64,000 bases of DNA, from the NCBI GenBank assembly GCA_963575645.1, contig OY754466.1, positions 41,138,001 through 41,202,000 on the forward strand, in the 5' to 3' direction. Below the pieces are notes generated by a model. It worked only from the letters and a program-made list of their open reading frames with translations, searched no databases and was not told where the DNA came from. The stretch is from Xanthostigma xanthostigma. Taxonomy: Eukaryota; Arthropoda; Insecta; Raphidioptera; Raphidiidae. Below are positions 1-64,000 of the stretch, piece by piece. The first letter of the stretch is position 1. Every line of letters begins with the position of its first letter. Position numbers and translations under genes: made by a program.

Positions 1-8
1 TGATGGAT

Positions 9-541
9 AAAAAAACTCGGGTCGCAGTGCGAAACCCTGCCGACAATATAGTGTATTTGCTTTTATAAGCAGTGTGGCTCTATTGTATGAACTTAACTTT
101 GTTTTTGGACAAAAAAAAAAAAATTACCCCTTAATACACCCCTTAAAACAACATTTTTTTACTTAATTTCAATATTATATACCAATTTAACATCTGTACC
201 AAATTATATACACCCTTCAGTATGTAAATCCATATCAATAAACTTGCGTTTTCATAAAATTTGTAAGTCCGGTTCTGTCGGGCCGATTTTATTGAAATTT
301 TAGCAGCACATTTCAATAATTATTAAAGGGTTAAATTTCAAATTTGAAATGATTCTGAGAATTTTTTCGGTATTTTTGGGCCCAAAAACATTTTTCAACT
401 CCTAAATACCCCCCTTAAAATGGCCCGATCGGGCCCATTTTAAATAGGCTTCTTGCGATGATGGATTCCAACATGTGGACCAAATTTCATTTAAATCGAT
501 TAAGTCTATCGAGAGTTATCGTGGTCACACATATATATATA

Positions 542-591
<50 letters not shown>

Positions 592-727
592 TATATAAAC
601 ATTTCCAAAAATGGTGCCAAACTTCTTAGAAAGTTATGAAACGTCGAGAAATTTTGGTCCGACCCCTAGGTCCCGCCATCCGACCGACGCCAATAGTGTA
701 AGTGCCTTATGGCAAATACACTAATAA
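9..727 (+). repeat. Interspersed repeat, copy A (about 720 bp)
   Basis: The same sequence recurs at about 17996-18703, in the same direction and close to identical apart from the TA-repeat section. Inner ends are inverted (AGTGTATTTGC at 50-60 and GCAAATACACT at 712-722), suggesting a DNA-transposon relic. It lies in the arrestin intron. Confidence 0.75.
531..596. repeat. TA dinucleotide microsatellite
   Basis: Long run of TA inside repeat copy A. A similar run at about 18518-18570 lies in copy B. Confidence 0.85.
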
Positions 728-826
728 TATGAAACGATGCGCAATTGTGAGATGCTTTTTGCAAACAAAACAGTGGCAACTGACTAAAATAACAATCGAC
801 TCGCAGTCTGATTTTATAATAGATCA

Positions 827-1204
827 CTAGCGGTCCGTCCCGGTTTCACCCGGGTGCGATAGATATTTCGTTTGCGACCTGGCATCTGAACTAATAGCTT
901 TAAGCAAACTCAACCAGATTTGCTTCTGAACTAATAGCTGTGAGCAAATTCTAACAAATGTCGCTACTTGGGACTAAAATTTTTGTTTGCTTTGAGTAAA
1001 CTCTACCACACGATATTACGTGTTACTAAGACGGGTTTTCGGAGAAAATACCGTAATTTTGTACAAAATATTTAATAAAAACTATCCTATAGCGTAAGTT
1101 GCACCAAGCAAGACACATCTACAAAATTTCATTAAAATCTGTTCAGTGGTTTCGGAGATTAGCGCAGCCAAAATTGTGACACGGGAATTTTATATATATA
1201 TAGA
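827..1204 (-). mobile_element. Non-autonomous Helitron (378 bp)
   Basis: Read on the minus strand it starts TCTATATATATA, ends CGGACCGCTAG (CTAG end) and has a GC-rich CACCCGGGTG palindrome before the 3' end. It is inserted between A and T, as Helitrons do. No ORF. Confidence 0.75.
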
Positions 1205-1571
1205 TTTGGTCGCTTCTGAGCGTTTGCCAGGCGGTTACTGAGCTGTGGGTTGTAATAGGTTCCGAAATATAACCCAGTATACTGACCAGTCCTAAAAACG
1301 TCATGAATCCGACGTCATAATAGTACTGGTGTGCCACCATATTGTACTGGTGAGACAGGTGTGTGTTGGACTATTAGGAAAATGTTCCAGCTACATTTGA
1401 CCCCGCCGGGGTTCAGACCCAGTATCTCCTTTTGTGTTGTTCAGTGTGCATAAGGCCTTACTTCGTGATGGTAGTTAATAAACATGTGGGTTTATTATTG
1501 TTACAAACACAAAGTATAAATAAAATAGTATATAGTGTGACATAATAAATAAAGAAGATACGTTGTTGCAG

Positions 1572-4371
1572 GATGCACTGGTCAAACGTCTCGGACCCAA
1601 TGCATATCCGTTCACGATGGAGATAACGCCGCTAGCGCCTCCAAGCGTTCAACTAGTTCCGGCGAAAGAATATAAAGGCGCTCCAATCGGTACCAGTTAT
1701 GACGTCAGAGCATATATTGGTAAGTCTAGTATGAAATAATTGAATTTAAAAAAAACACGCTTTTATAGCAATTTACACTATAAAGTAAAAAATAATTTTT
1801 AAATATAAAGATTTTTTTCAACAGCGATATGACGTACCCTCAACTCGATATTATTTAATTTTTTAAATAATCCATTCTTATCCTATCGCTCTTAAACAAT
1901 ATCATCGGAGGAGCTGTAATCGTTTTAAGGAGAAGGGAAAGGATTTGAAATGAAAAGAGTAGATATCTTATGCTCCGAATGAAATAATTTTGTGTAAAAA
2001 AAGATTATGGTTATTTTACCATTCCAATCCACAAGTGGGGAAGGGTACTTAATTTACGTCAAAACCCACTTTTGAAAATTTTACAATATTTTTTCGTTTT
2101 GAGGTTCCACGAATCCAAAAAAACGTACTTTTGGAAAAAATCTATGCGTCTGTTTGTGTGTCGGTCAGAGGTCTGTGAGCACGATACAGGTTAAACTTAA
2201 ACGGATGAGCGGATTGAAACCAAATTTTGAGAGGATGGTATGCAAATATGAAGAGCGCTATTGTTTTTGGGAAAAATCGGCGCATGCTACAATGTTGTTT
2301 TTCAATATATAATAATAATGGTATACTTTTCATAACGGGTTATTATTCGCTATTTATTTTTTCAAGAAAGTTAATCTGACACTAAATTGAGGGCTCCAAG
2401 TTTTAGTCCCGATGGAGGAAATTAAATTTTCTTACAAACAATAATTAATTTTTTCACCGACTTCAAAAAAGTGGAGGTTCTCGATGCGGTGTACTTTTTT
2501 ATATGTACGTTCAGCCATAACTTTTCGAGGGGTTAGCCGATTTGAAAAATGTTGACGCCATTTTGTTCAGAATTTTTCCGGATTGGTACCATACGATTTT
2601 CGTTAAATTTTTTTTTCTGAACTTTTAGTTTTGGAAATATTTTGAAAAAATTGTTTTGTGGATCTGTCAGAAATAAACTAGTTAAGCATGCTTTGATTAA
2701 TTATTACGTGACGTGGAACATATTATGTAGGTAACCATGGCAACGAATAGCAAATGTCATATTGAATACTAGTTATTACCCGCGTCACCTCACGCGATAT
2801 CAGAAATTTTATTTTCTTTATTATACTATATCAAAAGTCAACATTTTGAAGTTAGAATGGTCCCGTCGCCCAATTGGTTGGAATTTATTTTTTTATATCG
2901 AGGCCCTTTTTCATATTGAACCTAATTCTTGTATAGTTACGCTACTACAAAAAAAAAAACAGCATATTATTCCACATCGAATGATCAAAACAATTTGTAT
3001 TTAATGTTATTGTTTATTTAACTGTACCACAATAGGTTTTCAGACAGACCACTACATTTGAATGAGCGCGAGGCAAATGAAATTACAAAACAGCACAAGT
3101 ACATCAGTGATGAACTAATTTCGGGCGACAAACGAAGCACGCAAACTTTACAAAATAAAACGTCCCCGTTCTGCCATAGTGACAAATGTTTCCACATAAT
3201 ATATAATCGCATACCGCACTCTATATCTGTACTTACATAAAGGCCGCTGCACACGAGGCTGGATTTGCCGCTAGATTCCTTGAATTAGAATTTATTTATC
3301 CAAAGACATACAATTATGTATAGAATTCGTCAAAAGAAAGATAAATCGTGTTTACATCTCATTAACAACAAAATCATCTACCTTATAGAGACATTGTTTA
3401 AGAAGAGTAGTTTTCAATTCTCTTTTAAATTTCTAAATTTTAAAATTTTTTAAACTGTTTGGCTGCTTTGTCGATAAAAAGCAGTATTTACACTTTTTTA
3501 AGTAATACATTTCTTTTAAATCAATAATTACTGTAATTAATAAAATATAATAAATATTTAATTGAAAACACTGTAGGATAATTATTTTTATATAGGTACC
3601 TATAGTTATAACAGTTTTCAAATGAGCTATTAATTAGATTTATTTAATTTTAATTAGTCGTAAATAAAATTAAAATAAATTTAAATCTTCAGTATAAAGT
3701 AGTGTTGATCCAATAGAATGTTAAGATGAAGGAAGGTTTTGGTTGAGGATCATAAAATAAGCTTTACCAATGTTTCGCTAGTGGCCAACGTTTCGAACAT
3801 ATTGTATCTTACAATTATTGTAAGATACAATATGTTCTAAATTATATACATATATATAGTATATACATGTTCATAGGCCCTGAAGATGAAAATAATTTTT
3901 CGAAACGTTGGCCACTAGCGAAACATTGGTAAAGCTTATTTTATGATCCTCAACCAAAACCTACCTTCATCATAAATTTAAATGTAAGCCTTAAAAGAAA
4001 GTAATGTAGAAAATAAAAAAAAAATTAAAAATATATTCGCCCAACGTGGGGCTCAAACCCACGACCCTGATATTAACAGACGCATTCTCTACCGACTGAG
4101 CCAGCCGGGCTTGTGAATGTGCAACGCTAATATTGGTATATCCAGTTAGGGCATTTCACCTGAATAGAAGCTTATTTTTGAGATACATTTTGCAACATTT
4201 TTCATTGATGCTCCGCTCCTATTGGTCGTAGCGTGATATTATATAGCCTTCCTCGATAAATGAGCTATAATTTTTTTTTTCAATTTGAACCAGTAGTTCC
4301 TGACATTAGCGCGTTCAACCAAAGAAACAAACAAACTTCCGCTTTATAATATATTAGTATATAGATGTACA

Positions 4372-4442
<71 letters not shown>

Positions 4443-7400
4443 CGACATCCCCTGTATATGACCACACTATTTTTATAGTACATAAAGACAGACGAAAGGA
4501 TATTAATTATCCTGTTTTCGCTGTTTCCTGTCTGAATATGCGTGTTTCACAACGTTGCGCACACGAAAATTTTGAATTTGTCAACTATTGCTAATTTGTC
4601 AGAAAAGTAATTGGCCAATTTATTGTTGTATACTGATTGTAACGTTACGCATATAAATAGGTTTAAGCCAACAATTGTAGACTGCCCACCTGTGAATCGA
4701 CCTTTGAGTTTATTGTTGTCATAACAGGTTATTACGTTAATAATAATAGTCCAAGCGGCGGACGTGAAAACCGCTTCCGACTTTATAGAGGATGAAACTT
4801 TCAGAAAAGATAGGACAATTGTCAATCACTTGACGAGGCAATTCTGTGAGAACCAGGGCCGGCGGATAATGTGGGTACAGTGGGTAGTACTACCCACTCA
4901 AAAAATTCCGAGGTACCACAGAATTTCGAGTGGGTAAATTAATATAATGTGGTCATGATTGCCGTAGTAACGCGAAGTAACCTAGTCTTTTAATTAATTT
5001 GCCCTAACGAAGAGTAACACGCCTTAGATTTTCCCATTTAGAATAACGTTGGAAAATCTGAATTGTGCTAACTTTCGTAAGAGGCGTATATATACCACAG
5101 AGATATTAGACTAGAGTACGCGAGTGAGCCGTGAAAGTGTCTGCAATTCAGAGAGAGAACAGTTCATTATCTCTATGGTAACTAATGATACAAAACAATG
5201 CTGATTTGAGTAAACATAATAAGTACATCTGGTTTTCTGGACCAGCTGCAGCGTTCTCTCTCTCAACTGAGGACACTTTCACTTATGGCAAGCATACGAA
5301 CTAGCGAACTCCAGTTACTTATATCTCTATGATATTGTATATGTTACGGTAAATGTGAACTCTTGGGAAATGTACACTTTTACCGTAAAATGTGCCGGAA
5401 AATGTGTACATTTGCCGCAATATCTACATTTAATGTATACATTTTCCGGCACATTTTACGGTAAAAGTGTACATTTCCCAAGAGTTTACATTTATCGTAA
5501 CATATACACACCTTCCCGGCCAACTACCCACTCGGGATGAAAACCATCCGCCGGCCCTGGACTGAGAATCTAACCCGACAGTGGGAAAATACAGTAGAAC
5601 CTCTGTAAGTCGAAAGTTATAGAGTTTTCGACTTATGAAGGATTTCGACTTAGGCGGATGTTGTAAGAAAATATTCGACCTGTCGAGGTTAAGATTCATT
5701 CTAACTAATTTTGAGTTGCTATGTTCGAGATACAGAGATCCAATTTATTTTTTCGGAGTTACGGAGGGAAAATATGTATCGAAATGGATTGTAGGAGCTC
5801 TCTGATTATTTCAATCTATAGAGTATTGAGATTAGGAGTAATTGAGGTTTTGGGCCTCGAAGGGAAGGGAACAAATCATTTTTTCGAGTTTTGGAGGTTT
5901 TCGACTTATCGAGGTTCCACTTAAAGAGGTTCTACTGTACCACTTCCAGTATTCATTTTGGTGTAGTTGGAGTTTTAATTTTTATGAATTTTTCGGTTGG
6001 TAAGAGCTTTTTATGTTGCCGCCTTAAAGAATGATAGAGCATCACAAAGTCATAATAAGGAGAACCAGCTCGAGCGTAGCGGTGGGCCGGTATCTGTCGC
6101 ATGAAATAATATGGCGTCAGCTATACTGGGTAACGTATACACGTTCATGGCTGACATGACGTGTGCAGTATATCTGTGAAGTTAAATAACTTTGGTAACC
6201 ATAGCGAAAACAGGTGAAAAGAACAGAAGTTGTCCCAGGTAGTGATAACAGCGCAATCTCGCGTGCGCCAGAAAACGGTCCATTTCGAAACACAGCAAGC
6301 ATAGGAAGCTAGGTCTCCTGATTAAAGACTTCGTGTAAAGCATAATGGCAATTCAGTTTTTTTATGCTCTTACCAACCAACAAATTTATAAAAATTAAAA
6401 GCTCTAGCTCTATGGGACTAGTAACTAAATCAAAATGACATGTACCCGTGTGAACCAATCACATATCTGATATATGTAGACGCTAATATTATGTTTATTT
6501 TTCTTAAGCTGAACGCGCTGATGAAAAACTGTACAAACGAGCGGCAGTTCGAATGGGTCTTCGCGTCGTGCAAAGAGCCTGCGCACCACCATCTCCGACA
6601 AACTACAATCCAGTAATGGTATCGTTAACGCCCATGCAGCAACAGTCTTTACAGCAGCAAACAAAACCCGGTGCAAAAATAACACTGTTCGGATCGAAGG
6701 GCACTGCGGCCGCTGAAACAAGTGACGAACAAAAGACTGAACCGCAACGCTACAGCGCCACGCCAGAAGCAGCGAAAAGATCGAAAAAAGACGCGAGTTT
6801 TAACGTAGACGAAATAACATATGCCGACGAAGATGATAACAAACTGTCGCCATCGAATCGTAAAATAACGAAAAAGATGGACGTCGAACAGAGTCAGGTA
6901 GAAGAAATGAGAACAAACCAAACGGCGGAGATTGGCATGAGTCCAGAAAACGTTCAACGAAAGAAATCCCTTAAAGAGATAGAGAATATGAATCTTCTAA
7001 CTGGGCAAAAGAGAGGGAATGACCTTCACATGGATGACATCGAACTGCTGAGGGCAACGCTTCCAGCACCGCGCGCAGTCGTTGTCAAAACGTTCATGAT
7101 GAGCGACGGGCAAATCGAATTGGAAGGATCGTTGGATAAAGCCATCTATTCACACGGTGAAGATATCAAAATAACAGTCTCCGTTAATAACAGAAGTCGC
7201 AAAACTGTTAGAAGAATCAAGGTCAGTATCTTATATCCTTTCATAACATATTTATTTATCGACAAATTTAGTCTCTTTTGTATAACATTTAATTACTGAA
7301 TTATTACGTCGAAAAAGGTAAAAGGCAGTAAGTGATCAACTTATGAATTTGAGTAAATCAAGATTTACTAAAAATGTCTTGACCGTCCAGAATTTTAGAT

Positions 7401-8703
7401 TATGGAGACCAAAACATGGGAGAAACATTTTTTAAAGACAATAAAATTATTGCTGCAGCACTTACTGCTGTTGTTGGCTTCAGTATGAACTCATTTTTCA
7501 ACAAATGTCACTTACTGCCCTTTGCCTTTTTAGGGCAGTATTAATATTGATTATAATAGGCTTTTAATCGACATCTTTTTAAGTGGCAGTACAAATTATT
7601 GGTATTAAAATTCAAAAAAGGCTTTTATCATCAACCTTCCCTTAAACAATTAAAATCATATTAGGGCTTACACCTTTAGAAGACTCAAGATCCGGAGATC
7701 ACGGGGGAAAATGCAGCTTAAATAAAACTCAGTATCTTTATACAGTATTTTCCTATTTTTGACTTAACTGGCAATTATCAATTTATTACACTAAAATACT
7801 ATCTCAATTATAGCTTCTACCGTATTTCGTATTATTTGTTATCTATTAATTACAATTTGGTGTTCTGAAATAATACTTACTTATTTACATCAATTAATTC
7901 ATACCATAACTTGACATTTAAAAAGCGTATTTCTGAAGAACTTTCAAGCAATTTTCTTATTCGTCAGGCGAGAGCCTTCACCGCGGCGCCTGAATTTATT
8001 CACGCCTCGCCTGGAACCGCTAGCATAACGGCGATAAACCGGAGCCCGGACATACAATCATCAATATCCGGAGGAGTTGCAGCCTTAGCAGGCACACACA
8101 AGTTCTTAACGATAATTTGAGCAAACCCATGGCATATTTCTTTATTTGTCCAGAGATTGCCTGGGGAAGGCAAGCAATATTAATCACAATTTACGAATTG
8201 GTTTGATGTTTCAGGTGTTCACCGTTCAACACGTTGACGTTTGCATGTTCTCCAACGGGAAGTTCAAAAACGTCGTCGCCAGCATAGATTCCAAAGACGG
8301 TTGTCCACTACATCCGGGTTCAACATTCAAGAAACAGTACGACCTGATCCCAACTAAAGGTCAAACAAAAAACTGGATTGCTCTGGAAGACTCGTACACC
8401 AAAACTGGCACCAGCTTGGCATCGACCGTCAGTCCAAACAGCAACAGCACCGAGGAACGTAACGTGTTCGCGATTTATGTGTCGTACTACGTTAAGATAA
8501 AACTGATTGTCAGCGTCACCACGAGTGAAGTGTCTCTCAAGTTACCGTTCACGTTGATGCATTCGCGAAGTGATTTCGAATCGACACTGATGTCGCGAGA
8601 GTTTTACGAGAGAAAAATTGAAAACGCATCGCCAGCAGCCATAAAATTGTCAGAAAATACAGTAGATTCCAAAGTTATGAACGTCGATAAGGAAAAAACT
8701 TGA
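1572..8703 (+). CDS. Arrestin family protein, 5'-partial (3 exons seen)
   Basis: Arrestins bind activated, phosphorylated GPCRs, block G-protein coupling and often recruit endocytic proteins. Exons seen: 1572-1719 (opens DALVKRLGPNAYPFTMEI, a hallmark arrestin block), 6509-7221 and 8215-8703; all have AG/GT junctions with matching phases (1, then 0). The N-domain strand ending LRVVQ keeps the Arg that aligns with the phosphate-sensing Arg (visual arrestin R175). The C-domain runs from KTFMMSDGQIELEGSLDK through VSYYVKIKLIVSV to LPFTLMHS. Upstream exons for the start of the N-domain are outside the window. Oddities: about 150 residues, rich in charged and polar residues, sit where arrestins have a hinge of roughly a dozen residues. 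The polar-core acids aligning with D296/D303 read Glu and Gly. The frame continues past the TGA at 8701-8703. It is clearly an arrestin, but diverged from Arr1, Arr2 and kurtz; a third insect arrestin class (Drosophila CG32683-like) is a guess to be tested. Confidence 0.93.
2016..2897 (+). repeat. Interspersed repeat, copy 1
   Basis: Shares long blocks with 62709-63310: TTACCATTCCAA, CACAAGTGGGGAA near the left end and GTCGCCCAATTGG near the right end. Class unknown; no ORF of note. Confidence 0.7.
3725..3971. repeat. Foldback element with GAAACGTTGG motif
   Basis: Near-perfect inverted repeat from GATGAAGGAAGG to CTACCTTCATC, with a small AT-rich centre. The inner arms carry CCTGAAGATGA then TTCGAAACGTTGGCC. 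Related to 37481-37698. Confidence 0.8.
3973..4365 (-). mobile_element. Helitron fragment carrying a tRNA-Lys-like module
   Basis: The minus strand begins TCTATATACTAATATA at 4365 between A and T and follows the 22052-22637 Helitron (GAACGCGCTAAT, GGAACTACTGGTTCAAATTG, ATTTATCGAGGAAG). It breaks off at the foldback at 3971, so its 3' third is missing. Confidence 0.7.
4038..4110 (-). ncRNA. tRNA-Lys-like sequence inside Helitron
   Basis: The minus strand reads GCCCGGCTGGCTCAGTCGG ... GGGTTTGAGCCCC ... TTGGGCG, close to insect tRNA-Lys(CTT) with good A and B boxes. The anticodon loop and arm are changed (CTGTTAAT), so it is probably not a working tRNA. Confidence 0.6.
4375..4438. repeat. (CTTT)n/(CT)n microsatellite
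   Basis: Run of CTTT followed by CT, just beyond the 5' end of the Helitron fragment. Confidence 0.9.
5098..5331. mobile_element. hAT-type MITE (AGAGATAT ends), copy 1
   Basis: Same family as 38066-38294, in the opposite direction: AGAGATATTAGACTAGAGTACG at one end and TTACTTATATCTCTATG at the other, with shared inner blocks. Confidence 0.65.
5338..5506. repeat. Palindromic MITE
   Basis: Arms GTTACGGTAAATGTGAACTC and its reverse complement, centred near 5427. It lies within the hAT-like element. Confidence 0.7.
5592..5937. mobile_element. pogo/Tc1-like MITE
   Basis: Ends CAGTAGAACCTCT and AGAGGTTCTACTG are inverted and flanked by TA on both sides. No transposase. Confidence 0.75.
5964..6406. 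mobile_element. TIR element
   Basis: The ends form an inverted repeat of about 45 bp, imperfect, built on TTTTAATTTTTAT and GGTTGGTAAGAGC. It ends about 100 bases before an arrestin exon. Confidence 0.55.
7312..7531. mobile_element. TIR element in arrestin intron
   Basis: AAAAAGG and GGCAGTAAGTG at the left are mirrored by CACTTACTGCC and CCTTTTT-type sequence at the right. Confidence 0.55.
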
Positions 8704-9270
8704 AACGAGGGGGACAATTTTAAACAAACTGTTGTTATCGAAATTAATCGTAGTTATTGTGAGAATAGTAGTAACAAAACTGTGGTACAACCGATAGACG
8801 ACAACAATGTAAATTCGTCAACAAATAACAATGCGTTTGTTATGAAACCTAACGGGAATAAATCTGACGATGTGTTACAGTCGCCCAATCGAAATACTAA
8901 TGCAATTATAAAACCGACTAGCCTTGGAAACGAATTGGTTAACGTCACGCCTGCTGTGTCGCCGAACAGAAGGAACACCGAATGTGAAATAATTATAAAC
9001 CGTGCAACCGGTGCCACGGAATTATTGTCCGATATTCGTAGGAATAGTGAAACGTTCAAAACGAATGCCATTTATACCGAAACTTTCAAACATACCGGCG
9101 GAGAAAAACGCGATTTTGACGAAATTATTATCGAGAAGCGTAGCGAGGTGACGGTTTGTGAAACGGCCGAAAGTGACAAAAAAATCGAAAGTTCCAAAAA
9201 GAAGAGTGCCGAAAAAGGTTTTAGTATACAGAGGGCATGGTGTTGTTTAAGAGGAAGACGAACTTCATAA
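8704..9270 (+). CDS. In-frame open extension of arrestin after a single TGA
   Basis: Directly after the TGA at 8701-8703 the arrestin frame stays open for 188 codons to a TAA at 9268-9270. The peptide is low-complexity and hydrophilic, rich in Asn, Thr, Ser, Lys and Glu, and ends in a Cys-Cys and basic tail (CCLRGRRTS). That length without a stop in such AT-rich DNA is very unlikely by chance. No good donor lies just before the TGA, so splicing around it is not obvious. Possible readings are translational readthrough (TGA followed by A), a recent nonsense change in this allele, a sequencing error, or an unseen splice form. It could instead be 3' UTR. Confidence 0.6.
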   Translation, partial: NEGDNFKQTVVIEINRSYCENSSNKTVVQPIDDNNVNSSTNNNAFVMKPNGNKSDDVLQSPNRNTNAIIKPTSLGNELVNVTPAVSPNRRNTECEIIINRATGATELLSDIRRNSETFKTNAIYTETFKHTGGEKRDFDEIIIEKRSEVTVCETAESDKKIESSKKKSAEKGFSIQRAWCCLRGRRTS

Positions 9271-9552
9271 CATACTGTCAGAAAAATATAAATGTGTTTT
9301 TTTTTTCACGACGCGACTTTTTAAAGTTGTACAAACTTATACTGCGCGTCCGACCAAAGAACGTCTGTGCGGAAAGAGTGCTAGAATTATGTGAACAAAA
9401 GGTGGAGAAAGTGTTCTCGCGTAGTCGTTGATGCGCTTTCGACAAAGGGAAAGCTTTTGTTGTAAACAATGTTTTATTTATATAGATAGATATTTATTAA
9501 CATTTACGATTCTATTTTACATAAAATCACGCAAATCTTTATAAAAAAATCT

Positions 9553-9599
9553 CGTCAACTACAAACTCGGTCGTTAACTGACCAAACTTGTAGTTGACG
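9553..9599 (+). promoter_or_regulatory. Stem-loop in likely arrestin 3' UTR
   Basis: CGTCAACTACAA at 9553-9564 pairs perfectly with TTGTAGTTGACG at 9588-9599. An inner GGTC/GACC pair could extend the helix. It lies about 280 bases after the second stop. Function unknown. Confidence 0.5.
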
Positions 9600-10403
9600 G
9601 GATTTGTTATAGATATTATCATATTTGCGTCGTAACGTCACTGGCAATTCACTTAAATATACATCAATGAATCAATCCCTACATTGAGACAGCTAGATAT
9701 TGCATAAGAAACGCTCTAAGGTGTCATTTAAATATATATAGGTATATCTGGGTTACTGGAATGTCCCAATGTGACAGGAGCGTTTTATATAACTCAATAT
9801 ATTAGCTACAAATCGTTAGTTTTCATGGCGCTTTCCCTAAATAAAGGACCCTATGCACACTCTTTTACTGGACGTTCTTTGGTTGGCCGGATAATATCTG
9901 GCAATTATTCAGCACCTCTCTGAACTAAGCATTAATATTTAATTCCTCGATATCAATATTTTAGCATTACCTATTCTGTAAAAAATATTGAAAAATACTA
10001 AAAAAAATTACCGATTGTAAATACCAGTCAAAGTGTGCCTAACTGAGATTAGTAATTAAAAAAAGTACTGAAATTTCACCTGTACATTCAAAATATTATT
10101 ATAAAACAATTAATATATAAGACCGTTTAATTAAAATCTTTAAATAGTCGAAGAGCTATTGGCCTCGATAACGTACCCACCCATTTCTACACAGCTGGAA
10201 ATATGCAAAAGTGTAAGTTTGGATTTCCTTAAAGAAAGAAAGGCCGGTATGGCTCAAGGACATAGGTGAAATAACCCTTGAATTTTTAAAAATGGAGAAA
10301 AAATGCAAAATGTGTCGTTTTTACGAAGCTCCTTACATTAATAATTGCTACTTAATTGCCATAATGTTTGTTGATGAATACTACCTGTTATACTAGGTCA
10401 AAG

Positions 10404-10602
10404 CAGCCCCGGATCTACGATAATGGCGCCCCCTTTCTCCAGCATTTGAGATAAATTACTTAAAAGAACTGGTTAGCATTTTTCGTAAACGGGGCAAGAA
10501 CTCTTTAGCACTCTTTATTATCTATTACCATATTATATTATGATTTTGGCGCCCTCTGAGACTGCCACCCGGGGCGGTTTGTCCCCCCTCGATCCGGGAC
10601 TG
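10404..10602. mobile_element. hAT-like MITE (199 bp)
   Basis: Ends CAGCCCCGGATC and GATCCGGGACTG, flanked by GGTCAAAG and GGTAAAAG (7 of 8 match). Confidence 0.75.
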
Positions 10603-11160
10603 GGTAAAAGGTTGCTGTTTAGGGGTGAAATCCACTTATTTCTACAAGGCTGAAAATTGACCAGTATCTTCGAAAAAAACGGCCATATGCAAAGAGCCAT
10701 ACCGACTGGGCGGTATTGGGGTTCCGTACCACTAAATTGAATTGGCTGAGTGGGAGAAAGAGGGCGCTATGCAGCCCCGCGCGTGCGAGAGAGCATTAAA
10801 GGCAGCTCCGCAGCGAGCGTAGTATTAAATCCACAACCACGTTATATTTTTTAGCAACCTATTATATTTTTATACAATCTATGTAATATGTTAAGACACA
10901 TCTGGAATCAACAATCTTACTTCATATTTAAATTCGAACTTTCGTAATATTTCTCATATTACGAAAATTTCATTGGCAAAATTATTAAAGCACGCGAACT
11001 TTTTTAATCTAATTCATTTCGTATAATATAGAACAAATCAATATTAAAATTTTTATGGTAATCTTTGTATATGCTACCGTTAAAACCCGAATCAATGAGT
11101 TTTTTTACAGATTTTGGGTTTTGAGGATAACATATATAAATATTAATAGATACTATAGAC

Positions 11161-11480
11161 CAGGGGCGGGCAAATCTTTTGATCGGCGGGCCACATAGCT
11201 GATGAAAATTTGACCGCGGGCCGAATGGCTGACGAAAATTTCACCGCGGGCCAAAAATTTGCAGAAAAAAAGATCCTTACATTTTATTTCCGCATTCGGA
11301 GAGCAAAAAAAAAAAAAGGTCCTCACATTCTATTTTCGCATGTGGAGACCAAAAAAGAAAAGGTCCCCGCATTCTATTTTCGCTACTATTTTTCTAAAAT
11401 TTTCTAAAATGCTTCGCGGGCCGGATAAGATTGCGCTGCGGGCCGGAACCGGCCCGCGGGCCGCCATTTGCCCAGGCCTG
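11161..11480. mobile_element. hAT-like MITE (320 bp)
   Basis: Ends CAGGGGCGGGCAAAT and ATTTGCCCAGGCCTG, flanked by CTATAGAC and TTATAGAC (7 of 8). Inside are direct repeats built on GCGGGCC and TTCGCA-rich units. Confidence 0.75.
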
Positions 11481-12037
11481 TTATAGACGATATATTTTTA
11501 TTTTAGTTATCTAATTGAAAATTGTAAAGATTATTATTTTTTATATCTAAAATGAGTAGCAGCCATCACGCACTAAAAATGTTTTCTAGACGAGCCTGAA
11601 TTTAGCTAATCAGGGCCTATGTACTTTCATTGATAAATCCAAAACAATATATTCAAATATGATTTTAATTTATATTTCAAAAGTCAAACAGTGCAACTCT
11701 TTTACAACGATTACGGTTACTGCGAATTGATGTCTAAAACGAACCATTTTCAACGAATGAATTTGGTTTATGCATGAGTACAGTAATGCGTTGATTATCC
11801 GGCTGAGCACATTCGATATTGCATAAAGACCGCTCGAGGCTGGTTTTGCCGCTAGATTCGCTGCTGTGATGCTGGATTTTGTGACGGTTTGTATGTATTG
11901 ACTTCACAGAATATGTGATTTGAAGCTAGATGTCGAATGTAAACAAAAATTGACAAAACGCGATTATACCAAAAAGTTATTCGTCGAAAACCAACAGCGA
12001 TTATTGCGTATAAATTGTCACAATTAATGAAAAAAAC

Positions 12038-12325
12038 ATTATTTTTTACATTTTCGAAATTACTATTTTTTTTTATCTATGAATTCATATAAAATTTTCA
12101 TAAGGTTACGTAAGAAAATATTCGAGAATGAAAACACACAAATAAATATTTTTCATATAACAGTCCACAGATGTCTAAATATTAATAGTATACCTAATCA
12201 TTTGTTTATTTAATAAATCAATAACGTTTTCTCCGAATATTTTCTTATGTAACCTTATGAAAATTTTATGTGAATTTATAAAGAAAAAAATTGAGATTTC
12301 GAAAATGTAAAAAAGTAGATATATG
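12038..12325. repeat. Degenerate foldback
   Basis: Arms around 12040-12130 and 12230-12325 are inverted copies, sharing CATAAGGTTACGTAAGAAAA-type and TTACATTTTCGAAA blocks. Confidence 0.6.
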
Positions 12326-12873
12326 CTACCATTTGAAAAAAAATGCATGTACACTTCCGGTTGGGTTTGAACTACAAAAAAATATACCTCGGCAGTTTCC
12401 GATAGTAAATTTCGAGTTGAACAAAAAACTATTTAGCAGGATACAAGAATTATTCACTGTTACCACTATCGATGAACACACTGTATACCGACCCACGTAG
12501 TTCGGTAATCGACGCTTTACTGTATTTCTTTTCACAGCGGAATTACGAATGAGATTTTGTGGTCCCCTCGTTATAACCGAGTTCTATTGTATACAATCAT
12601 ATTTGACATTAGTATTTCAATTTCTATCAATTTAAATATCTGTAGGTTACAAAAAAAAGACCAACTTATGACTGTCAATGCACCAAAAATAGTTCTTGTA
12701 ATTATTTAGAACTAGTGTCTAGTTATGTAGTAAAAGACCTTTATAAACGATAAGTTATCCGTGACTAAAGAGGTATAACAATATTTGTATATTATTCAAT
12801 AGACGTATAAATGTATATTTATTGTATTAATTAAGTATCTTATTCAAACTAAAAATATGTACTTTATTAACTC

Positions 12874-12883
12874 AATAAATAAA
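12874..12883 (+). terminator. Candidate poly(A) signals (overlapping AATAAA pair)
   Basis: Two overlapping AATAAA motifs lie at 12874-12879 and 12878-12883. They could end a long arrestin 3' UTR, but no closer link is visible. Confidence 0.25.
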
Positions 12884-13574
12884 ATTTCTCTATCATAATT
12901 ATATCTATCTACTTTATTAGTGAGTTATTTTTGCCCAATGTGTATTTTTAACGCTTGATGGGGCGCCGTCAATTACGAGTATAATTTTTTGTTTTCAACT
13001 ATGCTATAAGCTTAGTAGAAGTAGCAAAAGGTAGGGGATTTAATCGGAATAAGTGCCCAAGTTTTGAAACTATATTAGAAAGAAATCCTTTTTACACGCA
13101 AATATTTTACATTCACATAATCTATATAAATAAAAATGCAATGTTCGTTTGTTCAAAATCTTAAATTTCCAAAAATTCTTCACCGATTGCTTTGAAATTT
13201 TGACACAACGATGCACATTCGAATACGCGCGTGTTTAATATGCCTATAATATAGATGTCACACCTGTGGCAGGTGAAAACACGTTTCTTTTTTAGGTGAA
13301 AACATTCTTATTTAAAAAAAAAGCGTCATCTGTTGGACATTAAAGCAACACACGCTACACAAACAAATTTACGGCGATGGTGGCGCCATCTATTGAACGT
13401 AACAGCAACACACGGAATACTAAATATTGGTCATGCCGGGCAGCGTGATTAATGACAGCTGGTGTCAGTATTTTCAATGTTTCCGATTGAATTTTTAGAT
13501 CTAGGCACGGATTGCTTCTCACATAGACAATTACGTGTTCAAGAGTCGACAAACCAGACAATTTCTATATCTGC

Positions 13575-13890
13575 ACAGTCAATGGAACAATGAAAATATA
13601 GTTTAAAAAAAACTAAAAAACACGCTTTATATCGAACTAAAAAGTAAAAAATATTTTTTTTAAAATAAGCTTACAACAATAATGAATAAAAAAAGTATTA
13701 TTGTGAAAAAAGCGTAGGGCGCTCGATGTACGAAAATGTGGAACAAAGCGCCCCACGCTTTTTTCACAATAATACTTGTATTTTTTATTCATTATTGTTT
13801 TAAGCTTATTTTAAAAAATATATTTTTTACTTTTTAGTTCGATATAAAGCGTGTTTTTTAGTTTTTTTTTTAACTATATTTATTTTCCAA
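13575..13890. repeat. Foldback element
   Basis: Near-perfect inverted repeat of about 140-bp arms, with TTTTTTCACAATAATAC and ATAAAGCGTGTTTTTTAG blocks around a short GC-richer centre near 13725. A half-arm relative lies at about 1745-1830. Confidence 0.75.
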
Positions 13891-13942
13891 ATTTTAGTTC
13901 AATTTATTGTCAAAAATTTGCCGAAAAAAAAACAATTTTTTT

Positions 13943-14020
13943 CGACGTGGAACCCACGACCCGTGATTCCGAAAGTTGACGTCAGCGAAGACCCGTGCCT
14001 TAGACCGCACGGCTACCACT
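13943..14020 (-). ncRNA. tRNA-like SINE head
   Basis: The minus strand has an A-box-like GGTAGCCGTGCGG and a B-box-like GGGTCGTGGGTTCCA at tRNA spacing. Identity unclear; likely SINE or pseudo-tRNA. Confidence 0.45.
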
Positions 14021-14297
14021 GTAGTTACAGTGCTGGCATATTATACTACAGTAATAAACCACTTGCTGTAGTCCAAAGGAAGGTTACAAACAAGCATACA
14101 TACATACATACAAACTTACAAGTGAAGTTAATATATAAAGCGTGTAAAAATATTGTATACCGACAAGCATTGTGAAATCAAACATACATTAGAAACGTGC
14201 GTAAGTTCTCTTTTTTTTCTTTTTCATTAAACCAAACCGAGCCACAGCAACGCGTGGCCGGATACAGCTAATAGTGTAATAAAATTGTAATTCCTAC

Positions 14298-14451
14298 CGT
14301 GATAGCCGCATGCCTTGTAACCGCGTACAATCATTTTGGAAGTTTCTTTCCCGTTCTCCTCCGGTCCGTGTAAGCGAATCAAAATGTACTTGAACACTCC
14401 TTCGGGATCGATGTCGACGTCGGGAACTTTAGACAACACTTCTGCAGCCAT
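14298..14451 (-). CDS. 14-kDa phosphohistidine phosphatase (PHPT1/janus-A) first exon only
   Basis: PHPT1/janus proteins remove phosphate from histidine in proteins. The exon starts at an ATG at 14451 and encodes 51 residues plus one base, with the family's opening pattern VPDVDIDPEGVFKYILIRL, then IVRGYK and YH. The His at residue 51 aligns with the catalytic His53 of human PHPT1. The exon stops at a good donor (G|GTAGGAA, 14298/14297). The family is about 125 residues long, so some 75 residues (the ADIYDK, GGGRI and VYGYS blocks) must come from later exons. I searched the minus strand down to the arrestin gene for these by eye and did not find them. The gene may have lost its 3' exons, have very diverged ones, or be a remnant. 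Confidence 0.8.
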
Positions 14452-14999
14452 TGTTGAAAACCGACACTTTACACTTATATCTGTAAAAAAAACGAACTAA
14501 TTAGTAGTCTTCAGATGTCACCATTCACCAACCATTTTGATCGGGACCAATTTATAAACTTGTCGAAGTTCGGCAGTGCGGAAAACATTTTATGCCGGCA
14601 CTTCACACATGGCTATTTGTATTTGTGTATTTGGCATATTTGGCAAACAATTACCAAGTGTGGAGGGTCTATTTGACAAAGTGTTGGCCTTATTTGCCTA
14701 TTTGACAAATACGGCCAATACCAAATACGCGTTACCGTGCGTTTGTCGGTTTTTCGAGGCACATCAAAGGAGTCAAATAGGCAAATACGGCAAATAAACC
14801 GTCCACACAACAGAGCTGGGCAGTAGTTAACTACAAAAGTAGTTAACTACTATTGGAAAAGTAGTTGTACTCTAACTACTTTTCTCCACGTAGTAGTTGT
14901 ACTCTATTATTTTGAATATTTATACAGTAATCACAAAAAGTAGTTAAAAATGTAGTTAACTACTTAGTTCTAACTACTTTAGGTAATCTAACTACTTTT

Positions 15000-15110
15000 T
15001 TGTAATCTAACTACTTTTTTGTAATCTAACTACTTTTTTGTAATCTAACTACTTTTTGTAATCTAACTACTTTTTTGTAATCTAACTACTTTTTTGTAAT
15101 CTAACTACCT
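15000..15110. repeat. Tandem TAATCTAACTACTTTTTTG array
   Basis: About six tandem copies of a unit of 18-19 bp, lying inside the hAT-like element. Confidence 0.85.
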
Positions 15111-15169
15111 ATTTTGAATTTTAACTACTTTTAAAATAAATAAATAATAATTTAATCATGGGTAAAATT

Positions 15170-15545
15170 GGACAAAATGTACTTACACATATTTAATAAC
15201 AACACGACATTTCGGCCACGATAGCTACCCTTTTCAAATGAATATAAATCAAAAATTCTACAAAAAACTAACAGTAAATTAAAAAAAAAAACAACTTAAC
15301 AGACTAGAATGTCAAAAAGAAATATTAAAATATACAAAACTTGATGACAATTGACAGTAATATACCTAGCTATATATTTTTTCTACGTTGTTAATTGTTT
15401 TTTATCTTAATGTGTTATTTTTGTTTTCTCCCATGATTCTTAATTTTTAATGTTGTTTTTTGTATAGAATTTTTGATTTATATTCATTTGAAAAGGACTA
15501 ACATCTTGGCCGAAATGTGGTGTTGTTATTAAATATATGTAAATT
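15170..15545. repeat. Foldback element with GGCCGAAATGT motif
   Basis: Inverted arms: ACACATATTTAATAACAACA and CATTTCGGCC at the left, GGCCGAAATGT and TGTTGTTATTAAATATATGT at the right. Nested within 14811-15973. Confidence 0.7.
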
Positions 15546-15767
15546 TTGTCTGTTAATTTGGTTATTTTTTTATTATTTAAAATAATTTTCATTTTGCGAA
15601 TCTTTATCAACAGTTTAAAAAAAAAATTCATGTTTATTTGTAATTTTAGGAGTATCTTAAACAAAATACACTTTATACCTATTCTTAACGTTGCATCTTT
15701 TTTATTTTGCGTTTATTTGTTTATGTTGGGATATTATGTACAGATTGTACGACATAAATACAGAGAT

Positions 15768-15770
15768 TTA

Positions 15771-15806
<36 letters not shown>
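15768..15806. repeat. (TTA)n microsatellite
   Basis: About 13 TTA/ATT units. Confidence 0.9.
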
Positions 15807-15807
<1 letters not shown>

Positions 15808-16446
15808 GAAGTTAAAAAAGTAGTTAAAATTTTAACTACTAACTACTAATAGTTAGTAGTTTAACTACTTTTAAGAACGAGTAGTTTAACTACTAAGTAG
15901 TTTAACTACTTTTTTGCTTAAGTAGTTAGTAGTTATACTCAACTACTTTTTTCAAGTAGTTTGCCCAGGTCTGCCACACAATGGCCATATTCAGAAGCGC
16001 ACGCGCCGTGAACCTGTACGGACGTGCAGTATTTTTGTGTCTGTGCTGTGAGCGAGAATTGGAACAATTACTATTGAAAATGAAACAGTGTTAAAATTCC
16101 TGCAATTTGAACCTGCGTTCTGCTGCCAAATGTGTGTGTGTTTGCTATTTGACTGCCATGTGTGGATGGTCGTATTTGTCTCTATTTGCATGTTTGTCTT
16201 GAACGTCATATATTTTGCCAAATACAACAAACACCCAATAGCGAACACAAATAGCCATGTGAAGTGCCACCTTTACAGTAACTCAATGTCAAGCGCTGCA
16301 CACTTTGTTTCGCAAACCCGCCCCATGCCTAAAACTATGCCGCTACTTTTATATTGTGAAGTATAAGTGTGACGGCACTGACAATTATTTTGGAGCCGTA
16401 CTAGCTAATTTAAAAACACGATTTTCATTCTGTTTTGGCTGTTTAA

Positions 16447-16823
16447 TGCTGGGTTGCAGAAAGTATTGTCAATTGTGACACCAGACATAATACTCCGCAA
16501 AACAAGTATTGCAAAATTTTAAATTTGTTCTGCTCGAAAAATAACGGATCGATTGAAACGATATTTTTCTTAAACTGTGTATTCATGTATTTAGCATCGT
16601 GTTTTGCACAGTTTCCACTTCGATGCAACATTTTTCTACGCATTTTGTTTAAAATTTAGTTTGAAAAGCGATCTTTTTCTATATTCAGTTCAATCATGTT
16701 TTATATGAGTACAGTCTAATGTTCTACATGACAGAGAGTTTCACAACGACAGTAGTAATATGATCACAATCTGAGGCCATTGTTAAATCAATTTTTTTGA
16801 CAATGTTGTCTGCAACCCAGCAC
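16447..16823. mobile_element. TIR element
   Basis: Ends TGCTGGGTTGCAGA and CTGCAACCCAGCA, with TTGTCAA repeated just inside. Confidence 0.6.
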
Positions 16824-17894
16824 TACCTACTGATTTATTACGCAACGTACTGTCTCCAAGATAGCGCAATTACAAACTTTCTTGACCTCATAAATGATTT
16901 AATATAGGAACAAGATCAAATTAAAGAAAGTTTGTGCAGTAACTGAAGACGAAGGTAAGTTCAAATATTTATTTAAATAATAAGTTGACAGTTATACCTT
17001 ATTCTTAGTACGTGGATGTAATGCAGCCGGCCAACGCGATAAAAAATTTAATTTTGTAGGTATTTTTAATATTATTAGCACTTAATGAAATTAAAAAAAA
17101 AAAACTGCTCTCTTACAGGTGCAATTTATTTGAACGTGGATAGAATAATCACCATTCACAGTCGAGAGATTTAATTATCTTATGATAAAATTACATTTAA
17201 ATTAGATATTAATTAACTTTCCGAAGTTTAAAAGAGAGCTCTATTAAATGTAATTTTGACAAAAATGACGACGCATTGACCAATGATAAATAAAGGTTAA
17301 TTATTCAACATGATTATTGCATAATTAAGAAATTCAAAGTTGTATTCTTGAACTATAACTTTTCTTGATTCTTGAAATATAATAATTTATTTCCAATAAT
17401 ACTTATTTCAATATATTTTTTTAAATCAAATATCGTAATATTATAAGTAAGTAGGTATACGTTAGTTATTTACAACTAACAAAAACAAAACAATGAAATC
17501 GTGGTAATTGAAATACGGAATCAACAATTAATGTCAGAAGCAAAATTTTCCTAAAATTATATTTACTTCATATTTATTTAGGTATAGGTATAAAACAATT
17601 AACAAAGTCCCACTGCCGCGTCTATCTGTTGGTGAATCCCCACTCCTTTTCATAAGAAATGACAGCGAAGGGATACCCTATCGCTGTTGAATTTTTTTCA
17701 TGTTGCCCCGTGCACGGACATCCTTTTGTAATATTCACACCGCTACACTGCTAGGGGGTGTGCTCTATTATCGCTTTGCGTGTCAGAGTTTAGTTTCGTT
17801 CAAACAAGAAGTTTTCTCAAAGTTTATTTCGCACGAAATCCGTTCAAATTGTAGCTTTTTGAAAAAGGAGGGTTTCTGTTCTATAAATTGGAAT

Positions 17895-18805
17895 CAGGGT
17901 CGTAGCTAGGAGGGTATAGAGATAATGCTTTATCTTAAAACAGTCAGCATACAGTAATATACTTTATATAAAAAGGACATAAGTTATAACATTTTTTAAA
18001 AAACTCGGGTCGCAGTGCGAAACCCTGCCGACAATATAGTGTATTTGCTTTTATAAGCAGTGTGGCTCTATTGTATGAAGTTAACTTTGTTTTTGGACAA
18101 AAGAAAAAAATTATCCCTTAATACACCCCTTAAAACAACATTTTTTTCTTAATTTCAATACTATATACCAATTCAACATCTGTATCAAATTATATACACC
18201 CTTCAGTATGCAAATCCATATCAATAAACTTGCGTTTTCATAAAATTTGTAAGTCCGGTCCTGTCGGGCCGATTTTATTAAAATTTTAGCAGCACATTTC
18301 AATAATTACTAAAGGGTTAAATTTCAAATTTGAAACGATTCTGAGAATTTTTTCGGTATTTTTGGGCCCAAAAACATTTTTCAACCCCTAAATGCCCCCC
18401 TTAAAGTGGCCCGATCGGGCCCATTTTAAATAGGCTTCGTGCGGTGATGGATTTTAACATGTGGTCCAAATTTCGTTAAAATCAATTAACTCCTTCGAAA
18501 GTTATTGCCCGCACCTATATATATATATATATATATATATAAATATGTATATATATATATACATATATAAACATACTTTTCCAAAAATGGTGCCAAACTT
18601 CTTAGAAACTTATGAAACGTCGAGAAATTTTGGTCCGACCCCTAGGTCCCGCCATCCGACCGACGCCAATAGTGTAAGTGCCTTATGGCAAATACACTAA
18701 TAACGTTTTGGGTAGGTTATAGTCTCTAAGTCTATAACCTACCAAAAACGTGAGCTCTACTTCTTTCTAATGTCTAACCAAAATTTGGCTCTAGCTACAG
18801 CCCTG
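17895..18805. mobile_element. hAT-like element containing repeat copy B
   Basis: Ends CAGGGTCGTAGCTAG and CTAGCTACAGCCCTG. No clean duplication seen. Confidence 0.5.
17996..18703 (+). repeat. Interspersed repeat, copy B
   Basis: Second copy of the 9-727 repeat, sitting inside the hAT-like element at 17895-18805. Confidence 0.75.
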
Positions 18806-19221
18806 CTACAAATGCAACGAACGTGTTCTTTTCAGGAGAATAAATAAAGATAAAAAAATTAACAATCATACTTCTATGCACTAGTCTTGCAATAATAAAT
18901 GACATAACTTTATGAAGAAACTGTATTGTTATAGTTAAAAACACTGATAAAGAGGATCACTGACAAAAGTGGTGTCTGCAAACAAATTACATACAAGCAG
19001 ATCCCTTCTCGATGAAGCAGATACAAGAACCACTTTGACAAGAACGAAATTAATGTTCTTTGACGTAAAGTACGTACTGCCATCTGTTAGGATGCGTAAG
19101 AAATGAATGACATCTTAGAACAATAATATTACAACATAACCTCAATTACACAATCAGTGTTCAGGATTTAACAGGACAAAATTTCCGTGAAAAATTGTGA
19201 CTAAGTAATTAATTAGTTAAA

Positions 19222-22200
19222 ATGGTCGTGATAAAAGATGCAAGAGTGGCATGGGATATGCTAACAGGAATAATGTGTGTCTATAAACCGGCTGAATTAA
19301 CTGTAGGGCATGTGAGAAATGCAGTACTTGGCAACTTAACGAGAGGTTAGCTTTTTTTAATAATAGGTCGTACTTACAGTCAAATGACTTGAATAAATAC
19401 TGATGTAATACTTTCTTAGAATTTGTACATGTACTTTAAAATCACTTCACTGAATCACTTATAAATAAATTCAATAATGAATACTAGCTATGTTGTACAG
19501 AATATGCAAACTAAACGCAAGCTTTCACGCAGCGCCATCTATTATTTGGCAGTGGCGTACTTAGATTTCAAACTGGTGAACTGAAGGGCATTGCCGAATA
19601 ATATAAAACCATTATCAGAAATGTAACAATTAAACAATATTTAGGATATAACGAACATTTTGAAACAATTTTTTATCGTATAATATTTTAGTTTTCAATT
19701 TTTCAAAAATCAATAGGTAGTTACTTGTACATATTTTCTTTATTTTTGGCGCTCACGCTCCCCCAAAAATTATTAAGGATGGTCGATTCGTTAATAACTT
19801 TGCTAGACGTTAAAAAAATTTACAATTTTACAAAATCAACATCTCAATATTGCAATGCTTTATGCTGGAAATAGTTTTGGCTGTAAATATTGAAAAAAAA
19901 AACAAAACGGTTTACAGAAATGACTTTCGCGCCTTGTACTAAGTACAGTGAAACTTGGTTAATTGGGATCTCAAGGGACCAAGACATATGTGCCAATTAT
20001 TGAGGGTTTCCAATAATCCAGTTTTCCAATTAAGCAGGTTTAAAATTATAGTTGTCTCATTTACAGAGGCCCCCGCTTACAGAGGTCGAAATGTATGGAA
20101 ACAAACATGTCAATACGTGTTAAAACCTGATTAATTTGTCTCACTTATACAGGTAATTGAGCTACCGAGTCTCAATTATAGAGGTAAACATCGAAAAAGT
20201 CTTAGAATTCAAATCTCATTTAACCAGGTTCAAAAAGTCCCATTAACAGAGGTAATTTAATGAAAAAGAACCGGGACCTCATTGCAACTCTCAATAATAG
20301 AGGTTTCTTACTTATCCAGGTTTCACTGTATAATTTAATTTTATTTTATCGCTAGAAAACAAATTGATACAATTTTTAAATAAATAACATTCGTTATTTT
20401 TGTAGAATTAAATGAAATGAAATGCCAATCACCAGTTCAACACGTCTTTATTGAAGGCAATACAAGTAAACAACTCAGCGTTGAGGTCAGACCAAGTTTT
20501 GCCGATCATCCATTAATAGTGGGCCCTAGATACAATATAAAAGATTTCAAATGTCGTGCCGTTACAGTTCTTGGAAGACACACAAGCGGGGTTTTAGGTT
20601 TGTTTATGCTTTATGCTGGTATTCCCACTTCCCAGGGCCTGATTACAGATTTAACTTAGTGGTGGCTCGTAAACATTTTAAGTGAGTGATTTTGCCGCTG
20701 GAATCACTGCTAGGACTTGTGCTGGCTGCCGTGCCTGCTAAGAGGATGGAAATGACGTCATTGTGGGCTCCCGTGCGTGGTTACCAGCTGAATTTCAAAA
20801 TTAGAACCGGAGCTATTTTTCGTGCTCGCTTCTCTGCTGGCTCTGGTCAAGAACCAATCTGAAAACAGTATCTTGTCATGTGGGAGTAATTGGCAAACGC
20901 CCACAAACAAGCATGGCGTCATAGTGTGTGTTCTGTTCGGAGGCAATAAACACTCACTTTTGTTAAAATTCGAACTGTCATTGCGCGCGCACCAAAGCCA
21001 TGTTCAAAACACGCAGCGTGTGGAGCGAACACATAAAAGCTATCACGAAACCCAGCGCCATAGCACGCTTGAAACCTAGCAGCAAAACCAGCCTCGTGTG
21101 CAGCGCCCGTATGTCTTCGCGCGTAAGAAAACTGGTTACAATTTTTTATTGAGTAAATGTTGATTATTCAACAATAATATGGTTTTTCCCCGTAGCTTTC
21201 AAATATTATGTCACAGAAATATGTAGTATTTTTTAAATCCTTAAAATGTTTGAGTTCTTAATTATTCGAGGTAGCTAATTACTTAGGTGTCTTATAAATT
21301 GCACATCTAAGTCGAAATTTCCTTAAAAACTTACAAATTCGCAGACAAATTTACAATTATATTATTATATTGATTATTTGTATTGATAGCAGTGTTTTTT
21401 CAGTTATGGGATTAAATGAAGGAAATAAATTATCAAATTTACTTTGTCAAATGCGCCCAACAAAAGTTTATCGGGTACATGGAAAATTGGGTAGAGCAAC
21501 AGATAATTATTACAAAGATGGAAAAGTTGTTGAGAAAACCACATTTAGACACGTAAAGAAGCATCACATGGAGAGATTACTCTCGTATATGCAAACTGCA
21601 CATCAAAAAAAAATGTTCGAGTAAGTAAATATTTTGTATAATAATGATGGCTACATTCTCTCGTAATTGTTGATTTTAAATTTAAATATTTCTATTAACA
21701 GACTTTCAGGTTTAGACATACAAACACAAGCGGCTTATGAAGCAGCAGCACAAGGTTTGATACGACCTGCAAACGCAAATATGCCTTTACTATACGGCAT
21801 AAAATGCATTTATTTCAATTCTCCCGATTTTACACTAGGTAAGTTGTTTGATTTTCCGCATTTATGTTCATCTATGAATCTATACCAGCGATCCTCAAAC
21901 CTATACTGTGACCGGAATTCTGAAATTTTAACAGAACACCTGAGTAACAAATATTTTTCAACTTTGCGCAGTATTTAAATTCATACGAGACGTGCATTGC
22001 TAATTTTTATCATTTTTCACGGAACACTTACTTGCTTTCCGCGGAACATAATCTATACTAATATATAAAGCTGAAGAGTTTGTTTGTTTGTTTGAACGCG
22101 CTAATCTCAGGAACTACTGGTTCAAATTGAAAAAAATTTTTTTTGTTGGATAGCCCATTTATCGAGGAAGACTATAGGCTATATAAAATCAGGCTACGAC

Positions 22201-24745
22201 CATTAGGAGCGGAGCATTAATGAAAAATGTTCCAAATGTATCTAAAAAATAAGCTTCTATTCAGGTGAAATGCACTAACTAAATATACTCATATTAGCGA
22301 TGTAAGAATACAACGCCGACTAGCGCAATCGGTAGAGCACAAGACTGTCAATACCAGGATCGTGGGTTCGAGCCCTATGTTGGGCGAATGCATTTTTATT
22401 TTTTTTTTATTTTCTACATTGCTTTCTTCTAAGGCTTACATTAAAATTTATTTTAATTTTAATTTAATTAATTAAAAAAAATCGACAAAAAATTTTGAAC
22501 GGTAACTCCGATCATCATGAAATTTGGAGTTTGGACACAACATTCATCTCGGTAAACTAATATGAATGAGTGTACTCATGTTCCTCCCTTCCCCATTCGT
22601 TCTTTTACACCCGGGTGAAACCGGACGGGACCGCTAGTTTATTAATATCTATGAAATTTATATCTGTTACCTCAAAACTCGAGAAATATACCGATTTGAA
22701 AAAAATCTTTCGATATCTCAAAGCCTACTTGACGAGTAACATATGTGGCGACAAATAATTAAATGTCCTACGGACAGCAATTACGTGTTGACCATGATCA
22801 TCGCGTAGACAATGATAATTTCTTTATTTGGTAATTTAATATATACAGTTTCATTTACATTGCATTATGTGTTAATCTATTACTGCTGACACTATGTAAA
22901 ATATAAGGATGTGTTAAGGGGACTCGCCACACATAAAAGATTAGTAAATACAGAGGTCACCTTGTTCAGTTGTATAATAGTGGGGAGGAATGGCGTCATC
23001 CAGCGGATCTGTCAATTGATATTGCGTGGTCGATAAAATATGAACCCTCTATCAGCTGACGTCATTAATGGATCGAGGTACCTGTGTATCTATTAACCTT
23101 GGGCTGTATTTTATTATTACATTATGACAAAAGGGGTATCCAGTCAGTGGATAGGTTCATTAATAAACAAAACCACCAAACCCGTTTTCGAAAAAAAAAA
23201 AGAAAAAGCGCAAAATGCTTGTTCATCGGTAAAAGAGTCCTTGTTTGAGAGCAAGAGGAATCATCTAACAACCCCAAGTTTGAAATTTATTCGACTTGTT
23301 AGGGCATTTTCAGTATGTAGGAACCATGAAACGTCTAGATCTGTTGAAATCTCGAATTCGATTTTTAAAGTGAAACTTTTATTCTATCGCCCCGAATTTT
23401 TCTGGCCGTCTGTTGCATGTCGCATTACAGGCGGCCGCGGAGTAGGGGTAAAGTGAAAGGCGCTCGGAGTAGGCGCTCAGTAGAGCAGCCAAGGCCAATA
23501 TGGCGGCGCCCATGGTTAGCATCAGCTGACCGTGTAGTATGTATAACACATAGTCAGTCTGTCATGCGGGCAAGTGCTGTACAGTGTTTACATGTTTTTA
23601 TTCGTGTATTCATGTTGTTTACAATTAATCGTGATGGATAAGTGTCTACAATCCAACGCCTAATCCAATAAAAGTTTCACTTGCGTCGTGGTTTCTTAAT
23701 ACCACACAACTGTTTTTTTTTTCTTAGACTTTTTTCTCTCCCACAATCAGTCAAAAATAAAATATATTGCGTGACGATACACTCGTAGCGTCACTAACCC
23801 TCACCACGTGAGTGTTTATATTCAATTATCAGTGTCCGCGGCGGCGTCTTCGCGACACCGCCGATAAATAGTTAAATAACTATATTTAATTATCAGTGCC
23901 CGCGGCGGCGTTTAAACAACACCGCCGGAAATAGTAAAGAACTATATTAATTTACCAGTGTCCGAAGCGGTGCTTCCGTAGAACCGCAAATAGTAATAAT
24001 TTAACAATAAATTATATTTAATAACCAGTGACCGTTATACATTTAACAGAGAGACACCAAGTGTGCAATATTAGATAGTATTTAAAATAACCCGCCATAT
24101 GCGAACGCTCTATACTTGTTTAAGCTGGCCAGCATTCATTCAGTATTATCAAAATAGCACGTTGTAACATTATCAACAGCTCTCGCATATCAGGCGGGCC
24201 GTGTATATAGTCATAGCTTGTGAAACACCAAGCAATAGTCGACAAGTTCGCTGATAATAACTGTCCACATGTACATAGTGAATAGCTTCACTACACTGTG
24301 TAGAGGCTAAACTTCTCTTTATTCAATTCATCGTATACCGCTGCTAATAAGTGCCCTGGTTTCCGGCGAGTCTATCCCGGCCGACGAAAAGCAGCGGACC
24401 TTTTGTGACTACGTGTTGATTACGTCACCTTAAAACACGGGGAACGTTACAATTGTATTTTCGAATATTTTTCTTGCAGAAATTCAATGCACCAATGAAT
24501 ATGAAAATTACTTTATGGCTTTAGTGCATGACATTGGAATGCAATTGAAATCCTCAGCAAACTGTACAGGAATACAATGCATCAGACACAGTCTTTTCAC
24601 CTTAGAACATGCGCTCCTGAGAAAACACTGGACAATGCAAGAAATTCTTGACAACTTAAGAATATGCACAAAAATTCTCCACAAGAATGAAAATTTGATT
24701 CGACCGAGTGAGCCAACATTAAAACGATTAACAAATGGTGAATAA
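19222..24745 (+). CDS. TRUB2: TRUB2-like mitochondrial tRNA/mRNA pseudouridine synthase
   Basis: TRUB2 is the mitochondrial TruB-family enzyme, linked in mammals to pseudouridylation of mitochondrial mRNA and to mitoribosome assembly. Five exons: 19222-19345, 20406-20597, 21404-21620, 21702-21838 and 24480-24745. Together they give 936 nt, or 311 residues, with every phase matching. Conserved blocks in order: GIMCVYKP near the N-terminus, SFADHPLIVGPRYN, TSGVLVMGLNEGNKLSNLL, KVYRVHGKLGRATDNYY, EKTTFRHV, QTQAAYEAAAQGLIRP, GIKCIYFNSPDF and HSLFTLEHALLRKHW. Length is close to human TRUB2 (331). Odd point: where human TRUB2 reads RLDAQASGVL, with Asp as the TruB catalytic residue, this protein reads VLGRHTSGVL, so the catalytic position appears to be Gly. 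It may be inactive, use another acid, or reflect a change shared by insects. Introns hold a Helitron and MITEs. Confidence 0.93.
19946..20331. mobile_element. pogo/Tc1-like MITE in TRUB2 intron 1
   Basis: Ends CAGTGAAACTTGG and CCAGGTTTCACTG with TA on both sides. Many internal repeats of TTACAGAGGT type. Confidence 0.75.
20690..21110. repeat. TIR repeat in TRUB2 intron 2
   Basis: TTTGCCGCTGGAATC at the left and CTAGCAGCAAAACCAGCCTC with CGTGTGCAGCGCC at the right are related in inverted form. Fragments of the same family lie at 3240-3285, 11827-11875 and 25505-25560. Confidence 0.45.
22052..22637 (+). mobile_element. Non-autonomous Helitron with tRNA-Lys-like module (586 bp)
   Basis: Starts TCTATACTAATATA, ends GGACGGGACCGCTAG, inserted between A (22051) and T (22638). 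A CACCCGGGTG palindrome lies near the 3' end. It lies in TRUB2 intron 4. Confidence 0.85.
22315..22386 (+). ncRNA. tRNA-Lys-like sequence inside Helitron
   Basis: GGTAGAGCACAAGACTGTCA then GATCGTGGGTTCGAGCCC and TTGGGCG match a tRNA-Lys plan. The acceptor stem has mismatches, so it is a pseudo-tRNA. Confidence 0.6.
22940..23101. repeat. MITE family (ACAGAGGT ends), copy 1
   Basis: Shares TCTGTCAATTGATATTGCG with 39773-39942 and 62058-62345. Ends are inverted (AGTAAATACAGAGGT and ACCTGTGTATCTATTAACCTT). Confidence 0.65.
23823..24035. repeat. Tandem repeat with GC-rich hairpins
   Basis: Four starts of a CAGTG(T/C)CCG unit at 23830, 23894, 23956 and 24026 (spacing about 62-70). In three of the units GCGG(C/T)G pairs with an (A)CCGC block. 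Confidence 0.7.
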
Positions 24746-24910
24746 TTGATGCGTTACCTGTATTTGTAACTTTCTGTAGGTACTATTGAATCATTAAAAA
24801 TGTTGTGCAATCGTTAAACTCAATTTGTTTTCTCTTTCCTATAACCATCCTGTTTCGAATGTATTTTTCAAAGTTGGCTGCAAATCTTTGCGCAGACGAT
24901 AAACCAGATA

Positions 24911-24916
24911 CAATAA
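24911..24916 (+). terminator. Candidate TRUB2 poly(A) signal AATAAA
   Basis: AATAAA lies 166 bases after the TRUB2 stop, a plausible 3' UTR length. Confidence 0.4.
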
Positions 24917-25262
24917 ATTTAAAATAGATAGATTGTAAATTATTGTCTCTTAGTCAACATACACAAACCGATCGGTGCGAGCTTGCGTTAATGGGAGTTC
25001 TAATCTCCATAAGACTTGGAATGTATCAAGTTCCAATGTTTCTCCTGAGGGGAATAAATTAAAAAAAAAAATTGTTTCTAAGCAAAATCTTTAAGACGTC
25101 TAAAAAAATGTAAATTGATTAATCGAGATATTTTATTTTTTAAGTATTTTTTGATGACGTATTTTATAGCTTTATATTACATCAGAAATAATCAACTAAA
25201 CATCATATTTCTTTTAAAAATATTCAATGGCTATAAACAAAGCATGGGATTAGTATACAGAT

Positions 25263-25489
25263 TACAGAACCCAAAGGAATGGTTAGACCTCTAGTGAGAA
25301 ATGCGCCGAACTGCCTTAAGGGGGGTACATTGATTTAGAAAATCGTAATGGAGGCTAGACCTAGCCTTTCTAAATCAATGTTTACCTTATACCTCTATAG
25401 TTTACCTGTCAAAAACCCCCCTTAGGGCAGTTCGGTGCATTTATCACCAGAGGTTTCACCATTCCTTTGGGTTCCGAATATGCTATAAA
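25263..25489. mobile_element. TIR MITE (227 bp)
   Basis: Terminal repeats of more than 50 bp with few differences: GAACCCAAAGGAATGG at the left, CCATTCCTTTGGGTTC at the right, then GCCGAACTGCC / GGCAGTTCGG. Confidence 0.75.
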
Positions 25490-26610
25490 TGTTGCTATTC
25501 TACATAAAGCGCTCCGTACACGATGTTTGATTTCATGCTCGCTCGCTTGCTAGATTCATTGACAGGCTACTGCGCATGCTTTAAAGGTCGGCAGGGAGCA
25601 CTGCTGGTTTGGCCTCACACGAAGCTTATTCGTTTCCTTGTCGCTCTGTTAGCTTGTTAGTTAAAACGTGGGTGTTATAAGTATGCAAGAAGTAATTCAT
25701 TGTAGGATTGAAATGTTGAGAAAAAGAGACAAAGCAAAGCGGAAATTGTGTACTTTAGGAAGTGGTCTTTAAAGAATTAATTTTTGCTGCACAATTTTTA
25801 TCATCAACATCGACGTTTTTACATTGCACATCACCACCCTCACTTCAGGCGCGGTCGCAGCCTGAAATTTTGGAGGGGGTCACTCACTACACTAATAAAA
25901 AATAGGTGTCTGGAATAAAATAAACATTATTGCACAAGACACAATTTTATTTTATACATTACCTATAAAACCAATGGAAGTCGTCTTTTTGTATTTGTTA
26001 GGGGATTGCTAAAAATTTCCTTTTATTTGGCAAATTTTTGAGATTTTTCAATTTGACCTTAGATTTTGGGGGGGGGGGGTCATGTGCCCTGTGACTCCCC
26101 CCCTTCGGACCGCGCCTGCCACACTTCTTAAATGTTTATGATAATGTGAGCAGTTGACAGCATACAAACATGCTTCATTTTTGTACGCGTCAATTAAAAT
26201 AATTATTTATATGTCCATTTCATAGTTTTAGGGTCGATTAATTTTGATCCCATCACTTTTCACAGCAAACTTTTTTATGTTGCCAATTAACAAAAAATAT
26301 CAAAATATTGCGAGAGTTAGCTGCACAAACTACGGATAACGTTACGTGTTGATAGACGACTACTTAAATCACGTGATAAAATCCTGCTCCGCGATTGGCG
26401 CAACGTTTGAACGAACACGCAGCTTTGCATGAAAAATAGCACGGAATCTATCACCAAAATATAGCTAGCAGCAGAACAATCAATAACGTCACGATCCTGC
26501 AGCGTAGCAAGCTCCGAGCATCGTTTACAGGATGCTTAAGGAAATAAACAACTTTTGAATCTCGATATCTTTAAAATTTATTGTCTACTGTAAAGTTATA
26601 AATTAACTGG

Positions 26611-27380
26611 TAGGCCAAGCTATAGAGATTTAAAAGAGCGTTCTCGTGACATAAAGACTAGTAGCAAACCGATTGTGCGATGATACAAAAGATAATAAGC
26701 AGATGAATAGGTATTTGTTTTTCACTCGAGTTTCCGGTCCATTTGTTAGTTATCAACAATTTATTGCAATAAAAACGCGATTTTTGTCTTTCTTTGCTAT
26801 GTAACTTTGAAACTAATGGAGCAATCGGAATGCCCCAATGAAATGGTTTGTGGAGAATTAAAATATCTACAGAATGAGAGGTCGAACGTCTCAATCGGAA
26901 AATTAGGTCCTGAAAAATTTAGGAAAAAGAAGAAAATTAGGCGTTTTTTTCGAAAATTCATAGCTCTGTCATTTTTTGAGCTGGAGCGTTAAAATTTTAA
27001 GAGAAAGTAGGGATTATAATGTTCTTTATATATGTGCCAAAGGTGGGAGCTGCCGGATTATTAGTTTTCGCGAAATCGCGATTGAAAGTTTGCAGTGCGC
27101 TTTTTTCCGACAGGCCTGTATGCGTTACCGTAAGTCCCAGAAAAATTTCAAAAAAAGTTTTGAAAAGTTGACATCGTGCACTACAAAACGTAGATTTCAG
27201 TTTTTCGATCAGATGCCTGGAAGCATGCTAAAAACACTCGTAAAGTTCGTGAAAAACGGCCGAGCGCGTCCAGTGGTGGTGGAAGGAGCAGCGGCGGAGA
27301 AGCGTATATATAGTAACAGGCGCACAATCGGTTTGCTACTAGTCTTTATGTCAAGCAAAAATGCTCTACAGCTTGGCCTA
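26611..27380. mobile_element. TIR element, 770 bp
   Basis: Ends TAGGCCAAGCTATAGAG and CTACAGCTTGGCCTA open a TIR of about 65 bp that includes GACATAAAGACTAGTAGCAA. TGG flanks both ends. A 147-codon frame (26976-27419) crosses its right edge and matches nothing I know. Confidence 0.65.
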
Positions 27381-27432
27381 TGGTCGTATTCAGCTGGTAC
27401 ACTGATTAATTATTATTGAGCTAAATAAATAT

Positions 27433-27543
27433 TCAATAAATAAAATTATCGACCAATTTTTCAGACAATAATTTTTATTGTCTGAAAAATTGGTCGATAA
27501 TTTTATTTATTGAAGAGTTCTAATCAGACGTTAATCAAAGATC
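27433..27543. repeat. Foldback family C, short copy
   Basis: AAATTATCGACCAATTTTTC and its reverse complement meet at 27475. Same family as 35753-36050 but with the centre lost. Confidence 0.75.
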
Positions 27544-27831
27544 TAAATAAATATTGTTTACTAGGAAAATATTCTCTTATTTTATTAATCCCCTCATTTC
27601 CCTTCTGTCAGTGGCTTGGAATGAAATGAAATGATTCCGACGTGATTCTTAAAGGACATAGGATGGTGACTGATGGCAAGGAACATTCAAAACCCCGTTG
27701 CCCTATAAAGCACCCATTCAAAGACTTAAGTTATCATTAAGACAGTTCTTAACGTAAAGTTACCACATTAACTTGTTGATATTTTGAACACCAAATGTTA
27801 AATTTCACACGTCTCAAATATATTATGTCAT

Positions 27832-27837
27832 TTTATT
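27832..27837 (-). terminator. Candidate SCYL3 poly(A) signal
   Basis: AATAAA on the minus strand, about 100 bases past the SCYL3 stop. Confidence 0.45.
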
Positions 27838-27935
27838 ATTACATCTTAAAAAGATATTCATTTTTTTTATATTAATTTGTCAACAATGACTTTATAAATA
27901 TTTTCAATAATTATATAATACATAATTTACATTAC

Positions 27936-30900
27936 CTAATCATTTTCTTCTTCCCAATCAAGTTCGTCACCCCAACCGCTTTCTTCATGTTTTGCTACAT
28001 CTTCATTTATACTCAAATTAAAAGAAACGGTTTTAAATTCAATTTCATCTAATCTTTGATTTTCATCATTTTCAGTGATTAAAAATTTATTGGTACTTTC
28101 GATAACCGGTTCCATATCTTGAAAGAAATCAACTTCATCGCTGTTTTTGTTTTGTTTAATATTTTTTTGGTTTTTTATATCTAATTCTAAAATGTCTGGT
28201 AATGAATTCGTTTTATTTTGCAGTACAGAAGAGTGTAAACTTGGTCTGTTAATATTAGTCAAATCTAATTCGATTGTATTTAAATTATCCACACTCGTAA
28301 TAGTGTCAATTTCAGAATTATAATTATTCACAGCAAAATCCAAATCTGAATGATCTATAATCGGACTGTCTGTATCTACAAGTAACGTGTTAAAATTTTC
28401 CATAACATCAATTTGTTGTCTACCAGATCCAGATTCATCTGCGATCCCTTCCTGAATATCCCAATCGGACCAATTATCTAAATCATCATCGATAGATTGT
28501 TCGACTTCTTCGTTTGTAGAGACATTGTCTTCTCCACCATCTGGACTGGGTCTTTCCGGTAAATCTATTATATGCTCTGACTCTTGATTTATAAATGAGG
28601 ACGACGGAGCTTCTTCGTTTTCTTGTGTCGGTAGTTCTCTCACCACAGGCAAAGTCGGTACTGAAGAGCTGCGCCTAGACGAACGTTTCGACACTTTACG
28701 GTTTATATGCGCCATCGGCCTACCGTCGGTAAAAAGTTTAGCACGTTTGCCGCCAATTACGGTGGCAGCGCCTAAGACTGGAACTAAATCTGCTAATGAA
28801 CGTAACGTTGTGGCGACTAAATGATCATTTGTATCTTTAATACCCAATAACAACTGAAATGTATTCATAACAAATTATTAATCACTATTAAAAAATATTT
28901 AACGTTATTTTAGTACTTTATTGTCCATTTCCCATAGCATAGGTATCTGTGTTATATACAGATTGTATCAAATCAAAACAGTCCATAGAATATTCTGTGT
29001 GTAAGACAGAGACGATATTATATAAAGGACTAAAGCAGTAAGTAAGAATGAGATAAATGATCGCTAATAGTTACTGTGGTTATACAATCTGATAGTATCG
29101 TCTTTGTTTTCTACAGTAAAAATCACAATTTTATCAAATGTCAGTATTCACTAGTGAAATTATTGATAAAATGGCTATTTAATATACTGTTCGAGAAAAA
29201 ATCCAAATAATTAAATGGTTTTATGGTGGTTATTCAACCGCCAACATAATAAATTTATTTGTAGTTGTTTTAATTGATAAATTAGTAAATAGATTTACAG
29301 TGTACGTAATTATTTATTTACGTAACTACAGTAACTATATTAGCGATCATTTATCTCATTCTTACTTACTGCTTTAGATCTTTATATATCATCTCTCTCT
29401 TACACACAGAATGTCCTATGGACCGTTTTGATTTGATACAATCTGTATAGTGACACGTTATACAGTATGTAAACGCGTAAGGTGCACATAGGGAAATTAG
29501 CATTGGGAAAAAATACTTGGATCAGAGTTAGCCATGACTGCATTAATTGTTATTTCTATTGAATTATCGTGGTAATCTTGTGGATTTCTATTTTATTTTG
29601 ATTTATTTTTATTTTACTTGGCTTTTTTAACAATAAAAAGCTCTTATAAATCATTATTTTAATTTTTTTTTGTACAAAAATAAAACAAAAAAACAACTCC
29701 ATCTGTTTGGAAACATTTCATTCAAAAATTGTCTGACTGGTATTACGTATGCGCGTTGGTAATTCAGTGACCCAATGTCTTTAGGTTCTACTCGAATAGG
29801 CGGAGATATTTGATCTCGCACCATATTTAAGTATTTGTTGGGAATTTAAGCCCCATTAATAAAAAAAGTCCGATTATGTTGTAATCATTTGAATATTTTC
29901 TTCAGAAGTATACACATTCATTTTGCAAAAGAATATTATCTGTCAAATTGAAAAACAAGATTTCAAGGCTCACTCTGATCCAGTCATTTTTTCCTAATGT
30001 TAATTTCCCTATGTGCACCTTACGTGTTTACATACTGTATATGTTACCGTAAATAGCCAAAATACGTTTTTACCCATACTTACTAGTAAGAATGAGAAGT
30101 ATTTGCGAGCATTTGTAATATCTTACTAGAAAAGACACGAAATAAATTTTTTATTCGGCTTTCAGTTAGAACTACACGCATTACAGGAGGTAACCGAAAT
30201 GCATATCTTTTAACGAGCGGACATGCTTCCATAGCTCACACCTATATTATTTAACGGACACAAATGACGCCGGATTTTGAAACAATATTCGCGTTCGCGA
30301 AGGTCAAAAAATTCATATTCGTCACATCACTAATACAGATACCTACGCCATATTATCCAGGAAATGGCACTAATTCACATACCTCTGGCAAAATGTGATT
30401 CTGTAATTCATCTGACGAAAAACAATGAATGAAATACTTGAAATGAGTTAACAGCAAAAGTCTTATTTGAGCATCACGTACTCTAAATATTTGCAATAAT
30501 TTTGGTACTAAACATATTTTATACGTATTTACGCTAAATAAATACGGTGATACTTCATTTTCTTTTGTTTCTAAAAATGATTATAATAAAATTATTTTTT
30601 TGTTCAATTGCAGTGTTAATAATCAAAAATCACGTTACTTTAAAAGAAACGGGACACCTACAAGACATTATATTTTTTCTGTAGATTATAGATGCTTGAC
30701 AGCTTTAGCGTTTTTGTTACATCAAACAACATTATGGCTACGGAGAAAATGGGTGACTCGGTGCAGAGCTGAAAATTTGCAGAATAATAGGAGATAGCAT
30801 AAGTAGGGAAAAAATTACCAGACGGCTAGGCGGAAGATAAAGAGCCGCCAGAAGGCGCTAATGTTGCGAAAAATCAGTGCACTTCTGGCAATTTCTATAC

Positions 30901-33900
30901 TTATTCTGTAATTCAAAACTAGATTATATATTATATATATATTATACATTATATAGTTATAAGGGCATACTGAAAATTCAAACATGATATAATAATTACA
31001 TTTGACAAATATTCAAAATTATTAATGACATTTTGATAGAAATAAAATTAAATAAATTAATAAAATTACGTTGTTATAACAACGTAATTTTATTAATGAA
31101 AATATATGACGATTAATTTTATTTCTATCAAAATGTCATTAATAATTTTGAATATTTGTCGAATGTAATTATTATATCATGTTTGAATTTTCAGTATGCC
31201 CTTATAACTATATAATGTATAATATAATATATAATCTAGTTTTGAATTACAGAATAAGTATAGAAAGAAGAGCACTGATTTTTCGCAACATTAGCGCCTT
31301 CTGGCGGCTCTTTATCTTCCGCCTAGCCTTCTGGCAATTTTTTCCCTACTTACTTGTACTATCTCTTATTATTCTGCAAATTTTCAGCTCTGCACCGAGT
31401 CACCCATTTTCTCCGTAGCCAGCTCTCCGTCTATTACACAGAGACTACATATGGACTACATAGGGAGTAAGAAACAATAATGGTCACTAGTAGCAAAATT
31501 AAAATGGCGTCAGTACAAAATGGAAATTAGCGACGCTAGTGGTAAAAAAATAAAACGTAATATGTACGATTTAGTGGGCAGATTCTGTCAACGTGTCCCG
31601 AATGAGTTTGTGCTCCTTGGTATAGTCTCCATGCAACATCAATTAAAATTGAACATTCATGAGCGAGGTGGTATTCAAGGGCACAGCAGATCGACTCAAA
31701 GGCTAACAAGAAGCTGTCCTCCGTACAAAACTAAATACTGACAATATTTGTTCAATTCTTTTGATGACAAACGTTTCAAAACGAATTGTGCTTACTTCAG
31801 AAATATAAAAAAAAAGGTTGCGTGTGACTCTAGCGCGTTAGAAGTGAAACTTCTTGGGTTCTAGTATTTGTTGATGATTTTATTATTTCAGGATTAAAGC
31901 AATGGTTATGTGAAAGTTACTGTAGCTAAAAAAAATGCTACATATATATTATACACGCAGTATGCACTGCGCATGACGCTTTGACAGAGACAGAGTACAT
32001 CAATTGCTCATTGAAGTTGGAAAGCGTCTGATCAAGGTCAATTTCTACCGCGCCTAAAAAAGTTTCACTTCAATAAAATATTATATTGTTATTATTTTGC
32101 CTTGCATCCCGTTTCTCTGGAAGTAAATAAACTTCAAATAAAATTAAAACTTGCCTTCTTTGGGCCGTAATATAAATGGTAAAACCTCTTTTTGCGCTGT
32201 CTCATCGAGTAACACCATTCTCGATAACAGTAAACTGCCAAATTGTCTAGCGACTACATTTTCTGAAAATTTCTTTAACTTTTCAAGTAGCGTAGAAAAG
32301 AATTCAGATTTTTCACACTCCGCTTTTAATGGCAATTCGTTCAAAAACGAATGGATTAATATAAAATCGTGTGTAAAAAATGGGTGTTCTAACACCGATG
32401 ATAAATTTGGACGTTTCTGAATATCGATATTCTGTAATTCGTTTTTACAGAAATCACGGAAACTCTGAAGACTAGGCAAATCACCTGAAAAAAAGAGACT
32501 ATGTATTTTACACTACACACTATAGAAGTTAAGCTGGTACAATTGTATAAAAAAAAAACAAAAAAAAAAAAATAATATTGACAGCCATCGCCAAGGTTGA
32601 ACCTGTGACCTTTAGGTTACAAAGCAAGTGTTGTACCACGTCGCCAGCCTTTGCTTAATGTTCTACAGCCGGTTTTTATAGTATATGGTATACTGCGACA
32701 CGGTCGTTACATTTTCAATTTCAAGAATCAACTTTACTGTGTCAAGTTTCATTAAAAAACACCTGATAAAATACGGCAACTTAAGGTAGTACGAGCACCA
32801 AGGCAACTATAAATAAAAATCTTGATTTTTATTTTAATATTTCGGTAGATGGATGATACGTTTTCATTTATTTCTCCAAAACTAGTCGGTGGAAATTAAA
32901 AAAAAAAAAACTATTTAAATTAAAGTTAAAACCTTAATAAATTATTGAAAACAAAAAAAACCCGTTGTGCCCGACTAATTAAAAAGATATTTAATCTTAG
33001 TCCACCGACTAGTTTTGGAGAAATCAATGAAAACATATCACCCATCTACCGTTTTACCATAAAGCCAATGTTAAATATGCCTACTTTTGAAGTCATTTAT
33101 TTATTTAAATAATCGGGCAACCCCCCTAAAATTTTCAGAATTGGTTGACTTAGTCCAACTACATATAAAAAAAAATCAAGCCTTTTATTTAAAATTGCCT
33201 TGGTGCTCGTACTACCTTAACTGGGAACTATAGATTTTGATGAATTTTTTGAAAAAATTCAACTAACACCAAAAACATATCTCAAATAGATCCTGACTTT
33301 AAGATCCTGAAAATACCGATACTAAAATATTGATACCTGGTCTGAAGCCTTACAGTATTGATTAAAGGATCAAATGGCCAATTTATCATTATAAGCAATA
33401 GTAACAAAATGAAAATATGAAGCCGTTCTACATCCAGATAGGCCTGTCAATTAATGATTTTAGATAAACAAAAAAAAAAAACGATTTGACTCACTGTCAC
33501 TTTTCTTTCGTAAAACTTCTCCGGCTAAGATTCCGAACGCATATTGATCAATAGCACCCGAGTTAAGTAGCCCGTTCTGAGCATGCTGATCTTCATTACT
33601 ATCGATAGCTTTTTCATATCTATGATTCCTAGTTTTCGATAAGTAGCTTGCATTTATGTCTTCTAATTTACATAAGTATTCTAAGCCGCCCAATTTCCAG
33701 CCGCCATCGGCAGATACGTAAATCGATGCCGTACAAACATTATTATGTGAAGCCAATGCTTTATTGTTAAGAAACACGAGTGCTTTCAATATTGAATGTA
33801 AGCCGATGCATAGCTGTAAAGTTGACTGTTTTGTTAAATGATGAGAAAGAGGTTGAACACTTTCGACAGCCAAATAAAATTTTGAACCCTTATTCCACGA

Positions 33901-35147
33901 TGAAATATATTTTAATATGCAAGGATGTCTGTGCAACATTAAATTCTGAAACAAAATTCATTTATTATTAATAGAGCTGTAAAAGTAACGAGAAATTGTG
34001 TACCCGTATGTATTCGTTACTTAAAGAACCAGTACCCGTTACTTTCGTATCGTTACGTTACTCGGTACTTTTGATACGACATACAAATATAGTGTATTAA
34101 CAGCATCAAGCAATAAGCATGTAGCTTCGCACCAAAGCGCGTCGCATATGTGATAGGACATGAGTCATGACTTCGTACTTTATGACTACTTATAACTCAT
34201 ATAAGTATAACACATTGTGTTCGTATAACCGTATCAAACGAATCAAACTGACATGGATACGAAACATGCGAGTAACGAAATGAATTTGTAAGTAACGATT
34301 CGTTACTTCGAGTCAGACGATGTACCCGTTACTCAGTAACGAATATATACGGTTTGTTACAGCTCTAATTATTAATCCTCGGCTTCGTAAGTCAACTAAA
34401 GGTATGGACCGATACATGGACATTTAACCGAGTAATCAGTTACGTTAGAGTATTTGATTGCAAGGCCGAGTAATAAAAAAACCGAAGTCCTCAAAAAATT
34501 CAAAGTAAATTAAATATTCATTATAGAACTATTGATATTTTATAACATAGCATAAGTGAAATGAATTACATTTACCAATTCAGTTCAAGTTAAGAACCTG
34601 TGTTCTAGACCGTCAAATGCTGATCGTTAACTTTCTCTTCCAAATTTGTATAATGTGGTAATTTAAATGAACATGTTTATCACGTACAAATAAGATGACA
34701 AAGTCCGTTTGCAATTCCATCATTTTTACCCCAACGATTGAGAATATTAAATAATTTTAACATACACAAGGATATACGAAAACGTCGTATTCACTAATAT
34801 TTAATTTCAACAGTTATCCCACAGTTTAATCTAATGTTGATGATGAAAGAAATTAATTAACTTTAAAAAGACATTAAAGGATATTACATGAATTAATAGT
34901 TGCAATAAACTAAAAACGTACCGTTGTGGACAATAATTAATTAAGTACCCACCTTGGAAGCTTTTTCTAAAGGTGTTTGATTTACCCATAATGTACCACC
35001 AATCAAAGGTTCTCCGATAAATACAGTCAATTCAGAAACACTTTCTGAATTATTAACAACAGCAGTATGATGGGTCCAAAAATCAGTTACCTCGACAGCT
35101 TTTTCATCAATCTCTAGCCCTGACAGCTGAGAAGTTTCATTGCCCAT
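27936..35147 (-). CDS. SCYL3: SCYL3 (PACE-1)-like pseudokinase
   Basis: SCY1-like pseudokinase with a HEAT-repeat region; vertebrate SCYL3 is found at Golgi and cell edge and binds ezrin. Exons in gene order: 34953-35147, 33495-33945, 32155-32484, 30383-30570, 27936-28853; 2082 nt, 693 residues, close to human isoforms (688-742). The start MGNETSQLSG carries the N-myristoylation Gly seen in human MGSENS. Kinase-like part: HRHPCIL, then HNNVC where active kinases have HRD, and KLGGLE in place of DFG, so catalysis is not expected. HEAT part: PNLSSVLEHPFF, EFFSTLLEKL and, from exon 4, VPKLLQIFRVRDAQIRLLLL; exon 5 opens LLLGIKDTNDHLVATTLRSL. The acidic C-terminus ends WGDELDWEEEND, like human ELNWEDNNW. 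Exon 3 ends in a GC donor (AAG|GCAAGT, 32154-32149); exon phases fit only this choice. Introns hold several MITEs and a 690-bp palindrome. Confidence 0.94.
28959..29445. mobile_element. Tc1/mariner-like MITE (487 bp)
   Basis: CAGATTGTATCAAATCAAAA is mirrored at the right, with TA on both sides. TIR of more than 100 bp. SCYL3 intron 4. Confidence 0.8.
29463..30038. mobile_element. Tc1/mariner-like MITE, copy 1 (576 bp)
   Basis: TIR CAGTATGTAAACGCGTAAGG and onward for about 75 bp, TA flanks, 17 bases from the previous MITE. Its twin is 38647-39219. Confidence 0.85.
30736..31421. repeat. Large palindrome (about 690 bp)
   Basis: Two arms of about 340 bp meet at GTTGTTATAACAAC near 31077. Outer ends GGCTACGGAGAAAATGGG and CCCATTTTCTCCGTAGCC. 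Arms differ at a few bases and one small gap. SCYL3 intron 3. Confidence 0.85.
31515..31630. repeat. Repeat shared with 48130-48250
   Basis: Shared blocks include GCTAGTGGT, TATGTACGATTT and GTGGGCAGATT. Class unknown. Confidence 0.5.
32588..32650 (-). ncRNA. tRNA-like SINE head
   Basis: The minus strand reads GGCTGGCGACGTGGTACAAC ... GGTCACAGGTTCAACC, with A- and B-box-like parts. It starts just upstream of SCYL3 exon 3 in its intron; probably a SINE remnant. Confidence 0.45.
32781..33220. mobile_element. TIR MITE with TTAA ends (440 bp)
   Basis: TTAAGGTAGTACGAGCACC at the left and its reverse complement at the right. TTAA could be a piggyBac-type duplication or part of the TIR. Confidence 0.7.
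33972..34367. mobile_element. hAT-like MITE (396 bp)
   Basis: Ends TAGAGCTGTAA and TTACAGCTCTA, with a perfect 8-bp duplication ATTATTAA (33964-33971, 34368-34375). SCYL3 intron 1. Confidence 0.85.
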
Positions 35148-35752
35148 TTTTTTTAAACCTTAGAAGTATAAGTATCCCATATGTTATTCCCTTTCTTTTT
35201 AATAGGCCTGCTATATGCCTGCTGTACCTACTTTAAAAACATTTTCACTAACTGACCAATTTTATATTTATTGCACTAGGTTATTTTATGACTAACTGTC
35301 ACTCAGAAGAACTCTACAAGTTTGAAGTCTGACATCGACGAGAAAAATTTGATACGTTTTAATCGTGATTGTTGTTTTCTTAAATTGGCAATAGGTGAGT
35401 TTGTTAAGCAAGATTAAGGCAGGTGGAGGTAAAAATCATTAGATTTGGATTTTGTAGTTAGCGCACCTATTAGGCAATAGCGACACTACGGTCGGCCGAA
35501 ACAGAATGTCGCATTAATTGCTAAAATACCCGCGAAATACGGAGCGTGTCACAAAGGCAAACTGAAAACTTCCCAAAAAATGATCGAATTTTCGAAATTC
35601 AGCTCAAAAACATTGAAAAAAAAAATGTTAGACAACAGATCTTATGCTGAGAATTTACTACTAGGAACTGTAGTTTCTCCTATAAAATGCAGGGAGAAGA
35701 CTGTTGGGTGATAATGTACCATACAGGCCTACAGAAAGTGATATTATAGCAA

Positions 35753-36050
35753 ATCTTTGATTAACGTCTGATTAGAACTCTTCAATAAATAAAATTATCG
35801 ACCAATTTTTCAGACAATATATTAACAAAAAATATAATTAATACATTAACGTTTCGATATTTTGATACTAATTAATTATTTTGCAAGAATTTTATATAAA
35901 GCGAATTAGAAATTAAATATTAATTATTTTTTATATTTTTTAGATCCGTTCTGAAGAAGATCCAAATCCGGATCGAAACGTTAATGTATTAATTATATTT
36001 TTTGTTAATATATTGTCTGAAAAATTGGACGATAATTTTATTTATTGAAG
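35753..36050. repeat. Foldback family C, full copy
   Basis: AATTATCGACCAATTTTTCA at both ends in inverted form, with CCGGATCGAAACGTTAATG in the right arm. Confidence 0.8.
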
Positions 36051-36189
36051 GATATAGCGTTCGAAATTTTAAATGTACATCATTAAAAAAAAATTAACTT
36101 CTCCACGTCAAAGAGTTATTCAATTAATCATTGAGTACCAGCAAAGTAAGACGTATCAGAAACGTAGTTAAATATTGTATGAATTAGTT

Positions 36190-36472
36190 TCCCGGCCCCC
36201 GAGCCATAATTGGGACCTACGTATACCGATTACTCGCACACGAACGCGGAACCCAAGCAAATAATCAATCTCCTATTGACCGTCCCACCCATTTCTGGGG
36301 TAGGGATCAGTGGAGGAGATGTATAACTCGCGGCCAGCGAGCGAGCCGCCGATACACGGTTCTTCCCTGAGACTCGGGCGGAACTGAATCCAGGACTGGC
36401 CAGACCAAGAGGTGCAGCACTGCTCTCACCAACCTATATTAAGCTGATAAGAACAGATACTACACTTTGATC
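36190..36472 (-). repeat. GC-richer repeat fused to U2 snRNA fragment
   Basis: The minus strand from 36472 matches U2 snRNA (ATCAAAGTGTAGTATCTGTT then CTTATCAGCTTAATAT), about nt 25-62. It then changes to unrelated GC-richer sequence to about 36190. Looks like a chimeric retroposed sequence or SINE with a U2-derived head. Confidence 0.65.
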
Positions 36473-36520
36473 ATTATTAAAACAATAAGTAAAAACACTC
36501 GCATTATTTTAAAAGAAAGC

Positions 36521-36526
36521 TTTAAT
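36521..36526 (-). terminator. Candidate zinc-finger gene poly(A) signal (ATTAAA)
   Basis: ATTAAA on the minus strand, about 65 bases past the stop of the long isoform. Confidence 0.35.
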
Positions 36527-36589
36527 AAAAATATTGTCATACTATAAAATTATGTATAAAATATTGCACAAAAATTGCCAAACATTACC

Positions 36590-39500
36590 TTAACTATCGT
36601 CTGTAACTTTGTTATGGTTATTAGCGAGATGTTCCTCGAGTTTTTGTTTTCTGTAAAACGACGCTCCGCACAGAGGACACGTGTGAGTTCGTTTACGCGG
36701 TGTGCTCGGCGAATTATGGAGACGCTCGTGGGATACTAAGTTGTAGCGTTCCGCAAACCTTTTGCCGCACTGTGAGCACGCGTAACTCTTTTCACCCGAA
36801 TGAGTTCTCATATGACGTTTGACGTGTGAGCCGGTGAAAAAACGTAAGTCGCATATCTCACATTTGTATGGCTTCAGACCCTGATGAGCTCGAAGGTGCA
36901 CTTTTAACGACGAACTGTGGATGAACTGCTTTCCGCACAGATCGCACTGTTTTAAAAAAATAATCATATTCGATATAGTTGCGGAAAATTAACAGAAAAT
37001 TTACAATTTTTTTTTCGTTCAAGTCATAATAATATGTTATAGTCTAAGAGCTACTGAGCTTTTCGGAAGTGACATACTTTGGGGTCATCCATAAATTACG
37101 CCACACGAATTTCATGATTTTTGAGACCCCCCCCGTCATTGTCCAGGTAGTCACATTTGTGTGACCCCCCCCCGTCATTGTCCAGATAGTCACATTTGTG
37201 TGACCCCCCCCCGCCCTTGGTGTGACGTCACATTTTTTTTAAATTTGTTTGAAGCATTGAGTTTTTTTAATAAATAAAATTATCGACCAATTTTTCAGAC
37301 AATATATTAACAAAAAATATAATTAATACATTAACGTTTCGATCCGAATTTGGACCCTCTTCAGAACTGATCTAAAAAATATAAAAAAATAATTAATATT
37401 TAATTTCTAATTCGCTTTATATAAAATTCTTTCAAAATTATTAAGTAGTTGTTAGTAGAAGTTTTGTTCCAAAATATGTATTGAAGGAGATTTATTTGGT
37501 TGAGGAACAATTGAAAATAAGCTTTACCAGTGTATCGCTTGTGGCCAACGTTTCGAAAAATATATTTTCATCATCAGGGCCTCTTAACTTGCATTGAGGC
37601 CCTGATGATGAAAATATATTTTTCGAAACGTTGGCCACAAGCGATACACTGGTAAAGCTTATTTTCAATTGTTCCTCAACCAAATAAATCTCCTTCAATT
37701 AATAAGTAGTATCAAAATATTGAAAAAATAATAAACAATTTTTTTTTGTTTGTTATTATTTTTTCAATAGTTTGATACTAAGTACTTAATAATTTTTTTA
37801 TATTTTTTAGACCAGTTCTGAAGAAGGTCCAAATCCGGATCGAAACGTTAATGTATTAATTATATTTTATGTTAATATATTGTCTGAAGTTGGTCGATAA
37901 TTTTATTTATTGAAGAGTTCTAATCAGACGTTAATCAAAGATTTGAATATTGAGTTTTTTTTTTTATTTATACATGTGACGTCACTAAGCTTATAACTCG
38001 TCCCCCTTCCCTTTGTCAAACTCTGTTTACCCCCTTAAAGTGCGACGTAATTTATGGATGGCCCCCATAGAGATATAAGTAACTAGAGTACGCTAGTTTC
38101 TATGCTTGCCATAACTGAACGTGTCCTCAGTTGAGAGACAGAACGCTGCAGAAATTCCAGAAAACCAGATATTTGTTTACTCAAATCAGAATTGTTTTGT
38201 ATCATTAGTTACCATATAGATAAGGAACTGTTCTCTGTCTGAATTGCAGACACTTTCACGGCTCACTAGCGTACTCTAGTCTAATATCTCTATGATGGCC
38301 CCTTTATGTAATGTGGTTCAATCAGTGCAAACAACCAAAATGACACTTTGCGTCGCCTAGTTCAGTCCTTATAGGGGTAATCAACCCCTACATATGCACT
38401 AGTAGGGTTGAAAATTAAACCACATTATAAAGTATCCCATGCCTAAATCAGCTTCAGAAAAGATCATTAGCACTCGGTCTATTGAGAGATTTAAGATTTG
38501 TTTGAATTGTTTTCTCCGTCGTCACAACCAACGCATTTCATGACATAAAAATTTTTTTACAGATAATTAATTATATTGGGATAATTACTGTCGAAATTAT
38601 TTTCATATAAAAAATGGTTTACCAGTTTTGATGTAAATTTGCTATACAGTATGTAAACACGTAAGGTGCACATAGGGAAATTAACATTGGGAAAAAATGA
38701 CTGGATCAGAGTGAGCCCTGAAATCTTGTTTTTCAATTTGACAGATAATATTCTTTTGCAAAATGAATGTGTATACTACCTAAGAAAATATTCAAATGAT
38801 TACAACATAATCGGACTTTTTTTATTAATGGGACATTAAATTCCCAAAAATACTTAAATATGGTGCGAGATCAAATATCTCCGCCTATTCGTGTTAAACC
38901 TAAAGACATTGGGTCACTGATTTACCAACGCGCATACGTCATACCAGTCAGACAATTTTTGAATGAAATGTTTCCAAACAGATGGAGTTGTTTTTTTGTT
39001 TTATTTTTGTACAAATAAATTAATATAATGATTTATAAGAGCTTTTTATTATTAAAAAAGCCAAGTAAAATAAAAATAAATCAAAATAAAATAGAAATCC
39101 TCAAGATTACCACGATAATTCAATAGAAATAACAATTAATGCAGTCATGGCTAACTCTGATCCAAGTATTTTTTCCCAATGCTAATTTCCCTATGTGCAC
39201 CTTACGTGTTTACATACTGTATAGAAGTTACCTGACACAGTGGCTCTCCTTTATGTATCAGCAAATGTTGGTTAAGAGCGCCTCTTTGAGAAAACGGCTT
39301 ATTGCATACGTCGCATTTGAAAGGTATTATTCCTCGGTGCATACCTACATGAATTTGTAACGCAGATTCATACTTATAAGCTTTTCCACAAACCTACAAG
39401 AGTAACATTTTTTAGGTTACAGTAGAACGCCGATTATCCGAACGCCGATTAACCGAATCGCCAATTATCCGAATCGGTCCTAAGCGTAATATAAAAAATT

Positions 39501-42500
39501 AAAACCAAGTAATTTTTCAATAAAAACAAGTTTTGTGGGGACGCAAGAATACAAAAATGCGAGTGACAATTGCCGTGTAGACGCTACAATGGTATCAGCA
39601 CACGTCGAAGTTGGATCTCGCTGGAGTCCAGATATATTTTAACTGTTATGGTTGAAAGCTAGAGGCAAGACACTACATGTCCGATTATCCGAATCGACCC
39701 CGGTCCCAATTAATTCGGATAATCGGCGTTCTACTGTACTTTGTAATATAGCGTCGATAACAAAATGGATAGTCAAGGTCAGTAAATTACCGAGGTTACC
39801 TCGCTCCGCCGGATAATAGTGGAGGGATGACGTGATTCGGCGGACCTATCAATTGATATTGCGCGGTTGATAAAAATATGAATGGTCCGCCCGTAGCGTC
39901 ATTCATGGAACGAGGTAACCTCTGTAATCTACTGACCTTGGTGATTGATAAGAAAATTGATAGCTAAGGTCAGTAAAGTACAGAAGTTACCTCGTTCCAT
40001 TGGATAGTAGTGGCGGGGGTTGGTCAGTAGGCAGTTGAACTTACCCAATAATAAAGTTCAAGCAAAGCAGGTTATGAGAAAAAAAGTTGAAAACTTACGT
40101 CACAAAAATGTTTCATATCAGTATGAGAAAGAATGTGATTGCGTAACTGAGATTTCGTTCGATATTTTTTCGGACATTGAGGACACTTATATTTAGCAGG
40201 TGTGACGTATATGCCAGTAGTATTTTTCGGTCTACCGCCTCTTCTTTTTTTAGATTTTTCTGTCGATTTATCTGTTTTAGATTCATCGCTAGAAGAAATA
40301 TTTTCAGCTGGTTCTTGTTCTTCAATACTTTCTAAAAACGAAGTGATCAAATTTTAATTAAATGGAGGTATACAAACTGAAAACCATGATCCCAAAAACA
40401 AAATTTTGAAAAAACCCACGACGAATGTAAATGTTATAATAGAAAAAGAATTAAATAAAATTCCAAAATCCCCCGACTTAACGCAGGTAAGTAACCAAAG
40501 AAAATCCATCGGGGGTTGCCATTTGGCTGCCCTGAAATGAACTAAAATATTGCAATTTATATTCTTCTATTCTTAATTCAGGGCAGCGAATGGCAGCCCC
40601 CGACGGATTTTCTTTGGTTACTTATCTGCGTTAAGTCGGGGGATTTCGGAATTTTATTTAATTCTTTTTCTATTATAACTAGTGATGTGCCGAATCGTTA
40701 AAAATGCATATCCGCGGATACGGATCTGAATACGGATATTTGGTTTCAAGATCCGCGGATACGGATCTTAACTTTTTTAGAACACGCGGCGATAAATATT
40801 GCACATCGACCTTTGGAAAGAGACTATCTGTTATGGGAAAAAGTTATTGACTTCTTTAAGAGTTAATTCTCATAACAGATTGTCTCAGATCGATGTGGAA
40901 TATCTCATTATAAAGATAGTTTTTTATTAGTACCTTTGAGTTATGTAGGTACTATTGATATGGTACTCACTACGATAAATTTTTGTAATATAAAGGTGCC
41001 AAATACGATTTTAAGAAAAAAAAAATAATCTGAATGGAATTTAACAGTTTTTCATTATTACCTAATCACTTATATACAGTAGAATCCGAATAGTACGACT
41101 CCGTTTATAACGGCCAACCGCTTTTAACGACGTAAATGCAACCTCAAGTTTGATTTTCATAAAACATACTGCGAAAGTATATCCGTTTAGTACGACTCCG
41201 GTTAAAGCGATCAACCGCTTTCAGCGACTTAATTTATTAAAAGTTGTTCGGTTAGAACGACGCACATCTCAAAATGATTCATAATTTCAAGGGCAAATAC
41301 TTGCATTATCTCGATGCACCCACTCCCTTCCTTCCCAGATGCACGCTGTTTTATTCCCGAGTAAATTCCATAGTATTTTTTCCCCTTTTGATGAATCACT
41401 GCGTTAACTTCGTGTCAACGCACGTCAAAATGAGATATTATTATATAAAATTTCATGCCGTTTTGTGCGTCGTCCGGTTAGTACGGCGTAATATAGCCGG
41501 TCCCTTAACAGTCGCTTTATCCGGATTCTACTGTATATAAAATTTCATCTATGAATTGAAAATTAATAAGGTAAAAGATCCGCCATAAAACTAACGGATA
41601 CGGATCTTGTTTCTCCCTCGGAACTCCGCGGATACGGATATCCGGCACATCACTAATTATAACATTTATATTCGTCGTGGGTTTTTTCAAAATTTTTAAT
41701 TTTGTTTTATTTTAAACTTTTTAGAGATTTTGTATAAGTGAGTTCAGATGGTCTAAACTAGCGTACACAGTGTAGCTATTATGATATACTATGTATTATG
41801 TACAGAAATTGACACTGTTACAGAGAAAGCCGATTAAATGCTCATTGTGTAGGCAACCCAGCATACGTTGCTGTACAATTCATTTTTGCGATTAATTTTT
41901 TGTGCAGTGCAGCGCCCCCTGAAGCGTTACCATCGTAATATCTATGTAAGAACCATCGCAGATGAATTACAAACCCTTTACAGAAAACCGCATCTGAATT
42001 GATCAAACTGTTTTCCAGATAAATGGCGACATTCGAGTGCACAAACACACATACAATCTCTCAGGCTAAACTCATATACCTGCTCCGTTTCGTCGTGGGT
42101 AAAAATGACTTGGTATTCATTTTTTTTTTTTGACGTATAACGTCTTATAAATTGATGAAACACCGGCTGCATGCACGAAAAAGTGTAACGTTCCGAAAAG
42201 TGAACGTTCCGCCTGAGTAAAAGTATGCAATTTTTCATCAATGTTTCTTTATGACGTTATCACGTAAAACTATCGTCCGTAAACCGACTTTACAGACAAC
42301 CAATTTTTTATAAGTATACTTTTATTCATAATTTCTCATCAGCCTCTGTATATTCCAAAACAACATTCTTACCTTCTATATTAAAAATATCATGATCCTG
42401 GGATTCTGTATTTTCAATTTTAATGTTACATTCCACAATATCTGATGGTTCAGTAACAGTTGAAATTTCTTCAGCTTCCTGAATATTGTGTTTATGTTTC

Positions 42501-43117
42501 AAATGCCAACGAAGACCCGCTTTCGACGTGTAGTGTTTTTTACACTGATTACAGGACAACGGAACTTTTTTCCGTTTGATACATTTCTTTATATGCCTTA
42601 TAAATTCGGAGCTTTTAGCAAATTCGGTATTGCAATATTCGCAAACTTCCTTGCTTTGTTCGGAATTTAAGTATTCCTCAGTGACTGAGAGTCTGTCGTC
42701 GTCATTTTCGTTAAAATCGCTGAAATAATTTTGATTCTGTTCTTTTTTCAAAGTAAAACCATCTTCGAGTTCAGTTTTAATTCCATCGTCGACAACGTCA
42801 TGTTTTATATCGTTAAGCAGAACTTCAGTTTGGCAAGCGACATCGATAAATTGTAAATCGATACCATTTTTTTCTTTGAGACGTTCGATAATTTGTTTCC
42901 GTGAATGATTATAAGTATATTCTGCTAAATCAAACTGATTGAATAAATCGAAACACTCGATACATAAATGGCTATTTTTTTTATCAGTCAAATTAATTCG
43001 TGTAATTCGTTGAATTACAGATATCAACACAGTTGAACTTTGAGGAAGGATACACTTATAGATGTTTACACTTTTATGAGCCGACAAATCCAGGTCACAA
43101 ACTACACAATAATGCAT
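36590..43117 (-). CDS. ZAD-domain C2H2 zinc-finger protein (9 fingers)
   Basis: Likely DNA-binding transcription factor of the insect ZAD-ZNF class. Exons in gene order: 42373-43117, 40099-40331, 39232-39393, 36590-36946; 1497 nt, 498 residues, all phases matching. The ATG at 43117 opens the ZAD dimerisation domain: cysteines at residues 4, 7, 52 and 55 (YCVVC ... LCIEC). An acidic linker follows, then fingers. Exon 1 has a C2HC-like finger (CEYCNTEF ... HIKKC) and CNQCKKHYTSK. Exon 2 has a basic patch (KKRRGGRPK) and CPQCPKKY. Splices create CDVCGKAYKYES (exons 2-3) and CQCDLCGKQFIHSSS (exons 3-4). Exon 4 holds four fingers with one classic linker (HSGEKSYAC). The basic GRP patch resembles an AT-hook, which is an inference. 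DNA target unknown. Intron 1 carries a nested transposon stack, intron 2 two small MITE pieces, and intron 3 a MITE starting 11 nt from its donor. Confidence 0.9.
37268..37943. repeat. Foldback family C, interrupted copy
   Basis: Same arms as 35753-36050, split by the foldback at 37481-37698. Confidence 0.75.
37481..37698. repeat. Foldback related to 3725-3971
   Basis: Near-perfect 218-bp inverted repeat: TTGAAGGAGATTTATTTGG to its reverse complement, with CCCTGATGATGAA and TTCGAAACGTTGGCC inside. Confidence 0.85.
38066..38294. mobile_element. hAT-type MITE (AGAGATAT ends), copy 2
   Basis: Ends CATAGAGATAT and ATATCTCTATG, with a perfect 8-bp duplication ATGGCCCC (38058-38065, 38295-38302). 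It landed on the end of the 37081-38065 element. Confidence 0.85.
38647..39219. mobile_element. Tc1/mariner-like MITE, copy 2 (573 bp)
   Basis: Reverse-oriented twin of 29463-30038, TA flanks. Its right end lies in intron 3 of the zinc-finger gene, next to the exon 3 donor (39231). Confidence 0.85.
39420..39736. mobile_element. pogo-like MITE, copy 1 (317 bp)
   Basis: Ends CAGTAGAACGCCGATTATCC and its inverse, TA flanks. Nearly identical to 46385-46718 for the first 190 bases. Confidence 0.85.
39773..39942. repeat. MITE family (ACAGAGGT ends), copy 2
   Basis: CAAGGTCAGTAAATTACCGA at the left and its relative at the right. A half copy follows at about 39967-40025. Confidence 0.65.
40680..41655. 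mobile_element. hAT-like element (976 bp)
   Basis: Ends TAGTGATGTGCCG and CGGCACATCACTA, with a perfect 8-bp duplication ATTATAAC (40672-40679, 41656-41663). CCGCGGATACGGAT repeats lie at both ends. Confidence 0.9.
41077..41533. mobile_element. pogo-like MITE inside hAT-like element
   Basis: Ends CAGTAGAATCCG and CGGATTCTACTG, TA flanks. Confidence 0.8.
42321..42326 (-). terminator. Intronic poly(A) signal giving a short ZAD isoform
   Basis: If the donor at 42372 is not used, the frame runs 16 more residues to a TGA at 42326-42328. AATAAA overlaps that stop by one base (TGAATAAA), and a GT-rich stretch follows. This arrangement would make a ZAD plus two-finger protein of 263 residues. Confidence 0.5.
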
Positions 43118-43893
43118 TTTATTCTTTTAATGTGCTGCTAATATTGCATAATTATTACTAAATTATCGCAGGTTTATCGTTCATGTCACCTTTATTTCTG
43201 CGACATTTATATCAAACTCCACAAAAATAATATTTACAGACAAAACGTTCCCGAACAAATGACAGCTCACAGCAAATCTATCCACAAATCACTTTCAAGT
43301 AAAAAATCTACACTTTTGACTTTGTTTTATACAATATAAATTGCTCTGTTCCTTTATACTACTCATTATTATTTTCATGTTAAAATAAACTTGCAGTAAT
43401 TTCAATTTTCAAAATTTTTATATTAGTTATAAAAAAACGCTATGCATATTATCTTCCTTTGACAAATGACAAACTAAATTTAGTTATTTATTTTCTTGCC
43501 GTTGTTATATTTAGAAATGAAAAACAGGGTTGGATAAAATCGGGATTTTTGACATCACTTTTGTCTTTAGTCTTTTCCGTTTCGAACAGAGTCAGTGCAT
43601 TGTTACTGATGTAGCAATTTGTTTTATTAATGATCGACCCATTATTAATATTTATTTCTATCTAAATTTTTATCGAAACCAAATTGTAGAGACAAAATCT
43701 CTATATTATTCACTATGCTTTCACCACCCTTGACACTATTTTCAGAACAGGAACATATTTCCCTGAAGCTAATGATTTGACATTTGTGAGTTGACATTTT
43801 ATTGATTGACTTGAAGTGGGCCCGAAAAAAGAGATTTGGTTCAGAAATTAGAATTGGAGCTAATAAGAAAATATATTTTAATATTAGAGCAGA
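43118..43893. promoter_or_regulatory. Shared divergent promoter region (ZAD-ZNF / TMEM256)
   Basis: The two start codons face away from each other across 776 bases with no repeat that I can place. It must hold both 5' UTRs and promoters. No core motif was identified with confidence. Confidence 0.45.
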
Positions 43894-45012
43894 ATGAGCT
43901 TGTATGACGGCGTAAATTACGTATTATTCACAAACCCAATATCGGTTGGATTAACTAGCATGGCTAAGCAAGCAACTGGAGTATGTATATTAATCACAAT
44001 CAGCTTTCGAATTAAACAAAATCCATCTAGCCATCAAATTAACTGACAAAACGTACTGCTGCTTACTAATTACAGGTAATTTTAAAACCGAAACAACAGA
44101 ATGCTGTTGAAACAGTGAAAATAATCACAGAGAAAACGCCGCTGTGGAAATTAGCACAAGAAAGCGGTCCTCTCGTACGCCTTGCCGGCTTATCGGGAGC
44201 GGCAGCTGTTGTTTTAGGCGCTTATGGTGCTCATAAATCGTATCCTGAAGAAAAAGCACAAGAATTAAAAAGAATATTCGAAACAGCTAATCGATTTCAT
44301 TTAATACATTCATTAGCAATTTTGGGAACTCCATTGTGCCGTTGCTCAATTTTGGTAAAGTTTATTCGTATTATGGAGTTATGTTTATAATAAATATGCA
44401 ATAGATCCAAAGCTGAAGACACATAAAAAATTAGATTTCCATTAATTCTCTCTTTACGAACTGTACAGTTCGGTCTCATGTATTTTCAACTGATTTTACT
44501 CACGTATTTTAAAGATTTTAGTTTTTACTTCTGACGCAGTGTCTCCATCGTCGCTACTAAGTCAATGAAAAAATACGTTTAACAACATTTAACCTTAAAT
44601 GATTAAGTTTTTCTGATTGGTCTGTGAGTGGCACGAAGTGAGATGAAGTAGAAGTTGAAAATACAGGAATCGATTAGTGCAAACAGGCTGAAAATATTTG
44701 AGTTCTAGGGGACATACGCAATTCTACTTTTGTATTTATCTCTTACCCACACGTAGTGATTTTTAATTTAAACTGTTAGAATTATTTGACTATATACCAT
44801 TTTAAGTAGTTGAGGCTGCAAATATAAATATATAGAATATAAATAATCAGATAAAAAATGCTTTTTAGAGTGGCACATTTTTATCAGCCGGAATGCTGAT
44901 GTTCTGCGGAGCGTGCTACTACCATGCCTTTACCGGAGAAAATAAATTTGGACGAGTCGCTCCACTCGGTGGAACATGCTTGATTATTGGATGGTTAGCA
45001 ATGATCATATAA
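43894..45012 (+). CDS. TMEM256: TMEM256 / DUF423 family small membrane protein
   Basis: Member of the TMEM256/YgdD (DUF423) family of small multi-pass membrane proteins; biochemical role unknown. Exons 43894-43980, 44076-44354 and 44869-45012, all phase 0, give 169 residues. Family marks: RLAGLSGAAAVVLGAYGAH, then FETANRFHLIHSLAILG, and in exon 3 FCGACYYHAFTGE and APLGGTCLIIGWLAM, matching human TMEM256 (GAYGAH, TANRYHFLHSLALLG, FYYQALSG, APAGGTLLLLGWLA). Hydrophobic segments fit three to four membrane helices. It is about 55 residues longer than the human protein because of an N-terminal region (MSLYDGVNYVLFTNPISVG). The ATG was chosen because it opens the frame that splices in phase. Confidence 0.92.
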
Positions 45013-45218
45013 AATGTTTTTTTTTTAATATCAAATATTTAATGTGTAGTGTAATAATTATTTCAATTTCACCAAAAGAATGACCATTACCAATGTGTTT
45101 GTAATCTCATTGTGCAGAATATTTGAAACAATTGATTTTGTTGTTTTAACCTTAAGCTCTCAGTTAATTCTTAAGACTATAGATAGAGGGATATAATGCC
45201 TGACAACTGTAGTTCGAA

Positions 45219-45224
45219 TAAAGC
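45219..45224 (+). terminator. Candidate TMEM256 poly(A) signal AATAAA
   Basis: AATAAA about 205 bases past the TMEM256 stop, in otherwise non-coding sequence. Confidence 0.45.
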
Positions 45225-45615
45225 AGATTTCTACTAATCGGATAGCCGATTCTTACGGAATTCTTGCATTGAAAATGTTCCGATCAAGATTATCAAATGA
45301 AGGGAAACTCGATACAGTTGCGTGAAATGTCGAAACAAAACAGTAACTTATTGGATATTGATTAAAAAAAGAAGATTGGATTTCACTTTAAGTTACACAC
45401 TTTTTAACATTCAAATTGGTATTCTCTACTCGAGGCCAAATTAATCCTTCTATTCGACACAATATGATAAAATTTTGAGGTTAAATGTGTCGAGGATGAA
45501 CAAGAATAATTTTGCTGGTGACAGCAAATTCAAGTACTTTTTTTTAAGGTATATCCAATTGTGTATATCCACATAATATATAGAGCATATGCATATATAC
45601 AAGAGAATATCACTT

Positions 45616-45787
45616 GGGGGGGGGGGGGGGGGGGTAGCACTACCTCTTGGTATCTGGCCAGTATCATTAAATATCAAAGCTGGGTCTAAACGACGAACAC
45701 AAAATATCCATGAGCAGAGGTGGGATTCGAACCCACGACAGTATGATCCAAAGGCCAGCATGCTGACCGTTAACACCACGCTGTCCT
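45616..45787 (-). mobile_element. tRNA-derived SINE
   Basis: The minus-strand head 45716-45787 has a B box GTGGGTTCGAATCCCACC and tRNA-like spacing. The tail ends in a run of 19 C (45616-45634 on the plus strand are G). Confidence 0.6.
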
Positions 45788-46384
45788 CATTCAAGGACTT
45801 ATATAAAAATATTGATTCGCGATTGGGTCACATCTCTTATGCTGCGTTTTTAATGAACTCGCTCTATAGTCTCAAGATAAACTCTAAAACCGTTTTATAA
45901 AAAAACAGTTCAAAAATATAAAAATAATAAATATAAGATATTGTTATACCAAATTGGTGGAATTGCTCAAATGACTGTTTAAAATATGTATAATATCAAT
46001 TTCTGTAAATTTTACCATTTTACTGTAATATACCAATTTTTGTGTACTGACAATTTTTTTAAAAATGCAAAACCTTAAACCAGCAGTCAGAAGAGCTAGT
46101 CTTAGGACGTTGGGACCAATCTGGCACAATAAGTGCCAAAGGTGTTTCTCCGTGTTATAAATTATTAAGTCATCCAAGTCAGGCCCAACGTTTGGTAATA
46201 ACGAGCCTGAAAATAGTTGTTAGAAATTTTCTTCTAGTCACAATAGGCATTTTCAGAAAACTTAATTATTTTTATGCCGTCAAAAATACGCTTCCGTTTC
46301 AACGTTTTAATCTACGAATTAATAAATCTGAAAAATGGTTCAAATTTGGTGTATCAACAAAACTATTCAACTTCTAAGAAATAA

Positions 46385-46718
46385 CAGTAGAACGCCGATT
46401 ATCCGAACGCCGATTAACCGAATCGCCAATTATCCGAATCAGTCCTAAGCGTAATATAAAAAATTAAAACCAAGTAATTTTTCAATAAAAACAAGTTTTG
46501 TGGGGACGCAAGAATACAAAAATGCGAGTGACAATTGCCGTGTAGACGCTACAGTGGTATCAGCACACGTCGAAGTTGGAACTCGCTGGAGTCCAGATAT
46601 ATGTTAAGCTTAATAAAGTTTATTCTATGTGACAGTTCGTTTTCTTTATTACCAGTCTATGTCCGATTCTCCGAATCGACCCCGGTCCCAATCAATTCGG
46701 ATAATCAGCGTTCTACTG
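46385..46718. mobile_element. pogo-like MITE, copy 2 (334 bp)
   Basis: Twin of 39420-39736, with a diverged section in the right half. Confidence 0.8.
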
Positions 46719-48129
46719 CATGTTAATTTGTCTTTAAAGCTGGGGCTAGACCATTTGGAAATCATGCTAGGAGTTCCGAGTAAAGGTTTTCCGATTTCTT
46801 TAGCACCCCACACATTAGGAAAAGCTGTTTTGTTTTGGAAATGAAAATCGATTAGACATTTCAAATGGCCTGATCCCAGCTTACAATTTTTAATTAAATA
46901 TCAACATATTTCACTGGACCGAGCGTAATCATAAGAAGTGCATTCCTCCAAGAGTTCTTTTAGATTTTCATAAAACACGAAGGAATGCATTAAACATTAA
47001 AATCAAATATGGCTAACTTTCACATAACGCACAATTCATTTTTCAATACAAAACTGCCCCTAGTTAACATTAAATAGGAAAAAAACAACAATATTTTTGT
47101 TTTATCATAATTTATTAATGACAATACAAACGTAATAATAAAATTTAATGTTTTTAAATAATATGCTTGCTATTTTGATAAAGAAAATTAAATTTTTGTT
47201 AATTTAATAAAAAATGCTTTAAATCAGTGATTCTCAACGTGGTCTAAATGGCATCCAAAGACACAGTTGATTTTTGAGTGGGCAACTCAAATTTCCTTAT
47301 AGGAATAAAATATGCCCTTGAAACTGAAAATAATTTAGAATGGAGAAGTTCCAGCTGATTAGCGTCTATAATCTAAAATCTAATTTAGAATGGAGAAAAG
47401 AAAAATTAGGTAAAACAAATGCAACCGAAATAAAACTGATTGTTGAATAAACGCATTACGCGTATTTCAAAGAGACGCCCTATGAATCTTTCTATTTGCA
47501 GTAAGCCAACCGCTAGGAGCGCTGATTGCAACATTCTGACGGCCATATTACATACAAGCAAGTGTATCAAAGAGATGTAGCTCCTAGAACCGCAGTTCGA
47601 TTTTTGTGAAACTTTCATCAACAAACAAGTTTTCAAAGAATTCTGTATTGCCACATGCTTAAAAAATTCAGAACTTGCCAACAAACACACCTAGTGACAA
47701 GTTACTAAATTGTTTTTTAAGAACAAAGAAAGAAAATTGATTAAACTTAACAATTAATAAAAACGCGTAGCTATGACGGGCGTATCAAGAAAACTCGTTC
47801 AGTATGTTACAATCTATAGTTGTTTGATCTCTTATATTTTATTTAGCTTATGCTTACTGGCCACTATGAGTAGTTATGTAGAACCTGCTAAAGACCTTTA
47901 ACGTTTGTTACCATATCAGCCACATACAGCCAGCATATTACAAACGATGGAGACTATATCGAGGAGTACGAACTCACATGTATATAAAAAGCTTCCTAAA
48001 ACAAGAGGTCACGTGTTCTGTATGCACTGAAACAATGGAAGGCTATATATCGAAACCATGGAAATTTTTTTGAAAATGAAATAATTAAGCCTACGGTAAG
48101 TAAACAAATAATGACAATTTCTATAGTGA

Positions 48130-48250
48130 AATTAAAATGACAAATAAGCAATGCTAGTGGTTACAAAAGAAAACTTCATATGTACGATTTCGTGGGCAGA
48201 TTGTCAATTTTTCCCATACGAGTTCGTGCTCCTATATATAGTGTCCATGT
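48130..48250. repeat. Repeat shared with 31515-31630
   Basis: Second copy. An inverted piece (GATGGAGACTATATCGAGGA) lies at about 47946-47970, so these may be ends of one element. Confidence 0.45.
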
Positions 48251-50020
48251 TACTATCTTTCACCGAGAGAGAAATACCAGCATAGCCATTCGACTGCCAT
48301 TTTGATGTGTATCAGCGAGTTTCGACGATTTCAATTCACGCTATTGTCACAGCCAGCAAATGCGCGAAATAGATTTTACACTTCGAGTGACTCAGCCGTC
48401 TAAATTATGACTTCGTGTCAGTCCTTTTACATGAGTGGCTGACAGTCTATGCAAAACAGTTGCTACAATCATTTTCAATATGGCCGATGTCAGCTGCAGG
48501 GATAATATATCGATGGTTAATGTCCACAAAGCCATACGCGATATTTTGTAAATTTTACAGGAGAGGCAAAAAACGCTTTACGATCCTATATTCGATAATT
48601 GCGTGTTATAATTATGTTTAATATTATATAGTTTATAAGCATTAGTCATAATATTTTAATATTTTTACAGAAGTTTCGTGGTTAGACTATTTTAGTGTAG
48701 TCATTCAGCAATTTGTCGCTTAGGCAATTTTTCAAAAGCTATAGTTATCTGACACACAAGCTACCAGATTGTATCGGAATTAATGAGGATAATAATTCAA
48801 GCATAAACACAATTTCACAAAAACTGTCGTCGCTAACGCCTTTTTGAACATTAACCCTCGATATATGTCGGATATCTACGCGTTCCCTGATCTAATAACA
48901 GTCGATCATTAGATCAATGATTTTTCTCCAGTAGTCGGAGTGTTAGAGACACGCACAGCATCGCTAGACAACAGGTTTTATTTAGTTCAGCTCGGCTAGG
49001 TGCTCTAGAAATAAACACCGTCTTTTCAAATTTTGCCGCCAATTATGTTACTGACATGCGCGATCTGTTATGTGCGCACAACACCGATCTGGTTCATTCC
49101 ATGTCATTTTCACAACTAAGTAAAATAAAACAAAAACAAAATAGCAAGTATATACAGTAATCGAAACATTTCAAAATAATTTTTGCTAGTTTTAATTAAT
49201 TGCACATAGAAAAAAAAATATTTCACAGTTTTCCAACTTGCACTGTTAAAAAACCACACAAACGTTATATTATGTTATTGTACAAGACACTGATTCACAC
49301 GACACCTGTAATTATTTTTATTAACTAATAAACTGAATTGATTTAGTATAAATGTTTCTGAGGTGAATATTTACTGTTCGTTTTCTCATTTTTGAAACAA
49401 TTTGTTACGATAGTTTATTAAAATTACTTGACTATTTCCTTTACTCTGAGGTTTTAATCAGTTTCTGTGTCACAAAAAAAACCGTTCTTCTTGTTGTATC
49501 ACATCACTATTATTCTTCTTTTTTTGCATTTGTACATGAAATAATTCTTTCTATAATAATGTAAATTTAAATATAATATATAAAAGAAAAATATTGATTA
49601 ATTTTCATTATAAAATATAATATTACTGTTACCTACAGTGAATAACAAAATATTTTTACAAACATAAGACAAAATGCGCGAAACAAATTTGTGATAAAAA
49701 TTAAATTTATATCCTTGAAATAAAAAATGAACTGTCAAGCATTACGGACATTACTATAGATAAATTTAATTAAAGAAAAGTGCAATGCAATTGTTATTAT
49801 AAAATCGAAAACAAAACATAACAAAACGAAACTTCATTTGTTTCAACCACGCTGTAAGCCGCTCAGAACAATCGATATATCATTCGGATTCTTTTATCTG
49901 ACAATATGTAAACTCGACCTTTCACACCGAAGACCGATATTGTTCAAAAAGTTCCGACGACACCGTGACACACTGTTACACACCGTTTATAGAGTTTAAT
50001 CAACGTTTATGATAAAACTT

Positions 50021-53000
50021 TTACGACAGATGGAACGAATGCTGGCCCTCGCTAGCCGCTACGCGCAGTTTTTCCCGCATCACTTCTATACTCGTGTAAT
50101 CCGGAAGCTTAAGGTAGTTGACACAAGTCATCACAGATGGCAAATAATCGTCTGGATTCATATTCGGTTCGAGTGTCTTCCGTACGATTGTTAACGGTGG
50201 GGATAAAGCTCTGAAGCCTGAAACAAAATTTATAGAATGTGGTTAGCGAGAGTTTCATATTTAATTTAACAAAAAATTGGATGTATGACAAATTATCAGA
50301 TAGGAGCGAAAGACATTGCTGATTCGATATCACAGTGTTCAAATGAACTATAAATTCATCATTTCAAAATAAATCATTTCGGTGCTTTTCTAAAAATGGA
50401 ATGTATACTGAGAAATATTTCTTACGACCATGACATCTGGTGGCAATAATTAGAAGTAGAGAAGTCGGGCTTAGCTGTGACAAGTAACATTTGCAGTTAT
50501 TTAAATCAAAGTTAAACAATTGTTTTAACTATGGAAATTGACGTTTCTAAAAGATTACAAATTTTAAGTTTATTAAATGTTTGTTAATATCTCATTGTAA
50601 GATTATTTGTTCAACTATTATAAGCAACATCTGTCAAAATGTAGCCTGCCTAAAGCCGCCATTTTGGTTTGTGACGTCATGAATAACTTTCCCAATAATA
50701 CCAATCCAAGAGCACGGTTAACTTATAAAATAATATGTTGCGCAACTGAGCGACATTGCAAATATTTTGTGGAAAAAAAAGTCTTACCTCCGACTGGCAA
50801 TCGAGGCGACCCAGTAACAAACTGGACAAATAATCGCTGCTCTTCTTTGTTGTAGCTACTTAAAATTTCAAACAGACACCTAATAGCCCTTGAATCGGCA
50901 GTATAACCGTGATCGGGTCTACAACATTCCATTAAAGTTCTAACGTCCCAGCCAGCATCTGAAGATTGTGAACTGCCACAAAACACGGCTTCCAATTCTT
51001 CAGGATAGAACATTTTCAATTGCCGAAGCGGGAAAACAGATTCGAAACCTTCACGCAAAGCGTCCATTTGTCTAGTAACACCTTCGACCAAGAACCAATA
51101 GCTGACAAGACGTAAATATTCGTCTAGATTATGGATCGTCACCGGAGTATCTCGTCCGCCGCGCCTTAATTCCACTTGGGAATGACCTGGTAAAATGAAA
51201 TCCAAGCCAAGATCGGCTACGGGGCAGCCGTCTATAGCTAGCAGTTCGACTTGTTCGGTTCTTTCTTCGGCTGTTAAATTTGGATTAGTCGCAATCAGGT
51301 CTCTTTGATGAATTAATGGCTGAAGCTGCCTCAATGTGTTATGAACTTCCGGAGCTACGTATTCTAAGTCTTGTAATGATAAATTTCCTTCTTGTCCTAA
51401 TAGCCAACGATGAAATGCTACTGAGAAAGGCAAATCGAGCTAGAAACAAAAAAAAATCGGTTAACGATTCGTAAAAAAAAATATAATTACAAAAAGAAAG
51501 ATCTAATTACCATTCTTGAGTCCATTACAGCTTTGGCCATAAATTTTCCAAGGAATCTAAATTTAGCTTTAACTTTACTTAATTGTGATACTTTTGTCGG
51601 TCTTCCTAGAGGAGCAGGGAATAGTCCTTTCGGACAATGAACGTACGCGTTCCCTTCTTCGGTCGACGTTCCTTTCCACAGATCCAAATCGGTTCGTTGA
51701 AGTTCTCTCGACACGAGGGCGTAAAATTCTAACGTCGGACCTAACCCCGTACCGACTTCGTTTTCATACTGGACTTCGAGCAACGCCTTCGAACCGGCCA
51801 AATCTTGAATGACTTGTTCCGCTTGACGCAATATATCATCGCGCGATATCGTTCGCTTGCGCCGATCTAGCCGCGGCGTGACGCGTTCTTGCGAATCGGC
51901 CGAGCTCAGTTCCGGAGCTGAGTCCAACAGTCTTTGAAGAGCGCGGTCACGATCGAATGACGTTGCGTAAAACAGTAGCTGCCGCGTTTCGAACGGAAAC
52001 AGGAATGGACTGCAAAATTAACCATTAATAAGGTTCGAAATTAAATTCTAAACCAAAACGTTTTTAAGGTTATACGCCCGATAGAGCAATGTATAGATAA
52101 TACGCTGAAATTTTAATATGTTAATTATGGATATCTCATACATTCAACTGCATTTTTTAAAAAACATTGACCGTCTAGTTTTCAAGTTATTAATTATTAA
52201 AAATGCGATTTTTAGCACAATGATATATGAGAAGACTGACCGGAAGTGTATATAAAAATAAGATTAAACCAAATTGGCTATAGACAAATTTTTAAAAAAC
52301 TGATTATTCGAAAGTTTGACTCATTTAGATACCGTAAAAATTAAAAAAACTATACTTTTCCGTGCAGTTTTGGAGAAATATTAATTAAAAATTTTCGAAA
52401 CAATTCTCAAAATCTCTATTTTCTAGATTTGAATTATGTCACCATGAAAACCAGATTACACGAAAAGTTTTTCATAAATTTTGTTTTTATTGAATAATTT
52501 TTTTGACGTAGCTAATAACTAAAACTTGAAAATTGGATATTAGCTCATTTACCGTGTATTAAAAACTGCATTTAGTATCCAATAACTCAAAAACTATACG
52601 TCTAACGGTTCAAAGGTTTTTAAAATCAAAACGTAAGATAAAATCATTCGTGTACACTGGGCTTAATTAAATATACTGCTTAAGTCACAACTTTATGATA
52701 TTATGTCAAATGTTTAAATATTATTTCTTAAATATTAAAAAATAAAGCTATAATCAACAGGATATAATATTTCCATAAGAAATAATAAATTTACCAAGTC
52801 ATATAACATTTTTTTGTTACAACAAAATACGGACGCAGTTTTTACTAATACGGTCGAGAGCGTATAAGCTTAAGTGCTTCACTAAGTTTAAAATAAAATA
52901 AACACTTACCAAGCTAAAGCTATTTGCGACAACCATGACGGCAAATTTCCCGTCATAATCACGAGGGGATCTTGTAATTGTCGACTGGCCTTTGCAGCTA

Positions 53001-56000
53001 ATTTACTATTGATAAAATCGCTTTGCGGGAGAATATTTTTCTGTGACTGGCCTTCGTAAAGCGACGACCAATATCGATTTAGTGCGTTCAATATACGTAG
53101 CAGACATAATACTTCTAGCGATGCATCCTGTACGGTCACCGAATCTGGCAAGCGAGTAACTAGGAACGGTATTATCGGCGACTGGAACTGCGGCACCTGG
53201 CCCTCTGTGTAGCGGAACAAAACATTTATCAGTATCGCAACAATGTATATTTTGCCTTTACCGCCGCTAAATAGCAACATTACGACAAAACTCGAAAACT
53301 CGTAAATCGGAAATATTGATTCTTTTCAAAATTTAATAAAGCAAAAGCATTTTATACGAAACTGCACTAAGATATGCACGAATTTGGGTAGCTATAGAAT
53401 TCAAATCCAGAAACTTTAATAGAATACGACTTCGAGCGCCCATGGTGGCAAAAAACGGAACATTTGGATGCACTTAAAACGTTGACAGATTATATTTTGA
53501 GTGAAAAGTTTTTTTTTTTAAATAAGTACTAGATATTTAAATTAAGGAGGTTGATGCGTTACAGTCCCAATCAAAAGTAGGGTCGAATTCTAAATGCGAA
53601 TTTTTCCATAATAAGTTTTTACAAAAGGTTGCAAGTCGATGATATCAATAAATTATTGTCATAAAGGCATAAATAAATATTTTTTTTAATATTAATTATT
53701 TCAGTATTTTACTTAATGGACTAACTTTTAAATTTTTTGTACAAAGTTAGGTTAGAAAAAATAAATTTATGTAAATATCTGTATTTTACATATTTTTTGC
53801 AGTAAATAATTAAAAAAAGAAATTAAAAGTAATAAAAATTAAAATTAAATCATTAAAAAGTTGAAAATTCAGTTAAAATTGTCAAGAATAAAAATCCATA
53901 ATCGAAAAGTGCTATGGTTTAATAATTTTTTTTATTGATTAAGTCTCCTAATTAAATTGGAAAAAATAACAAAATATGCGTAAGACATCGATGCTTTACA
54001 TAGTTAGTTTTCGGAACTGCTGACATTATTTGGTTATTTGCAAAAAATTAAAATGTACCGTTTAACTTTATAAATCTCCTAATGATTTTGGATTTTTTAC
54101 AGAAGATTTTGTCATAAAAAAATCTATTAAAAAAAAACTTTATTTCAGATTTTTTTCTTTATCTTCATAAAACGGCTCAACCTCCTTAACGTAAAAACAC
54201 GGTTAAAAACACACTTCTACATATTATTTTTTTAAATTGGTGGTGTTGGCATAGAAAATACATGAGTTCCACTGTGTTAGACCCCAGTACATCGTGGTTA
54301 GCTTATATTCCGATTTGTGTGTTTTTCCTATGATTATTACAATTATTAAAAAAACAAATGAAAACAGTATGAATATTTTTGACAATCGTGGCAGTATTTT
54401 AACTGGCTTATGTTCAAGACGAAAGCGTAATCAGCAGTTAATTTAGAAGATAGAGCAATATCTGATAAAAACTAAAACCAAATGTCATTGCATATATTTA
54501 CATGTTTGAAACCAATTGAAGTCAAAAGTGAATCATAGCTGTTTACCTAATAGCAAAATTACTTTGAACTCACAAAGCGTTATATTATTCCGATAAAGGA
54601 AATCATTAAAAACTCTAAATTTTTTCCAAATTATTTAGACCAAAAAAAAAACGGCGCAAATAAGAAATTTGGACTCAAATAAAAATTTCGCTTAATATGT
54701 TATAAGTAATTTTGGGTACACTGTGCATTGTTTTCGATAAAAGTGCAGGGTTAACTTCGTATTTTCTACAAATTTAGTGGCAAAACCAGAAATAGCGTTT
54801 TTGAGTAATTTGAAAAAAGTTGTACATCCATAGTTTCAAAAAGCTTCTGTAATTCAGTTAAGTATATTTAAAACATTCCTTTTCAGCATTTTATGCAGCT
54901 GTAAGGACACTCCCAAAAATTTTTTTATTATTCAACAGAACTGAATTTTTATCTTCACTATATCAGAAAGAATAATTATCATTTCTACAAACTTTAAGAA
55001 ATAGCACAGTTAAGTTGGCAGTCCCATCGAAAACAAAACAAAATGTACAAGTGGATCCGGCACGTACCGTTCCATAAGTCATCTCCTTTCCGCCTGTGAT
55101 TTGACTTACTGCTCGTCCCTTTACCTTTCCGCCCCGAACCGCTACTCGTGCCGACTGACGATTTACTACACGAAGCGTCCTCCGTCAACGGTCTGTAATA
55201 GATAGTATGCGTCTGTACCCAAACGCCGGCGTTCCCCAAAGGCGCTTCCGTGTCCGTATCCGTCTCAGACTGATCGTTACCCGAAGCGCTGAACTGACGC
55301 ACCGCTTGGTACACGGTCATGTTATACGGAAGCACTTGATTTCCGATCAAAAACTGTAATTTGTGTTTCGATCCGCCCTGCGAAATAACAACGGCCGCCA
55401 AAGTGTCGTCGATATCTTCGTCGGAATTATCGTCGTCCGAATCGCCCGAATCTTTATCTCTGAGACGCCCGTAGCCTCTCACGACCAAATACCTCTCAAT
55501 CGCCTGTACTAACGCCAACGGATCTATTTTAACGGTGCCTCCTTTCCACTGTTTCAAGTTGTTACAGTCCGGATGACGCTGTAAGTTACACTTTAACTGG
55601 TGCGTATTGAAAAACTTCAAAGCACTGGTGCTGCCGCGGCCGGAACCGGCGGGTAAATCGTGCACTTTGACCGGAAACTGTTCTAACTGTGACACGCAAC
55701 CGTTCAATTTCATCACCAACGCGTACATTTGCGACGAGTTGATCTCGAAATGTTTGGCCGGATGTTTGTCGATCGGTAAACTGGTGAACACGTGCAAAAA
55801 TATTCTCAATCGAATATCTCTGTCGACTACACCCTCGACGTCGGCCAAATAACTTAAAAGTGATTTGATGAGCCCGGAATGATTCACTTCGAACGGCGAG
55901 ATATCGGATTCGATCAAAATATCTCGAAGTTCTTGAAGCGCTTGTAACCCGTGAGGCGTTTGTAACTTATCGATGGCCGACTTTAATCTCGACAATACGT

Positions 56001-59000
56001 TCAAAGCCGGATGTGGCGGGCCGGAGTTATCGTTTCCTGAATAGGTTTCCAAAAATTTAGCAGCTTGTTCGCGAACCCAAGTGCGAGCCTTTTCTCTGTG
56101 ACCGGCCGTTAAATTATGCTGACTGAGAGATTTCGACAAGTTGGAACTGTCCTTGCTGTAATTTCTGTCCAGGCTCGAGTTGTTCAAGCTGCGTCCCCAG
56201 CGTGCCGGATTTAAACTTGCAAGGAACGAAGTGGTCTTAGCCGAAGCGCCCGTGAAACGGGACCTGGTCGAATTGCTGCCCGTCGGTGTTGACCTTCCGG
56301 TAGAATTACCTAGCGCCGTAGCCTTATTAAACAAATCCTGCATCAACGACGAGTTGAGACTCAATTCATCGTGTCGTGACTTTGAACGACTGCCATTGCT
56401 CGAACGCTTCGGAGCTCGTTTTCTCTTTAGGACGTCAGATAGACGAGCCTAGAATGTTTAAAAAAAAAAAAAACACATGATAAATCATAAAAGAGTCAAA
56501 CTTTCGAATAATCTTATTACTGGCAATTTTTCATGTACTGTAAAGTAAAGCTCTTTATTTCATTTGATGAGAAAAACTCATATAGAAAACGTTATACATA
56601 TAAATTACAAATTAAAAAATTCAGACAGATTGTAAAATGTGTTCCCCAGAAGGAACGTTTTTAACAAACGAGAAAAAATATTTAACTTGTTACAATTCTT
56701 AATTTGACTTGGTATTTTATTAAAAATTTTTATACCTATGTTGAGAGGAGAATTTTTGCTTACATCAAGTTTGCTAAAGGGAGAACTCAGGTCATGCCTA
56801 AAACGCAAATTTGACAAAGAGTCATAAGTTTGAGATTATAGAAAGAATGGCGACAAGACACATTAGAAGAAATGCCAGCAATGGCACGGATTATTCTTTT
56901 CTGAGAAATAAAGACGTCATTAGACAAAGTTGAGTTACCCCAGAAGCATATGCCATATCTTAACCTAGAAACAACTTGAGCATTGTAAAACTTGATTAGT
57001 TGAATGTTTGTAAGTACATTTTTTAGGTATCTAATAAGATAACAGATAGAATTAAGTTTGGAGGATAGTTGAGTACAATGTACTTTCCAATTTAGATGGT
57101 TATCCAAATATAAGCCAAGAAATTTGGTAGATGTGACTCTTTCCAGAGACTCACCATTACATTGAATGTTTAAATCCATCAAGTTAGTATTTTGATAATT
57201 AGGCTTTTGAAAAAAAATAATTATCGATTTTTTTATTGTATTTTAAAACTTTATTATAAATAATATTGATAATCGATGCGAAAAACTTTCAAAAAATTTT
57301 TTTTAAATTAATTATAAGCAATTTAAAAATTGATAGAATATTAAAAAAAATCACGTGACTGCAAACGCACTAAAATTGTTTTTGACATTTGTGACGTCAT
57401 AATGTTAAAATGTATATGTCACCGAGATATTGTCAAACCCGTGATATTGTAATTTCACTAGTGAAATTACAATATCACGATTGACAAAAAGTCGTGATAT
57501 TGTAATTTCACTAAGTGAGATTATAGTATCACGGGTTTGACAATATCCCGGTGACATATATACGCAGTATACTATCAATGGCTTCTACATGTATTATTAT
57601 AATAATATAAATTACCATTATGACGTCACATTATGTTCGGGAAATGTCGGCGCGTTCTCGGAACTGGGTACAAAAATTTATTTTTAATTTGATATAACTT
57701 TTGAATTATAACGAAAATAAAAAAAAGAAAAATAGTTTTGTTATAAAACTTATATATGATCTTTCCATTTATGACAAAAAAAAAATTCATTCAAAAGCCC
57801 AATTATGAAACCTAATGTAATGTGTCTTGGATTTATTTAAATATAGCGAATTTGTGAACCATTCAACTAATTTGTCTAAATTAAGATTACATTTAGTAGT
57901 AAGCAAAGAAGAATCTTTATCACTGAGAATAATTAATCGATGTGTCATCAGCATACAAAGTGCACGATAATTCACGTGCATGTAAACAAATTATTACAAT
58001 TTTGGGTTTTAAAATTGGCAATTTCAAACAGAAAAAAAAATCCGTCTCACTACTTCTAGTACATACCTGTGATGGGCTAGGAGATCTGGCATCGCTGGTG
58101 TCTCCTTGTTCCGTTGGTGTCGAAGTGAACACTAAAGTTGGAGTGGGCGTATTGGTAGTAGCTCCGGGTGCTCCGTTACTCGTTGCCGCGGTCATGCTAC
58201 CGGACCCGGTCGACAATGGAGTCGTCGGAGCCGACGTATTGCCTCCTGACGTACTCGGCTGCGGCTGTTGGTTATCCAACGCTGACGATGAAAAAATAGC
58301 GGACGAACTCGCGGTTTTCGGTGGGCTTACACCCAGCGGTACCTGTACAAATTAGTTGCATTACAAAGTTGTTTATTACGTAACTTGAAAATGATTTGTT
58401 GATGATTGTGACCCCACAATATCTGTCTAATAACCCTAATAATATAATACTAGCGTGACCTGTGCGAATTATTCGCACTAAATAAGTATAATAATTATCA
58501 CTTTACAAAATTATTTTTTAAATATGATTGCAGGTATTCAATTCGTTTCTAATTTTGCACACTGCTTATAACGTTCTTCTTTTTGTTGTAAAAGAAATAT
58601 TTTACTAAAATTGTCATATAGAGGCGCAAGTAGCAAAAGCGTTGTTCAGCGTTGCCCGTCAGATGGCAGTATGCAGTATCTACAATATGAAGGTCAGATG
58701 ACAGATCAAAGTGTTAACGTTACGCCGTCAGATGGCAGACGTTGTTCAGAGTTTAATTAATTTACAAAAACAATAGCAATAATAAATTTTTTAGTTGTCG
58801 ATGTCAGTAGAGCAAGCAATTATCTGTAAAATGATATATAATTTATGTGGAGAAATTGTGTGGTTTTTTCTAAAAAGGGAGGCAAACATCTAAAACCTTA
58901 GCGTATTAATATATATGATAAACTCTATATAGCGACACTCAAGGGACTGTGCACTTTGTGGCGTTATTGAGGGTTGTCGTTAATGTGGCGTTATTGAGGG

Positions 59001-62000
59001 TTGTCGTTAAACGGAGAGAAGAAATATTCCATTAATATTTTCAATACACAAAAATTTTCTTTTACTCGCCATGTTAGTTTGCAAGTTTGTGGGCCACAAA
59101 GAATATGATAACTTATATCGATAAGCAGCTGAGCTAAACATATGAAAGATAATCCCAGCAAACAAAAGAACGAATTTCTTATAGGCCCCACTCACGATCA
59201 CACTTCATGCAACAGTTCAGTGTTCAGTGAAGTTGGACAGATTAATCGAAAGACTGACTGGCACCACACACAGTTCATGCAAACTGCTCAGTTTTTTAAA
59301 TTTTTTGTGTTCAATTTGGTTCAGTTGTTGGCATACACTCGTCGAGTATAGATACATAAGATATATTATATTATATACACACTATAATATTATACTATAG
59401 AGTATAGTTCATTAATAAGAACTAAATGAGTAATTTAAATGGTGAGGATTGGCTGTTCAGAGCTATGGGATTGTATTTAAAACAGAGAAATAAGAAAAAA
59501 AAAGAAGAATATGGGTGAAAAATTGGTTAGAAATGCGTGATTCAAGAAGTCATGTTTATTTGATTAATGAATTACAACTTGAGCCGCTTGATTGCAATAA
59601 TTATTTACGAATGAATGAATTAACTTACAATTATTTACTGGAATTAGTTACCCTATTTATTAAGAACCAGGACACAAATATGTGAAAATCTATTTCTGCA
59701 CAAGAAAGGCAGCAACATTGAGATTTTTGGCTTCTGGTTGTACAAAACACAGAACTCCAAAAACTGAACTGAAAAACACCCACACACACAACAGTTTACT
59801 TGAACACTGAACACTGAAGTCGTTCAAAAATCAAGATGCATTTGATGAGTTCATGCTTGACTTCAGTGTTGGTTTCAGTGTTTATTTATCCCACACACTA
59901 TCATGCTTCACTGAACTATAAGTTTGAACACTGAACTGTTGCATGAAGTGTGATCGTGAGTGGGGCCTATTAGAATCTTCAGTACGCATGCTGCTGACAA
60001 CAAAGCAACAAAATAACAAACAAGTATGGTTTATTGCTTAATAAGACGTATTGTCGTTATTTAGAGTGGGTGTGTTGTCATTTAGAGTGTATCATTGTAT
60101 GAGCAACAAGGTAAACCAACTAGAGTTAAGTAATTTCGACGTTTTAAGGAGTTTGTCGTTATATCGAGTGACGTTAAATGGAGTTTACTCTGTATATCGT
60201 CGTTGGTTCTGTAATACCTCCTATGTGCAAAAAGTAAAATTTGCAGGAAAGGCCAAAAAGTGGTCATTTCAGCAATGGATGGTAAGAACTAGCAATTTCA
60301 GAGATATATTACTAATTCATACTTAATACAAAGTATTTTCGTAAAAAATATTTAACGTTAATTTCGGATTTGTTGGCACATGGGAGGAATTATTTGATAC
60401 ACCTTTTCACATAAGAGTTATTTCCCCTTGTTAGTTACTATAAAATTAATTTGGAGGTATTACTAGATTACTAATTCATACTTATCTTTACTATAGGTAC
60501 GTGTTTAATTAAGACGAAGTATTTTCTTAAAAAATATTTAACGTTAATTTCGGATTTGTTGGCACATGGGAGGAATTATTTGATACAACTTTTCACATAA
60601 GAGTTATTTCCCCTTGTTAGTTACTATAAAATTAATTTGGAGGTATTACTAGATTACTAATTCATACTTATCTTTACTATAGGTACGTGTTTAATTAAGA
60701 CGAAGTATTTTCTTAAAAAATATTTAACGTTAATTTCGGAATTATTGGCACATGGGAGGAATTATTTGATACAACTTTTCACATAAGAGTTATTTTTCCC
60801 CTTGTTGGTTACTGTAAAATTAATTTGGAGATATTACTAGTGTATAGAGCTCCGTTTCCTGAATCTTTTCATCTAAAAAACGTAAAATCTGCCAACTATG
60901 CACATAGGAGCTATTACAGAACCAACGACAAATTATACTATATTATAGTCAGTTGGTCTGTGTGTACAGATATTTTTTTCTCTATTTGCCAGTTAAAGTC
61001 GAAGACGGGGAAGCGTTTCGCTTTTCATCTGATGCAGACTAATTTACTCCCCTAGCACGCCTAAAGAAGTTTCACTTCAATAATAAGATTTCTTTACTGA
61101 ATCGATTTCAAAATTACCTGTGGATCGGCGAGCTGCGTAATCTGATGCATGACTCCCTCGCGCCTGAAGTGTACTCCGAATTCGTCCGGCAACTTGCACA
61201 TCAGTATTTCGGCCATCTGCAGAGCGCCCACCACAATCCGCAGATCGTTCGACGCCATCATTCCAGCAATGTGACTGCTCACCACCTGGTTCTTCATAAA
61301 AATAAGAACATTTGTTCCCACGGTCAATTTCGCTCCTTTTCACGTATGAAAGGAAACGGTGTTTAAAGGGATGCACCGATAGTAAATTTTACCGAATAGC
61401 CAGACAATTTTAGTTACGGAACCGGATACGAATATAAGAAATAAAATTTCAATTTTCGTACAAATCGGTGCCATTTTTCACGAGATGTAATTTTTGTCAG
61501 TATTATTACTAAAACTAATTATTGTCAGAAACTATTATGAAATGTTTCAAGATTACGAAATCATATTTTAAATAAATGAAATAATACGAAAACTGAAATA
61601 CAGTTAAATTAACCAAATTCCAATTTTACGATAGGTATCCACCTGGATACAGCAAGTGTCTGGTTATGCAGTTTTATCCGATTATCAGAGAATGCAGGAC
61701 TTAACAAAAAAAAATGTTTAAGCCTATCGTTTACTTCAGAAATTGTTGTACCAAACTTAATGAAGCCAGCAAGCTACAAAATAATGTAAAACATACTCGC
61801 TTCGAGACTTTTCCATGCATAAAAACTGTGCGATTTATATTGCATTGTCAAAAATAATAAGTATTAGTTACTGCTTACTATTTCCGAACTGAACTTTAGG
61901 TTTATATTTAAGTAATGATTTTGCATATTTCTTGACGAATGACTCTTTTGTGATATTTAAAATAAATACTCAAAGTCAAAATTAATTTGTGAACATTCTT

Positions 62001-63728
62001 ATTTGGCTTAAATTTCTCACACGCAGTACACTGGAATTAGAATTAAGTTATCGATCAAGGTTACTAGATTACAGAGGTTATCTCGTTCCGATATATAGTA
62101 GTGACGAGATGACGTCATCCGGCGGACCTGTCAATTGATTGCGTGGCAACGGCTGTTTGTAATGACTAATTCGCAATGAATTGAATTTTTAAGGTAAGAT
62201 ATACAGTCGTAGGTAAATAAATGCCTTTGATATCGTCATTATAAATTGACAAAAATATGAACGGAGTCCGCCAACTAATGTCATTCCTGCGCTTATGTTG
62301 CTTGATCAGATGGAATGAGGTAGCTTCTATTGTCTACTAACCTTAGGTGTCTATATAAATCTTCATTAAAAAAAAGTGGTGCTCTTTGAAGTACAAATAA
62401 TTCTTCCCAAAAAAACACGCAGAAAAAATACTAACCTTGAGCACGTCACGTAATAAGTCCGGAGATGCGTGATACACCATGCGCAACAGGGCACGAAGAC
62501 ACTTGCATCGTACGGCCGGTCCGGCAGACGAGCTGTACACCTCGTACAGAACTGAGAACAGGACTCTGATGAACTGAGCGCACAAGCCGCGCTCCTCACG
62601 TAAACAGGCCACTCGCGAATCACGTGACGCGCTCGGAGCACGCTGTGACGTGGATGGATTTACTGAGAGATCCAAAGTATCTTTATTAGTCTCAATACAC
62701 AATACTCTTTTACCATTCCAACCCACAAGTGGGGAATGGTACTAGTTTAGGTCAAAAATCACTTTTCAAAAATTTTACAATATCTTTCCGTTTTGTGGTC
62801 CCCCGAATCCAAAAAACATATTTTTGGAAAAACTCTGTGCGTCTGTTAGTCTGTGAACACGATACAGGTCAAACGGATGAGTGGATCAAAACCAAATTTT
62901 GGGAGGATGTTTGGTATGTAAATATGAAGAGCCCTATTGTTTTTGGGGAAAATCGGCGCATGCGCAGAAGAGATATTTGCTATAACGGTGTTTTTTATAT
63001 AATAATGGTATACTTTTCATAACGGCTTATTATTTTATTTATTTTTTCAAGAAAGTTTAGTTAAAATTTTTTTTCTTCTAAGCTTTATACCTTTGGAAAT
63101 ATTTTGAAAATAAAAAAAAATCAGCCGCTCTTTTGTTTTATGGATCTGTCAGAAATAAAGAAGTTCGGCATGCTTTTAAATTATGTAGGTAACCATGGCA
63201 ACGAATAGCAAATATCATATTGAGAATACTAGCAATTACCCGCGTCACCTCACACGATATCAGAAATTTTATTTTCTTTATCGTCGCCCAATTGGCTGGA
63301 ATTTTTTTTTGATAACTTAAGTTTAGAGATTTCAACTCGGCTGATAGTCGTATCGAAAAACAAGCTTGTTAAAAATCACCTCGTCAAACGACAACGGCTC
63401 GTTCTTTATAAAATGTAATGCCATAAAAAATGAACTCGACATACCTTGCGCACCCTCGATATTTTGAGGCTGACTCTGAGTACTCGGAGACGGCGTATTC
63501 TGTCCTGAAGGCGTGCACCGTCTTTGTACAAGCCTCGACGTGCCGGTATCTTCGTTGATTTGTTGCAAAGAATGGAAGTCGACTGTGTACGTGCGTCCCA
63601 TTGTAGTCAAACTGACTTCGTCTTCGCCGCTCTGATGCGCTGCTTCTATGATGCGCGAGTCGACGCTAGAATACGGATGCCACAAGCCGCGATCGTCCTT
63701 CCATAGCCAACAAATCGTGTCCTGAACC
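50021..63728 (-). CDS. TRIP12: TRIP12/ctrip HECT E3 ubiquitin ligase, 3' portion
   Basis: HECT E3 of the ubiquitin-fusion-degradation class, nuclear, acting in DNA-damage and chromatin control in mammals. Nine exons in gene order: 63445-63728, 62436-62662, 61118-61291, 58067-58342, 55068-56448, 52910-53204, 51511-52009, 50788-51439, 50021-50217; about 1,327 residues with all phases consistent. The first holds the WWE domain ([40 protein letters not shown]). Then come [28 protein letters not shown] and REGVMHQ; a Ser/Thr/Pro-rich linker; [30 protein letters not shown]-type block reading [17 protein letters not shown] and [26 protein letters not shown] follows: [52 protein letters not shown] and [16 protein letters not shown]. 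The catalytic Cys is at 50123-50125, 34th from the end. The N-terminal armadillo region lies off the right edge. Introns hold a LINE fragment, a 600-bp MITE and nested elements. Confidence 0.97.
52010..52909. other. TRIP12 intron, no feature seen
   Basis: AT-rich intron of 900 bases between the 52910-53204 and 51511-52009 exons. I see no repeat boundary or coding signal. Confidence 0.6.
53205..55067. other. TRIP12 intron, no feature seen
   Basis: Intron of about 1.9 kb, very AT-rich. Direct splicing of the flanking exons gives DLWN-E-GQVP in frame, matching the human order, so no coding exon is missing here. Confidence 0.6.
57201..57800. mobile_element. 600-bp MITE inserted in the LINE
   Basis: Ends AGGCTTTTGAA and TTCAAAAGCCC, with AATT duplicated on each side (57197-57200, 57801-57804). 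The LINE reading resumes across it. Confidence 0.75.
57418..57555. repeat. Palindrome inside the MITE
   Basis: GTCACCGAGATATTGTCAAA to its inverse. The unit CGTGATATTGTAATTTCACT occurs in both directions. Confidence 0.75.
59182..59969. mobile_element. PIF/Harbinger element, 788 bp, deleted
   Basis: Ends TAGGCCCCACTCACGATCAC and its inverse, with a TTA duplication at each side (59179-59181, 59970-59972). It contains a remnant of the transposase N-terminal part. Confidence 0.8.
59504..59735 (+). pseudogene. Harbinger (HARBI1-like) transposase remnant
   Basis: Reads [10 protein letters not shown], then [34 protein letters not shown] and SISAQERQQ, matching the start of HARBI1-type transposases. 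A stop follows NQDTNM and a frameshift lies near the RFLASG block. The catalytic DDE part is absent. Confidence 0.65.
60307..60840. repeat. Tandem repeat, period about 186 bp
   Basis: AAGTATTTTC recurs at 60331, 60517 and 60703. Almost three copies of a unit with TTGGCACATGGGAGGAATTA. Confidence 0.85.
62058..62345. repeat. MITE family (ACAGAGGT ends), copy 3
   Basis: As 39773-39942, but longer by about 110 bases in the middle. TRIP12 intron. Confidence 0.65.
62709..63310 (+). repeat. Interspersed repeat, copy 2
   Basis: Shorter relative of the 2016-2897 repeat, in a TRIP12 intron, ending about 135 bases from the WWE exon. Confidence 0.7.
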
Positions 63729-63789
63729 TGAAATAATTAGGCGTGCATATCATTCTGAAACCTGCACACCCATTTTGATATTATTGATA

Positions 63790-63850
63790 CCGGCCAAGGG
63801 CGAGTCGAACTCGCGCAGAGAGGGTTTTGTATCATCCCGTTTTCCGTGAA
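63790..63850 (-). ncRNA. tRNA-like (B-box) fragment
   Basis: The minus strand has GCGCGAGTTCGACTCGCCC, a B-box-like end of a SINE. No full tRNA fold seen. Confidence 0.3.
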
Positions 63851-64000
63851 AACTACACTTGGGATTTTCGTTTAGGTTTTCCTGTAAACTATAAGTGAGG
63901 TCATATATTCCCTATTTTTTTTTCAAAATTTAAGGCTCAGTAGTTTTGGCAATAGTGTAAGGGGAGTGTAATACTCGACTTTCATGCATTTTTTTTTTAA

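Follow-up and report, generated by a model that had tools for sequence, protein, structure and literature searches.

The arrestin gene described here, from the snakefly Xanthostigma xanthostigma, runs into an in-frame TGA beyond which the same frame stays open for a further 188 codons, and the question is whether this first stop codon really marks the end of the protein. The features of the locus are listed in Table 1, in which positions refer to the window, that is, the whole 64-kb stretch of DNA that was analysed. When exons A to D were joined, one open frame of 488 codons was obtained that ended at the TGA. Exons A and B together matched Pfam Arrestin_N positions 46-129 (E 5.5e-9, above the cut-off), and in the spliced protein Arrestin_C was matched over positions 1-136 with an E value of 2.4e-18, likewise above the cut-off, at residues 287-444 of 488. 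Exon D also matched the beta-arrestin-2 chain 8j9k_C (E 4.1e-15). Judged from its sequence, the gene is of the beta-arrestin type, with Arrestin N and C domains in a single spliced frame. The search did not recover the exon or exons 5' of exon A that would encode roughly the first 50 to 60 residues; when an N-terminus of about 55 residues is assumed in addition to the 488 spliced codons, the protein up to the TGA is approximately 545 aa long. All four exons found were unbroken and showed no sign of decay.

Table 1. Features of the arrestin locus and the evidence for each
Feature	Position	Strand	Evidence
Arrestin exon A	-14649 to -14532 (upstream of the window)	+	Splices in frame with exon B
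Arrestin exon B, end of the N-domain (DALVKRLGPNAYPFTMEITPLAPPSVQ...YDVRAYI)	1572..1719	+	tblastn with arrestin locus L011 of the same genome, 51% identity; in-frame splicing
Arrestin exon C, region between the two domains, insert of about 150 residues and start of Arrestin_C	6509..7221	+	Pfam Arrestin_C positions 1-43, E 1.4e-7; in-frame splicing
Arrestin exon D, remaining Arrestin_C, then 44 residues to the TGA	8215..8700	+	Pfam Arrestin_C positions 44-136, E 2.9e-6
First stop, TGA	8701..8703	+	Sequence; context ACT TGA AAC, 3' base A
In-frame extension of 188 codons (second ORF), hydrophilic, ending in AWCCLRGRRTS	8704..9267	+	Open frame, chance estimate, periodicity and discriminator
Second stop, TAA	9268..9270	+	Sequence; frame-0 score non-coding past the TAA
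Probable 3' UTR beyond the TAA	9271..9860	+	Frame-0 scores -1.83, -3.47 and -3.45 (9271-9828); AATAAA poly(A) signal at 9840

The original prediction was that the arrestin frame ends at the TGA, stays open as far as 9270 and would thereby add a hydrophilic tail with the C-terminus CCLRGRRTS. Both points were borne out by the translation, in which 188 sense codons precede the TAA, the span of 8701-9270 counting both stops; SEVTVCETAESDK is a peptide of this tail. Across the tail there was no stop codon in frame 0, while the other two forward frames contained 8 and 23. The probability of 188 open codons was 1.6e-6 to 2.7e-5 per stop codon when calculated from the triplet frequencies of the tail, the UTR, an intron or the window, with codons treated as independent. 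With some 15,000 genes assumed, this corresponds to 0.02 to 0.4 chance cases per genome, so that the length of the frame is not conclusive by itself and the coding tests matter. Among the stop-to-stop frames listed for the 64-kb window, seven were at least 188 aa long, the tail frame included; the other six were two arrestin exons and four frames that on visual inspection we took for exons of other genes. The tail was single copy, with one match in the 623-Mb genome, where no paralogue was found at E<=1. Pfam gave no family above the cut-off for the tail and only a phage family below it (E 0.13), and no relative could be confirmed in genome contigs, where two scans gave 119 and 32 candidate stretches, or in viral contigs, which gave 14.

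The RNY statistic, a measure of in-frame purine/pyrimidine periodicity, was for the tail 0.34 over 8704-8889, 0.32 for 8890-9078 and 0.24 for 9079-9267, values that were reached by 0, 0 and 0.5% of 20,000 non-coding segments, respectively. None of 211 open non-coding segments of 62 codons reached the value of the first or the second third. In the first 20 codons past the TGA (8704-8763) the statistic was 0.45, which was equalled by 0.46% of 20,000 non-coding segments. The tail also exceeded 102 kinase segments (mean 0.08, 95% quantile 0.19) and the arrestin exons (0.09, 0.14), and its high values must therefore be due partly to an unusual amino-acid make-up. A discriminator based on 35 coding stretches of the snakefly's own genome (342 coding segments among 1,458, with stops removed from the non-coding set) reached an AUC of 0.97 in grouped cross-validation. 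It gave +2.07 for the first third of the tail in frame 0 and -3.25 and -1.83 in the other frames. The middle third was doubtful, with -0.24, a value reached by 7.4% of non-coding segments, and +0.02 in frame 1. For the last third frame 0 scored +2.72 and frame 1 nearly as much, 2.64. Past the TAA (9271-9828) frame 0 was non-coding, with scores of -1.8 to -3.5. The second ORF thus looks to carry a protein-coding signature that sets in directly past the TGA and does not continue beyond the TAA, the middle third alone being doubtful.

We also applied a codon score whose training set consisted mostly of kinase domains (29 of 30 kinase loci were used, L040 being dropped for two internal stops); a ZAD zinc-finger exon was dropped from this and later comparisons. 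The tail scored 0.022 bits per codon, which 0.52% of 5,000 non-coding segments reached, and it lay below 28 of the 29 kinase loci and below five of six other window exons. In sliding windows the score was negative for starts at 8668-8848; it stayed low across about 8668-8890 and turned positive across about 8893-9250. Near the TGA this score counts against a uniformly coding tail, and it places the weak part of the tail elsewhere than the discriminator does. Since the first third is Asn-rich, unlike a kinase domain, the kinase-trained score was given less weight there. Synonymous choice in the tail amounted to 0.018 bits, compared with expectations of -0.073 for non-coding and +0.077 for coding sequence (fractions of 0.0035 and 0.0475, respectively, 2,000 draws each). 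The earlier statement that codon use is like that of a gene consequently holds for position-specific composition, which was coding-like, but synonymous choice was just intermediate. Intermediate coding scores have been described for readthrough regions (PMC5100048). GC3 was 0.547 in exon D versus 0.383 in the tail (Fisher p 0.003), but it was already down to 0.42 in the 50 codons leading up to the TGA; in three exon stretches, apparently of one other gene in the window, it was 0.35, 0.46 and 0.56.

Functional stop-codon readthrough is the best single explanation of the TGA and the coding-like tail, and we give it an even chance of being correct. The TGA would then be a true but leaky stop, at which most ribosomes would terminate (at 8703) and yield an arrestin with a short tail, while a minority would insert an amino acid and continue to the TAA at 9268, yielding a form longer by 189 residues. 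The C-terminal tail added in this way would be hydrophilic and probably disordered, and it would add interaction or localisation signals. We infer both that readthrough occurs and that it has been selected. The base 3' of the TGA is A (TGA-A), and the favoured readthrough context is TGA-C. Folding around and after the TGA revealed no unusual RNA structure (z -0.79, 0.68, 0.02 and 0.66). The motif CAGCAGCA, reported as enriched in fly readthrough regions, was absent from the 250 nt before the TGA and from the tail. Readthrough would require nothing out of the ordinary in an insect, but neither the TGA-A context nor the folding result marks this particular TGA as leaky.

The earlier statement that readthrough is known for hundreds of insect genes, mostly with TGA, agrees with the report of abundant readthrough in many insects, again mostly at TGA (PMC5100048). 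The same study estimates approximately 900 functional readthrough stops in D. melanogaster; its test on a single genome, said by the authors to detect fewer than a quarter of these stops, subtracts 17 recent nonsense substitutions in the fruit fly. These figures favour readthrough, though by a smaller margin than a bare 900 to 17. The advantage is cut further because fly extensions have a median of about 20 residues, although they range up to several hundred and tend to disorder (PMC4999894), and because abundant readthrough was not seen in Tribolium and Apis (PMC5100048). With readthrough genes described in Drosophila and Anopheles (Jungreis et al. 2016, PMC5100048; Dunn et al. 2013, PMC3840789) the snakefly arrestin shares the TGA as first stop, a coding-like second ORF in frame 0, a multi-exon gene with long introns and an intermediate coding signature. 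It differs from them in having TGA-A instead of TGA-C, no 3' structure and an unusually long extension, and in being known from a single genome. Readthrough is a known mechanism in insects and perhaps new for an arrestin. No report of arrestin readthrough, including that of CG32683, was found in the titles and abstract openings searched. In PMC9624432 the term searched for appeared in the reference list, and the word arrestin did not occur in the main text of PMC5100048, PMC3840789, PMC4999894 and PMC13170385. Arrestins determine the signalling duration of many receptors. If readthrough is the true explanation, a single leaky codon would help to control receptor desensitisation in this snakefly, and the tail would be a long addition to the list of insect readthrough regions.

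The strongest competing account is that the long protein is the ancestral, ordinary form and that the TGA either arose recently by a nonsense mutation, polymorphic in the sequenced individual or fixed only a short time ago, or comes from an error in the assembly; the tail would then not yet have decayed. We consider this possible, though on balance doubtful. It would explain a coding-like tail without the need for a leaky context or RNA structure, and GC3 in the stretch of 50 codons leading up to the TGA is near that of the tail. Long relatives are on record too, and these may lack any such stop: the Drosophila arrestin branch NP_727419 has 804 aa (PMC2699828), and the mosquito hybrid annotation AALB008255 has about 718 aa after our subtraction of 656 aa of HSP70 (PMC5057407), against the length given above for the snakefly protein up to the TGA. 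This extra length could equally be a larger insert, and it would suit readthrough as well as a recent nonsense change. Such a change must be young, however, the frame being expected, under assumed rates, to survive with a probability of 0.52 after 1% neutral divergence and of 0.04 after 5%. The GC3 of the tail below that of exon D, together with the intermediate synonymous use, also speaks against it, if weakly, the other window gene itself spanning 0.35-0.56. If the TGA is nevertheless a young nonsense allele, it would be a natural arrestin truncation. The prediction of readthrough is partly supported, in so far as the tail looks coding from its first codon, the signal ends at the second stop and no credible bypass by splicing or SECIS was found; the same single-genome data would also fit a TGA of recent origin or one due to misassembly.

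A small intron that removes the TGA from some or all transcripts, leaving the tail or its later part as an ordinary spliced exon, is improbable. Splice sites were scored with a generic, hand-entered weight matrix, on which the gene's own acceptors scored 0.38 to 4.42; two of the 29 AG sites in the tail fell within that range, those before 8970 (1.69) and 9042 (1.93). GT sites of the same phase were present upstream of the TGA, and the dip of the kinase-trained score near the TGA would suit an intron. Against this, the best of 24 GT sites in 8401-8702 scored -0.63, whereas the gene's three donors scored 3.95 to 4.95, and the best sum of a same-phase donor and acceptor was -1.5 compared with 4.3, 5.4 and 8.0 for its three introns. 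Moreover, the would-be intron was periodic in frame (its RNY being reached by 0.46% of 20,000 segments for 8704-8763 and by 0 of 20,000 for 8704-8880), its longest pyrimidine run was 4 in 8704-8889, and the TGA was its only in-frame stop. The weakness of the donors speaks against a splice bypass of the TGA, though the two acceptors past 8890 are fair. Separate translation of the tail, from another transcript or from a downstream start such as the in-frame ATG available in its first third, is very improbable, coding-like periodicity being present already in the first 20 codons past the TGA, upstream of that ATG. We rate just as low the decoding of the TGA as selenocysteine or its A-to-I editing to TGG. 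The genome does contain a tRNA-Sec (79.6 bits, anticodon tca, G000:C4:17402049-17402134) and thus shares with selenoprotein systems both this tRNA and an in-frame TGA. Rfam holds SECIS families, but when 6000-12000 was searched at E<=1 the single match was to the microRNA family MIR774 (E 0.42); neither this search nor a crude SECIS scan of 9271-10500 yielded a SECIS, and selenocysteine was rejected for this reason. Editing requires a duplex, of which folding showed none, and a 5' G is disfavoured in A-to-I editing. Finally, an open frame arisen by chance would suit a tail with no relative in Pfam, in its own genome or in the bacterial/archaeal and viral contigs, but it is contradicted by the open-frame probability, the RNY periodicity and the discriminator, and is scarcely credible.

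If readthrough does occur, the most likely use of the tail, by analogy with what has been proposed for fly extensions (PMC4999894), would be to provide extra binding motifs. Exon D and the tail contained no match to a clathrin box, an AP2 motif, a CaaX box or a K-K/R-x-K/R nuclear signal. The Cys pair near the C-terminus, on which the idea of a soluble and a lipid-anchored form is based, lies beside basic residues and could conceivably be palmitoylated. A fuller scheme, in which one gene would supply two arrestins at a set ratio through readthrough, a short soluble one and one with a disordered tail of 189 residues tethered to the membrane by its basic Cys-Cys end, with desensitisation tuned at termination, is a long shot. 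The protein shares the Arrestin N and C domains with the beta-arrestins (arrestin-2/-3) and Kurtz, but differs from them in the large insert of exon C and in that neither exon D nor the tail matched a canonical clathrin box or AP2 motif. We presume CG32683 and NP_727419 to be one Drosophila gene and the snakefly arrestin to be its orthologue. NP_727419 branches before Arr1, Arr2 and Kurtz (PMC2699828), and CG32683 is an arrestin in the conserved hygrosensory-neuron profile of two flies (PMC13123972).

Several other elements were observed in the window and in the genome. A very stable hairpin (z -9.3) was located at 9520-9630, in the probable 3' UTR of the arrestin gene. The stretch 9500-9640 had 49 matching pieces in the genome, two of them at its own place and several places being counted for both arms. 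Given these matches, the hairpin was rejected as a SECIS element or regulator; it is probably a dispersed inverted-repeat (MITE-like) element. Two more inverted-repeat-like stretches were noted by eye upstream of exon C, at about 5355-5500 and 5590-5945. On the minus strand, long frames at 27936-33957 and 50723-63736 appeared by eye to encode a kinase-like protein of the SCYL type and a HECT ubiquitin ligase similar to TRIP12, respectively. Elsewhere in the genome there were eight weaker tRNA-Sec-like matches, with 42.9 to 46.2 bits. Six tandem short stretches at G000:C6:22626052-22630895 matched the same myosin-head positions (about 377-445), and they presumably belong to a muscle myosin gene as mutually exclusive exons. 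The insect origin of the genome is supported by 78 matches, at the level of exons, to 7tm_6, an insect-specific family of odorant receptors.
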